A stretch of 64,000 bases of DNA. Origin: Anadara kagoshimensis. Taxonomy: Eukaryota > Mollusca > Bivalvia > Arcoida > Arcidae. This document shows, in pieces, positions 1 to 64,000 of this stretch (position 1 is the first letter of the stretch; every line of letters starts with the position of its first letter). A program made the translations under genes and the position numbers. Location of the stretch: NCBI GenBank assembly GCA_021292105.1, contig CM037870.1:43790576-43854575 (forward strand), given 5' to 3'. The notes beneath the pieces were generated by a model. The model was not told the origin of the DNA. It made no database searches and saw nothing but the letters and a program-made list of their open reading frames with translations.

Positions 1-660
1 GTGTTATCACTTGTTAATTATTGGTGACCAAGATACCGGTGAACTTTGAAAACTTGTGGTCAGAAAAATCGCAAAGCGCCGTGTTTTGTCGCAAGTTAAA
101 GAAAACAATCGCAGTTAGCGATGCCCAGCGCAAACCCTCCCATACGTGTTCATTCATTGTAACACGCGGCGACGCCAAATCAGAGGCCTGAGAGGGGTTC
201 TACGAGTTTTCTTATTCAATAAAATTCATTGAAAACGTCACTTCCTATGCCGAGAAGGCCTTCCAATGTACGATTTTTCTCAACCGAAAACTTTAATTCA
301 AATCTACTTTAACTTTCAAAGAAATTTTAAAAAGCAATCAAAGTATGATTTTTTTAGTTTACCAGGTCGGCGCGGTACAAATGTACTTTATACACAACTG
401 CCTTTAAAATGTAATTGTTCATCAAGGCAATATATACACAACATTAAAAACGCATGCGACGTGAAAATCACAAGATTTACCCTTTTTGGCGACACAGTAA
501 TGAAATTGGCAACAAACTTTTACAACTGGCGATTTCCTTGACGACAGACTTTTACAACCCAGCGCTAACCCTGCTAGGGTCTTTTCACCAGATATATGCC
601 ATAAATTATTTATGGATGGTGGGGAATCATACGTAACTGGTATCCCAGTTACAATCTCTA
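1..660. other. Intergenic sequence, no gene recognised
   Basis: No ORF with a recognisable family. A near-palindrome lies at about 637-652 (GTAACTGG / CCCAGTTAC). A GGTGACC..CCGGTGA stretch at about 23-42 resembles the end of the TTAA element described downstream, with extra bases in the middle. Otherwise nothing supported. Confidence 0.5.
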
Positions 661-663
661 GTT

Positions 664-1396
664 ATTATTATTATTATTAAACTTACTGCAAATAAGGAAT
701 AAGAAGCTATTGAATTGAAATTACTTTCATATTTAAGTAATCCTGGGATAAAATATTTTATTTGAGAGACAATAAGAAGTTATTTTTTAAACCTGTATTT
801 TGATATTTTCGTTGTACAAAAAACTGCAGGTCTTGGATCTAGATTCTATCCGAAAACGTGTTCTTTTGATTAATTACATGGGTAAATAATAATAATAATA
901 ATAATAATAAATCATTGATTTTAATCTATTCTAAAGAAATTAAAAATGGGACACTTTCTAAATCAAATATGAATTAAAATCAATTTGAGGTCATAATATG
1001 GCTGTACTAGAGAGAAGAAAAGATTTTTTTTTAAAATAAAAAACAAAAAATTGGGTTCTTTTTATTATTCCTTAGGATAAATAGATAAAAATAAATAAAT
1101 AAATAAATAACTTAATTAATTAATTATGTAAAGATAATTAAAATGATATTAAATATTAATAAAAATTAATGTGAACAATATTTTAAATTAAAAACTTAGT
1201 TGGGTTCTTTTATTATTTGTTGTGATAAATAGATATAAATAAATAAATAAATAAAAAAATAAATAAATAAATAACTCAAAGAGATATGTAAAGATAATTA
1301 AAATGATATTAAATATTAATGAAAATTAATGTGAACACTACTTTAAATAAAAACGGAAATTAAGATTCTTTAATTATTGTTGTGATAGATAAATAA

Positions 1397-1439
<43 letters not shown>

Positions 1440-2061
1440 CTCAGAGATATGTAAAGATTAAAATGATATTAAATATTAATGAAAATTAATATGAACAATA
1501 TTTTAAATAAAAAACGGAAATTGGGGTTCTTTTATTATTTGTTGTGATAAATTGATATAAATAAATAAATAAATAAATAAATAAATATCAAAAGAAATGT
1601 AAAATTATGTTTTGTAAAAGTATTAGTAAATAGTATATCATACTTAGAGCAAACACAAATATAGTTTTTTTCCTTATTTATTTCTTATTATTATGTTTAT
1701 TTTTTATTAATTTTTTCTGCTGAAGTCAACTGAAATACCCAATGCTAAAAAATAAATAAATATGTAAAAACACTAGAAGTTATTTCCGATAAATCTGGGT
1801 AATAAATGCAGTTCACTATACAAGCTTCATTTACTAAATAGCTGGGATAACACCTTCTGCGTCACTTCCGGTTTTGTGCCCTTTTACTACCAAAGGGAGA
1901 TAACACAGTTTTTCAACAGTTTCAGGACTTTAATTTACGCTGTAGAAAAGGATAGAAATGATTAAAAAATGTTATTTGTGGCTAAATCGACTTTTTATGA
2001 TGTAATCTTTCGGAAAATAGTACTAAAAAAAATTCGGTTTTTGGTGACCGGTGACCTTTAA
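664..2061 (+). mobile_element. Partial copy of the TTAA-type element (right part)
   Basis: This stretch is closely similar to 5580-6987, starting at a (TTA)n run and ending with the same TTGGTGACCGGTGACC terminus followed by TTTAA. The left part and left terminal repeat of the 4598-6987 copy are not found upstream, so this copy is truncated, chimeric, or a different subfamily. It has no coding capacity. Confidence 0.75.
1035..1600 (+). repeat. About 155-bp tandem minisatellite with AAAT cores
   Basis: Four imperfect units, each with the motif GGTTCTTTTATTATT, then an (AAAT)n run, then GAGATATGTAAAGAT and AATGATATTAAATATT. The same array recurs at about 5945-6515 in the other copy of the element. 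Confidence 0.8.
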
Positions 2062-2456
2062 CAGTCATAAAGATGGTAGTTTTGTTCAGTCGAGCGTGAC
2101 CTGTTAGATAATTCCAATTTGGGAGAGCAATAAGTGATTATAGATCAACAAAAATCCAATAGGGGTTTATATGTCTCTGGCTAAACGCAGACGGAATATA
2201 ACCAGTATTTAGACACTAATGACTTGAATGCATCTCGTAATAAAATGATGAAAAAATTAACATGTGTACCAGCTAATTGAAAATTTGCACAAAATCGTAA
2301 TTTTATAAATGTTTCAAGTATTTGTTTTAAATACGGTTTGCCGGCGTCTTATATGCTTACTCTAAGTTGAAATAAAAAATAAATCAGCGTTTTTAAATAT
2401 TCTATTCTAGCTAAATTAATGTTTTTACATAAATACTAAATTACTAAATAAATAAA

Positions 2457-2505
<49 letters not shown>

Positions 2506-2879
2506 ATATAATAATTTTTCTCGGCATCAACAATGCAATCTAGCAGAACTTTAAATAAGAAATAAATCTTCGTTTTTTTAAAAACATTTCATTTTAGCTT
2601 TATGATATACTTAATAAATAAATAAATACTATGATTTTTCTTATGGTTTTTTTTCATAACTAGATGATTTGATATTCATCTAATTGAACCGACAAATCCA
2701 ATGAGCTGAATAGTTTATTGCAATATTTTATTTATTTTATTATTTTTTTTATTTTATTTTATTTTATTTTATTTTATTTTATTTTTTTTATTTTATTTTA
2801 TTTTATTCATCGACCTGAACTGTGAAAAGAATGCAATATAAACCTGGCACTGGTAAGGACAAGGCCATCTGTAACAATT

Positions 2880-2928
<49 letters not shown>

Positions 2929-3571
2929 ATCACTCTCAAGTCACAAATATTGTTCAAAAAGTATGATCAATATACAATAATATTACTTTTTATTTTTACA
3001 ATCAGGACATGATCGGGACAGGGTCGAAATGCAATATAATATTCTAAAAGTTTATGAGAACTTAAAACAAAATTTGAACATAATGTTCCTATTGAACAGT
3101 AGGGACTCATGCGTGACGGTTTACCTACTTGTTTCAATAATCAATTAATTTCCCAATTAACTAAAGATCGAACCTAACCCATCACTTTACCTAGATCATG
3201 TTATTTGTGTCAGGGTAGGCACTTAACATCACAGATTTATTTATTTTAGAGGTAGTAACTGCGTGTTGTTGTTGTTATTATTATTAAATGTGATGTATTT
3301 GAATGATAATTTTATCACGAACCGTTTGAAAATCTAATAAATATTAGTTATAAATTTATTTTTCGTCACTCTGTTTTGTTAATTTGAGTATAATTAAATC
3401 CGTTGAATAGATAATTATATGAAATTGTTAATTTTAACTAAGTCATCTTCAATGTTATTTCCTTCAATTTTAGTGTATCATGTCAAAATGGCTGGGAATA
3501 ATCATATTGTATTTCATTTAGGTTTAAATGTTTTATTGCATTGATTAATTTAAAAACTTTAACAAAATAGA

Positions 3572-3608
<37 letters not shown>

Positions 3609-4398
3609 TAAATGAATAAGGAATATAATAAATAAAAATGTGCATATTTTTTCTTTTTAAAATAAATTTCTGAACTCTTGTTATTTTAAAGTCTCATACT
3701 CTATTAGTTAAATAAATAAGAATTATGATAAAATGGAAAATGAAAAATGTGCACATTTCAATACTTCCTATTTTTTTTAACTTGATTTAATTTTTTAATA
3801 ATATTTTAAATAGAAATGACCACAATGCTGTACTAAATCCAGTAGGCTAGTGTGTTTGACCATGATAGTCTATACATATCCATGTTACATGTATCTACAT
3901 AGTCTATCCTATTGACCCAGATCCACTGACTGAAATATTGATACAAATATTGTACCACCTAAATTTCAAATTAAAAGTGGAATGGATTTTTTAAAGGTAC
4001 CACAAAGATTTTTATAACTGAATTTTCATCACGATGTGAATTTTATCATGAAAACCAGACATTTTCACTTTTTTATATCTTTAATAAGAAAAACCCTGTT
4101 TATAAAACAGTGCTGTGCACTTTCTAATGAGTTTCATAGCGAAATTAAGTAAAATGTCACCATATTTTAAATCAAAAAGTGGAATGGATTTTTTTCAAGA
4201 TATTTTAATCATTTTTATATTTGAATATTCGTGACAGTATGTATTTTTCACTGAGAACCAGACATTTTCAGAAAATAATATTGTTATTGGTGAAATTTAA
4301 ATTTGAAAATCGGGTATATCTAGTTCCCATTGTAACTTAACGGGCTGACGATCGCACAGGTGACTTAATACAGGTGATGAGATCATCGTCTTAACGCA
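2062..4398. other. Intergenic, microsatellite-rich
   Basis: No gene seen. Contains (AAAT)n at about 2445-2508, (TTTTA)n at about 2725-2808, (GA)n at 2881-2925 and (TTA)n at about 3571-3608. Segments at about 3960-4070 and 4161-4271 are imperfect duplicates sharing AAGTGGAATGGATTTTTT and GAACCAGACATTTTCA-like stretches. Confidence 0.6.
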
Positions 4399-4601
4399 TC
4401 ATTGGTTTACGGTCGGACCTCGATTTCTGTACATGTTTATGATTAAAAAGTTTTTGCATGGAGAAAATGTTCGGAACTTATCGGACCTCGATTTCTGTAC
4501 ATGTTTATGATTAAAAAGTTTTTGCATGGAGAAAATGTTCGGAACTCTGAGATCTTTTGGAATGTATATTCGTCTTTCAGAAACAAATGCAGTGCAGTTA
4601 A
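4399..4601 (-). mobile_element. LINE ORF2 C-terminal fragment (3' of the nested insertion)
   Basis: The minus-strand translation carries a SERRIYIPKDLR segment that follows on from the LINE C-terminus encoded at 6984-7345 once the intervening TTAA element is removed. A 68-bp tandem duplication (4413-4546) then shifts the frame, so the end of the ORF is scrambled. This is a dead copy. Confidence 0.7.
4413..4546. repeat. 68-bp direct tandem duplication
   Basis: Two units starting at 4413 and 4481 (TCGGACCTCGATTTCTG...GTTCGGAACT), essentially identical. Because 68 is not a multiple of three, it breaks the LINE reading frame. Confidence 0.9.
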
Positions 4602-5988
4602 AGGTCACCGGTCACCAAATTTATCAATTTTGTATTTTGCATTCCTATGGGTAGAATAGTCAATATTGATGAGTCTGACGATTTTCCACGCCTTACATTT
4701 ACCTGTAATACACTAAAACCTTACCTAAACGAACTGCTAGTACTCGGTAGTTTCCGACACTGCTCGTAACTTTCCGGCGACCTAATTGATGACGTACATG
4801 GTGTTAAGCTGCTGAGGAAAGACACATTACGTATCCATATATTACATGCGGGTTTATGTGGTGTTTTGAAGACTTTTAAAGTTTGATTTCAAGTCAAAGT
4901 GATATACATGTATTTTGTAAAGTTTGGATATAATAAAATCACAATCACCGATGAACATGTTTTTTCCACAAAATTCAGAACAAATTAAAGCCAGATTTAC
5001 ACAAGTCCTTCATGCAGCTTTTTAATTGTTTTGAATGTATTCAGATTAAACATTACGAGATAAGTCAAGGAAATAAGAATGGTAAAATCATTGAAGACAA
5101 TTCAAATTATTATGAATGAATTCAGTCAAATATATTGATTTTAAACAATTTTAATTTTCAAAATAAATTTAATTCCGTTATTCATAAGTTCACCAATTCA
5201 CACGTTCAAACAGAAACGTATGCCTTGTTCAAATTAACTAATCTAATTTAACTTTAATTTATTCGATTTTCAGAATCCATCAAAAAATGACAAATAACAT
5301 TTACCGGGTATATCATAAAGATATACGCACGTCTCAATTAATGTTGCATATTGTAAGGTAAACTCTGTTAATTACAGGTGGTAGATGTCTTCTTCTAAAC
5401 CGGATGTTTCCCAATGAAGCATATTGATAATCTCTTAATTACTGGTATGTGAGGGGATATAAATCACACTTTGAACGATATTAATTTATTGTGAATAAAT
5501 GAAAGAAAGTTTCACTCGAGTTTAGAGTCCTTAGTTAGTAGGGTATCACATTTTGATGGCGTTCTTTTCATCCCATTAAAATTATTATTATTAAACTTAC
5601 TGCAAATAAGAACTAGGAAGCTATTGAATTGAAATTGTTTTCATATCTAAGTAATACTGGGGTGAAATATTTTATTTGAGAGACAATAAGAAATTATTTT
5701 TTAAACCTTTATTTTGATAGGTCTTGGACCCAGATTCTACCAGAAAACGTGTTTTTTTATTCATTACATTGGTAAATAATAATAATAATAATAATAATAA
5801 TAGTAATAATAAATCTTTGATTTTAATCTAAAACGGAATTAAAAACGGGACAATTTCTAAAACAAATATGAATTAAAATCAATTTGAGGTCATAATATAG
5901 CTGTACTAGAGAATGAAAAGATTTTTTTTTTTAAAAAAAAACAAAAATTTGGGTTCTTTTTATTATTCCTTATGATAAATAGAAAAAG

Positions 5989-6023
<35 letters not shown>

Positions 6024-6316
6024 CTTAATTAATTAATTAATTAATCAGAGATATGTAAAGATAATTAAAATGATATCAAATATTAATAAAAACTAATGTG
6101 AACAATATTTTAAATAAAAAACGGAAATTTGGGTTCTTTTATTATTTGTTGTGATAAATAAATAAATAAATTAATTAAAAATAAATAAATAAATAAATAA
6201 ATAACTCAAAGAGATATGTAAAGATAATTAAAATGATATTAAATATTAATGAAAATTAATGTGAACACTACTTTAAATAAAAACGGAAATTAAGATTCTT
6301 TAATTATTTGTTGTGA

Positions 6317-6359
<43 letters not shown>

Positions 6360-6987
6360 CTCGGAGATATGTAAGATTAAAATGATATTAAATATTAATG
6401 AAAATTAATATGAACAATATTTTAAATAAAAAACGGAAATTTGGGTTCTTTTATTATTTGTTGTGATAAATAGATATAAATAAATAAAATAAAATAAATA
6501 AATAAATAAATTTCAAAAGAAACGTAAAATTATGTTTTGTAAAAGTATTAGTAAATAGTATATCATACTTAGAGCAAACACAAATATAGTTTTTTTTCTT
6601 TATTTATTTCTTATTATCATGTTTATTTTTTATTTATTTTTTTCTGCTGAAGGAAACTGAAATACCAGATGCTTAAAAATAGATAAATATATAAAAACAC
6701 TAAAAGTTATTTCCGATAAATCTGGTTAATAAACGCAGTTCACTATACAAGCTTCATTTACTAAATAGCTGGGATAACACCTTCTGCGTCACTTCCGGTT
6801 TTCTGCCCTTTTACTACCAAAGGGAGATAACACAGTTTTTCCACAGTTTTAGGACTTTAATTTACGCTGTAGAAAAGGACAGAAATGGTTAAAAAATGTT
6901 ATTTGTGGCTAAATCGACTTTTTATGATGTATTCTTTCGGAAAATAGTACTAAAAAAAATCGGTTTTTGGTGACCGGTGACCTTTAA
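4598..6987. mobile_element. Non-autonomous TTAA-target DNA transposon inserted in a LINE
   Basis: The left end reads TTAAAGGTCACCGGTCACC and the right end is its inverted complement, giving a perfect inverted repeat of about 22 bp. TTAA occurs at both edges (4598-4601 and 6984-6987). Removing the insert and one TTAA rejoins the flanking LINE frame (DEFHYIF | NCTAFVSERR). No transposase is encoded. The interior holds (TTA)n runs and an about 155-bp minisatellite. TTAA targets are known for piggyBac and Kolobok; the AGG terminus fits Kolobok better than the CCCT of piggyBac, but the superfamily is an inference. Confidence 0.85.
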
Positions 6988-7345
6988 ATATATAATGAAA
7001 CTCATCTCCTATTTCCTTTGAATCACATAAATAACATATTCTTTCATTTCTAGGAACGTTTGTATATCTACCAAAATTAATAGGAATTTTTACATTATTC
7101 AATCTATATCTACAAAACAGTTTTGCATTTTTACATGTTAAATTTAACAAATATGGCTCTAAATCTAAAGTACTCTTGTATAATCTATAATTAATACATT
7201 GAGGGGAGTTCTGTAAATCACTGTACCATTTTTGTAAAAATTGATCATATAAAATTTGTTTAACATGACATTTTAACCAATTTACACTGTAAAAATTATG
7301 TGTTAGCCAAATCTGATTTAATCCACATTCTTCTAACATAGGCAA
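6984..7345 (-). mobile_element. LINE ORF2 C-terminal region
   Basis: The translation runs from MLEECGLNQIW to GDEFHYIF with a CYLC pair. This is the C-terminal zinc-knuckle-like region (CxxC...H) typical of jockey/CR1/L2-type non-LTR retrotransposons. It is interrupted at FHYIF by the TTAA element. Its upstream side is cut at about 7342. It may belong to the same LINE copy as 9258-10660. Confidence 0.75.
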
Positions 7346-8714
7346 CTATTATGTACATTGTCGTACTTCACCTGTGTAACGATCTACAGTTCAGTGTCCT
7401 ACGATCGGTACATAGAAATATAGAACAGGTGTACAGTTTTTGTTTCGTTAAAAAGAAACCAAAAACGATACAAAAAATGACCACATCTATTTGGGTTCCT
7501 TATTAAATTCCGGTTATTTCAGTATTTTTTGTAAAATCTTAGGACGTCGGGAAATTACTTCCATTTTAAGTTAAAAATATAGCAGTTATTTCGGCACTAT
7601 CTCTTAATATTCTTGTTTAATTTTTGAAAAATGTGGCGAAAGACCATTAGTTATAGGCTGTTTTTTCACGCTAATTTGATTTTTTTCAAAAAATGACCAC
7701 ATCTAAAGTGTTAGAGCACACTTTGATAAAGGTAAAAACATAAAAATCAATGTTGGTTTTGACGGCAAATTACTTCCAATTTTATTTAAAAATAGGGAAT
7801 TTGTGAATATCTAGTGAAGAAACATCCAATATGGCCGACACCGCACCAAGTATAAAACATGCGATATGTTGTTTTATTTTCCCCACGAATTCCGGTACAA
7901 GTTACACCGACTTCCCCGTAAGTAAAAAAATAATAATAAAAACCAAACAAAAGGTGATATAATTCTCGACCTTTGAATATACTATTAAAAGTTTTAAAAA
8001 TTTAAAAATTAAAGACAGATTTGTTAGTCAGCTTCATAAATGTTCAGAATTTTTTTCATATAAATATAACGAGAAAAGTGAGGAGAACGAAAGTGAAATA
8101 ATCTCTTAAGACAATAAAAATAATTATAAATGATTAATTCAGTCAAATAAGAAAAAAGTATATATTTTAATAATTTTAAAATTTCAAAATTAATTTCATT
8201 AGGCCAGTAAGTCGGTCCATCAGTAGTATATCCATCCAAATTAATCTTATTAATTTGTTGGATTAATCTTATTAATTTGGTCAAATATATCTTTTCAAAA
8301 TTACAGAAATAGCATTTACCGGGTATCATAGAGACTTCATATCTAATGATTTATACACACAAGTGTCAATCATTTTTTGCAAATTGGACGGTAAGTTCTT
8401 TTGATTACAGGTGATAAAGGTCTACTAATAAACAGGATGTTTATTGATAATCTTTTAATTACTGGTATGTGAGATCCCACTTTAAGCAATATTAATTTAT
8501 TGTGAATTTATAGTAATCAGAAACTACCTATTGAAGTTTGCCGTGGGAAGATTATACCAAAAAACCAAGACATCATGGATTATGTGAACTTTGTAAAAGT
8601 GATTTTATACATATTTGTTTTTTATTGCAATATGAATATCAGAAATTTTCTGATGCAAAAATGTATTATATTGATATAAATAATACATTCTTTTTTCTAA
8701 TAATGGGCCAAAAT

Positions 8715-8745
<31 letters not shown>

Positions 8746-9257
8746 TACATTTCCCAATTAAATATTTGTTAAATGAATTTGATAAGATAGTTTAACATTA
8801 GCATTGGGATGGATGGGTGCAGTGTATCATGAATAATCGCATTTATTAAAATGTGTATTAGCATTTTTACTTATATTTGTATTGCGCACACATATAGTAT
8901 TTTTATACAATTTTATTCATGACTGGATCAAGTTACCGTTTTTGTGTAAATTAAAAGGATAAACGTTTAATATATATCCCATTGTTTTTTGCCTAACAAA
9001 CAGTATATCTTCTACTTCTAAATAACCATCTACTTTTTCTTTCTCTCAACTTGTATATTTTCCTCTTCATGTAAACATTTAAATCAATTTACTGTTTTGT
9101 TTGGAATATATCTTAGACTCCATTTTAGAGTCCATTTTAATCTCATAATGACCATGTCACGTTGTCAGTTACCCAGAGGTCAGTTATCGATAGCTCTGGG
9201 TAACGAGGTTTGTGAAATTTACCTGGAAGAGTTATTCCGCCTGATCATTATACAATA
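7342..9257. other. Non-coding insert between two LINE fragments
   Basis: No gene seen. The part at about 8010-8515 is a diverged copy of about 4990-5510, sharing TTTACCGGGTAT, GGATGTTT, TTAATTACTGGTATGTGAG and ATATTAATTTATTGTGAAT. A short hairpin (GTTACCCAGAG / CTCTGGGTAAC) lies at about 9168-9205. The 8-mer TAACATAG occurs at both sides (7334-7341 and 9277-9284), possibly a target duplication. Confidence 0.5.
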
Positions 9258-10660
9258 TTTTTGCATTCGATACTCTTAACATAGTTTAACCAAGGGAAAT
9301 TACAGTTATTATGAACAGATTGATTGTAAATTAAATTATAAATATTCTTTGTTAGTTTACTGTTATGTGCCCATACAATTTTAGCCCAATAAGTGATAAC
9401 TCTAGTTTTAACATCAATAGAGAGTGGTGTTCCACTCACCACGCTCACCATATACCATATTATTCGATGTATATTTGTTAACACATAACACATGTTTACA
9501 AAATTTTAGATGCAGTTGTTCAATAATGTCTAACTTGCTAAAACCCCATAACTCACAACCATATAATAGTGTAGGTTTAACAATTTTATCAAAAAGATCT
9601 AATTGACAATCAATAGATAGATTATGTATTCTAATTTTTTTAAGTACACCAAACATAGCTTTTTGTGCTCTTTGAACAAGATCTGTCTTTGCTTTATTAA
9701 AAGTACCATAACGTGATAAAACTAGACCAAGATAAGAGAATTCGTTAACTACATCTAGTTTGATACCTCTAAAAAATAAATTGAGTTTATTTGAAATTCT
9801 ACCTTTAGAAAATACAAGTAGTTTTGTTTTACTGATGTTAACATTTAGTTTCCAGTTGTAACAGTATTGTGAGAAAGTATCTATCGTGAATTGTAGATCT
9901 TCTTGCGATTCTGCTAGCAAAACAGTAGCATCTGCATATAACAAACAAAGTAATTTAACATAGTTTAGAGCACTTTTTTCAAACTCTTGTGAAACAGTAC
10001 TTAAACCTTTAACTTCTTTTTCTGACAAAAATAATTCTAAATCATTTACATATAGGGAAAATAAGAGTGGAGAAAGGCTGTCTCCTTGACGGACACCGAT
10101 ATTACATTAAAAAATTGAGAACTACAATTATTTAAGTCTATTCTTGACTTGATCCCTTGATAAAGATTGTGTATCACTCTTAAACATTTTCCATCAATAT
10201 TATTTCTAATTAATTTAGACCATAATGCTGGGCGCCACACATTGTCAAAAGCCTTTTCAAAATCTATAAAAACACAAAATAATTTTTTCCTGACAGGCGT
10301 AATATTTCAAAAAGATGGTGTAATACAAAGATATTATCAATAGTACAATAGCCCTTTCTAAAACCTGATTGGTTTTCATTCAACAAATGTATATTTTCTG
10401 AGAAAACAGATAACCTTGTATTGATAATACTTGTAAACAGTTTACAAAGACAGCTTAATAAGGTGATTGGTCGATAATTTTTGGGGTTACCCTGTTCACC
10501 TTTGTTTTTATATATAGGTATAATAATACCTTTTAACCAGTCAGACGGAACAATACCTGTATCAAAAATAGCATTAAAAAGTTTAACATACACTGGTAAA
10601 AATAAATCTACAGTATTTATAATATATTCATTAATAACTAAATCATCACCCGGGGATTAA
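9258..10660 (-). mobile_element. Degenerate LINE reverse transcriptase
   Basis: Minus-strand pieces in several frames cover consecutive reverse-transcriptase blocks: PSDWLKGIIIPIYKNKG, NYRPITLLSCLCKLF, QSGFRKGYCTIDN, the motif A stretch IDFEKAFD, then RQGDSLSPLLFSLYVNDL, then LLYADATVLLAES. The family motif C is YADD; here it is YADA, so a catalytic aspartate is lost. Frame breaks near 10,250 and 10,100-10,030 and at about 9,420 confirm that the copy is dead. The downstream part (GKPL-like segment, ITYWAKIVWAHNS) is the usual post-RT region. Assignment to the jockey/CR1/L2 group is tentative. Confidence 0.88.
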
Positions 10661-10689
10661 TGTGTTCTTAACATTTTAATACAGTTGTC

Positions 10690-11665
10690 ACAGATGCACA
10701 AATATACCGAAATAGTTAATTATCTGCAAAACTATTGACTTTTTGTATGGGCATGTATATAATATAGTGTGGGTAATGCCACAATGGTCATTTTGATTTA
10801 TGAATAAAGGTCATAGGTTCAAAGTTAAAGATGCAATCAAATACTGAAATAGTTAGTTATCTGAAAAAGTATAATTTTATCTTTTTGTATAGGCATGCAT
10901 ATTAGAATATTGTAGGAATTTACACAATGATCGTTTTCATAGGTTTAAAGATTAAGGTCATAGATGCAAACAAATACTGAAATATTGTAGGCATTTGCAT
11001 AACATTAAATTTGATATATAAATGAAGGTCCAAAGATCAAAGTCACAGATGCAAACAAATACTAAAATGGTATATTCCCCCTTAACTATAAACATTTTTA
11101 TAGGCATATTATATCGGGATATTGTAGGTATTGGCCTATTGGCGGTCATATTTATATGAATGAAGGTCGTAAGTTCAAAGGTCAAGGTCTCTGATGCAAA
11201 CGAATACTGAAATGGTTTATTATCTCAAAAACTTTAAACTTTTTTATAGGCATATATATTTGAATATTGTAGGCATTGGTCAAGCGATCATTTTGATATG
11301 TAGATGAAGGTTAGAGGTTTAAAGGTCAAGGTTACAGGTGCAAACAAATACTGAAATGTTTAATTATCTTAAAAACTATAAACTTTTTGTATAGACATGT
11401 ATGTTAGAATATTGTAGGTATTGGCCCAATGTTCAATTTGATATATAGATTCTTTAGATGTTTGAGAATGATATATTGCAGCTAGACTCTAGATATGTTA
11501 TATAATATTCTTAAGACAAGCTCTAATAATTTTGCAAAAATCCTGGCATATAATTGGCTCTTACTACTGAAAATTTGGACTTCGCTTTAATTAGTGTCAT
11601 TGACCATTGAACCTGTACTCAGACTCAGGTGAGCGTTGAGGCCCATGGGCTTCTTGTTTCATAAT
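10690..11665 (+). mobile_element. Tandem-core repeat element (pearl/Helentron-like)
   Basis: About five or six imperfect units of roughly 130-165 bp, each with AAATACTGAAAT, TTATCT, TATAGGCAT, GAATATTGTAGG and AAGGTCAAGGT-like blocks. They end with CTCAGGTGAGCG and GGCCCATGGGCTTCTTGTTT. In bivalves, non-autonomous elements with a tandem core and a conserved tail are known as pearl elements. The assignment is from memory of that architecture. Confidence 0.6.
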
Positions 11666-11756
11666 GATCTTGTTGAGAATATTTTTTCTTAAAGCAATCT
11701 TAATTCTGCAATTTCAACGCTATAAATTTACTTTTTAATTACAATTTTTATTTCAG

Positions 11757-11827
11757 ATATATCGGATAGATAAAGCAAAAAATGGCTGAAGCTAGCCCGG
11801 GAATATCGACAGGCGGACATGATACAG
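11757..11827 (+). CDS. RNF213-like exon 1 (start codon 11782)
   Basis: A polypyrimidine tract and TTTCAG precede 11757. Twenty-five bases of 5' UTR lead to ATG at 11782 in AAAAAATGG. It encodes MAEASPGISTGGHDT and ends in phase 1. The donor is AG|GCAAGT, a GC-AG intron, and the phase fits the next exon exactly (ACA G|GG). An acceptor upstream of the ATG means a non-coding first exon lies further 5', not identified. Confidence 0.7.
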
Positions 11828-11956
11828 GCAAGTTTTTGTTCATTGAAAGAACATTAATTTTGTTTTTAAAAATACAAAAATAAACATCAAGATTTTCAAG
11901 TATATTTATTTCTGTTGTAACAAGTAAATGTCACGGTAGCGTAAATCGTCAGTATA

Positions 11957-11987
<31 letters not shown>

Positions 11988-13016
11988 TTTAATTTTATAA
12001 CCGTTTGGCTCAAACTCGAAACCCGCAAATATGTCTTAAAGGAAATGATTTTTATTGACAGTTTGCATGACACAATTTCTCTGGTTTATACGATTAACTT
12101 ACAATAATATTTTAAAATATAAAACTATTTAGTGCATTTCACTTGTTCCTAGTTTTAGGGGCATTTCTAAACAAGATTTTTCTTGGCTTCTTTGCATATA
12201 TTTGAAAGGTTTCAATCTACCCCCATGCAAAAATCAACAAAATAAGAATCCATATGACTATTGCGAAGCTTAAAAGTTTTTTTTTAAAGAGTCGAACAGA
12301 ATAAAATAATTTAGTTGTGTAGTGAACATTCCATTGTGACTGACGCAACTCTGATAAATCAGCACAACTTTAATGTGTTTGTTTGGGATCTTTAAAAATA
12401 CTTTTCCGAAAGTTGTGGCTTTTGTGCTTTTTCTTAACACTGCATTATATGTTCCCGTATTCAAGTCGAGAGCGAGTCCATTCATATCTAAGGATTAATC
12501 TCAGAAAAATATCTACGTGTACGCAATTTTTGTGTCTGTGCTAGCTCACTGACTCAGTATGCTTCTGAAAAGCATTCTACTTCCCCGAGTCAGATGTTTC
12601 TGATACTTGGTGAACTAGTTGATTCTTTTTCTTGATACCAAACGCCAGGCGAATAGAAATATCTTAAATTTTAAAGTCTTAAGTATGAACCAGCCGAAGT
12701 TCAAACCCGCAACCTCCCACTCCCGAGACGGACGCTTTATATTACTAATTTTACAAAAGTTATTTATAATTTAGAATGTATAAGAATTAGTATCGACTAG
12801 TATGTTAAAAAGCAAATGAGTTTAAGATTTCATGTTCAAATCCATTGATAATGAATGAACGATATTTATTTATTTATTTATTTATTTTATTTTATTTTAT
12901 TTCTTGATTTGTTTATTTATTTTATTTCTTGATTTATTTATTTATTTTATTTTATTTTATTTCTTGATATAATTATTTATTTATTTTTTTCTTGATTGAT
13001 TCATTAATTAATTAAT

Positions 13017-13059
<43 letters not shown>

Positions 13060-16000
13060 TTGAATGTTAGATGATATGCACATTTCAGGGTTGAGGTTAA
13101 AGTTTGGAATTGAATTTTGTTCGAGTGAGACAGAAGGCAAAAAACGATCCATACACTCATCCGAGAATAACATAAAAAATGTCAGAGACTCGGCAATATC
13201 CCTATTTAAAAGGGATGGTAATTTACAAAACTGTTTACAGAAAAATCGCCATTTAAAATCGGTTAGCGTAGCAAATATAGTTAAAGAAGGAAACAGTGGC
13301 ATCTCTTTTGAATGCTTGTTGAACAATGAAAAAGAATTAGATGCCTTAAAACATGATGAAATGTTGAAATCCTATGTTGTCCAAATGGTACAGGAAGAAA
13401 TACCATCATTCAACTGGTACAAGTTATGCCTTCAGATGGCTATAGCCGAAGCTGATCAAGACGGGGCAAATCAACCCCCTGTTCCTTTAGCAGGGTATGT
13501 TACGAGAGAGAGAGGGGAGAGAGAGATGTTTATCAGCTAAGTTAATGGTGTTTTTTTTAAATGTCACTTGTTTTTTTGTTCCCTTACATAGCTTTCAGTG
13601 AACGTAACATCGTGACAAAAAAAGAAATCAATGTTACAATTATAACAGTTTACTTTGAAAAATTGAAATAAAGATATAACTTTCATATTCAACGCTAGAA
13701 TCAAACATATAAATACAATGTACATTTTTTCAATTTTTATGGAAATCCTCACTAATGATGAGCAGGATTTGGCGAGGCATGTCAGTTCATCATGTAATGG
13801 AAATGCTCTGAAGTCTTTTTGAAGTAAACATCCGTTTGACTGAAAAAGACCAACGTTAATTGAAATACGTATCCTAAAAATATATATAACGATTTTTCAG
13901 ACCGAGTAGTGAACCAGCTACTGCGAAAAACGAAGACAAAAAGATGAAACAGACAATGGCACAGACCCATGTTGAGCCCCTGGGTAAGTATGTTTCTCTC
14001 TCGTTACTTTCAACTCTCAATATACTGTTATCACTGAATTAGTTGAACAAAATAAATACAGTGCAATTTAACAGTGCTTTTTTAATTTTGAGATGATATT
14101 TAACAATGGTAAAAAGGACATTAAATGAGAACCTTAGTTTAGTTACATGTGCTCTGCAATAACAAGTACTAGGAGCAAGACAGCAGAATAGTTACGTAAC
14201 ACATAAAATAATTTAGAAATATACTATTTCCGATCATTAAATATTTTATTACAAGATAAATGCGTACCATATTATGGAACGTATATCAGTCGTGTAATAA
14301 CATGTACTCCATTGATATATCCTTATTTCTTTTTTCAGTGATTAGTCTGCATGCTGCATATTCGTTACAAGTTTTAGAAAATGCATCTGATATATCTGCT
14401 GTCAACCGAAGCCTTTTACGTGAGTTGCAGAACATTGACTCTTTAAATGATCATTTTAAAGATAAAGAGAGTTTCCAAGGTTGCAGAGTACAAGACATTG
14501 TAACGACCAAGAAAGAGATAATACAGTTATAGTTCGATTTGCAACATACAATAGAGCCGAAGTCGACAGTCTCGTTGCTGCAATAGAAAATGGTCGACTG
14601 GGACAGGAATTGGGAAGTTACATCAATGCCACTGTTTTTGGAGTCAGACATATTGGATTTACAATAGAGGCCAATCCTTCAGAAATCGAACAGTGGAGAA
14701 ATGTATTTGCTACAAGGTAATTTCTTACTTTAACCTCTAGTATATTATATTTGTTCTAAAATCGTTACATCACTAGATATAAGTTTTGTCTTCTTCCTAT
14801 TGAAGTAGGACACGCAAAAAAAAACATGATTAGTCACTGTAATTATAATTAGCTATAGGTGCGCGTTATATATGTGTTATTATGTGGTACCTTTGAATAC
14901 ATTATTTTATAAAACAGACAATGACGCAATAAATGGTGGCACCTAAATTGATATAAATCATTGTGAAAAGCTTATGGACCAGCTAGTAGCTAATCTTTAT
15001 TAAATATTAAGTCATATTTTTTTATTTTTCAGAACTAAGAAACCACTACCTTCGCAAAAGCCTCCTTTGAAATCAAAACCAACAGAACCGCCATCGAAGA
15101 AGTCAGCAAATGTTGTAAGTATGGTTCATGCAGTATAACCTCTGTTAATTTACAAAATATATTTTACTCATCCTCAAGTTCTTGAATGTCTTCTTGGTAA
15201 AGCACACAAACATATTTGCGGATGGACTGTAAAAATATTAAATGTACTGTTCATAATCTCTCTTTTTTCATACAGTTGTCAAAACTAGCATCGTAAATGG
15301 TTAAATATCGTGAATATTGAAATATTTGGGAATATAAACGTAACTGTGTGTGCATATAATATGAGCTTATTGAATCATCTGGTTATACTATTCCTTATTT
15401 CACATATTTGTCGTCAAATACTTGTTCCATGTATTTTTCATTCTTATTTTTTTAATTTTCACTTGGCGGTTGTAGCTAGTTAAACAGAAAGTACTTACCC
15501 TCCCGGAGCACAAGGCCTCACTTGTTTGGTGAAGGTTTACATATGTAGATTAATTTACCAGTTGTCAAAGTGTTTATTCTGTTTTGGATTGTGATTTGGG
15601 ATGGACTGCTATGTTTGTTTTTGATGAATTATTATCTATCCTTTTCTTTTGAATCATATGCTTGCGGTGGTGAAATCAGTGGTTAAGACATCCGTCATGT
15701 TTTAGTGTAGCACATATTTAACCTTAAAGAGCAACTTACAGAGTTCTAAATGTGTAATATGCTAAAACAGTCAGCTTAAACGTGCAGTGTGATATGTCAC
15801 AATAGCCTCTGCTACGGTCTTTTTAAACTTGCTAGGTTCATGGTTAAGATAAGATGGGTATTTATGCAATTTCGATCAATATATACACGATACTGCATAT
15901 GCTTTGTTGTATTTTGCTATTTTTTCCTTTCAGTACGCCTGTGTACCAAAAATATTTTGCGTGTTTATTCCATCAGATCAACTAACAAATGTACGCTCAG

Positions 16001-19000
16001 TGAAGATCAAAACTCTGCAAAGTCCTTCGGTGATAAGTGAAAGAATAGACAACAAGGACTTAGAGGAGCACCCAAAGATAAAACGTCTTTGGACTTTACG
16101 CGTTGCCTTACCTGCAAATATAACACCAAACTTCAGGTATAAATATAGTGCTACTGGAACTACGAGTATGTTAAGTTCGCTAAGATCAAGTTATGGTTCT
16201 GGTGAAGTTGATGACATTGTATCAGAATCACGCCAGCGAACATGTTCGGATATGAGGACTGAGAGAGATATTTTTGGTGATTCGAACAAGATAGCAGATG
16301 GTCTCTCAGGACACTTCATGCATATTCTGCACGATGCAGATGATACAGATATCAACGAATCATTTCATGAAATAAACAATTTGAAAGAAGTGGAAAATCT
16401 ATCAACTGATAGAAAAGAAAAGATCATACAGGAGTTAATAAAAAGTGGATATCTGACCACTCCTTTGAAAAGCCTTTGTTTTTTCGGCATGCTTGCAGTC
16501 ATGAAGTCGGTGTGTAGACTTGATCTTCATTTAAGTAAAAATCTTTTGATAGGAATATCAAACAGCAAAATGGTACATATGGATAAATCTTTAAAGAAAT
16601 CTATTTTAAGCGTGGTTATAGAAATTTGCTCTTCGATGCAACAGAGTTCGTTTGTTCATTTTATAACTTACGCATATCCATTTTTTGACGAAGAGATTAT
16701 GCTTGACATATTCAATAATAGTGAAAAGTACAACTTAAAAAAGTCGTCTGCTTCGATTTGGGAGGCACATCAGAAAATCAGTTGGGAAGGTCGAGTTATT
16801 GATTGTGTTAATATAATTTGCAATAGAGCTATACATGAACGGATTTGCGAATCGATAGAATTACTTCAGAAGTTTTTGTCATGTTTACCTGCACAGCAAA
16901 CATTGAAGTGTGTAAACCAGATTCTAGTTGAATTTCATGACCATTCAGAATTTTCACAAGATATTCAACATCTACTAACAACAGTGGCAGATAAATATGA
17001 TTGTCAACTTTCAGAGTATGCTCGGAATGGACATGCAAATGGTATTGAAGAAATGTGGAAAAATATGGATGTGCAATCAAGATTATCTTTTTTAACTAAG
17101 GTAGAAGAAAATTTACTGTTGTGTTTTGAGGACAAGTTTTTAATCCATAGTTCTAGGACAACATGTACGGTTTTGATATCTATGTGCAAAGGCAACGACA
17201 AATTGTTCAGGGAAGAAAAACAACAGAATAAACTTTTCAATTACCTATACAGGTCGCAATACGATAAATGTCATGACCTTTTTCAGCAGTTAATTGAATT
17301 GCCTGGTTTTTGTAAAAAAGACTCGCAGTCATGTACTGCTTTTGTGGTTGGATGGTATGAGACAGTTCTCAAGAAGACAAAAGAGTCTGGAGGTTCAGAT
17401 GGAACTCGAATCAAAATGATATATGCAAAACTAGGGTCAGTAATGGAAAAGTCAGAAATCATACGGGCCAACCAGGAACTTCGGAAATGTTTGTCGAAGA
17501 TGACGTATTCGTTTATGGAAAATGATATTGATATTGACCAAGCTTTGTCAATGGTTGGGTGTTTATGGTTTAATGACACAGCCGAAGAATGGTTTTTTAC
17601 CCACCTTAGGCAACTGATTTATAGCCAGCATGGAGCAGCAAAGAAATTGGGGAAAAAGTTGTTCAAAGAAAAGGGTGATATTTTCGAGGTTAACAAAAGG
17701 TAATGGTTATCTTATTTACAAGCAGCTAAACTTTAAAGGTCTTGATTTCGTTTCTGATATATAGTCTGTTTTTCAGATATTAGTTTACTTCTGGTGAAAA
17801 CGGAAGGGAACTTAAAATTCCCATCTGCCTGCCTGTCCCTATGCAGCTTTCCGGACGCTTTTTTTATTGGTTGGTGGCAAATTGGGTTCGTATTCAGTCT
17901 GTAGCACGTACCTACATATATTTGACCATATGGTGTCAATTACAATTTTGGCTAAATTTCAATTAGTTTGATAGAGTTAATGTCATTTGTTATTTTACCT
18001 TTTGTAACAGTTCACTGAACTAGTTTAGCTCACCCGACTACAGATAACATTATGCTTAAGTTTCAACTTTCTAATTTTCTAATTTGTAATAATTCATAAT
18101 TTTGTTAAAGTCATAAGAAATATTAATGTATCAATATGACAAGACTTTTTTTTCAAAATTATTTATTTTATTTATATATCAAACGTACCTATTTCTATTT
18201 TATTGTTTAAATTAATAAAGTTTAAAACGCTAAACAAATCTATTAATTATAATATAATATATTGATTAGAATTTTTTTAAATTTTTTTGCCAATTTCGCA
18301 TTTATAACATGGTTCTTCATTCTGTTCATTCATTAAATTCGTTGATGTTTTTAATGTCTATTCATACAGATAACAAAATACAAATATGGCTTATTCTAAG
18401 AGTTCATTAAAAATATAAGAAAAACGTTTTGTCACATACTTTCATATTTTCATTATTTAATACGAATATATCTAATTTTGGGTGATGTTTAAACAATCAA
18501 GGTGTTTACGAGCATTTGAAATTTATTATAACTGGTCCCTCGATTCTAAAGCTCGTATAATCGCGTTCAATAGCGATAGGGCACGAGGTCCGCATGCTCA
18601 TGCGTATTAACAATGATTAACAAATCTATTCATAAACAATAGCCCGTTTCTGGGATAATCCGGAATTCCATTTTGTGTAGTATAATATCGGGTCACGTGA
18701 TCAAATTTTAGGCTTCCGTACTTCCGGTTTACTTCTGTTTAACCTTTATGGAAATGCTTACGGCTCATTAAAATTTGTCAAGGATGGAGTCCATGGTATT
18801 AGTTTAATATTGACTTGAAAATAATCAGAACTTTAAATGTCTTACTTAATAGTTTGAACTTTCTTAGTCTAAGTTGATCTTACAACAATGCCACGGCGTA
18901 CCTTCTACAGGTATTTATCATCCATGTCATAGGGCTTCTGGCAAATTGAAATGTTGGCCCTGGTTGGTGTATCATCACCTTATTCATTCCATGGAAATAG

Positions 19001-22000
19001 TTCTGGATAATCCGACCTATTTCAATGCCGACTACACACCCTGTGCCAGGGTTTGGTTCGTAGTCGAGAGGACATCCATTTCCACCTTTTTCTCGTGTCT
19101 TTTTTAGTTGGAAACGGTACAAAATTTTCAAGAAATGATTTTTTTTCTTAGGTCTTTCCTTCCATCGTAATTGCATCCCGGTACCGCACACCAATACTTG
19201 CCCTCTGCATTTTGACAACCAACCGAATTTACGACTAAGCGTCCTTGACAACAAAAACCGGAAGTAGGTATGCCTAAAATTTTCCCCGGAAGTGTATTAT
19301 AAAATACAAAACCGGACAGGATATTAGGTAACCCAGAAACGTCCTATTTAGTGAATGGAAACCAATACTTTTGAATGTAATACTCGTAATATATTTTATA
19401 GTGATAGCCCTTCTGCACTTGAAAAAATATACCCGATCCTTTAAATGTAGACATAAGGATTAAAAAAATAAGCCGAATTTTATAGTTATCTATATGTTTA
19501 CGAAACGTTAACACAAAAAATTCTTATAAATATACGGTGTCTATATTCATGTAGTATAACAAGTCTATCGGTGCCATTTCTAATATTTAGCAGAACAAAT
19601 ATTGTAAATCAGTAAGACGTTTTGTGTAAATTTAGTATTACGTGTTTCATCCTATGCTATGTGTTTAATTTCCATCTGTATGGTCAGGGATACATCTCTC
19701 TTCATTTATTTGTAGTGAAATGGCAAACCTAGTTGTAACTCTTATGGAAGTTGAAGGTGCTGCATGTGCTAATTTAAACCCAGAAGATGCAGTCTGCCAT
19801 ATGGTTTGTAATGCGAATTTTTGGATGTCCGCGATGACAGTTCAAGGTAGGGCAATTACAGTTATAAAAGATAGCAAAATATTTCAAACGACACTAGAAC
19901 GATTACTGAAATTTAAAGAAAATCTTTCGAAAAAAAGATTTAGTAAACCCACGTTTTACATTTATCGTGATAAAGAACAAGAGTTATTTCGCATGTATGA
20001 AAAAATCATCCCAGGATCAGAAAAAATGGAGGCATTGTGGAAGAGCTGCAAGTTCAAATACGACGAAAATCTTAAAATCTTGAATGATACAGTCATGTAT
20101 GTTCAGGAAATACAGGGACTTAAGGTTTTTGCGGGTGATAGCTTTTATGAAACGTGTTCCATTGTAAAACGTTACATAGAAAACACGAAAGATGAACTTT
20201 TAAATGGTGAAAAAGAATTAGCCGAGGTATTGGAATTTGATGTCTTCCGGAAATCACATGACCAAACTTTCCATCAGAAATGTGCCTGGTTATGCCCATT
20301 TGTAAGATCCCATGTTTTTACAAATATCAATAGAGATATTCTGACAAGTTTCCTTTCAGTGCGTTCAAAGGGCACTGAACATAGCAACGACACGTCGGAG
20401 AGTTTCCATGTTAAACTCTTAGATACGTTTATTGGGTTCCTATTCACAGAAGGACAACAACGATATAAAAAGGTGTGGGAACCTTTTGTTGAAGGCAATG
20501 ATGTAAGATAAAGGAAATATCCAGATGCTTTCGTTCAGCTGTTGGAAGACATGAAATTAAATTAGCAGAAACTCAATTTAATAGAACGTTAAAAGAAGAA
20601 ATGAAAACTGCTCTAATGAATTTACTGAATTACAAGGAGTATAAATCTAAGATCTGTGTGATTAAATCTGGATTAGACTCGTTTGAAATAGATCAAGACC
20701 ATCAATCGGAATTTATGAAGTATTTTGATGCGTTCCTCAAGATGTCTGATCTCACACTCTTTGGAATAAGCTCGGCATTGAAATACTTATATTCAATTGC
20801 AGATGATGTTGATGATGGTATGCTGTCGACACTCTCTGTACTACGGAAAACTGAAAAAAGCATCGAGCTTATTCAATTTTTGCGAAGAGAAATTGACGTG
20901 GACATGAGCAATTTGGTAGATTCTGTTGAAGATTATTCGGAGCAAAATGTTAGTTTATCTACAGTGTCATCGCTAATTGAAGTACAAAGCTTTCTCAAAC
21001 CATTGCTGCAGTGTGGAGATCTCGACGATATCCCGAAATTCATATCTGCATTTAAAGATATCCATCAATCAAACAGAATGCAACGCATAGATTCAAAATT
21101 TCTTGATTGCTTGGAAAATGTATTTGGAATTAAATTCCTATATGCCAACATGGCAAACAGAGAAGAAAAAACACGAGAAATAATAAACAATATCATAGAG
21201 CAAGGTATTTTTAATTTCTCTCTAAAAGACGGAATTTGCACTGTCGAGGTTACATATTCCTTGTCGAAAACAAAAGTTACCCATTCTGCTTCAAAACTGG
21301 GTGATTTGAAAAGCCAAGCACTGTTAATCATGAATACAGAGAAGAAAGATGGAATAATGCAATTGAGTCAGCGGGTGAAATCATGCTGTTTCGAATATTT
21401 TATAAGAGTCGTAGATCAGGCATTTTGTATTTATGAACTTTGCACTGACTTGCACCTTTCCGGCCATGACCAGTATCAATGCTTTCAAGAAACAGCTACT
21501 TGCAAGAATCTTTATAACATTTTGAAAAGACTCCATGATGATTACAAGGAATGGGAAAAAATGCTCAAGGAAACCAGGCAGTTATATCCCTACATGAATT
21601 ACGTCTATGGTCTCCAGATTCACAAATTGTACGAATTTTTTGTTTTACTGACCACTGACATTTACGTCTTACCTATTCTTCAATTCATTTGCCCTGCTGT
21701 CAGTACTAAGGAAATGCAAACAATTATCAAAGCCGAATCTTTACAAAAACGATCGACGATACCAATTAAATCCACAGCTCTTCGTGTCATTGCTGAAAAG
21801 ATAAAACAGGTTTGTGAACTTGTCCAGCCAGTCGTTATTCAATTTCCAATTGAAAGAAAAAACTTCAAAATGAAAGATTATGTACAAAAAGGAAGGATTT
21901 ATGTTGCTCGGCTTCAATCTGGAAGTGATCTTGTAACAAGAGTTATGCTGTCGTTGTACTTGAATACTACCTCTATTATACCAAGTGCAAACCAAGTCTT

Positions 22001-25000
22001 GTTTTGTGACAAAAATACACAATGGGATGAATTGTTTCTGTTTCTTCGACGTTGTGAGAATGAAAATCAAAATAGAAATAGTCTGTTTTGTATTGCTTAT
22101 GTTGAGTTTCTACCAACAGAGATAAGAACGCAACTTGCTTTTGAATTGCAGAACATGGAAAAAAATCCAAACATTCTTCTCGCGGTTATCATAAGATGTG
22201 ATTCAGACAATCCATTTCTTAACCGTTTTACAGAATATGCTATGAACCCCGAATCCTTATCGGAACCACAAATAAGAAGTTGTCTCCAATCTGTGTGTGA
22301 ATTTGTCGAAGTATTCACATCTGATAGCGCTGGTCTTGGTAAAACAGAAGCTATAAAGGAAGAAGCCTATCGCAACAGAAAACGAATGGTATCTTTCCAT
22401 ATTAGCGGACCATTTAGCAAGAAGAATGTTGTACAGAGACTTTTATCTTTAAATGTGAAGAAAACTGATTTTCTTCATATTGATGTAGGACCAACATTAG
22501 ATGCAGTCGAGTTAGATTTATTTTTGTTTCAATTGCTGTTTGTCAAAATAGTTTCAGCTGGAACGACATTGTGCAGTCTACAAACGGAATATGTTTGTAT
22601 TGAATTGGCAAATACACTTGATGGATCTTTAGAAAAAGATATGCCCCATGTAGCCCTTTTCAAAAGGAGGAATCTTCGTTGGATGGGATTCTCTAAATAT
22701 AAGATATCATCCGATATAGCTAGCAATGTCCAAGTTGTTTGTCAGTATCTGCAGCATTTTGAAAAAAACGAACTTGATCAAGCTGACATATATTTCAGTG
22801 GACCGAATAAATGTGAAATCTTGCAACCAAAAACATGCCAAAATTTGCTTGCAAATTATATTGGAACTGCCTCTGATCTAACGTTTCCTCAAATAAACAT
22901 ATTTATATCAGTATTGGCTCAACAGCTAAAACGTCTATCAATGAGCACGTTTTTTCGCACAAAACATTTAGCTAGCGGGATTTTGCCTCGGAACACAAAC
23001 ATCAGAGTCAAAAGCACTTTGGTTACAGCACTGATTGAAATATCTAAATCTTTTGCATTAAAATCAATACAAGCAGCACGAAAATCTCAAGCTATGGCAA
23101 TACGAAGTCTCGCAGAAGAAACGTTGGGAAATGAACTGGCAGAAATGGATCCCATCGATGATGTTCAAGGAATAATAAAATGGGATGACAGCAACCATTT
23201 GATCCTTCTGTTTCAAAATAAGGATAAAGAAACTATTTCGGCGTTGTACAAAGACTTGAAATCTGTTCCTGATTACATAACTAAGTTGCTCGAAATCCAA
23301 GGACAAAAAACACTCAAAGATCTAAATGATATGCATCCAACTGAACAACAGAACCTTGTGTTTAATATAGCACGTTCAGGACAAAATCCCATAGATCCAA
23401 ATGTTAGAGAAGCATTAGCAAATTCGTATGTTCTCACGACAGACAATATTCTGAAAATGGTACTTACGTGGTTACGAATTCAAGCAAAGATTCCAGTTAT
23501 TGTAATGGGGGAAACAGGATGTGGCAAAACATCTCTGCTAACGTATTTGTCAAAAATTTGTGGGAGTAGGCTGGAGATTTTCAATGTTCATGCAGGAATA
23601 GATGATAAGAAAATAATCGGTTTTGTTCAAGGGATCAACTCGGAAGCTCTGGAGAGCATTAAAAATCCTATTTGGATTTTTTTCGATGAAATTAATACTA
23701 CAGATAGTATTGGTCTTTTATCGGATATCCTTTGTCACCGCAAAGTAAATGGACGGGAATTAGCACCAAATCTTATATTATTGGCAGCATGCAACCCATA
23801 CAAACTCAGGAACCGATATTCAATGAAGACACCCGGATTACAGGGCAAGTTGAAGTCCGATAAACTGTCACATTTAGTTTATCGTGTCCATCCCATACCG
23901 GAAGCACTTATTCAATATGTTTGGGATTTTGGAAGCTTGTCTGTCAAAGATGAAGGTCAATATATCAGAAAGATAGTACAACTCAATAACAAGATTTTAC
24001 CAGATAAATCACAACAAGAACTTTTCGTGGCATTGATATCAGAATCACAATGTTTTGTACGTAATGAGGAGAAAGCATCATATAGTGTCAGCCTACGAGA
24101 TGTCAATCGATGTCAACGTCTTTATCAGTGGTTTATGTGTACATATTTTGAGCTGAAAGGTAGCAGTTGCGAATCCAATGCACATTCAATCCAAGCAATG
24201 ATTCTATCTCTTGCCCATTGCTACTATTGTCGTTTCCAATTCACGGATGTAAGACAGAAATATTTGAAAATAATATCTGATATAATTGTTCAAAATGGAC
24301 CAGACTTTTCAGACTTTTCAAAAGATTTTATAGAAGATATAATTATAAAAGAACAATGCGAAATTCTGGACAAAATGGAATTACCAGAGGGAACAGCAAA
24401 AAACACTGCTTTACAAGAAAATGTGTTTATGATTTTAGTCTCTGCTTGAACAAATTACCACTGTTTATCGTTGGCAAACCAGGATGCAGTAAATCGCTTT
24501 CCATCCAGCTCATCAAAAGCAATTTGAGAGGAAAGGATTCAAAAAGCAAATTCTTTGCCAAGCTTCCAAGGGTCATGTGTGTTGCTTTTCAGGGTTCCGA
24601 GTCCAGTACATCAGATGGGATTATGAAGGTATTTGAAAGAGCAAAAGGGATACAATCAAGCGAAAATATTTTACCCCTCGTAATACTTGATGAAATAGGA
24701 CTAGCTGAGGTGTCGCAGTTTAATCCGCTCAAGGTTTTACATAGCCTATTGGAACCAGTTGATAGAGATACGCTTGACGTTGCTGTTGTTGGTATTTCTA
24801 ATTGGGCATTAGATGCAGCAAAAATGAACAGAGCCATACATCTATGTAGACCGGATATGGATTATGCTGATGTTTACAAAACTGGTCTCTCAATAGTTGA
24901 GTCATTTACAACTCATGTTATCGATGCCGACATCGATGAATCTGATACAGTTAGACAAATTCTCTCAGACCATAAGAAAAGGTGTCTTGAGGCAATTGCA

Positions 25001-28000
25001 GAGGCTTATACCGAATATATTCAAAGACAATCTTTTCAAAACTTCCATGGTCTTCGTGATTTTTATTCGCTGATTAAATATTTCAGTAGAAATTGGTTTT
25101 GTAAAAACGACATACCAAATACCGTTGTTTCGGATATAATCAACTCAGGGCTTTGTCGTAACTTTGGCGGCAAGAAATCAGAGTTAGAATTAGCCAAACA
25201 AATATTCCAAGCCAAGATGAAAGACTGCGTAGACCTAAGTGGAAAACAGAATAAACCTGTTTATGAATTGATTAAGAGCAATGTTTTAGACACAAACAGT
25301 AGGCATTTGATGTTATTATCCAATGGCGATGCATTAATGAGTATCCTTACGCAACTTCTTGATGATATTGGACGCGAATATGTGACCATTGTCGGGAGCA
25401 AATTTGAAGATGACCAAAACGATGACTATAATTATCGAAACCTTAGTCAGATAATTTTGTGCATGGAGCAGGGAAAGGTTTTGGTATTGAAAGATCTTGA
25501 CAGTATTTACGGAAGTTTGTATGACATGCTCAATCAAAATTACACTGAATTTGCAAAGAAAAGATATTGCCGTGTTGCATTAGGGGAATACAGTAACCCT
25601 ATGTGCTATGTCAAAGATGAATTTAAATGTATCGTTCTCGTAGAAGAAAGCGATCTTCACAAGTCTGATCCTCCATTCCTCAATCGATTTGAAAAGCAAC
25701 AGTTTTCATATGCTGACCTCTTACCGAAGGAGCTAACAAAACCGGAAAAAAATCTAGAATCGATTTGTTTGCAAATGTGCCGCAAGGAAGAAATTTACGG
25801 AAGTGCCCTTATGAAAAACTACATCCCTATTGCAGGGGATGATATGTTGACATCGCTGTTATTACAACAGGCACATGAATGCCCGAATCTCTCAATGGAA
25901 GACTTGGAAACATCCTGCTTCATGAAGCTTCTACATCTCTGTACCCCTGAATCATTACTGAGGTTCAATGAATCAGAACATTTGGAAGGTGATACCATGA
26001 GAAAAGAAATTGTCTCAAAGTTTCTTGCACTACCTGTACATAATGGTTTATCTTATTATTTGGAACACTTCAATAGCCAAATATCTTCCAGGCAACCGTT
26101 CGAAACACGGCAAAGGCAAGAAGACCCGGAACCTTTTGAAGTAAACACTGACACTGACAATTTGGAGAAAAAAGAAACGATGTCTGGAAGTCATTCTACT
26201 GAGTTTTCATTGACCGAATCTCTTCATAAGCACAATAATGAAATTGAAACTTTGAATCAGGATCTAAGATACCATATACCAGGACTAAGAATTTCTTCTG
26301 AACAAATGAATGAGAAGCTTGTTGTTTTCACCCACAGTAATATTCACTGCAATATACAATTAGATAGAGCAGAAGTCGTTCGAATTTCACGTTTCAAGTC
26401 CAAAAAATCCATAGAAACAGAAATAGACAACTTCATAAAACTAGAGAAGGATTATATGGTGATGCAGTTTGATATAAGGTTGGATTTCAAACATCTTCTG
26501 CTTGTGAAGACTATAATCGATACACATTTGAATCAGGTTCACGTGAAAGATTGTACATCGCTTGGGAAAAAATTCATTATTGTTCTTCATTTGTCAAGAA
26601 GTAAATTAGAAGAGGTAGAGCTAGGACAGAAATTGAATTTTTTATCAGGATGGAATTTTGTATACTTGGACATTCTGGAAACACCGAAAACAAGCCTGAA
26701 ACAGTTAGTAGGGAAGAATATCCATGAAATAATTTTAGCTTCTAAAGACGAGTTACCAGATAAAATCAAGAAACAACTCTTCTGGGCTTTTACAAGAATG
26801 AATTATGCAATTTCAAAACTAAGGAAAGTTCAAGATCTTAATAATATGGTCGAAAAAATACAAAATGTACCTGAATTACTGGAATTATTCGCACATCGTG
26901 TTTGTACTTGGACTTCTGAAGAGGATATGGCACTAAGTGTAGTGCCCAAAATCGCATCGGATTCACATGCGCTTTATCTCTCATCATCCCTTATCGGAGC
27001 AGTAAGCTCAAGCGTAGAAGACTGTATAGGCAATCAGCTGGCAAAAATGGTTTTTGTTCTTGAAGAACTTGGCGCATTTGACTGCATAATTAGTACAAAT
27101 ACCAATGGGAAGAAATGGGAAATGTGGACCAAATTATTTTGAACGAACAGATATTCAACATTGAAAATGTTCCAGACCCCGAAGGACCTTGCTGCTACAT
27201 TGTTCAAAGAACAGTAAATGGTTTCAAAACTCCATTTATTACATACTTCTTTCAACAAATTGAATCGCTTAGGCTGGATTTTTTATCAACTGCTAAGACT
27301 TTTATGGATGGACTGGGTATAGATATGGTTGGCGAGCTAACAGCGCTTGAATTGAACGATCTGATGAATAGTTTCAAAGGCAATATATTGCCCAAAATCA
27401 ACGAACTTACCTGCTTTAACATTGAGTCCCAAAGAATGGATTATATAGAGGACTTTTTTATGAATGTTTCGGGTCTGTACTCGTGTCGTTTGGAGAAAAT
27501 GAAAAAAGTGGAAGTAATCCAATGGATTATATCCAAATACTGCAGGATTCCAGAACAATTCGACGAGACCGTGGTCGTCCTTCATACTACTTTCTGGATA
27601 TTCCACATGCACATTTTGGCAATTCTTCGTTTAATTGATGTAGCTGTCAATACGTTCTCTGTGAGTTTACCCTTACTTCTTTCTGAGACGAATACTAAAG
27701 ATACCAAAGACGAGGCGACAACTAATGACACTGAAGAAAGCCTTGCTTCAGGTTTTTCGACCCTCATCGATTATATATTCCGATTGAATATCCCCTCAAC
27801 TTTTGTTCTGAAAGTAGTAAGTCTACCTATCTGGCAGAGAAAGTCAATGGATTATTCTGTCTATCAGCATTACTCGGCGTAGATGATCCCGTGGAACATA
27901 TCCTTCGATTCTGTCACGATCTCACTGTAATGTTTCTCCTTCCTTATTCGTTAGATCGAAGTGTTTTGCAACCCATTGGAGATACATTATCAGTAGAGCA

Positions 28001-31000
28001 TTCACGATTAGAATCATCAGCAACATTCGAAACGTTGATGGACACCATAAGGAAAATTCGGGAAAAACACCATCATGTCCCTATGGAAGCTTTACAAAGG
28101 ACAGTATGCATGTATGTAAATAGATGTTTTGCTGCAGATCCTGATCAAGCAACTGCACTAACAATATTGATGCTTCAAGCAAATTTGACAAATAAAGATT
28201 TCGATGAGAAGTTAACAGGTGTAGGTCCTACACTTGGTCTTGCTTTAAGAGAGCTTCATTTTCTTGATGATTCGGTATTTTCGATGGTAATTTCAAGCAC
28301 TGATGAATATTGCAAAAATACTATTTTTGAAAAATTCGAATTGTTGCAAATCCTCGACCTCTGCCTTAGAGATGCCAGAATGGGCAAAACGTTATCGGGA
28401 ATTGTATGTTATCTATTGCAACGTGACATTTACAGCAAACTAATTGAAAACGGAGATCAAAATACACATGCTTTTATCGCAAAAGACGAGGCTATTGAGT
28501 TGTTGGTTAACGCTTCAGACGTCATGTATGAGAACAATGGAATTAGTTTAAGAAAGGTTGCTGCAATATCGTTTTGCCGTTCATACATATCAAAGTTTGT
28601 TACTAGCAAAGATCACTTAGACAAAAACAGAAATAAAAATGTTTATGAAGCTGTCAACTCAATGTTTCATAAGCAAAAATCAAGTCACTCAAATGGAATC
28701 GTAAAGTATTTTTACGTTGCATGGACGATGGATATGGGATATTTCGTTTACGGTATACGTGCAAAAATTTGTCAGATGTCATGGACATCTGCAAAGAAGT
28801 TTGTAGCACCGATAAAAAATCTGATATAGATATTTACCCTTTGGTCCCTCACGTATCAGCAGTTTTTAAGCAATTTAAAAACGATCTGCAGTCGTTAGAT
28901 GAAGAGGAGTATGGGGAATTCATTTCAAGATACAAGAGTAAAAGAGACGTATGTCTGTGCAGCTTAACTTTGCTACATTGCAACTATTTACGAAAAGTAA
29001 ATCCAAACATTGAAAATGATGTCAATAGAACTACGGTAGAGAAAGCGCTTAGGATAGCTACAATCACACTGACTGACTTGAACTGTGAAAGTGTTATTCC
29101 TTTCGTCCAATGTTTAGCAGGCAATTCCGATTTGAGAATATCTGCATTAGAATTAAGTTTCATGGCCGATAATTTTCACATAATATCGGTCATATCTCAA
29201 TTTATTTGCTTGGTTACTAGTCATTGTTCAGACAAGAACATTTGGAAACAACTTATATGTAGTCCAGATACTGCTGTTGAAAGATACATCCCATTTGAAA
29301 AAAAGATTTTACACATTGAATCATACAACACCGCAGTCACATGCAACAACTGCAGTCACAGAATACTGTCAGAATTTAACGAATGTCCTGTATGTGAAAC
29401 AGAAATGGGAATAATACAAAAGAAGGAAGAGAAAAGATGGAGGAAGAGGACCAGAGAACTACAGAATTTGTTCAATATTTGTTGACTTTTTTATATGTAG
29501 CTGCCTGCTAACTGCATTAGGGGTTTGCAAAGAAGACACCGACCACGATAGGACGACCCAATCAATCAGAAAGTCAATGAACATTCCGGAAGACCATCCT
29601 GTAGACCTGTTTCTTGAAAATCGAATCGAAGATCATTGGAACCGCTTGAAACTGTTCTTTGCAACAGAAAATTCTGGACTCTGTCACCTGTTTCAGGTCA
29701 TATTTTTAGAGACAAAACACTTATTTAAAAACGATTGTCGAATGTTGCATAAGGATGAATGGGAAAATTTTAAAATTCAATTTAAATCAGAAATAACTAG
29801 AATCGTTATCAATCAAACGGAATGTATGCAAAATATTTGGTCAAAACTGAGCGACGCTCTTTCCATCGTTCCGGAAGATTGTTTAGAGATTCAGCTGAAG
29901 TATCCAGCTACCTTAATGAAGGGGGATATCAACAAATCACATGATCAACAGTTGTTCTTAAGGTTTTTAACTCCATCTCCAGAAAATCTCTTCGCTTCAG
30001 TATGCGTTACATCAACTGACAGAAATCTGCCATTACTTCAGTTAGTGTTGGAGAACAAGGAATGGTTAAGTTTGCCACGATTTTTACCATCGATTATCTC
30101 TTGGCACTTATCTTTTCTTAAATGTGCACGGTTTCGACTGAAGAAATGCGATCTGGAAACAATGACTGTTTCAGAGTTTATTCAGAAGATAAGTGGAGAG
30201 AAAAATCGACTACTTAACCAAAAGTTTGCCGATCTAAAGGAAACGATAAATAGTCTAAAACATTTTACCTCTAATCTTGAAGATATAAATGGGTCTTTTA
30301 GACGTTTGAATGAATTAGGAGACGATCTTTTATTGAAAGATTGTGTCATTCTTAGAGATCGCTCGTTGATGTATGCAATAGCTGAAACACTTGCAATGAT
30401 CCAAAATAGATTTTTAGATAAAGTGTTAGAAATTTCCTGTATGTCCTCTAAGAATGGACATAATGGCTGTCTTGATACAAGTTTTGTATTAAAACGACCA
30501 AATGCTGCAGCCATTCAAACAATAGATCTGATGAATATAGCGAGAAGGGATGTCATCACTTTCGAATTTCAAAGAATACTAATGTATAGCCAATGTGGAA
30601 CGAGCATGTCGGACTATAACACCATATATTATGATTGCAATACCACTCAGTTAGAAGTTGCGTATATGCTACATGGTAAAGCTTATATACTTATTCCAAA
30701 AACCATCCAATCGGTTGATTTTGCTGATGATTTGTATAGGAATTCCGCCCTTATGCTAGAATCAATAAAAGATCTGTGTGACCAACGGCCTCTACCAGAA
30801 ATTACAGAACGGTATTTAAAAAGGTTTGCGATGACAATCCATCAATATGCCCAAATTTAATCACAATAATAGGCATTCTTTTGGCTGCCATGACACAAAG
30901 TTCCGAAACAAAATCAGAAATGCCATTGTCCGATTTCATAGAGGAATGGAAAAGCGGCTTTCCAGAAGGTTCTGAATATGAGGTTCTATTGTCGGCTGAA

Positions 31001-33786
31001 TGCAAATTACACTTGTGTAATCTTGTGCCACTATACAAATTTTTAGAAGAAATAAATGGTGGAATGTTGATAAACAGCATATCACAATATTATAAGGTCG
31101 CAATTGAAGGAGATGATAGAACATATATTACTAGTCAGTCAAAATGTAATTTCCACATGATTAGACATCTTTTTAGGGCAATGAAGATATTACTTCATCG
31201 CTGTTCGTTTCTCAGAAAGTCTTCTTCAGAATCAAAGCGTCCAGGTAGACAGCAACGAATTTGTGACTTGTTGGATGATAAATCGTTCTGGTGTGATGGT
31301 TGTGAACATTGCAAGTCCGATGACAACTACATACAAAACAGCATTAAATGCATTCCAGCGAGGTTAGCCGTGAAACAATTTTACAGCACAATAGTCTTTG
31401 TGAAGGAAAAAGTACAGGTAAGAACAAATAATTATGTTATTTATCTATTTATTTAGATATCATTTGGTTTCACTATTATTTCTTATTTTTGACATGTGAT
31501 TCGTAACTAAATACACATATATCAGCAGCTACAACATTTTGACTTTGTTATTCTAAACACATGCGTATAATATTATGTTAATTGTGTTTGATTTGAAAAA
31601 AGATAAAAAGAATTCAGAACATTATGCATAGCCTTTTGTTTAAAGTATTTCGTGTTTTACATTTCAAATAAAGCAAACATTAAGAACTAGATACAATTAT
31701 CCATTTTTTAACAAAGACGTTCTTATCGTGAACAAATCATGAATAGCGTGTTCTTTTCGTAAAGGATTCGTTCTTTTCTGCTATTGGTGTGACAGAATGG
31801 CGTTCGTTCACAAACAGAAAGAAGGATAATTTGAATCTGAAAAACATCTAACAGCAGCAAGAAACACAAAAAATAGAGAAACACTATAAGTAAATCAAAA
31901 GTCAAACAAAACAAGACAAGAAAAGTAAAATGCAAATTGGGGCCACTTATTATAAATTTTTAGACTTTGAACGGGCACTGGATCGAATGCTAGCTGATTT
32001 TCTAATAGCACTACTAAAAGGCTCAAACAATTCCACTTTTTACAACGACTTAGTTTAGTTTAAACAATATTTATTCATCATTAGATACAAATAATATAAT
32101 TCATAACAAACTTTAAACTGGATTCAGGAACAAGCGCTAGCTTATTTCAACCCGTCTCCAGGTCTTACAACGACTTGTTATCATATATAACCTAAACCTT
32201 GTACACCTTATAACTAACTAGCAGCCCTTTATGCAGATGCCTTCTAAATAAAATCAGTCATTGTTTGAATAAGTCTGACTGATAGACAGAAAGGAAAGTA
32301 ATCATGACTTGCTATGTTCTGTAGAACTTTTATTAAGATCCGTCATTGAATAAAAACAATGCCGTTTCTGAAAATATATTTAAAGATTATTTATAAAATG
32401 TCAAAAAATTAACGACACGTTGACTAATATCTGAGTAGTAATTTGAGGCTATATATGGCTACTATGTAGCAGACGTTGTATTAACGTTTGTTACTACTGC
32501 TTCTATCGACATGTTATGCGTTCTTTTTCTGCGCATTCAATATACTATATAGAGTTGACTCATATATTTCAGATAAGTCGAAATGTCCAAGCTGAAAAAC
32601 CGACATACACACCTAATACATTAAGAAGAGGTCCATCAAGCCGGAGAAAAAGACATATTAACATGGTTAATATGGGTATGTGCAATGAGTTTTTTTTAAA
32701 TATTCATTAAAGAAGTTATTCAATATTTCAATATTCTTCTTCTATTACAAGTTCTTTGACAAACGTGATGACATCAATGTTCAACTTTCTTTTTCTTTTT
32801 CGGCAATATACTTGCCCACTCCTTCTTATGGTGCATTTGTTTCACAGTTAATGCGCTACAGTAGAGATTGGTTCCAAAAAAGGAAACTTTATATAGCGAC
32901 GCTTGCCGCTTTGAAATAAATTGTTATATATTAAAAACTTATTAAAGTGACCCTTTAAATATTATTGGCCGCCATCACAAAACTAAATATGCTGCCTCTG
33001 TATCAAATATTATTTGAAGTCCCATAGGTCCATGTTCCTTTTATTCACATGACATTTTTGATTTTACAAGTGGCAGGTTTAGCTAGCTTAACACGAGGTG
33101 CTTACCTTTCAGGCATTTCAAGATAAATTTGCCAGTTTTCAAAGTTTTTACTTTGCTTTTTGCATAGTGATTTAGTCATGGATCAGCATGTGTCAGTTTA
33201 ATTTCACTCAATAATCCACTTTAGCGATAGAGTCGTGTTCACAGAGATTGACACTCCAATATACCTGTATACAAGTAAAGTATCAAATTGTTTAAATATA
33301 CTATTGCCTTAATTTGCTGCTAGTTACAATCTAAAAATTTTCAAAAACTAAGGAATGCAACGAATTTAGTTTGCTAATTTGGTTAAATATATTTTGGTCC
33401 TTTAGATATTTTTTCGACCCCTGGAACATTGTTGGTTTCACAATTTTGGTTCTATCAGTACTGATGAGAAATTGTATTCCGCAACGGGCGTCTAGTGCTG
33501 TAAATTTAAACTGGTATAATATCAATTAAAATGAAATAACATGTTACAGTTACCTTTGCTGGAATTCGAGCCCGCAATCAGATAGAACCAAATGACTAAG
33601 CATAGCCACAATGAATGACTAACCAATTAGTCTAGGAATACATCGGCTAAATCACCATCAAATTTCACATGAAAGCAATATTAAATCTCTGAACGCCATC
33701 ATATTATTTCGCCACAGTTTCAAGTTTGATAAATATTGTTTTTTTTAATTTCAGGAGATGGACAAGACTTGCTGGAAGTTAGATAA
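11757..33786 (+). CDS. RNF213-like giant AAA+ ATPase / E3 ligase (9 coding exons, frame-broken)
   Basis: RNF213 proteins are dynein-like AAA+ machines with a ubiquitin-ligase C-terminal half, acting in the cytosol and on lipid droplets. Here nine exons (11757-11827 with ATG at 11782, 13089-13494, 13901-13983, 14339-14716, 15033-15114, 15934-17699, 19716-31417, 32573-32675, 33755-33786) join with matching phases into about 4,865 codons, close to the human length of about 5,200. Three P-loops are visible: SDSAGLGKT (about 22,325), GETGCGKT (about 23,510) with WIFFDEIN (about 23,675), and GKPGCSKS (about 24,475) with VILDEIGLAE (about 24,685). The last two match the catalytically competent modules known as AAA3 and AAA4. 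Eight frame breaks occur (near 14,510, 20,500, 24,440, 27,135, 27,815, 28,750, 29,475 and 30,845) without other nonsense codons, which suggests consensus indels or a recent pseudogene. No RING is seen. A 5' non-coding exon is implied upstream. Confidence 0.9.
12540..12740 (-). repeat. Possible SINE-like fragment
   Basis: The minus strand contains GGTTGCGGGTTTGAACTTC, a B-box-like motif, downstream of GTCCGTCTCGGGAGTGGGA. It lies in the intron between exons 1 and 2. The (TTTA)n-rich stretch 12,860-13,060 follows it. Confidence 0.3.
13089..13494 (+). CDS. RNF213-like exon 2
   Basis: Acceptor ATTTCAG|GG and donor CAGG|GTATGT, phase 1 in and phase 2 out, open throughout. It encodes a roughly 135-residue charged segment (RLKFGIEFCSSETEGKKRS to NQPPVPLAG) of unknown function. 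The N-terminal region of this family is poorly conserved, so no domain is named. Confidence 0.75.
13901..13983 (+). CDS. RNF213-like exon 3 (small, polar)
   Basis: Acceptor TTTTTCAG, donor CTGG|GTAAGT, phase 2 in and phase 1 out. It encodes a low-complexity linker beginning PSSEPATAKNEDKKMKQ. Supported by the open frame and perfect phase continuity with exons 2 and 4. Confidence 0.7.
14339..14716 (+). CDS. RNF213-like exon 4, with one frame break
   Basis: Acceptor TTTTTTCAG|TG, donor ACAAG|GTAATT, phase 1 in and phase 2 out. The frame opens with VISLHAAYSLQVLEN and continues in a frame shifted by one step after about 14,510 (NTVIVRFATYNRAEV ... EIEQWRNVFATR). The two halves read as one compact domain of unknown type, and the outgoing phase fits exon 5 only in the second frame. 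Confidence 0.72.
15033..15114 (+). CDS. RNF213-like exon 5 (proline/lysine linker)
   Basis: Acceptor TTTTTCAG|AA, donor GTT|GTAAGT, phase 2 in and phase 0 out. It encodes a K/P/S-rich linker (TKKPLPSQKPPLKSK...). Low complexity and no domain. Supported by splice sites and phase. Confidence 0.7.
15460..15610 (+). repeat. Bivalve-type interspersed repeat, copy 1
   Basis: Shares the blocks GTAGCTAGTTAAACA, CTTACCCTCCCGGAGCAC, GGTGAAGGTTTACATA and TTTGGATTGTGATTTGG with copies near 33.1, 39.9, 40.4, 41.9, 43.95 and (minus) 58.2 kb. It is non-coding and lies in the intron between exons 5 and 6. Confidence 0.75.
15934..17699 (+). CDS. RNF213-like exon 6
   Basis: Acceptor TTTCAG|TAC, donor AAAAG|GTAATG, phase 0 in and phase 2 out; 1,766 bp open without a break. 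An early segment (LWTLRVALPA...FRYKYS) recalls the carbohydrate-binding-type beta-sandwich (CBM20) of RNF213, where a similar YKY strand occurs; this is tentative. The rest (LSTDRKEKIIQELIKSG onward) is helical and resembles the N-terminal stalk of the family. Confidence 0.82.
18639..19347. mobile_element. Long-TIR MITE-like element in an RNF213-like intron
   Basis: Left arm about 18,639-18,730 and right arm about 19,255-19,347 are imperfect inverted repeats of about 90 bp. Shared blocks include CGTTTCTGGG at the outer edge, ATTTTAGGC in the middle and ACTTCCGGTTT at the inner edge. No clear target duplication is seen. A 124-codon minus-strand ORF inside (18,880-19,254) has no family I recognise and is probably not a gene. 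Confidence 0.65.
19716..31417 (+). CDS. RNF213-like exon 7 (11.7 kb: AAA+ core, E3 shell, C-terminal domain)
   Basis: Acceptor TTTGTAG|TG, donor TACAG|GTAAGA, phase 2 in and phase 0 out. In order: helical linker (19.7-22.2 kb), AAA2-type SDSAGLGKT (about 22,325), an AAA module with GETGCGKT and WIFFDEINT (23.5-23.8 kb), an AAA module with GKPGCSKS and VILDEIGLAE (24.47-24.75 kb), further AAA-like and helical sequence to 27.1 kb, E3-shell-like helices (27.8-29.4 kb), a C-x2-C-x10-C-x2-C cluster (29,342-29,395), and the C-terminal domain (29.5-31.4 kb). Seven frame breaks divide it; each neighbouring frame overlaps or abuts the next and continues the homologous order, so it is one exon. The usual RING position (about 27.8-28.1 kb) has no Cys/His cluster. 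Confidence 0.9.
29342..29395 (+). other. Zinc-ribbon-like cysteine cluster in the RNF213-like protein
   Basis: CNNCSH...ECPVC gives C-x2-C-x10-C-x2-C. It lies between the E3-shell-like helices and the C-terminal domain, about where RNF213 carries its RZ finger (in human, C-x3-H-x15-C-x2-C). The spacing differs, so it may be a divergent or degenerate counterpart. Confidence 0.5.
31418..32572 (+). other. Intron between RNF213-like exons 7 and 8
   Basis: GTAAGA donor and TTTCAG acceptor. AT-rich; no gene or clear repeat boundary seen inside. Confidence 0.6.
32573..32675 (+). CDS. RNF213-like exon 8
   Basis: Acceptor ATATTTCAG|ATA, donor ATGG|GTATGT, phase 0 in and phase 1 out. It encodes a basic tail (ISRNVQAEKPTYTPNTLRR...). 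Phase agrees with exons 7 and 9. Confidence 0.75.
33055..33200 (+). repeat. Bivalve-type interspersed repeat, copy 2
   Basis: Contains GGTTTAGCTAGCTTAACA, GTGCTTACCTTTCAGGCA and TTTGCCAGTTTTCAAAG. Sits in the intron between exons 8 and 9. A second repeat (about 33,300-33,520, ending ACGGGCGTCTAGTGCTGTAA) follows and matches about 41,150-41,370. Confidence 0.7.
33545..33640 (-). repeat. Possible SINE-like fragment (B-box-like)
   Basis: The minus strand reads GCGGGCTCGAATTCC, resembling a pol III B box, but no clear A box was found. Weak. Confidence 0.25.
33755..33786 (+). CDS. RNF213-like exon 9, stop codon
   Basis: Acceptor TTTAATTTCAG|GA. It completes GDGQDLLEVR and reaches TAA at 33784-33786. 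Short, but the phase fits and the acceptor is strong. Confidence 0.65.
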
Positions 33787-36700
33787 AAACCTTTATGATG
33801 CTTTATTCAAAACTATCAACATTGTTGTGTAAATAAGATACACTGACGTTGACACATATTCAGATCTATTGACCCTAATATTTGTGTGCAAGCGAGAACT
33901 TAATATTTGTGTGCAAGCGAGAACTTTTAAGTGTCACAACAAAACATACTAACGGCAAAATCAAACAGCGATGACAACACGAGGTTACGGGTGATAAAGA
34001 TGCAATCTGTTCTCTAAACAGATATGTTGTAACCTTGTGAATGAAAAAAGGCACAAAACAAAAAGGATTTATATTCGTTAGCAATCGTAGACAGATACAA
34101 TACAAAAACGGAGTTTTATTCGTTAGTAATCGTGAACAGATACTTTCCCTTTACAACTTGCTTTCAATAACATGCCAGAATTGTTTACTGTACATATTTT
34201 TTTCAATTTTTATGCCAATTCGCGTATATTTACAGGGAGTTAGATTTATCACGGTATACATGGTTATGCATTACAAAGGATGAAGCTTACATTGCACATT
34301 GCTAAACAACATATATTATTCTGTTTCTTTTTTATTGATACAATTTGTGTATCATATCCATGCAATGTATTGCAATGACTGCAATTAATCTGTACACAAT
34401 CAGTTAACATTATTCTGTAAATAAGAGTTTCATGTGACTGCAATTATGGATGAAGTCATCATTTTGAAATGCTTACATTTTAGAATTTCATAAGTTTGTA
34501 AATATTTTAGTTTTAGCAAAATATTTGCTGTCAAAAGAAATCATCCATTTTCTATTTTTGAGAGTGTTATAATTTCACTTCCATTGTAAATATTCAAATA
34601 AAATGTAGATGTTACTTAGCCATATGGATTTTATGTTACCTAGAACATTTTCTACAAAATTATATTTTTGCTTATTCTGATTCAAATTTGAATCCTTACA
34701 TTTTTTATCACTTTCAATTTAATCAAATTTTAAGTCAAAAGTTTTTTTTCTGCAAAACGTTTTGCTTCATTACATTGCCTCTCCGGTGTAATTTTTAATT
34801 TGACTGTGTGAAAGTGTGTTGACTTAGTTGAAATCTTGTACATTATTAGTTTTATGACTTTTATTAGTTAGAAATCAGGAACATAGATTTTTTGTACATT
34901 GTCATTGCAAAAACATACAAGAAGGATTTGCTGTACATACTTGTAGTTTTTGTTCCATTTTCAATGAAAATTAGATGTACTTGTAACAAATTGGATTTCC
35001 TACTGTAAATAATGATACCATTTGTTTATAATACCCATGTTATGTACTACAGAGACTGCAAATAATCTTTAATTATTAATCATTGAACATTGTACTGTAA
35101 AAAAGAGTTACTTGTGGATTGAGTCATCTTCAGTATCATTTTGAAATGCTTACATTTTAGAATTTTATGAGTTTTGAAAATATTTTAGTTTTTGCAAATC
35201 TGTCGCTGTCACAAGAAATCATCAGGTTTTTTTCTATTTTCGAAAGCTTTATATTTGCACCTACAGTTGTTTAGATTGTGATAGATGTTACTTAGTAATA
35301 TGGATTTTATATTAGCTGGAACATTTTGTTTTAGTTTATTTTTTGCATATTCTGTTTCCAATTTGAATCAGTACATTTTTCTCACTTCCAATTTAATATA
35401 AAATTTTAATTAAATAAGATTTTTGTCCTCATTTCATTGACTATCCAGTCCTTTTTTATTTGACTATGTTAAAGTGTATTGACTTGAAATGTTGTACATT
35501 ATCAGTTATCCTTAAGGTATCATTGTGTAGATTTATTGTAAATAATAAGATCATGTTCTCTGGCAAACATTTAGTATAAACCATATACTTACTGATTTTA
35601 TGACTTATGTATACATGTAGATGAAAAGTTTTTGGTATAATGAATTAACAATGTACATCACAAAACGGAGTTTTATTCGTTAGCAATCGTGAACATAGAC
35701 TTTTCTGTACATCGTTATTTCAAAAACATGACAGAAGTGTTTACTGTAAATAAAAGATATTTTTCAATATTCGCTGAAAATTCTTGTACTTATGCATAAA
35801 GTTTGGTGTGTAGCTGTATATAATGTTTAGCAATTCAAGGTAGAAAGTTTGCATTGTACATTACAACAGAATCTAAATCATTTTAAGAGTATACAATTTG
35901 TTTATCATATCCATGTAATGTATTGTAAGGACTACAAATATACTGTACACAATCAGTGAACATTGTTCTGTAAATAGGAGTTTTATGTTACTGCAATTAT
36001 GCATTAAGTCACTTTGGTATCATTTTTAAATGCTAACATTTTAGAATTTCATGAGTTTTGAAAATATTTCAGTTTTAGCAAAAATTTTGCTGACAAAAGA
36101 AATCATCCGTTTTCTATTTTTGAAAGTGATATGGATTTTATGTTAGCTAGAACATATTGTTGCAAGATTATCTTTTTGAACATTCTGATTCAAATTTGAA
36201 TCATCACTTTCAGTTTAATATCACATTTTAATCATTCCTCATTCCATTGACTATCCAGTCCTTTTTTATTTGAATATGTTAAAGTATGTTGACTTGAAAT
36301 GTTGTACATTATTAGTTATCCTAAAGGTATCATTGTGTAGATTTATTGTAAATAATGAGATCATGTTCTGTAGCAAACATTTAGTGTGAGCCATATACAT
36401 TCTGATTTTATGACTTGTATATACATGTAGATGAAATTTTTATGGTATAGAAATGAAAAATGTACAATACATTCATTTCGTTAGCAATCGTGTACATAAA
36501 TTTTCTCTGAAACATTGTTATTTAAATAACACGTCAGAATGGTTTACTGTACATAAAAAATTTGTGGATTTACTCCGTATTTCAATGAATATTATGTGCA
36601 CTTGCATGAACTTGGATTTGTCAATGTATATTATCTTTCATCATTTCAATGTTGCATTGTACATTACTATACATTCTATTTTATGATGTTTTGTTTTTGA

Positions 36701-37860
36701 TTTATACAATTTGTTTATTATATCCATGTAATGTATTGCAGTGACTGTAATTAATATGTACACAATCAGTAAACATTGTACTGTAAATAAGGGTTTTATG
36801 CTAGCTACTTAAATTTTGACTTTATAATAGATCTTCATGATTTTTCATATATATTTTTTAATTTTTCACCACAAAAATGAAAAATGCATTTTTCTTGCAT
36901 CGGTTTGAATTCTAAAAACGTGATCGTGAGTTTCAGTTTCAGTGCATATTTGAAGAGTGATGATTCTGTAATTATTATGTTCATTATTTGGTTACATAGT
37001 GCAAAAGACTCTTAGATAAGATAAATTGACAATTTCACTTTTTGTTATATTTTGAAAGCACCGAAATTGGTATATGCAAAAATTATAATAGAAGTAAAAT
37101 CAACCTAGTAGTGGTGGAGAAATTATAAAAAAAACAGAAGGCCATATTTTTAAAACGTTATATTTATTTATTTTATTTGCTATTTTCTGCTTATGTTTGA
37201 CTTTGTTCAAAGAGCCCTTATCGCTAACGAAACATTATAGGAGATGTGTTGTAAATATTGCTTATTACCATTCCGGATACTGATTTGTTGGATGAAACGA
37301 GCTTGTCTTCTTCAAACAATAAATTTATTTGTTTCATTGTACTATAAGAAACATAACTGTTTTTCTATGGTGTTTTTAAGTTTTGTTATATCAGGGTATC
37401 GTGTATGTCGCCTGTCTAAATATACGTTTTGACTTTTTTTATATTATCTGCCCTTTTCTGTCATAAACATGTATATTGTTCAAAGTTCAAGGTTACATTG
37501 GTTGTTGCTTACACTGCTAGTGTACTTCCTGTGCGCTGTCGTGAGGACATCCTATTGTCTCAAGTTTTAGTTATTTGTTTCAACACCTTCATTTTTCTCC
37601 CTTACGATGTCGATGGTTATTTTAGAAATGAAATCCATGCATAAAGTATGTATTGCTTTGCCTGAATAGAATGCAAGTACTATAATTTCCATCATAAAAA
37701 TCAAAACAGAATTTACTATACAAAAGAGATGTTTTTACAATATTGGAATTAAACGTAAATACTAGTAGCCATTTTTACTGTAAATAATGTTTGGGCATGA
37801 TGTTAAAATGTAGATCACTGAGTTTATTTTATTGCTGTAATGATATGTTTGAATAGTTTC
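33787..37860 (+). repeat. Imperfect 0.7-0.9 kb tandem units downstream of the RNF213-like stop
   Basis: The block ATTTGTTTATCATATCCATG...TGTACACAATCAGT...CATTGTTCTGTAAATA recurs at about 34,340, 35,020, 35,893 and 36,697. Another block (TTCGTTAGCAATCGTG...CAGAA.TGTTTACTGTA) recurs at about 34,070, 35,680 and 36,478. It is non-coding and AT-rich. It begins directly after the stop codon, so part or all may be 3' UTR; no transcript end can be fixed by eye. Confidence 0.75.
33828..37786 (+). promoter_or_regulatory. Cluster of Pumilio-type TGTANATA motifs (sense strand)
   Basis: By eye, about 18 matches to TGTA[A/C/T]ATA start at 33828, 34189, 34416, 34497, 34585, 34932, 35004, 35537, 35745, 35815, 35969, 36347, 36416, 36491, 36548, 36782, 37250 and 37779. 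Only about two occur on the other strand (34227 and 36735). This is the known PUF-protein recognition site in RNA. Several sit at equivalent places in the tandem units. Function depends on the region being transcribed. Confidence 0.5.
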
Positions 37861-37861
37861 T

Positions 37862-37864
<3 letters not shown>

Positions 37865-37900
<36 letters not shown>
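37865..37900. repeat. (GT)n microsatellite
   Basis: Uninterrupted GT dinucleotides, about 18 units. Confidence 0.95.
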
Positions 37901-37901
<1 letters not shown>

Positions 37902-38940
37902 TGACACGTTTTTATGCCATACACTGGAAATATTATGTTATATTTGTAGAGGTTATTCCTTTATATGGCACAACTCATTTGATTTTTTCAATTACATGAG
38001 TATACACTAAAAAGATTGTAAGTGAGTGTAATATTATTCTTCATGGATGATTTGAATATCAAAAACTATAAATTCTCGCTTTATGATTATTTTTAGTTTA
38101 CATAAGTATAATCTTTTGATTTATGTTTAATTGTTTTGTTCCATATAAAACAAAAAACAAGACAATGTATTTTGTATATCCTTATAACTTAAAATAAATA
38201 TTGTTTTAAAGTATGTTTCCAATAGGGATTTTTGAGAATTAATTAAACATGTGTAAGAATACATTAGACATGTAAAGGTGTGTTTGTGTTTGGTTCAATT
38301 ACCGTTGTTATTTATAAAGACTTAAGGTATTGATAAAAAATAAACACACTAATCCATGTTTGGTTGTGATATTTCAAAATAACAAATACAATGCATTACT
38401 ATTTGATCTTTTCGTAATTATTTCACTTTTGATTTATTTATAAAATAGTATTTGTTATTTTGAAACAATAAAAACAAAGGTATTTTTGCAGCATTGCATG
38501 TATTCTAAATGTTATTGAATGTTAAGTACATGTTCATATATTTTGTAAAACTGTAATAATTATAATATATAATAATACTAGTCGAAAGTCGTTTTCTGGA
38601 AAAGGACACAGAAGTCTTTTTTATAGATTATCTTTTTTGTATGAGAATGGAAAATTATATTTTAATCTACTAAGTTTTATTGGGGTAATTTCCATTATCA
38701 GGTTTTTTCAAAGCCGTAAAGAAAATGAGACAAACACAAATATTGTTATTAATACTTATAATTCCTCTTAGACACCAGGCAAACGTCGATTGACACCGAT
38801 CTAAATGAATAAGTATGACCCATCGGTTGTCAGTTTTCAGCCAACAACTTTTAATCGCCAGGTTTTTAGGTACTGAAAAATACTCGAACATTGTTTTCTG
38901 AACAAGCATAAGTACAATAAGCCTTTCATGAACAATATTT
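37901..38940. other. Intergenic, AT-rich
   Basis: No gene or clear repeat seen. Confidence 0.5.
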
Positions 38941-38959
38941 CGAGTTACCACATTTCGAC

Positions 38960-39190
38960 TTCAGCGGGGGTAAAGGGGGTTCGCCGCCGTACCACGTGAT
39001 CAATACCTCTTAACGTTTGTGCGGAACATTTTGGAAAACGTCAACGTCACAAATTCCCGGAATAACGTTGTTTTTACGGGAAAACGTCATATTGTGCGAT
39101 TCCATGTCCATCGGAAACAAGCGTTTCGCAGACACGTTAGAGGGTATCACGTGGTACAGCGGCGAACCCCATTAAGCTGAAATCTGAAGT
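38960..39190. repeat. Foldback element (inverted repeat)
   Basis: The arms GGGTTCGCCGCCGTACCACG (from 38,977) and its near-complement ending 39,170 pair with one mismatch. Pairing extends inward past the CACGTGAT block and outward to TTCAGC / GCTGAA. The loop is about 150 bp. It is GC-rich compared with its surroundings. Confidence 0.8.
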
Positions 39191-39879
39191 CACTGATTTT
39201 ATACTAAATAAAAAGCTTCGCAGCTTCGATTCATCCAATTTCGAGATAACGAGTTTCGACTACAGTTTATTGTAACTAATTGATTATGTTAGTTTAAGCA
39301 TATAAGCATAGGATGTAAGAAAGTCAAAATGTGTTTGAAAGAAAAACATTTTAGTATCATAATGTGTATATTGATGATTAAAGTGGTGATTATTTTTAGC
39401 TGGGTTAGAACTACAAGATTCAAATAATTTTCATTAGTAACCCAATGTCAAATGTAACTTCTATATTAGATCTAAAAAGAAATTGTTTGAATGTTGTACT
39501 TTGCACCCAATTTGTGTGCGTTATCTTCAGCATTTAGTCAAATACATACATGTCTATCCGGAGAGGTTATAATTCTAAACACAAACAATATGCATTTTCT
39601 GAATTTGTTTATGTATAATTGAAAAGCAAAAAAAAAGTCCATGAGTAAATTTACCATGATCGCGTTAATATCAGTACTAAATTAACTTAACGTCTGTTTT
39701 TGTCCATGGAATTTAATAATTTTTCTTTTTTCAAATCTTGAATTTTATTGTTCAAATTTCTTACGTACAAATGTTCTTATTTTATACCCACTTAACTTTA
39801 TTTATACAAATAGATTAAAATACTTTCAATATATTTCAGTACAGAGAACTGTTAAAGGACAAATTTATCTTCATTTTAC

Positions 39880-40030
39880 TTAATTTCTCATGTTATAGAG
39901 TCCATCACTTGCCTTCTGTAGTACCTGCCATCACTTCCCTACCAGACGTTACCGGGTTTAACATAATTTGCTAGTTTCAAACGTTTTCTTTGCTTTGAGT
40001 TGTGATATGGACATTAGATAGTATATGGTT
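39880..40030 (+). repeat. Bivalve-type interspersed repeat, copy 3 (diverged)
   Basis: Contains CACTTCCCTACCAGACGTTA, TTTGCTAGTTTCAAACG and TTGTGATATGGACAT. More diverged than its neighbour at 40.4 kb. Confidence 0.6.
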
Positions 40031-40394
40031 TTGATATTACAAGTTGATTAACTTGTTCTGAATCTTTTTGTTTTGTCTTTGAAAAGGCTGGATCAATAGA
40101 TGTTTATGGAAAACTGGATTTAATCAACATAATTTTCATTTTATTTCTAATTCATTGTAAGTCTTTTCAATCCCAACAAATTGATGGACATGTTTGTATT
40201 TTACTAAAATCGTGATAATGCAAAACATTAATAATTTTACATTATTGTATGAAGTTATATTAGTGTATTCCGATAGTTTACCAAACGCAACAATGGTTCA
40301 AACATGTCGCATTTGATCAATTGTAAGTTGATAACGCTCTTAATAATGAACGATTTAGCATCCCATAAATCATACAGCGATTTCTTTAGATTTT

Positions 40395-40560
40395 AAAACA
40401 GGAAAGCAGGAGGCACTTACCCTTCCGGAGCACCCGGCCATACTTCCCTGGTAGAAGTTCACGTATTCAACCTAATTTGTCAGTTTCAATGTTTTAACTT
40501 TGGTTAGGGATTGCGGTTTGGATAGAGAATACCATAAAAAAGCATGTCTGTTGTTTTTTT
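40395..40560 (+). repeat. Bivalve-type interspersed repeat, copy 4
   Basis: The cleanest copy: CACTTACCCTTCCGGAGCAC, CTTCCCTGGTAGAAGTTCAC, AATTTGTCAGTTTCAATG and GGATTGCGGTTTGGA. Confidence 0.75.
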
Positions 40561-41149
40561 CACTTTATAAATACATGTAGTATATGATGTATCTACGAGA
40601 TCAATCATGTTACAATTTCATGTTAATGATAATGGAATGAACATGTGTCAGTTCTAATATTTTAAAAGCTTATCAACTGGAACAGGTTTATGCTATAAGA
40701 CAGATAACAGATTAAACGGTCAAATCTAAAATCGAACACCCTCTGATCTTATGCTTCCACTGGAACCAGGTTTTCTAAGATTAACTAAGGTTAACAAAGA
40801 TTTTTCCCCAATTTAAATTCACAAAATGTTTTTAAAACCATAACAAGTAACTTCTAGCTAAACCCAATACAGATCGATGATTGATCGATGCCTAAAATAC
40901 TAGTACTACTGAACATCTTCACAATTAATAAAATCATTAAGTTTTAAAAAGACTGAAACATTTTAGTTACGCGAAATCTTAGTTAAAGAATGATTGTCAA
41001 ACTGGGGTCTAATCTTATGTTTTAAGAAAAAGTTTCCTTACGAATGAAGATTAAACTAACACATACTAGCGGTATCTCTGCTAGTAGCCTAAGCCTCTAC
41101 GTGGATATAATAAATTCGGTAGGCATACTTTTGTATTGCCAGACATATA

Positions 41150-41370
41150 CTACTGTCTAAATTTGTTGCTAGGTAAAATATGAAAATCCTTAAAACCTAA
41201 GGTAAAATCCCTCATGCGAAATATTACCTTAGCAAATTTTGGTGAAATATATTTGGTCTACTTTTCAACCCCTTTCGAAAAAAAATTAATGGTCACAATT
41301 TTGATCCAAGCACTACTAATGAGGAAATATTCCGATACAGCCATATAGTGGGTGCTGTAAAGTTATCACA
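41150..41370 (+). repeat. Interspersed repeat paired with 33,300-33,520
   Basis: Shares AAATATATTTGGTC, TTTTCAACCCC, GGTCACAATTTTGATC and GTGGGTGCTGTAAA with the copy near 33.4 kb. Confidence 0.6.
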
Positions 41371-41756
41371 GTTTTCATATACATGTGTTGTAAATGCTTT
41401 TATCAGATTAGCAATAAGCAATTAGCAAACGGTGATCAATATTTGGTTAGCGATTGAAAAACAAATAAAAAATGTATATCTAAAATATATTGACACTTAT
41501 AACTCCGTGGTTCAATTTGTACATTTTTCAACTGAATTTTTACATGCATTTTGATATTAGTATTATTTTCAATTTCAATTCAATGTTACACAAGCGTTCG
41601 GAAAGCATGGAAATCTTTTGGATCTCTTGGTTTTCAATTATGAGTTTCTGTTGCCCGATTGATTGTGTAGCATTATACAACGAAGCAAGATGCTTGGAAA
41701 ATAAATTGTTGTCGCAAGGATATTGCAAACTAAGACTGATCGGGGCTCTCAAAAAC

Positions 41757-42060
41757 TTTAATGGTCACCATCACAATATCGTTGATAAGTATGATGTCTC
41801 TGTATCCAAAATTAGCCTGGGTATATTTAAACGTTCCATATTTCCATGTTCATTTTACTCTCAATTTTGATTGCATAGTATTTTGCGGATACAGCTAGCA
41901 AAACATGAGGTATATACCATTCCGGAGCGATCGGTCTCATTTCCCAGGTGGAAGTCCACATATTTAATTTAAATTGCCAGTTTTAAAAATTTTACATCTG
42001 TTTGGGATTGCGTTTTAGACATGGTGGATACATGATATGTTTGACTTTGATTGTGTTTAG
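41757..42060 (+). repeat. Bivalve-type interspersed repeat, copy 5
   Basis: Extends further upstream than the others (GATGTCTCTGTATCCAAAA, TTCCATGTTCATTTTACTC) before CCATTCCGGAGCGATCGGTC and AGGTGGAAGTCCACATA. Closely follows the structure of the copy at 43.85-44.06 kb. Confidence 0.7.
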
Positions 42061-42090
42061 TAAACACTTATAAGTGACGGATATACATAT

Positions 42091-42135
42091 ACCACTATGC
42101 TATCAAAATCACAGTGAATTTGATAGCATAGTGGT
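42091..42135. repeat. Perfect 17-bp hairpin
   Basis: ACCACTATGCTATCAAA and TTTGATAGCATAGTGGT, separated by 11 bp. Confidence 0.9.
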
Positions 42136-43439
42136 CTTACAACAGCGTCTTGAAATTGAGTACATAAAAGCTAGAATAGACAGCGGTTAGTTTAACCTTA
42201 TTGTCATTGAATTTGATATTAATTGTTTTAACAGTGTCTTAAAATGGGATTTTCGAATTGTTTGTTCTTAATTATTTTAATAGACCTTAAAGTACTGCGA
42301 AATAATGTATTTTGGCGGTGTCTAATTTTGCAAATTAAAGAAAAATGTCATTTCGTTAGAGTGGTAATTTCGTGATGCGTGTTTTACTAGTATATTGTCA
42401 TATACCAATTTTTTAATGTTTTTTATTATGATTATTTTTTATATGGTATATATTAATATTAAAGGCAAGTTTGATGCATTTGTCATTTAGTGAACATGTG
42501 AATTCGTGAGTAAGGGTATCAGCGGAAACTACAAAAGTTTGTACACCACGAAAATTAATTATTTCACTGTAATTTAAATTCAGAATTAAAAAATAATGAA
42601 ATATCCCATCGATTTAGAAACTGTTAGACGAGACGAGAATTAACATTAATTTTATGATATATAAGATATCTTATTTTTTTAATAAGAGTAAGCTGGACAA
42701 TGATGCACCTTGGTGAACACATACGTGTTTTTACGGTAGCAGTACTTTGTGATTAATAGGAATACACATTTTTTAATTAGTAGAATATTTTGAACTCAAA
42801 TCTTTCATTTTATTCCCATATTTATGGTTTTAATTTTGCATTGTTAAGATTGGTTTCAAAATAGCTGTAAATGTAAGAATAGGAAAATTCTTCAAATTTT
42901 CATGTCAATTCATTGCAAAAAGAAACAAATCAAAAACATCTGAGAATTACTTTAAAATAAAGTTGTGTTTCGCCATTATTTTCTTTTAACTATAATAACA
43001 ATGTAGTATATATAAGCAAAACAATTATTCCATTGATAAAAAGGTTATTCAACGATTTTATGTGTATTTCCAGCCTATATACTTCACTGTTATAACGCAT
43101 GACCGAAGTACTGTTTTATTGTACATGGGATGTTGATACCAACCAGCTTACTCACGTTAATTGATTGATAGCAACTGTTGAAATTGATTTTTGTTTGATA
43201 TCATGCAATTTTAACGTTGTATTAATCTAAGTTTGATACAATAAAAATTTAATTTTTTTCAAAGTCATTTGTTTCAGTGTTTCTTTACAGTGTAATGTGC
43301 TGATTTTGAATTTTTGTTAAAATAATGCATTCATAATCAGCTCATAACAACAATGTTGCTTTCACTATCGGTTATTAACTTTTGTACTCTATTACTGTTT
43401 TGTGTTATTTCCGATAGAGTTGGCAAGTGTTATTATGAG
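42136..43439. other. Intergenic, AT-rich
   Basis: No gene or clear repeat seen. Confidence 0.5.
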
Positions 43440-43444
43440 CCATA

Positions 43445-43679
43445 CAGTGGCGGATTTAAGGGAGGGGTTGCGGGGGTTGCAACCTCCCCTTTGAAAAATG
43501 TAAGAGAGCGAGAGCTATTGACTTATGTGACCCCCATATGTTAATGTGTATACGTGTTGTTCCGGGTCGAGTTTACTAGACCCCACGTCTCTGGAAGCTC
43601 GCGCCTTCGGCGCTCGCACCTAGCATTAATATACTAGTAATTCTCACCCCCCTTTCAAAAAATCCTGGATCCGCCCCTG
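43445..43679. mobile_element. CAG..CTG MITE, 235 bp, with CCATA duplication
   Basis: Begins CAGTGGCGGATTTAAGGG and ends CTGGATCCGCCCCTG. These are imperfect inverted termini of the widespread 'CAGNGGCGGATCCAG' type; the inner GGGGGG / TTTGAAA stretch also pairs. CCATA occurs directly on both sides (43,440-43,444 and 43,680-43,684). Confidence 0.85.
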
Positions 43680-43849
43680 CCATACTAGTCAGAAATGTCC
43701 ACAATACTCGGCTTTATTCATTGTACTGGCTTTCACAATGGTAGAGCTCGTTTCCACTGAGGGTGCTTTATATAAAGAAGCACCCTGTTTGCAAACACAA
43801 GTATGTTGCAAGCCTATCCTATGATTATAAAGTTTTATGGTCGTCATCA

Positions 43850-44078
43850 CAGTATTGCTTATAAGTATGTCTCTGTATCCAAAAATACTTTAGTTCCATG
43901 TTCCTTTTATTCCCTATTTTGATTTCACACATCAAGGGTATAGCTAGCTAAACAGTTATACAGTGGTTTCCTACCCTTCCGGAGCACCCAACCTCCGAGG
44001 CATATTCCCGGTGGAAGTTCACGTGTCAGTTTCAAAGTTTTTTATTTGCTTTTGGTATTGTGGAGTGGGCATTATATA
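43850..44078 (+). repeat. Bivalve-type interspersed repeat, copy 6
   Basis: TATAGCTAGCTAAACAG, CTACCCTTCCGGAGCACCC and GTGGAAGTTCACGTG, followed by TCAGTTTCAAAG and GGTATTGTGGAGTGGGCAT. Confidence 0.7.
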
Positions 44079-44218
44079 CGTTTTACAGGGTTTTGGCAGG
44101 TTACATGGTCCCATGTACCCTGTCAAAAATGTAAGTACCCCGGGCCGCAGGTGAAGGATACATTGATCTTTTACAGGGTACATGTGGCCGTGTAACCTGC
44201 CAAATCCCTGTATAACGT
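44079..44218. repeat. Foldback of about 54-bp arms
   Basis: The left arm (ACGTTTTACAGGGTTTTGGC...) and right arm (...CAAATCCCTGTATAACGT) are imperfect complements over about 54 bp, with a loop of about 32 bp. It lies directly at the end of the repeat copy at 43.9 kb. Confidence 0.85.
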
Positions 44219-44637
44219 TTTTGTCACCCTTCAAAGTAGTAATAGTTTGGTCTGTTTAACTTCGATGTCGTATTCTGTGTGACTTACATGCGTTGTAGCC
44301 ATGTTTGTTTGCCGTAATATGTCCGCAATGTACGAGTTACTTCCCTTTTACCGCTAAACGTCGCATGTATTAATGTATGTACCCCGGCAAGTTAATCAAT
44401 CGCTATGTCAAAAATTTCTTTGAAGAGTGACAATAATTGGTATGTTTTGTTCTTTATTACTATCTAGCAGTTTGACTTTCAATACCAGAGTAGGATGTAT
44501 AAAAGATTTATGTACGGTAGTACATTTCTCATATTAGATAACACTTTTTGAGAAAACAAAATAAAAAGCTTGTGAAACAATAACGTATAGAGTTGAACCA
44601 ACGTTTTCCAATCGAATAACTCCTGTATTACTAAACC

Positions 44638-44945
44638 ACTACGGTAGCTCAGTTAATAAGATGCCTATTTCGTAAGCGGAAGGTCGTGGGTATTAATTCT
44701 GGTCGGGTCTAAACAAGACTCGATAAGAAGAAGGGACTGTTTTTGCCAAGCACGTCGTCCTTTAGAAGAGATCTTTAAACTGGCATCTCGTATTACGGCA
44801 GGCTTGGCATGTTAAAGAGCCCTCCTTGCACATAGTTCTGAGCACACTGCAAAAGTCCAAATTTCAGCCACTTTATCTACAGCTGGTGACGTCTCGATAT
44901 AAGTGAAATACCCTTATCTGGGGCGTTTAACCATGATTCAATCCT
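44638..44945 (+). mobile_element. tRNA-derived SINE
   Basis: The head TAGCTCAGTTAATAAGATG matches a tRNA A box. About 35 bp on, GGTCGTGGGTATTAATTC is an altered B box (GGTCGTGGGTTCGAATC type). It is followed by a non-tRNA body (AAGAGATCTTTAAACTGGC, AAAGAGCCCTCCTTGCACAT). The mutated B box argues against a functional tRNA gene. Confidence 0.7.
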
Positions 44946-45044
44946 GTATTACTAACAACGTCAATTTTACATTAAAGATTACTAGTCAGAATCTTACACC
45001 GGTAACAGGGTAAGACAGAGAGATATCCCAAACGAGGATGGATA

Positions 45045-45550
45045 TATTCTTGTACAGAACCACTGGCAAGCAAGCTTTAACGTATGTTAGTGATCGTGAC
45101 CTTGAGATATTGTTGGTTGAGACTAGGGTTTATTCTTGTACAGAACCACTGGCAAGCAAGCTTTAACGTATGTTAGTGATCGTGACCTTGAGATATTGTT
45201 GGTTGAGAATAGGGTTTATTCTTGTCCAGAACCACTGGCAAGCAAGCTTTAACGTATGTTAGTGGTCGTGACCTTGGGATATAGTTGGTTGAGACTAGGG
45301 TTTATTCTTGTAAAGAACCACTGGCAAGCAAGCTTTAACGTACGTTAGTGATCGTGACGTTGAGATATTGTTGGTTGAGACTAGGGTTTATTCTTGCATA
45401 GAACCACTGGCAAGCAAGCTTTAACGTATGTTAGTGATCGTGACCTTGAGATATTGTTGGTTGAGACTAAGGTTTATTCTTGTCCAGAACCACTGGCAAG
45501 CATGCTTTAACGTATGTTAGTGATCGTGTTGGTTGAGACTAGGGTTTCTT
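45045..45550. repeat. 86-bp tandem array, six copies
   Basis: Units start at 45045, 45131, 45217, 45303, 45389 and 45475, exactly 86 bp apart, nearly identical (TATTCTTGTACAGAACCACT...). The last unit is shortened by an internal deletion. Confidence 0.95.
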
Positions 45551-46415
45551 TACCCGATACTTCCTACTAAACACGTTGACATTAATTACTATAGTAGCTG
45601 ATAGGCAGATTGACTGTGATTTTTCACTCATACATTACTCTTTGGATTGTGATTGGAACATGTACTGGTATGTTTGTTTTTGGTAATATCAAGATGATGA
45701 GTCGAAATTGGTGGAGACGTTAATTAATGTTATGTCAAGACTATCGCCGTTAAAAATCGCGACATTGCACTTAGATTTTTAAACGGTCATGTAAATCCCG
45801 ATGTCCGGCATATTTTGCATTTTAATTGCATGTATGTAAGGATTATCTGGTCACTCTTTGTGAATACATGTGGTGGTTGGATCTTAATAAAGTATTTGAA
45901 CCACACCGACGGAGACAATTTTGTCCATTATGTTCGGTATCGCTCCAAAGTCGGGAATTTTAGATTCAGTTGTATCAATAAGTTAAAGGGCTGCTCGCAG
46001 TGTGCTTGTGAAGTTAGCCAGTACATGTTTCAGAAAACTGCGAGTCCCAAAAAGTCTATTATAGCGCACTGTTTGCTGTGATAGTTTCTGTCTTGCCATC
46101 ATTTCTGATGGTTTTCAAAAGAGAAAAATATGACATTTGAAACTAAAAAACATGCACTTGGTCAACGCATCCAAAAAACCTAACAAAATTGAAGTTGATG
46201 ATAAAACATTTTTAACTTTTTTACTTGTATTTTATTTGTGAAATAAAAGTCACTAAATGCCATAACAATGACCTTCTGATCCAATTCACTAGGTTGTACT
46301 GTTAATATATTTTTCCGGTATTAATTTTCTGACATCCAATATCCATATTAACTTTCCCTATTCGTACGTTGATTAAATACCGAAGAGTTTACATTTAGGC
46401 ATCACGGTCAAACAG
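45551..46415. other. Intergenic, downstream of both genes
   Basis: About 45,640-45,700 resembles the tail of the bivalve-type repeat (GGATTGTGATTGGAACATG). A minus-strand AATAAA at about 46,231-46,236 could serve as the polyadenylation signal of the SPFH gene. Confidence 0.45.
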
Positions 46416-46965
46416 TCATTTCGTTCCTTGTTCAGTATACGACGACTTGGCAGGACTCTGAAGGCTAATATAGACTGGATTAGGTGCATCCGAAATTACT
46501 CTTATACCAAGAAACGCCAGAAATCCATCGACAGTAAAGTTTAGACCAGTTTCGCTAAGGACATTCTGATATGCCTCTGCCTCTATTTGGTACTGTGTCA
46601 CTATAGCTTCTGCTTCCAAAATCGCCCTTAAAAATATATACACCAATTTTTATCAAATTTAAGCATTCAATACACTAACAAATGGTACATGTATATGGCA
46701 ATGTGCGACTTCTTCCTGATAGGGAACCCTTAATACAAAAGTTAACAAGTCATTAAATGTGCTACAAATCTACTAGTTATGAAAATGATTGAAATGCTTG
46801 AAACCATCAGTTTCTATGTAAAAATACGTGTTTATCTTGTAAATAAGAAAGTATGATTGATGAAACCACTTCACTCGCCAAAGACATAACCATACATTGA
46901 TCTTTGTACAAGCTGTATGGATTCCCGTTCAAAAATACATGTGTTGCTAACACTGGAAATTACTT

Positions 46966-47019
<54 letters not shown>

Positions 47020-48437
47020 AAAACACGAACAAGTCTGAGATAGTAAATATTTAATTCCTGTTTCTAGCCTCGTTACATTTCGTTCAAAAATAAAATTGTT
47101 AGAGCGTTGAAAAGAAGTCCAGCATGCGTACTGAATTACAAATACATGTATACGTATGGCTGGATCCGGTATCTACATCTAAATACATGTCTGACAATAA
47201 TCAACAAAGTCCAACCTGTCTTAACCCTCTGGCTGCCACGATACCATATATGTCCTCCCCCAGCCCGCTGCCAAGAGGACATATATGTCCTTTTTTCTAT
47301 GATTCCAACCACAATACTTTAAACCCTATTTCTTATTATTCCACTTCATATCTTATTTTCATAATAACAAAGTAAGATGGTAATTAACTGACATAACGGT
47401 TACATGACGTCATCACAAAAATTATGACGTAAATATAGCGTAATTATGACGTAATCAAATGCTGCTGTCGTACATCATTGCTACTGTAGAAAATGCAGTC
47501 GTAAATGCCATGACCAGTGACTGAACAGCCATGCGTGCTGTTATATTTTCCTTAAAACTAACGGACCGATTTCATTTGATAAAATAATTAAATTAATAAT
47601 TATTTTCAGGACAAATTAACAATTAATTAAACCTTCGGCAACGAGAAAAACACTGATCTATTAAAAACTTATTTTCTTACAAATGCATTGGGTCATATAT
47701 AGAAGAGCAAATAATGAAAATCGATGAATGGCTACTCGACAGTTTGAGATGAGATGAAATATGCTTGAAATCAAAGAAATTAAATGTCGCTTATAATAAT
47801 AATAATAATACAAGTTTATGTCAGCACGTAATGATATGATTTTTTTCATCAAATATTTTTCGATGTAGTACTTTTCAGATCTCCAATTGAGTTGAGCTTT
47901 CTCTGATTTTCATTAATACATAGCAAACAATATGTTGAGAAAAGATAACATTGTATACGATTATCACAACTATTTACAATTGTATACACTGTTTCACCGC
48001 AAACGTGTATCACTAACTTTGTTCAAAATATACAGTTTTATATTTGAACTCTGTACGTCATACATAAAGTTAGTTCTAAAATATTCAGAAAATTCATTTT
48101 AATTATTGGGAAGTGTGGTATAAGCACGAGGTATACGTATTACAGTCGCCTATACCTTAACCACCCCTTATAATTTGAAGTCCTCGCATATAATTTTTAA
48201 CTTTTACGAATCATTTAATCGACTTTTAGATTTGATTATGAATATTACAACATGTGGTCTGTCAAATTATATGATTAGAACGCCTCTTAAAGGCTTCGTC
48301 ACACACTGTTCAAATGTACCTGACTAATGTTTGGATTGATTGTGAAAAGTAATTTGTCTCTTTATATGACTACAAGTACCCGGGAATGGATTTTAAGCAT
48401 TTTATAAAAAAAAATATAGCGTGTCACATAATATATA

Positions 48438-48486
<49 letters not shown>

Positions 48487-51400
48487 GCTTAAAATCCATT
48501 GCCCGGGTACCTGTACATATGACACGTAAGACGGTAAAGAAAGCTTCTAGAAGGAACTCTCCATTGGTTGTCATATGAAATGGTTTATAGTATGTTTGGA
48601 ATGTATTTGAAGGAATAAAACCTACGAGTACATAAATATATTAACTAACATTAAAATTGTATATATCAGTAATGTATCGCTTAATTCACGTCTGCAATAA
48701 AAGAATGAAGTTGTTTTTGGATATAATGTAGGTGGCAATATATTTTATTTATTTTATTTAGCATTTACACCAAAAACAAGGTCAACCTGATTACAATATA
48801 CAACTGCGTTTTTTGGGTCATAAGCGAAAAAGACCCTTATAAAATCCAGATTGTCATGCAGAAAACACATTTTGAATTCAATAAATATAGTATGTTACAA
48901 AACCATGACTGTGATTTTGGGTTAATTCACTTTTATTGCTATTTCATATAACCTTTTCTTAGTTTCCGAAGATTTTTCATCTGAAGACCTTTTTTCATAC
49001 GGACGGTCAAATATAAAATACGGAATATAGTAGACACAAACATTTGAAGAATACATGCACACAATATTGTATAGATTAATACATGTTATACAGTGTATAA
49101 CTGTCAATAGTTTAACACTGAGTTAATATAAAGTAGTCTAAGTTTGGCTGCTAAGTGGCAGAGATATGGATGGCTTAGTGATCATAAAAGTGGCCGAGAG
49201 ATAAAGAAAAATTGGCGAAAATTATCGCTAAAATGAACTGAGATGAGCTGCACATTGGCACTAATTCGTTTTCTTAGTGTTAAACTTTCGACAGGCCTGT
49301 ATTGTATATGGGCATGCTATCAAAAGGGAAAAGGGGCTCGTTAGAGATCAGGGAGGGATCCGCTGCGCTATAAAAAATGCCCCTTGTTGGTCTTCCTGTG
49401 CATCATCATCCAAAAAATGCATTGTCACGGATTATGCTACCTCCTTATTGATCTACGCTGAAGCTATAACTAACAATGAGTTATGTTTTTCTCTGATTTG
49501 TGCTAGCTATATTTCGCAATCAGGATGCTTTTAGCATCTATTTATGTTGCAGTTCCTAACGGTCAGCGGCAGTGTGAATAAAAGTTATATATGTCTAAGG
49601 GTCAGAAAATGTTCCCCAAATATCATGTATGTTGAGGTATGCTATTGTCACTTTTGCAATTGTGTTCTTTTCATTACCGTTCACTTTACTTGAAAATAAT
49701 TAATCACGGCTTTCATATTCAATAACTTAAAACATAAAACGTGTATACATGACCTCTGTAGATAGTTAATCGGATACTTTCGGGAAAGTCGCTGACGATA
49801 AAGAAACCTTGCTAAATAGTGCACTGTACATTTCTAAATTTGTGCATCTTTTATACCTGTTCTGTTAAGACTTCAATAATTTTAGAAATATCACGTTATA
49901 CGCAACATTATCAGTTAATTTAGAACATATACCAAATAGAAAACAAGCCTCTTAGGAAATTAAATCAAGAGAAATGTGCTAAAATGGTTTGTACGAACGG
50001 CCCTGACTGCCACTATCGTCGTTTCACGACTGCTGCTTGGTGTTTTCTTTGAACAACAGCTGTTTGAACTTGTTATCAAATTAAACAAACTTGAATCTTA
50101 AATGTAAATAAATAAACATCCATAAAAATCTATCTGTGTACCTGTTCCATAAACACTTAAGAAATATTTCATATCAAAACCATTGCATAACCTCTTTGTA
50201 TTTAAGAAACTATTAGATGCGATTTTGGCGTTTATTTTACCCATCTTTAAAATTCTCTTTAATTAACTGACGGATTGTGCACAGCATTTCTTGTTTGATT
50301 ATTTATTTCTTTTACAGGAGGATCTATTACTAACTTTCCTCCACTAATAGCATACACAATAGATATTAAATACTGCCCATCATGTGCAGATTTTATTTCA
50401 CCGGCCGTATTCTTGACTTTCATCAGGCGGCACAGGTGTCGGTAATGCTCCTTGTATAATGCGCATTTCAATATTGCATCATGGCCAACTTAATTTTTTA
50501 TAGTGAATTTTTAAATTAATTAAAACTGTTAGCTCAAAACTTGAGGATTCGATAGTATTTCAAAATTTATGTTGCATGAACATTAATAAGCATCTCATTT
50601 AAATCACCTGGTTATTATCATTATACAATTTTGTTAAAAATACAGTTTACGAGGTCAAAAAAAAATTCGGGATAGATCTACTTGCCTAATAGAAATTCAA
50701 CTCTTATGTTCAACTTGGTTTTATGCTGGAGTTATACTTTTCAAGATATGAACTTAATGAGAAAAATCTGCGAATAATGATGCGTAAAATATTGAAAATT
50801 TCATCAAAATCGGACAAATAATGACCTTGGAATGAATGTTTTACGACGTATGAAATCAGGTGAATGAAGACAGGTTCTCCTTTTCTCTGAACGTCGTCAT
50901 TTTTGATGACGCAATCATGATGACGTTTTAACCTTGGCACAGCGCTGACGTAATTTCCACTGTTCCGTGGCAGCGAGAGGGTTAAAGGCCACCTTTATAA
51001 AATGGTCACTTGCTTATTAAGACCAGGAGAGTTGTATCCCAAATATTCTTTATTCATATTATTTGAACCTGTTTACAAAGGTCACCTGCCAATAAAGACC
51101 ACTTTTACTCGTTCCCTTGGGTGGTCTTTATAGACGGTTTGACTGTATGCATTTTAATCTAATCATGGTTTGTTTTGACAAAACTACAGTAAGCCTGCTA
51201 TGTTATAATATACATGTACCTGTTATGAAGGATTTTAGCATCTGATAAAGCCTTATCGTTGATAATTTCTGCTTGGGTTTCCGCCTCACGTTTTTCTGTC
51301 TCAGCTTCTGTTACAAGTCTTGGACGTTCATTTTCAGCAACCTTTTTAAAAAAAAATATTTTTCAGGAAAAAATACAAACTAATTTATTTATGTAAGAAT

Positions 51401-54169
51401 GTAACTATGACATAGATATCTGTACCTGGTATATACTTAACGATTGTGCATGAAAAAGCAACAACAATCTCAGAAAACATAAACACAAAAATAAAAACAA
51501 ATGCGAGAAACACGATGCATGTGTATCTTACTTCGCTGCCTATTTTAACCTAGGGAATGAAGATAAATACATATTATATACACAGTGTGTATGTACAACC
51601 CTCAGTATCAGGTCGAGTCCTTTTTTCGTGGTCGTATCACTACGAGTCGCGCTTGCGCGACGAGAAGTGATACAGCTACGAAAAAAGGACGATACCTGAT
51701 ACGAAGGGTTGTACAAACACACTGTGTATATGATATTTTTATCTAACATTTCCTATTAAGTTATTAAAAATAATAAAAAACAATACTTTATGTGAAAAAA
51801 GTACATTTTACCACAAAAAAACCACTGAACTATGTTATGACATGTTCTGTAGTAATGACGTCATTGTTTACATTTGACAAATCGGAGATTCCCCAATGAC
51901 GTCACAATGAGACGTGCACGTGTTCTTTACCGCCAATGTTGTATCACCACAGTGTGTGTTGTATCACCACAGTGTGGTGATACAAGATTCTGTATTATAC
52001 GTGTTCGATAAAACTTGTATTTCGCCAAATCAGATAGAAATACTAGTCTAATGTTAGATAAAACAATAGATTGGTGTAATAATGTCTTATGTCCCAGTTA
52101 AGATTCTTTCACTTATATTGAGGAAGTCAGTTCTGGGACGGTGGAGGAAAATGGAGTGCGCGAAGGAAACCGCCGACCTTCTGTGTGCGAACTCACAAAC
52201 TTTTTAACACTAGGATCTGCCCTTGCGGGATTCGAACCTAGGTGGCGAGAAACGTTGTGACCAAGAAGCACGTGCTTTAGACCGTCTGTCACCAAGGCCT
52301 CTGAGAATGGAAATAAAGATCAACTGGAAGATAAGCAGGCATGTCTGGCCACAACAGCTACTTTTAAATAATTAAATAGCTTTGGCATTCCATGACTAGT
52401 ACTAGTCTTTATCTATTCCTGTCAATGTTATTAGTGGCGTCCAATTATTACTGTCCGCGGACCCTTTACTCAGTTTCTATTTTACGTGACAAACCATTAC
52501 TGTCTGGTCAGCCAGTTAACATAGTTTGGACACTGTAAGATGCCTCCTAAGCCCCTTATTTTATACAGCCCAGACATTCTCATTCATTTTATGTTACAAT
52601 TACATATTTACCATTTAGTCCTTATTCAGTTGTGATCATTTTCATTGATCAATAGATCTATGTGTATGAAAAAACACGTGGTTATACTTTTCCAAATCTG
52701 AACTGATGTTTTACTTTCCTCAACACAAGATTAATAGAACCTGTCACCTGTTTGTGACAGCCTCGATTGGGATATGTTACATCACATCACCCTCGACTGA
52801 GATCATACGGTATCGGTCACAAACAGGTGACAGATTCTATTTCTCGCACAAAACAAAACACGTACACTTATGGGACTTCTTGCATTCCTTTGGACACTTT
52901 ATGTATTGTACAAATCCGCACTTTGAAAATAATCCGATCCACATCACTTCAAAAATTTAAGATATCAACGATTTGTAATCAATGCAAATATAAAACAACT
53001 CTGACAATAAAATATTTTGAATAAAAAATAAAATAAGACACATATTTAAAAAATAAATAAATAAACCGTTTGTTTTGATGACGTCAAGCACAATGATCGG
53101 ATACGTCATTCTGATTGTTCAATTGTCGAGTGAGGCAGTACCAGACAAACTGGACAAGACAGAAAAATCTAGCACTGGTGCGCGTGAGATTTTTCTGCCT
53201 GAAGTACGAGAATATAAAATTCTAGACTGGTGGGCTATGCCTGGTTACGTCTTTTTACAGATGAAGGCAAACAACATTGACAACTTGTTTGCACATATCA
53301 TCATTTAAATACCCACAACAATACGTGTATATATGCGTTCAAGGTTCCTGCCAGTTACATAATGTCTGATCCGTCGTATTTAATCATTGAACGCTTCGTT
53401 GATGGTTGTTATTGTGTTATTAGTTTTCAACAAAAATGATGATAAAACCATTTTAACACAAAAAAATATCACATCCACATATTGAATCTGTAATGGGATT
53501 GAAAACGCGGCGGTGATTTGCTGGTGTATTGCTGCTCTGAATGTATTCATGCGGTTTATAATCACTTGCTGTTCAGTTGCGTTTTATACTAGTCCCGGTT
53601 TTACAATCATTCCTTAACTAAGATTTTCTTTAACTTAATTAATATAGCAAATTTTGACAATCTTTTTTTTTGGAACTACGAATAAATATTTTTGTCAAAA
53701 CTAAATGCAGATGTCATAAGTTCGATGGGATCTTTAAAATGACACCTTAAATGTTCCAGTATCTTAACAATCAACAAAATCATGAAGGTTTTATTTGCTA
53801 TATTTAAGTTAAGAAAAATCTTATTTAAGAAATTATTGTGAAACCGGGGCCAGGTATAATAGCCATCGTTCTGTTCTATGTCAGATATACATGTGTGTCG
53901 TGCGTTATTCAGTTTGCCTGGAACTCTGATGGCAACATCTATTACAACAATAAATTAATTAAGCGTTCAATGTTTAAATAAATACCCGTTTTATGTTTAA
54001 AAAAATAAATAAAATAAAAACCTGATTACCGTAGATCATTTTTTTTATTTTAAATTACCTCAATGTCTTCTCTTGCTCTTTCCTTACTTCTAATTGCCTT
54101 TTCATACTCCTCTGGGCGAGCAATGTTACTGACCTGCAATAAGGAATGGAACTTTATGCATACCAAAAA

Positions 54170-54233
<64 letters not shown>

Positions 54234-56224
54234 CATTATGACAAACTCTTAGTAAGTGACAGTTAGGATTATTTCACCCCGTTACCTGTCAACTTAAAAC
54301 ATGTGAAATAATGTTTTGAGGTAAGACATGCAAGATAAATTGTTTCCCTGCCAGTTTAGTAAATACTGAAATATTTATTCTAATCGGTCATTTGGCTATT
54401 ATTAATAACTGTTGTGTTTGGTGTTTAACGAATTTTTATTGTTATTGCGTCAGAATTTTTGCTTTAATTTGCTTTATATTATTTCAAGTGAAGCAGAGAA
54501 ATCTTAAATTTATTTGATTTAAATGACTGACTTTATATGTTATATTATGGAAATAATTAATCGGTCATACTTGCAAGCCATTGATATCTGTGTTTAAATA
54601 ATCATATCTCTCTTTTAGTGTTTTCTCTACATGTTCCTGAAAAGCGCCTCTTTCTGCTTGGAACTGAGCTGTGTTGAATCGACTACAAGATTCGTGCAAC
54701 GCAGAACGACCTGAAATAAATTACAATCTGTCAATCTCATATATACGAAAGCTTGTTCGTGCCACTTTGTAATCTGATTTTTTTTTCTCAAATCAAATTA
54801 AAAAATCGTACATACGAATTTAAAAATCGTACATACAAAATAAAAAATCGTACCTACGAATTATAAAAAAATCGTACATACGAATTAAAAATCATACCTA
54901 CGATTTGAGAAAAAAAATAGACTACAAAGTGGCACGAACAAGCTTTCGTACATATATAATTACAATTACTCATAAACATTTTGGCAAGAATGATGATAAC
55001 ATTTCAGTTAATAGGCTAGCAAATTAAGTGGTTAAACTAACGAAGCTTTGAGCAGCAAGACCCTGATGTCTAGATGCTTAGTATAGATTAACATTATTGG
55101 TTATGCCGAAGTATTTGACAAGATTAACGCCTGTATATGGAATAAAAACATAAAGATATCGGAATTCTTAGATAATGTATAGATTTGATCTATTAAAGGA
55201 GTATCAATATTTAAGGCACCAATAAACACTTTAAAGATATTCAAACATGCATAAGAGTGAGTGAGTGAGTGAGTAATGGTGTTAAACGTCCCAGTCAAAT
55301 ATTCACTTATATCGTCGGAGACGTCGCCAGCTATAGGCGAAAGTGCAGAAATTTTGCCTGTGCGTTGCGCTTATGGCATTATATACAGAGTGGTGCCATA
55401 TATATTCGGACACTTTGTAAAATTCTTCTTTATTTCATATAAAACCATATATTTTTAAAAAATTCTCAAAAATTTATTTCTTGCTCCATTTTAGAACACC
55501 TGAGATAGCAGATGCTAAAATGGAAAATATTGCACATATAAGAACCTGCTAATTTCAGAACTTTGAGATAGCCTGTGTAATTTCTGAAGTCTCTTATAAC
55601 ATCTGTCAGGTTACTGGCTCGAACCTTGTACTGGTAAGTAACATCTAAAATAATCTCCACTGCATCTTCATTTAAACACTAGAAAAGCCGAAACACAAAT
55701 ATCAGTAGAAAACGGGCACCTGCCAATAATAGTCGGACAAAGTTTGGGTAAATATGTGTAGTATTTACAGTCGAACCTGCCTTAAAGACCACCCCTATAT
55801 AAGGACCACCTGCTTTTAAAGACTGGTTTTGAACTTGCCAGCTGCCCATAAAGTCCACTTTTATTTTTCCACTGGGCGGCCTATGTAGATAGGTTTGACT
55901 ATATTTATACCAGTCATAATACCACGACTTCATTGATAATATTATATTATCGCATAACTTTTCTAAACAAAAAAGTTATAATACATTACATACTGGTCAT
56001 TCCGTATACGTTACAGACCTGTCGACAGTTTAACATTAAGATAACGTCGAATATTTCGTTTTCAAATCAAGATGCTTAAATAAAACTTGTCTTTTAGTGC
56101 CTATCAAAATACAATTAAGACCAGATAAATATCCAAAAATCTATAGCAATAAGAAAAGGGGAATATGAACATTTTTCAAGATTATGGGGACATTTTCACA
56201 ATATTAAACTAAAAATGAAAGTTA

Positions 56225-56273
<49 letters not shown>

Positions 56274-58662
56274 ACATTCAACATTACAAGATTAGGTCAT
56301 GTGTATTATGTATTTATTACTTATATTTCTTTTTGTACTATTTTGTGAAGATTTATGCCAATATAATCAAAGTTGTATGTATGTTTAATGCCAAAATAAT
56401 AAAAATATTTATTAAAAAAAATGACGACGAATTGGCAGTTATCTTGGTTCCTCGTTAACAGTTTTCTGTGACTACTATATATCTCTCGACAGATTTTCGT
56501 CGGTTACTAGCGATCCATGTCTCGACCATTGCCAAGTTTCGACTCCATTCCGTTAACTCAATCCTGACACTTTCGACAGTTTTCAAATATACTTTTTCGA
56601 GCAATTTGATTGATCTCAATTATTTTTGCATGAATGAATTGGTGTTATTAATGTTGAAAATTGCAAAAGAACAAACACACCACAAGGTATTGACAAATAT
56701 TAAAATGTTAGGAAATATGAATGCGTGTTACTATTGCATGTACAGTCCAACCTGCCTTAAAGGCCACCTCCATATAAGGGCCACCTGCTTATATAGGCCA
56801 GTAAAATTGCATCCCAATTGTTCTTTATTCATATTATTTGAACCTGTATATAAAGACCACCTGCTCATAAAAACCACTTTTACTGATTCCATTGGGTGGC
56901 CTTTATAGACAGGTTTGACTGGACTGGATTTGGCGACAGTTTTCTCTGCTATATTTTTTTCAGACATTGAAAATGAAGTTGATTGAATGATGACCTTACC
57001 TTCAGATCATCAAATGTTATTGATTTGAAGACACTGGGGAATATAATATATTCAAATCCTGGAGGACCTCTGTGTAAGCCTTCTCTTAACGTCTCTGCAC
57101 CTAATACCTTCTGGAAGGTATCATAAATTACACCGACTGTAAAGAAAGAAGGTCAAACATAAGATTTGTAAAATTCGTTAATATATCAGTCCTAAATTTT
57201 GTCTGCTAAAATGGTGACCAAATTTACCTGGAATTACCTGGCGACCTAAAGTTCGTAAATGGTGGCCAGCTTGTACACTTTAAGTTTGAACTTTTGTGAC
57301 CAAAGAACAGATATTATTTCTGCGTCCCAAAATTTGCATGACACTGTTACCAACTCAGGCAATATATATAATGGACACTTAACATCGTCATTATTGTTGT
57401 CATGTGCTGTTTTTGAATTTCTATTAAAATTTTAATGCATTAAAAAACAGCACATAACAACTTGTCATGTGCTGTTTTTGAATGCATTATTTTAATAGAA
57501 ATTCAAAAACAGCACATGACATTGTTATTAATAACACTGATGTATGTAAGTGATTGTAAGTCAGTTTAAAGAAAGCGCATTTTTGTTTTTTATACCTAAA
57601 AGGCGTCTTAATTTCCAAGAAAAGTTTGCCTGGCCACTGGGAATTTCCACTGGCCACCTGAAAGTTTAAATTGGTGGCCAGCTGGCCACTTGGTTGAGGG
57701 CTGTATATATACAACGGTCAGTTATCGTCTCTAAATATCTCAGTGCCACAGTGAATTCTATATACACTAATTGTCATGTGCTACAATTAATTGTCATGTG
57801 CTACAATTAATTGTCATGTGCTACTTATGAACGTATTATTTCATAAAAATTCAAAATAACTATACAATATTTGCCATAGTTTATATAATAATCATCATGT
57901 CAAATTTCATTCACAAAATTTAGAATTTTAAGTTTATGCGGTATTTTGAATTGATATCTTACAGTAATGATCTAAACGTGTGCAATAGAACTAATGGGGG
58001 GGGGGATATTTTTTAAGATAAAAGATCAACTTTATAGACAAATTTCAGCCACTGTATGAAAAAAATTCAGTTTTAGAAGAATAATGTTTTCAACAATTTA
58101 ATTTTGAGATAATTTTCAGTATTTAAGGATTTGACAAATTTTAGACATGTATAATCAAAAACAAACATACTAATCCATGTCCGAATCACAATCCAGAAGC
58201 AAAGTAAAAACTTTGAAACTGACATGTATAATAATTTGATGGATGGCAGTGTATAAAGAAATACCATCGAATAGTCGCTTGATTGGCGAAAACTCATAGT
58301 AAATGCTAGGCTAGGAAAACCGTTTTCTTTATGGAGCGCGACCATGGCGACTGTTCGTGTAATCTTTGTATATTTCTTATGCTCCAAAGAAGATAGAGAC
58401 TCCTTATTCTTTCCTAAACATTCAGTCCCAGATGTGGGAAAGTATGGGATGATTGATTTTGTTATAGATTGTGGAAAGGCGAAAAGACAAAAATTATAAT
58501 ACAAGTACATGTATTAAAGTATAACTTCTACAAACTATACGCAGTTATCTTTTTCTGTCGGAGCAATTGCTATTCGTTGAACTATAGACATGTCATGTAG
58601 CCTCTAAATATAAATAATATTATAATGTGTGAATATAACAATGATCTTATCCTGTGTGTCAC

Positions 58663-58708
<46 letters not shown>

Positions 58709-58941
58709 GTTGTCTAGTTTTCAATGGGTTTTTTTCTAGTAGTACATGTATATTGAGTTTGCAGATCTTTCTACAACCGTGCACTTGATGATCAATGCTC
58801 ATGCATGTATAACACTCTGAATAACTAACCTTCGTCCGACGACAGTTTCTTGAAGGAGCTGATTAAAATGCCTATTATAACACTAGCTATCACCACCGAT
58901 ATCACAGCAAATGCGATGCAGAATGTAGTCTTCTTGGACAT
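46416..58941 (-). CDS. Membrane-anchored SPFH/band-7 (prohibitin/flotillin-like) protein, 7 exons, 309 aa
   Basis: SPFH proteins oligomerise on membranes and organise microdomains. Exons (minus): 58941-58830, 57136-57000, 55678-55546, 54710-54571, 54133-54059, 51341-51220 and 46626-46416. All have GT-AG boundaries, matching phases and no stop, giving 930 bp. Residues about 6-27 form one hydrophobic signal-anchor helix after MSKKTT. An SPFH core follows (LHRGPPGFEYIIFPS, FDDLK, DVTYQYKVRASNL, YLKVLKLAG). A charged EA-rich coiled coil is at about 185-265 (EAETEKREAETQAEIINDKA). The C-terminal block is FLAFLGIRVISDAPNPVYI. Length fits prohibitin-size SPFH proteins. The exact subfamily is not named. 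A splice-acceptor-like TTTCAG at about 58,981 suggests a 5' UTR intron. Unlike the neighbour gene, no frame break is present. Confidence 0.9.
46971..47015. repeat. (GA)n microsatellite
   Basis: Pure GA dinucleotides, in the last intron of the SPFH gene. Confidence 0.95.
47225..50981. mobile_element. piggyBac-type non-autonomous element, 3.76 kb
   Basis: Starts CCCTCTGGCTGCCACG and ends CGTGGCAGCGAGAGGG, imperfect inverted termini with the CCCT..AGGG hallmark of piggyBac. TTAA flanks both sides (47,221-47,224 and 50,982-50,985). Subterminal ATGACGT motifs occur near both ends. No transposase-like ORF was recognised inside, so it is non-autonomous or decayed. It lies in the SPFH intron 51,219-46,627. 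Confidence 0.85.
48371..48515. repeat. Foldback with (TA)n loop
   Basis: Arms of about 34 bp (TACAAGTACCCGGGAATGGA... / ...ATTGCCCGGGTACCTGTA) flank a (TA)n run at 48,429-48,481. Nested inside the piggyBac-type element. Confidence 0.9.
51576..51731. repeat. Large imperfect palindrome, about 65-bp arms
   Basis: Outer arms ATATACACAGTGTGT / ACACACTGTGTATAT. Inner arms include CCTTTTTTCGT / ACGAAAAAAGG and GTATCACT / AGTGATAC, with a central GTCGCG..CGCGAC. It would form a long hairpin in the SPFH intron. Confidence 0.9.
51939..51984. repeat. Palindrome TTGTATCACCAC..GTGGTGATACAA
   Basis: A perfect 12-bp-arm palindrome (51,959-51,984), preceded by a direct copy of its left half at 51,939. Confidence 0.85.
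52105..52305 (-). mobile_element. tRNA-derived SINE-like element
   Basis: The minus strand carries AGGTTCGAATCCCGC, a near-perfect B box, downstream of GGTCACAACG and TTGGTGACAGACGGTC, which could hold a weak A box. The body continues to CAGAACTGACTTCC. In the SPFH intron. Confidence 0.5.
52741..52833. repeat. Foldback, 18-bp arms
   Basis: CTGTCACCTGTTTGTGAC and GTCACAAACAGGTGACAG, separated by about 57 bp. Confidence 0.9.
54171..54233. repeat. (ATG)n trinucleotide repeat
   Basis: About 21 uninterrupted ATG units, next to the acceptor of SPFH exon 5. A forward ORF of poly-Met here is an artefact of the repeat. Confidence 0.95.
54741..54955. repeat. Foldback with internal tandem repeat
   Basis: Arms of about 55 bp (ATACGAAAGCTTGTTCGTGC... 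/ ...AAGTGGCACGAACAAGC) enclose about five copies of AAAAATCGTACATACGAATT (54,800-54,900). Confidence 0.9.
55768..55900. mobile_element. Tc1/mariner-like MITE, copy 2 (uninterrupted)
   Basis: Starts CAGTCGAACCTGCCTTAAAG and ends AGGTTTGACT. It carries the intact TTAA at which copy 1 was invaded. SPFH intron 2. Confidence 0.8.
56227..56268. repeat. (CT)n microsatellite
   Basis: About 21 CT units in SPFH intron 2. Confidence 0.95.
56743..56921. mobile_element. Tc1/mariner-like MITE, copy 3 (uninterrupted)
   Basis: Starts CAGTCCAACCTGCCTTAAAG and ends AGACAGGTTTGACTG. Of the two intact copies it is the closer match to the piggyBac-split copy at 47.2/51.1 kb. Confidence 0.85.
57399..57522. repeat. 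Nested palindrome (hairpin within hairpin)
   Basis: Outer arms TGTCATGTGCTGTTTTTGAA... / ...TTCAAAAACAGCACATGACA. An inner 38-bp section is itself an inverted pair of the same CATGTGCTGTTTTT motif. The same motif core recurs as three direct 23-24 bp units at about 57,769-57,822. Confidence 0.85.
58140..58330 (-). repeat. Bivalve-type interspersed repeat, copy 7 (minus)
   Basis: The minus strand reads CAGTTTCAAAGTTTTTACTT, GGATTGTGATTCGGACATGG and TTAGTATGTTTGTTTTTGAT, the tail of the family seen in plus orientation elsewhere. Confidence 0.7.
58664..58707. repeat. (GT)n microsatellite
   Basis: About 22 GT units in SPFH intron 1, about 120 bp from exon 1. Confidence 0.95.
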
Positions 58942-58984
58942 TTCAGTGTACTGAGATATGAGCTCCGAGTCTGCTTAAATCTGA

Positions 58985-59300
58985 AATCTGTTTCGTGGTG
59001 TGAAAGTAACCAGTTTTAAATCACATGGTACAATCAGATTCTGTAATTCAGTCCAATTTGTTACCATGGCAAGTGATGTATATAATAAGTTTAAGAAAGA
59101 GAGTGAGAAAGGAAAGACTCGTATGGGTTAGAGACATTTCTCTCCCAAGTAAATTTCCAAGTACACAACGTATAAGAAGCTTTAATAAAGAAACAGGTGT
59201 TTAGACTAGCTTGTCGAGGAGGATTTAGTCTGTCCAGAGATTTTACTGTATATGATGTACAATTATGCAGCAAAGCATGCAATTAGTTCAAAGAATTTAA
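58985..59300. other. Upstream of SPFH exon 1, possible 5' UTR intron
   Basis: No promoter motif identified. An acceptor-like CAGATTTCAG on the minus strand just upstream of the ATG exon suggests the transcript begins further upstream. Confidence 0.35.
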
Positions 59301-59308
59301 ATTGAAAA

Positions 59309-59720
59309 TTAATCAGAAAAAACTTTAAAATAGCACCGCATAAATTTACTATGAACACACACACACCTTACTTGACCAATTAAAATTTTCATTTTAAAAA
59401 AAGCCACACACATAGAAACCTTAATTAGCCAAATAAAAATTTTATTAAAAAATAGTACCGCTGAATACATGTACCAGTTTAATAATAAAAAACCCATGCA
59501 CATACAAAACTTAATTGGCCAAAGAAAATTTTTATTAAAAAATATCGCAAAAACACACAAGCGCGAAACCTTACTTAAAAAATACAGTTTTCATTTTAAA
59601 AAACACCATACACACATTCAAACAATCTTACATAAACAAATAAAATAAATTTTCAATAAAAGATAGCAACACATACATGCGCTAGTTTTTATCACTATCA
59701 CACACAGCGTGTCTAACTTG
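59309..59720. repeat. Degenerate 55-90 bp tandem units
   Basis: About five units, each with (C)CTTA.TT..CCAA, a T-rich ATTTTNATT block and an A-rich stretch, then CACACA. No coding potential. Confidence 0.6.
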
Positions 59721-60104
59721 ACCAAATATTTTTTTAAATATTTTGAAATTAAAGTTAATTTTATCTCGTGTCTTATTTACAAACCTTTCTCTGTTGATCA
59801 CTGTATTGGTCTATAACGATATATCAATTATATAATTAGTTGTTTACTTAACCTGTTCCTATCATCCTCGGGTAATCCGGATATACACTTAAAATATGGT
59901 TACATCGGATCCAACTAGAGTGTTATAAATCCGGATTAGTCTCCCAAAATCTGTCTCTTGTCGGTCTTATTTCAACACAACTTTATTAATAAAGATATTA
60001 GAATGCATATACAATGACATAATTTTACTGTCTCATGAAAATTTATGACAAAGTGTTAAAGTGATAAAGTGATTTATGATATCAGTGTTATTGTTATTAA
60101 TATT

Positions 60105-60960
60105 GTTATTAAGGCGCCCAAACGAAGTTTGGCGACTTATTGTTTTTGCACCGTTTCTTCTTATTATTATTATTCCTCTTCTTCCTCCTATTCTTGGCAG
60201 GAACTTATCCCACCATTTTCTCAAAGACCGTTGGTCCAATCTTAACCAAACTTTACATGAAGGTTGATCCCCATCCTCTTTTCCAGAGGCATAATAAAAT
60301 GGCCTTGGGGTCATTAGGGGAGGGCAGAAGGGCGGGGTCTTAAAAACAATAATCATCAATTTTGCCATTTATACTTTATTTTGTACTATAAAACCATATA
60401 TATTCATGATCAGTGTCTCAAGATACACAAGTCTGTATCACAAGATTTCCCCGGGGGTATCAGGGAGGGGTAAGGATGGGCGGGGCAGTGTGCTAACTTT
60501 GAAACGGTTGAGACCCCCACCCATAAACTATATATTTTCTGGTTCTACATGAAAATTTGAATAGAGTGATACTAAAGAAAACCCCATGGGGTCATTCCTG
60601 ATGGTAGGTGGGGATGGGCGGGGCTTGGTACTAACTTTCAAATGGTTCATATCCCCACCCTGAAAAAATATATATTATCTGGTTCTGTTTTAAAAGTTGA
60701 ATAGAGTGATACTGAAGAAATGCCAATGGCGTTTTCCAGCGGAGGGCGGGGACAGGCGGGACTGGGTACTAACTTGTGATCAGTTGAGATCCCCACCCCT
60801 AACATATATTTTCTTATTCTTTATGAAAAGTTGAATAGATTGATACTAAAGTAAACCCATATGGTCATTCCAATAGGAGGGTGGGGACAGGTAGGTCTAG
60901 GTACTAATTTTGAGATCCCCACTCTCAAACTATAGTTTTCTTCATGGGATGGTTGCTATC
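60105..60960 (+). repeat. Repeat element with about 137-bp tandem core
   Basis: It begins AAGGCGCCCAAACGAAGTTT and GCGACTTATTGTTTTTGCAC, then has about four units with GGGCGGGGCxxxGTACTAAC at about 60,478, 60,614, 60,753 and 60,890. G-rich on the plus strand compared with the surrounding AT-rich DNA. Confidence 0.75.
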
Positions 60961-61810
60961 ACTTTGTTTTAGAATTAAAAAAATAAGCATGAATTTTCAT
61001 TTTCAATGATACTTAAGTAATCACTGATCCATGTCATAAACTCTCAAGCTAAATCTTTTTATGAGCAGCACTAATGGTCCGTTATTCCTGGGGCATGATT
61101 TATAATTCAATTCGATAGAGTAGCTGCATTTAGTTATCAATATGACATTACATGGGTAAATGCTTGGATTACTTTAAAATCAACACATAATCAGCTCATC
61201 AAAACAACAGGTTTTAATTAACTTAGGGTGATGTCCATCAACTGTGCCTATTGTTTGAATTTTAACCAATTGGATTCATGTTCTTATTCTATCTTATAAT
61301 GAAAAGAATATAAGTTAAAATTTCTAATAATGCATGCTGAGATTAAAATAAGTGTTACTATTTGATTAACAGATTTTTAAGTTTGGAAACACCTGATATT
61401 TGATAGAAAAAAGAGTTAACTAAGTACATGTTTACAATAATGTAATACCATGTAAATTAATAAATGATACATTTTTGTTGTCATTTTAACAATCGCGTAA
61501 AGTCATTGGGTTTCTCTGAAGTTTTTCTTGTGTATGTAGAACTTATTTAAAGGTTTAAAATTTTCAAAATGGCAGCCATTGCCATGGACATGGAAAAATA
61601 AAGCGACAAAAATACAAGTCTCCCTAATATGAGTTCTGAATACAGGGTTTTATCGTGTGTGTGTCTTATTTGTAATGATGCATCCATCATTACATTAATA
61701 CTCGTTATACATGTGTTACCACAACGAAAGGATACACCAGAGTTCAAAACCTAAACTCTAGACAACTGAAGTATTAAAGCAATTGAAGCCCATGACCGAT
61801 ATAAGTCAAG
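60961..61810. other. Intergenic, no gene seen
   Basis: AT-rich. A 66-codon minus ORF (61,547-61,747) has no recognisable features. Confidence 0.5.
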
Positions 61811-62600
61811 TATTATATTATAGTTTTCCTACTCCAACAAATCATCAGCCCAGTAAACCTGTCTTGTTGGGGTTTAGTTGGCTGATCAGCCCAGTAAACC
61901 CCCATTTTAATTTTTGTCTTGTTCAGTGGGGTTTAGTGAGCTGATTTGGCGGGCTAAAATGTATTGAAGGACCAAACTAAAGATAAGAAATCTAAATCTT
62001 TTACTGATTCGCCATGTGCTGATTTTGGAATTTTTTATTCAAATAATCAGCGCCATTCAAAATCAGCACACGACAGATTTATTGGAACTGAAAACCGTGT
62101 ATTTGGCAACATTTAACGAAACCAAATCATAAAGAACACGAAACAATACACAATAATGATAAAACATACAAACAAGACTATACAAACATAAGGTACACTT
62201 ATTTAGACCCTCCGACTTTGGATGGTCACTGGAGTAAATGCCCACTTGTATACATGTAATGCTATCCTCAATTATCCCACTCGTTTTACAACCGGTAACC
62301 CATAAATACGTACATTTAAAATTAAGAATAATCCTTATTTTACCAGCAGTGAACCAACAGCCAATGTGATCCATAATAGAGGCCCAGAAGGGCATGTCAT
62401 GCGCAACTGGCACAATTTGACCTCATTTGCATATTTTCCTAACATTGGGTCAATTTTGGTATAAAATTGAACCCATGCACAATGAATATTTTAGTGATTT
62501 TGCTTTTTATTAAAGGTGATCATCTTGGATATCGTATGAGGTCGCCAAATCTGGTTTCAATTGGCCCAGTGGTTTTAGAACAAAAGATCAAAGCTTATGC
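61811..62600. repeat. About 790-bp direct repeat, copy A
   Basis: Nearly identical to 63,213-64,000. It contains two copies of CAGCCCAGTAAACC, a hairpin (TGTGCTGATTTTG / CAAAATCAGCACA) and GAGGCCCAGAAGGGCATG. Copies are offset by 1,402-1,403 bp with a few substitutions and one indel near 62,210. Confidence 0.9.
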
Positions 62601-63212
62601 AAGCAATGACACAAGCACGCTTCACCATGCCATAACCTCAGCTGGTTATACGGAACCCTTAACATTTAACTATAATTTCTTTTTTCAAAACTAAATCAAT
62701 CTCTTCAGAGACAAATACCCCTGTCCATGACATAGACTATGGGGCCAAATCAAGGATTTGACCTTGGCCTTTAACCTACAATGACACACTGTTGCAGGTT
62801 GGTGTATATTTGCACTAAGTTTGATCAAAATCCAAGTTATGGAGGGGACACGGTATTGGAAAGGATGGACAGGATAATTACTATATACTCCCTGAATCTT
62901 GTGGGAGGTATAAAAATACAAGTTTGATAATATACTGCAGAAAAGTATTTTGCTTCAAGTAAGGAAGCTACTTAGGGAAAATTGTTTAAATAAGTCTGAC
63001 CATTACAGAAGGAGTAGTGATCAGAACCCACCTACCTCCATGGAACTTTATGATGGTCCCATCATTGATTCTCTACAGTAGTTTCAGTCAGTGTGAAAGG
63101 CAATAGGCTGTGGAGATTGAAGGTTGTATAAGTTTTTAGAGTGGGGTTAGGACTCATGATAAAAGAATAAGTACAACAACATATAATATGTGTAGAATAA
63201 AACAAGTCACAG
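62601..63212. other. Spacer between direct repeat copies
   Basis: No gene seen. If the unit is tandem, this is the rest of a unit of about 1.4 kb. Confidence 0.45.
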
Positions 63213-64000
63213 TTATTATATTATTGTTTTCCTACTCCGACAAATCATCAGCCCAGTAAACCTGTCTTGTTGGGGTTTAGTTGGCTGATCAGCCCAGTAA
63301 ACCCCCATTTTAATTTTTGTCTTGTTCAGTGGGGTTTAGTGAGCTGATTTGGCGGGCTAAAATGTATTGAAGGACCAAACTAAAGATAAGAAATATAAGT
63401 CTTTTACTGATTCGCCATGTGCTGATTTTGGAATTTTTAATTCAAATAATCAGCGCCATTCAAAATCAGCACACGACAGATTTATTGGAACTGAAAACCG
63501 TGTATTTGGCAACATTTAACGAAACCAAATCATAAAGAACACGAAACAATACACATTAATGATAAAACATACAAACAAGACTATACAAACATAAGGTACA
63601 CTTATTTAGACCCTCGACTTTGGATGGTCACTGGAGTAAATGCCCACTTGTATACATGTAATGCTATCCTCAATTATCCCACTCGTTTTACAACCGGTAA
63701 CCCATAAATACGTACATTTAAAATTAAGAATAATCCTTATTTTACCAGCAGTGAACCAACAGCCAATGTGATCCATAATAGAGGCCCAGAAGGGCATGCC
63801 ATGCGCAACTGGCACAATTTGTCCTCATTTGCATATTTTCCTAACATTGGGTCAATTTCGGTATAAAATTGAACCCATGCACAATGAATATTTTAGTGAT
63901 TTTGCTTTTTATTAAAGGTGATCATCTTGGATATCGTATGAGGTCGCCAAATTTGGTTTCAATTGGCCCAGTGGTTTCAGAACAAAAGATCAAAGCTTAT
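63213..64000. repeat. About 790-bp direct repeat, copy B (runs off the window)
   Basis: Matches copy A to the last base of the window, so the repeat probably continues. Confidence 0.9.

Follow-up and report, generated by a model that had tools for sequence, protein, structure and literature searches.

Sense-strand Pumilio-type words in a diverged tandem repeat downstream of an RNF213-like gene: a putative dense Pumilio-response array

Does the cluster of Pumilio-type words that follows an RNF213-like gene in the 64-kb stretch of DNA analysed here (the window) exceed chance, and if so, would it control the mRNA that carries it or titrate Pumilio? NORAD is the best-known Pumilio-titrating RNA. 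It is a mammalian cytoplasmic lncRNA that titrates PUM1/PUM2. No homologue was detected in opossum or in vertebrates of more basal lineages (PMC4947167); human NORAD contains 17 UGURUAUA versus 0.38 expected (PMC4947167), and 18 PREs and five repeated domains are also reported (PMC6677556).

In the array region (33787..37860), the word TGTA[ACT]ATA (TGTAHATA) occurs 18 times on the plus strand and 3 times on the minus strand. Word counting places the sense copies as follows:

33828, 34189, 34416, 34497, 34585, 34932, 35004, 35537, 35745, plus strand: first half of the 18 sense TGTAHATA words
35815, 35969, 36347, 36416, 36491, 36548, 36782, 37250, 37779, plus strand: second half of the 18 sense TGTAHATA words

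The first-pass annotation had given these numbers as about 18 and about two; the former holds, whereas the latter is 3. Across the whole window, the word was counted 30 times on the plus and 17 times on the minus strand. In 2000 dinucleotide-preserving shuffles of the array region, the control proposed together with the original observation, the plus-strand count averaged 0.98 with a maximum of 5, and 18 was reached in none (minus-strand mean, 1.16). Genome-wide, TGTANATA is found 371,547 times in the forward and 374,773 times in the reverse orientation in 1,115,223,567 bases, corresponding to ~1.35 expected copies per strand for the array region (Poisson P ~1e-14 for 18), and any 4-kb window within 20 arbitrarily chosen 10-kb stretches of this genome contains at most 5 TGTAHATA per strand. 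The accompanying warning that repeats inflate the count was justified, as the 18 sites collapse to 11 alignment-independent positions; all of these are in sense orientation, versus ~1.1-1.4 expected (Poisson P ~2e-7 at the genome rate). The excess of the Pumilio-type word in the array region is confirmed as real and beyond chance.

Among words with seven fixed letters and one free letter, TGTA.ATA ranks first in the array region (18 versus 1.19 by first-order Markov expectation, log10 P ~-15), and the second-ranked word of that shape, GTAA.TAA (log10 P -6.9), overlaps it. If any one fixed letter of TGTA.ATA is altered, the sense count does not exceed 10; the 10 copies are those of TGTA.ATT, itself a weaker Pumilio word, and the other single-letter variants reach at most 4. 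The free position is occupied by A in 12, by C in 4 and by T in 2 of the 18 sites, and by G in none. The sense bias noticed at the outset thus goes beyond shuffled controls and is specific to the 8-nt Pumilio word. The narrow definition used for NORAD (UGURUAUA) gives 2 sense sites versus 0.7 expected. In the same region, the FBF-type 9-nt word is not enriched (3 versus 6.5 expected) and the count of ATTTA is not elevated; TTTTAT, the cytoplasmic-polyadenylation word, is slightly up (22 versus 12.5, z 2.9).

It is highly improbable that the same letters are instead read by CFIm (UGUA), by a forkhead protein on DNA (GTAAAYA) or by another RNA-binding protein. Total TGTA is raised on both strands (66 versus 37 expected on plus, 48 versus 31 on minus), and TGTAAATA holds a forkhead-like core. 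However, TGTA without a following.ATA is balanced between the strands (48 on plus versus 45 on minus), so that the excess does not represent a general UGUA (CFIm) signal, and one-strand placement is needless for sites on DNA. Furthermore, the canonical forkhead word GTAAACA is present 1 versus 2 times, and TGTACATA and TGTATATA take part among the sense words (6 versus 2). The CFIm/UGUA, forkhead and FBF-type readings are therefore disfavoured by the word counts.

Fifteen of the 18 sites are located in a tandem repeat whose units were delimited by self-comparison and alignment:

34105..34855, plus strand: repeat unit 1 (approximate limits)
34856..35661, plus strand: repeat unit 2 (approximate limits)
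35662..36476, plus strand: repeat unit 3 (approximate limits)
36477..36880, plus strand: repeat unit 4, partial (approximate limits)

The units are 63-81% identical pairwise over aligned columns, and their sites fall on 8 alignment columns: four columns are occupied in a single unit, two in a pair of units, one in three units and one in all four. The remaining sites, at 33828, 37250 and 37779, flank the units. Four imperfect units of 0.7-0.9 kb, starting right after the stop codon, had been described. The first three do measure ~0.75-0.8 kb, but the fourth is partial (~0.4 kb), and the repeat begins at ~34105, that is ~320 bases past the predicted stop at 33784-33786. Among 35 ordered unit comparisons, which are mutually non-independent, 22 keep all seven fixed letters of the site word (for distinct pairs, 11 of 24), versus a baseline of 24% of 1632 ordered comparisons for words of matched G+C. 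The free letter differs in 8 of the 22 retained comparisons.

A consensus fold of the units, which with only four of them is a weak test, revealed no convincing conserved stem-loops of the NORAD type (energy -6.4 over 965 columns, covariation term positive at +1.19; of 49 predicted pairs, 5 have both partners altered in one sequence or more). The predicted accessibility of the sites is that of matched words (P 0.47), and Rfam gave no match up to E 1 across 30000-40000. A mobile-element origin of the sites was also considered and rejected: among the best 40 of 309 candidates, which were scored, the matches listed beyond the window and the array copy on C15 (see below) fall on ~36975-37239, the one interspersed family seen in the array region, which contains none of the 18 sites.

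Upstream of the array, the following features were found or predicted:

20502..31456, plus strand: RNF213-like coding run of seven open frames; the frame changes six times, at junctions without introns (frames, PDB matches)
32573..32675, plus strand: predicted penultimate exon (AG/GT sites, open frame; 0/103 substitutions versus C15)
33755..33786, plus strand: predicted last coding exon, stop at 33784-33786 (acceptor-like site, in-frame stop; 0/32 substitutions versus C15)
33787..38490, plus strand: proposed 3' UTR, end uncertain (skew, poly(A)-like signals)

The original assignment of the gene to the RNF213 type is borne out by PDB matches to RNF213 for 20502-24449 (E 4e-47) and 24281-27142 (E 2.8e-53), and by AAA_5, which passes the Pfam cut-off; an RNF213-type AAA core is present. 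The RING region gives a partial zf-C3HC4_2 match (17.1 bits versus a cut-off of 27), and neither three other pieces of the gene nor the 256 residues predicted at its C-terminal end matched a PDB sequence. The gene is under constraint: 3591 codons compared between C14 (the contig of the window) and C15 contain 25 synonymous and 29 nonsynonymous differences (pN/pS 0.30). The C15 copy is likewise split into several frames, but its indels are placed differently. Most of the frame changes are probably errors of the assembly, and the gene itself is probably a working one. A pseudogene is disfavoured by the pN/pS value, by the difference in frame-changing indels between the two copies and by a distant relative on C5 with an open frame of 2652 amino acids.

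The predicted penultimate exon has a translated match in C15 and, by eye, is similar to the final exon of the gene on C5. The exon 33755..33786 is short and weak by itself. In the C15 copy, both short exons are identical (0/135 bases changed). On the plus strand, T exceeds A (negative AT skew) at ~34.25-38.5 kb and the GC skew is mostly positive; as the intron stretch 32.5-33.5 kb likewise has a negative AT skew, skew alone is no proof of a UTR. AATAAA/ATTAAA are present at 38193, 38242, 38339 and 38467, with others further upstream; a long 3' UTR could look like this. Only the open frame, the splice-like sites and the skew between the strands suggest that the array region is transcribed. Its setting, directly downstream of a predicted last exon and stop and with a T-rich plus strand, points to a 3' UTR rather than to a stand-alone NORAD-like RNA. 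The unspliced frame 30782-31456 terminates at its end, so the RNF213-like gene might stop at ~31456 and the array might lie in a separate transcript or another gene end; we regard this as very unlikely, given the two further in-frame exons without a difference between the copies, the first of which has its likeness in the C5 relative.

Among the scored candidates, the array has one further full-length match, C15:19676604-19680627 (96%). Similarity between C14 and C15 spans at least window positions 13189-39533, interrupted by two ~200-base gaps, and the two are duplicates or two haplotypes; substitutions amount to 0-0.8% in coding segments, compared with ~1.5-2.7% for those introns and flanks that were measured. 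The C15 array carries 17 strict sense sites (16 shared and one gained, aligned to 36625) and 2 antisense ones, and two of the 18 window sites are lost there through 1-2-base indels. The strict words have no substitutions in 141 compared bases, versus 103 in 3868 for the remainder (binomial P 0.022; P 0.042 versus matched random words), and strict and weak TGTANAT words together have 1 in 269, versus 12 in 250 for other TGTA words (Fisher P 0.0012). If indels are counted as damage, 2 of the 18 strict sites are broken; their retention is then not above that of random words matched to them (P 0.29) and has no significant advantage over that of other TGTA words (P 0.10). The evidence for constraint on the array words is therefore moderate.

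A search of the genome for PUF repeats revealed one locus, on C7, with six exon-level matches. Its frames carry RFIQ, NYVIQ, CRVIQ, NHVVQ, CRVIQ, NYVIQ and NYVVQ (the seventh repeat lies outside the fetched sequence), and the best PDB match of the first four repeats is fly Pumilio (E 3.4e-91), followed by human PUM2 and PUM1. These motifs presumably read UGUANAUA, and the genome thus appears to encode a Pumilio with a canonical-looking repeat code.

Two protein searches of the genome (queries, the C-terminal 256 residues and 893 core residues; best candidates scored) gave RNF213-like loci only on C14, on C15 and on C5. The C5 gene shares 28% identity with the host gene C-terminally, rising to 52% in the core stretch that matches best, and is followed by its own array:

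~71,890,800-71,894,950 of C5, minus strand: satellite (48-bp unit repeat)

In 12 kb of C5, TGTAHATA occurs 61 times in sense and 3 times in antisense orientation, and all 61 sense sites lie inside or at the edges of this satellite, 58 of whose 84 recognised units have a strict site. The satellite starts ~1.3 kb past the likely stop, with no strict sites in these first 1.3 kb, and may lie outside the mRNA; its Pumilio letters are kept no better than its other letters, the sixth motif letter being A in just 77%. As the two arrays have no plus-strand blastn similarity at E 0.01, they probably arose separately. Note that tight TGTAHATA triples (10,376 forward and 9,945 reverse genome-wide) are not above a reversed-word control (9,938 and 11,340), and that other satellites, e.g. 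on C1, carry the word. The C5 array comprises 36 tight triples; as a crude estimate from triple counts, there would be about one array of its size per 2 Mb, and a sense array no more than several kb downstream of any one gene would have a chance of a few per thousand, an argument based on a single relative.

We propose, at about even confidence, that the stretch forms the 3' UTR of the RNF213-like mRNA and works there, chiefly in cis, as a dense Pumilio-response array. The proposal starts from the array, its word specificity and strand bias, the moderate signs of retention and the Pumilio gene; the region would be transcribed as 3' UTR, bound by Pumilio and repressive in cis. A segment already bearing sites would have been duplicated into four units, more sites would have arisen within and around them, and the words would have tended to stay while the remaining sequence drifted. 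Recruitment of the CCR4-NOT deadenylase is established for fly and mammalian Pumilio; here, Pumilio would bind several sites per transcript simultaneously and recruit this deadenylase, so that the mRNA would be repressed where Pumilio is high and released where it is low or saturated. The C5 relative with its own sense-strand array and the constraint on the host gene count in favour of this proposal. Against it count the two sites broken in C15, sites not extra accessible, the six frame changes of the host gene, the ~1.3 kb between the C5 stop and its array, whose motif letters are not better kept, and the fact that few Pumilio sites are enough for cis control.

That the array is instead a functionless by-product, in which an AT-rich segment with a few TGTAHATA by chance was tandemly duplicated and both count and bias were copied along, seems unlikely, yet it deserves serious weight. 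Seven of the 18 sites repeat a position that another site already represents, indels break two sites in C15, and, moreover, word-bearing satellites exist elsewhere (C1), tight triples are not above their control and the C5 satellite has no special motif retention. A by-product would, however, hardly account for 11 independent sense positions, three of them outside the units, for the word specificity and for the fewer substitutions within the words. Titration of Pumilio in trans, by the mRNA with its array or by a separate RNA, with de-repression of other mRNAs, is improbable in our estimation. The number of sites equals that of NORAD (17 UGURUAUA, PMC4947167; 18 PREs, PMC6677556), likewise in repeats, and there is a second array behind the distant C5 relative; but titration requires an abundant, stable, cytoplasmic RNA, the units have no convincing conserved stem-loops, and the UGURUAUA definition leaves only 2 sites. 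Still more doubtful, we think, is an extension to both old RNF213-like lineages: each would have gained a sense array separately (on C14/C15, diverged 0.8-kb units with 11 independent positions; on C5, a 48-bp satellite with ~60 sites), dense binding would have been selected, and the mRNAs, when induced, would also titrate Pumilio, linking an innate-immune response to the release of Pumilio targets. This extension treats RNF213-like mRNAs as immune-type ubiquitin-ligase mRNAs.

How does the array compare with known systems? The likeness to NORAD suggested at the outset holds for the layout, with many sense words in diverged tandem units (18 versus 0.98 in shuffles, i.e. ~1 expected; 15 of 18 in units), and fails for conserved stem-loops, which the window units do not convincingly have. 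Unlike NORAD, the array is probably part of a coding gene's 3' UTR, UGUAAAUA predominates, and NORAD's own UGURUAUA definition gives 2 sites. The parallel is thus one of layout, and the array should not be filed as NORAD, because such stem-loops were not found and a stand-alone RNA is hypothetical. Pumilio mRNAs are an example of Pumilio targets, with a conserved UGUACAUU in the 3' UTR (PMC7798263). Here too, sense UGUANAUN words stand in a proposed 3' UTR, but the window array has far more sites and is organised in tandem units. The sense UGUANAUA words would lie downstream of the stop codon, as both stop and UTR are predictions. Human PLCXD1 is likewise a coding gene with a PRE number equal to that of NORAD (18, mostly within transposable elements; PMC4947167), whereas the sole interspersed family seen here (~36975-37239) holds 0 of 18 sites.

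Pumilio control of the host mRNA may be unusually dense. A coding gene from elsewhere among animals whose tandem units equal NORAD in number of Pumilio words, together with an unrelated array behind the only distant relative found, would be a natural case, independent of NORAD, for testing whether such arrays evolve for strong cis control or for titration. In the searchable part of the open-access literature, as judged from the listed matches, no paper linking RNF213 and Pumilio was found, those that name both mentioning each word only once or twice, and among the listed open-access matches on NORAD repeats, on Pumilio sponges in invertebrates or molluscs and on bivalve RNF213, titles and abstract beginnings mention no such array. 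The term "NORAD-like" together with Pumilio is met, in the same portion of this literature, for Toxoplasma.

The RNF213-like gene and its array of Pumilio-type words have a second copy in the genome searched: window 13189-39533, which includes both, matches G000:C15:19656001-19682127, on a different contig, at 96-98% identity. The C15 copy may represent a recent duplication or a misplaced haplotype. The features of the window considered here are:

9414-10656, minus strand: RVT_1 (reverse-transcriptase) fragments that occupy two frames, with E-values of 5.3e-13 and 1.7e-8
15853-17703, plus strand: open frame of 616 residues
20502-31456, plus strand: RNF213-like coding run
36975-37239: interspersed stretch within the proposed 3' UTR
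38973-39173: element of ~200 bases
45045-45528: tandem repeat (86-bp unit, 5.6 copies, 94% matches)

The RNF213-like run changes frame six times, without introns, and its frame-changing indels are not the same as those of the C15 copy. The 616-residue open frame, which has no Pfam match, may belong to the RNF213-like gene as an exon further upstream; its divergence from the C15 copy is low (0.7%).

The ~200-base element is present in the window and missing from the C15 copy. With its inverted ends (28 nt, 93% complementary), it is a MITE-like insertion. The interspersed stretch has ~40 relatives dispersed through the genome among the matches listed (72-85% alike) and contains no strict Pumilio sites (TGTAHATA). 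The RVT_1 pieces are retroelement remains.

Pumilio words are also carried by satellites. Downstream of the distant RNF213-like gene on C5, 61 sense TGTAHATA words lie inside or adjoining a 48-bp satellite (C5 ~71,890,800-71,894,950). Another satellite, of 27-bp period, is found at G000:C1:29428-30407, with TGTAAATA on the plus strand.
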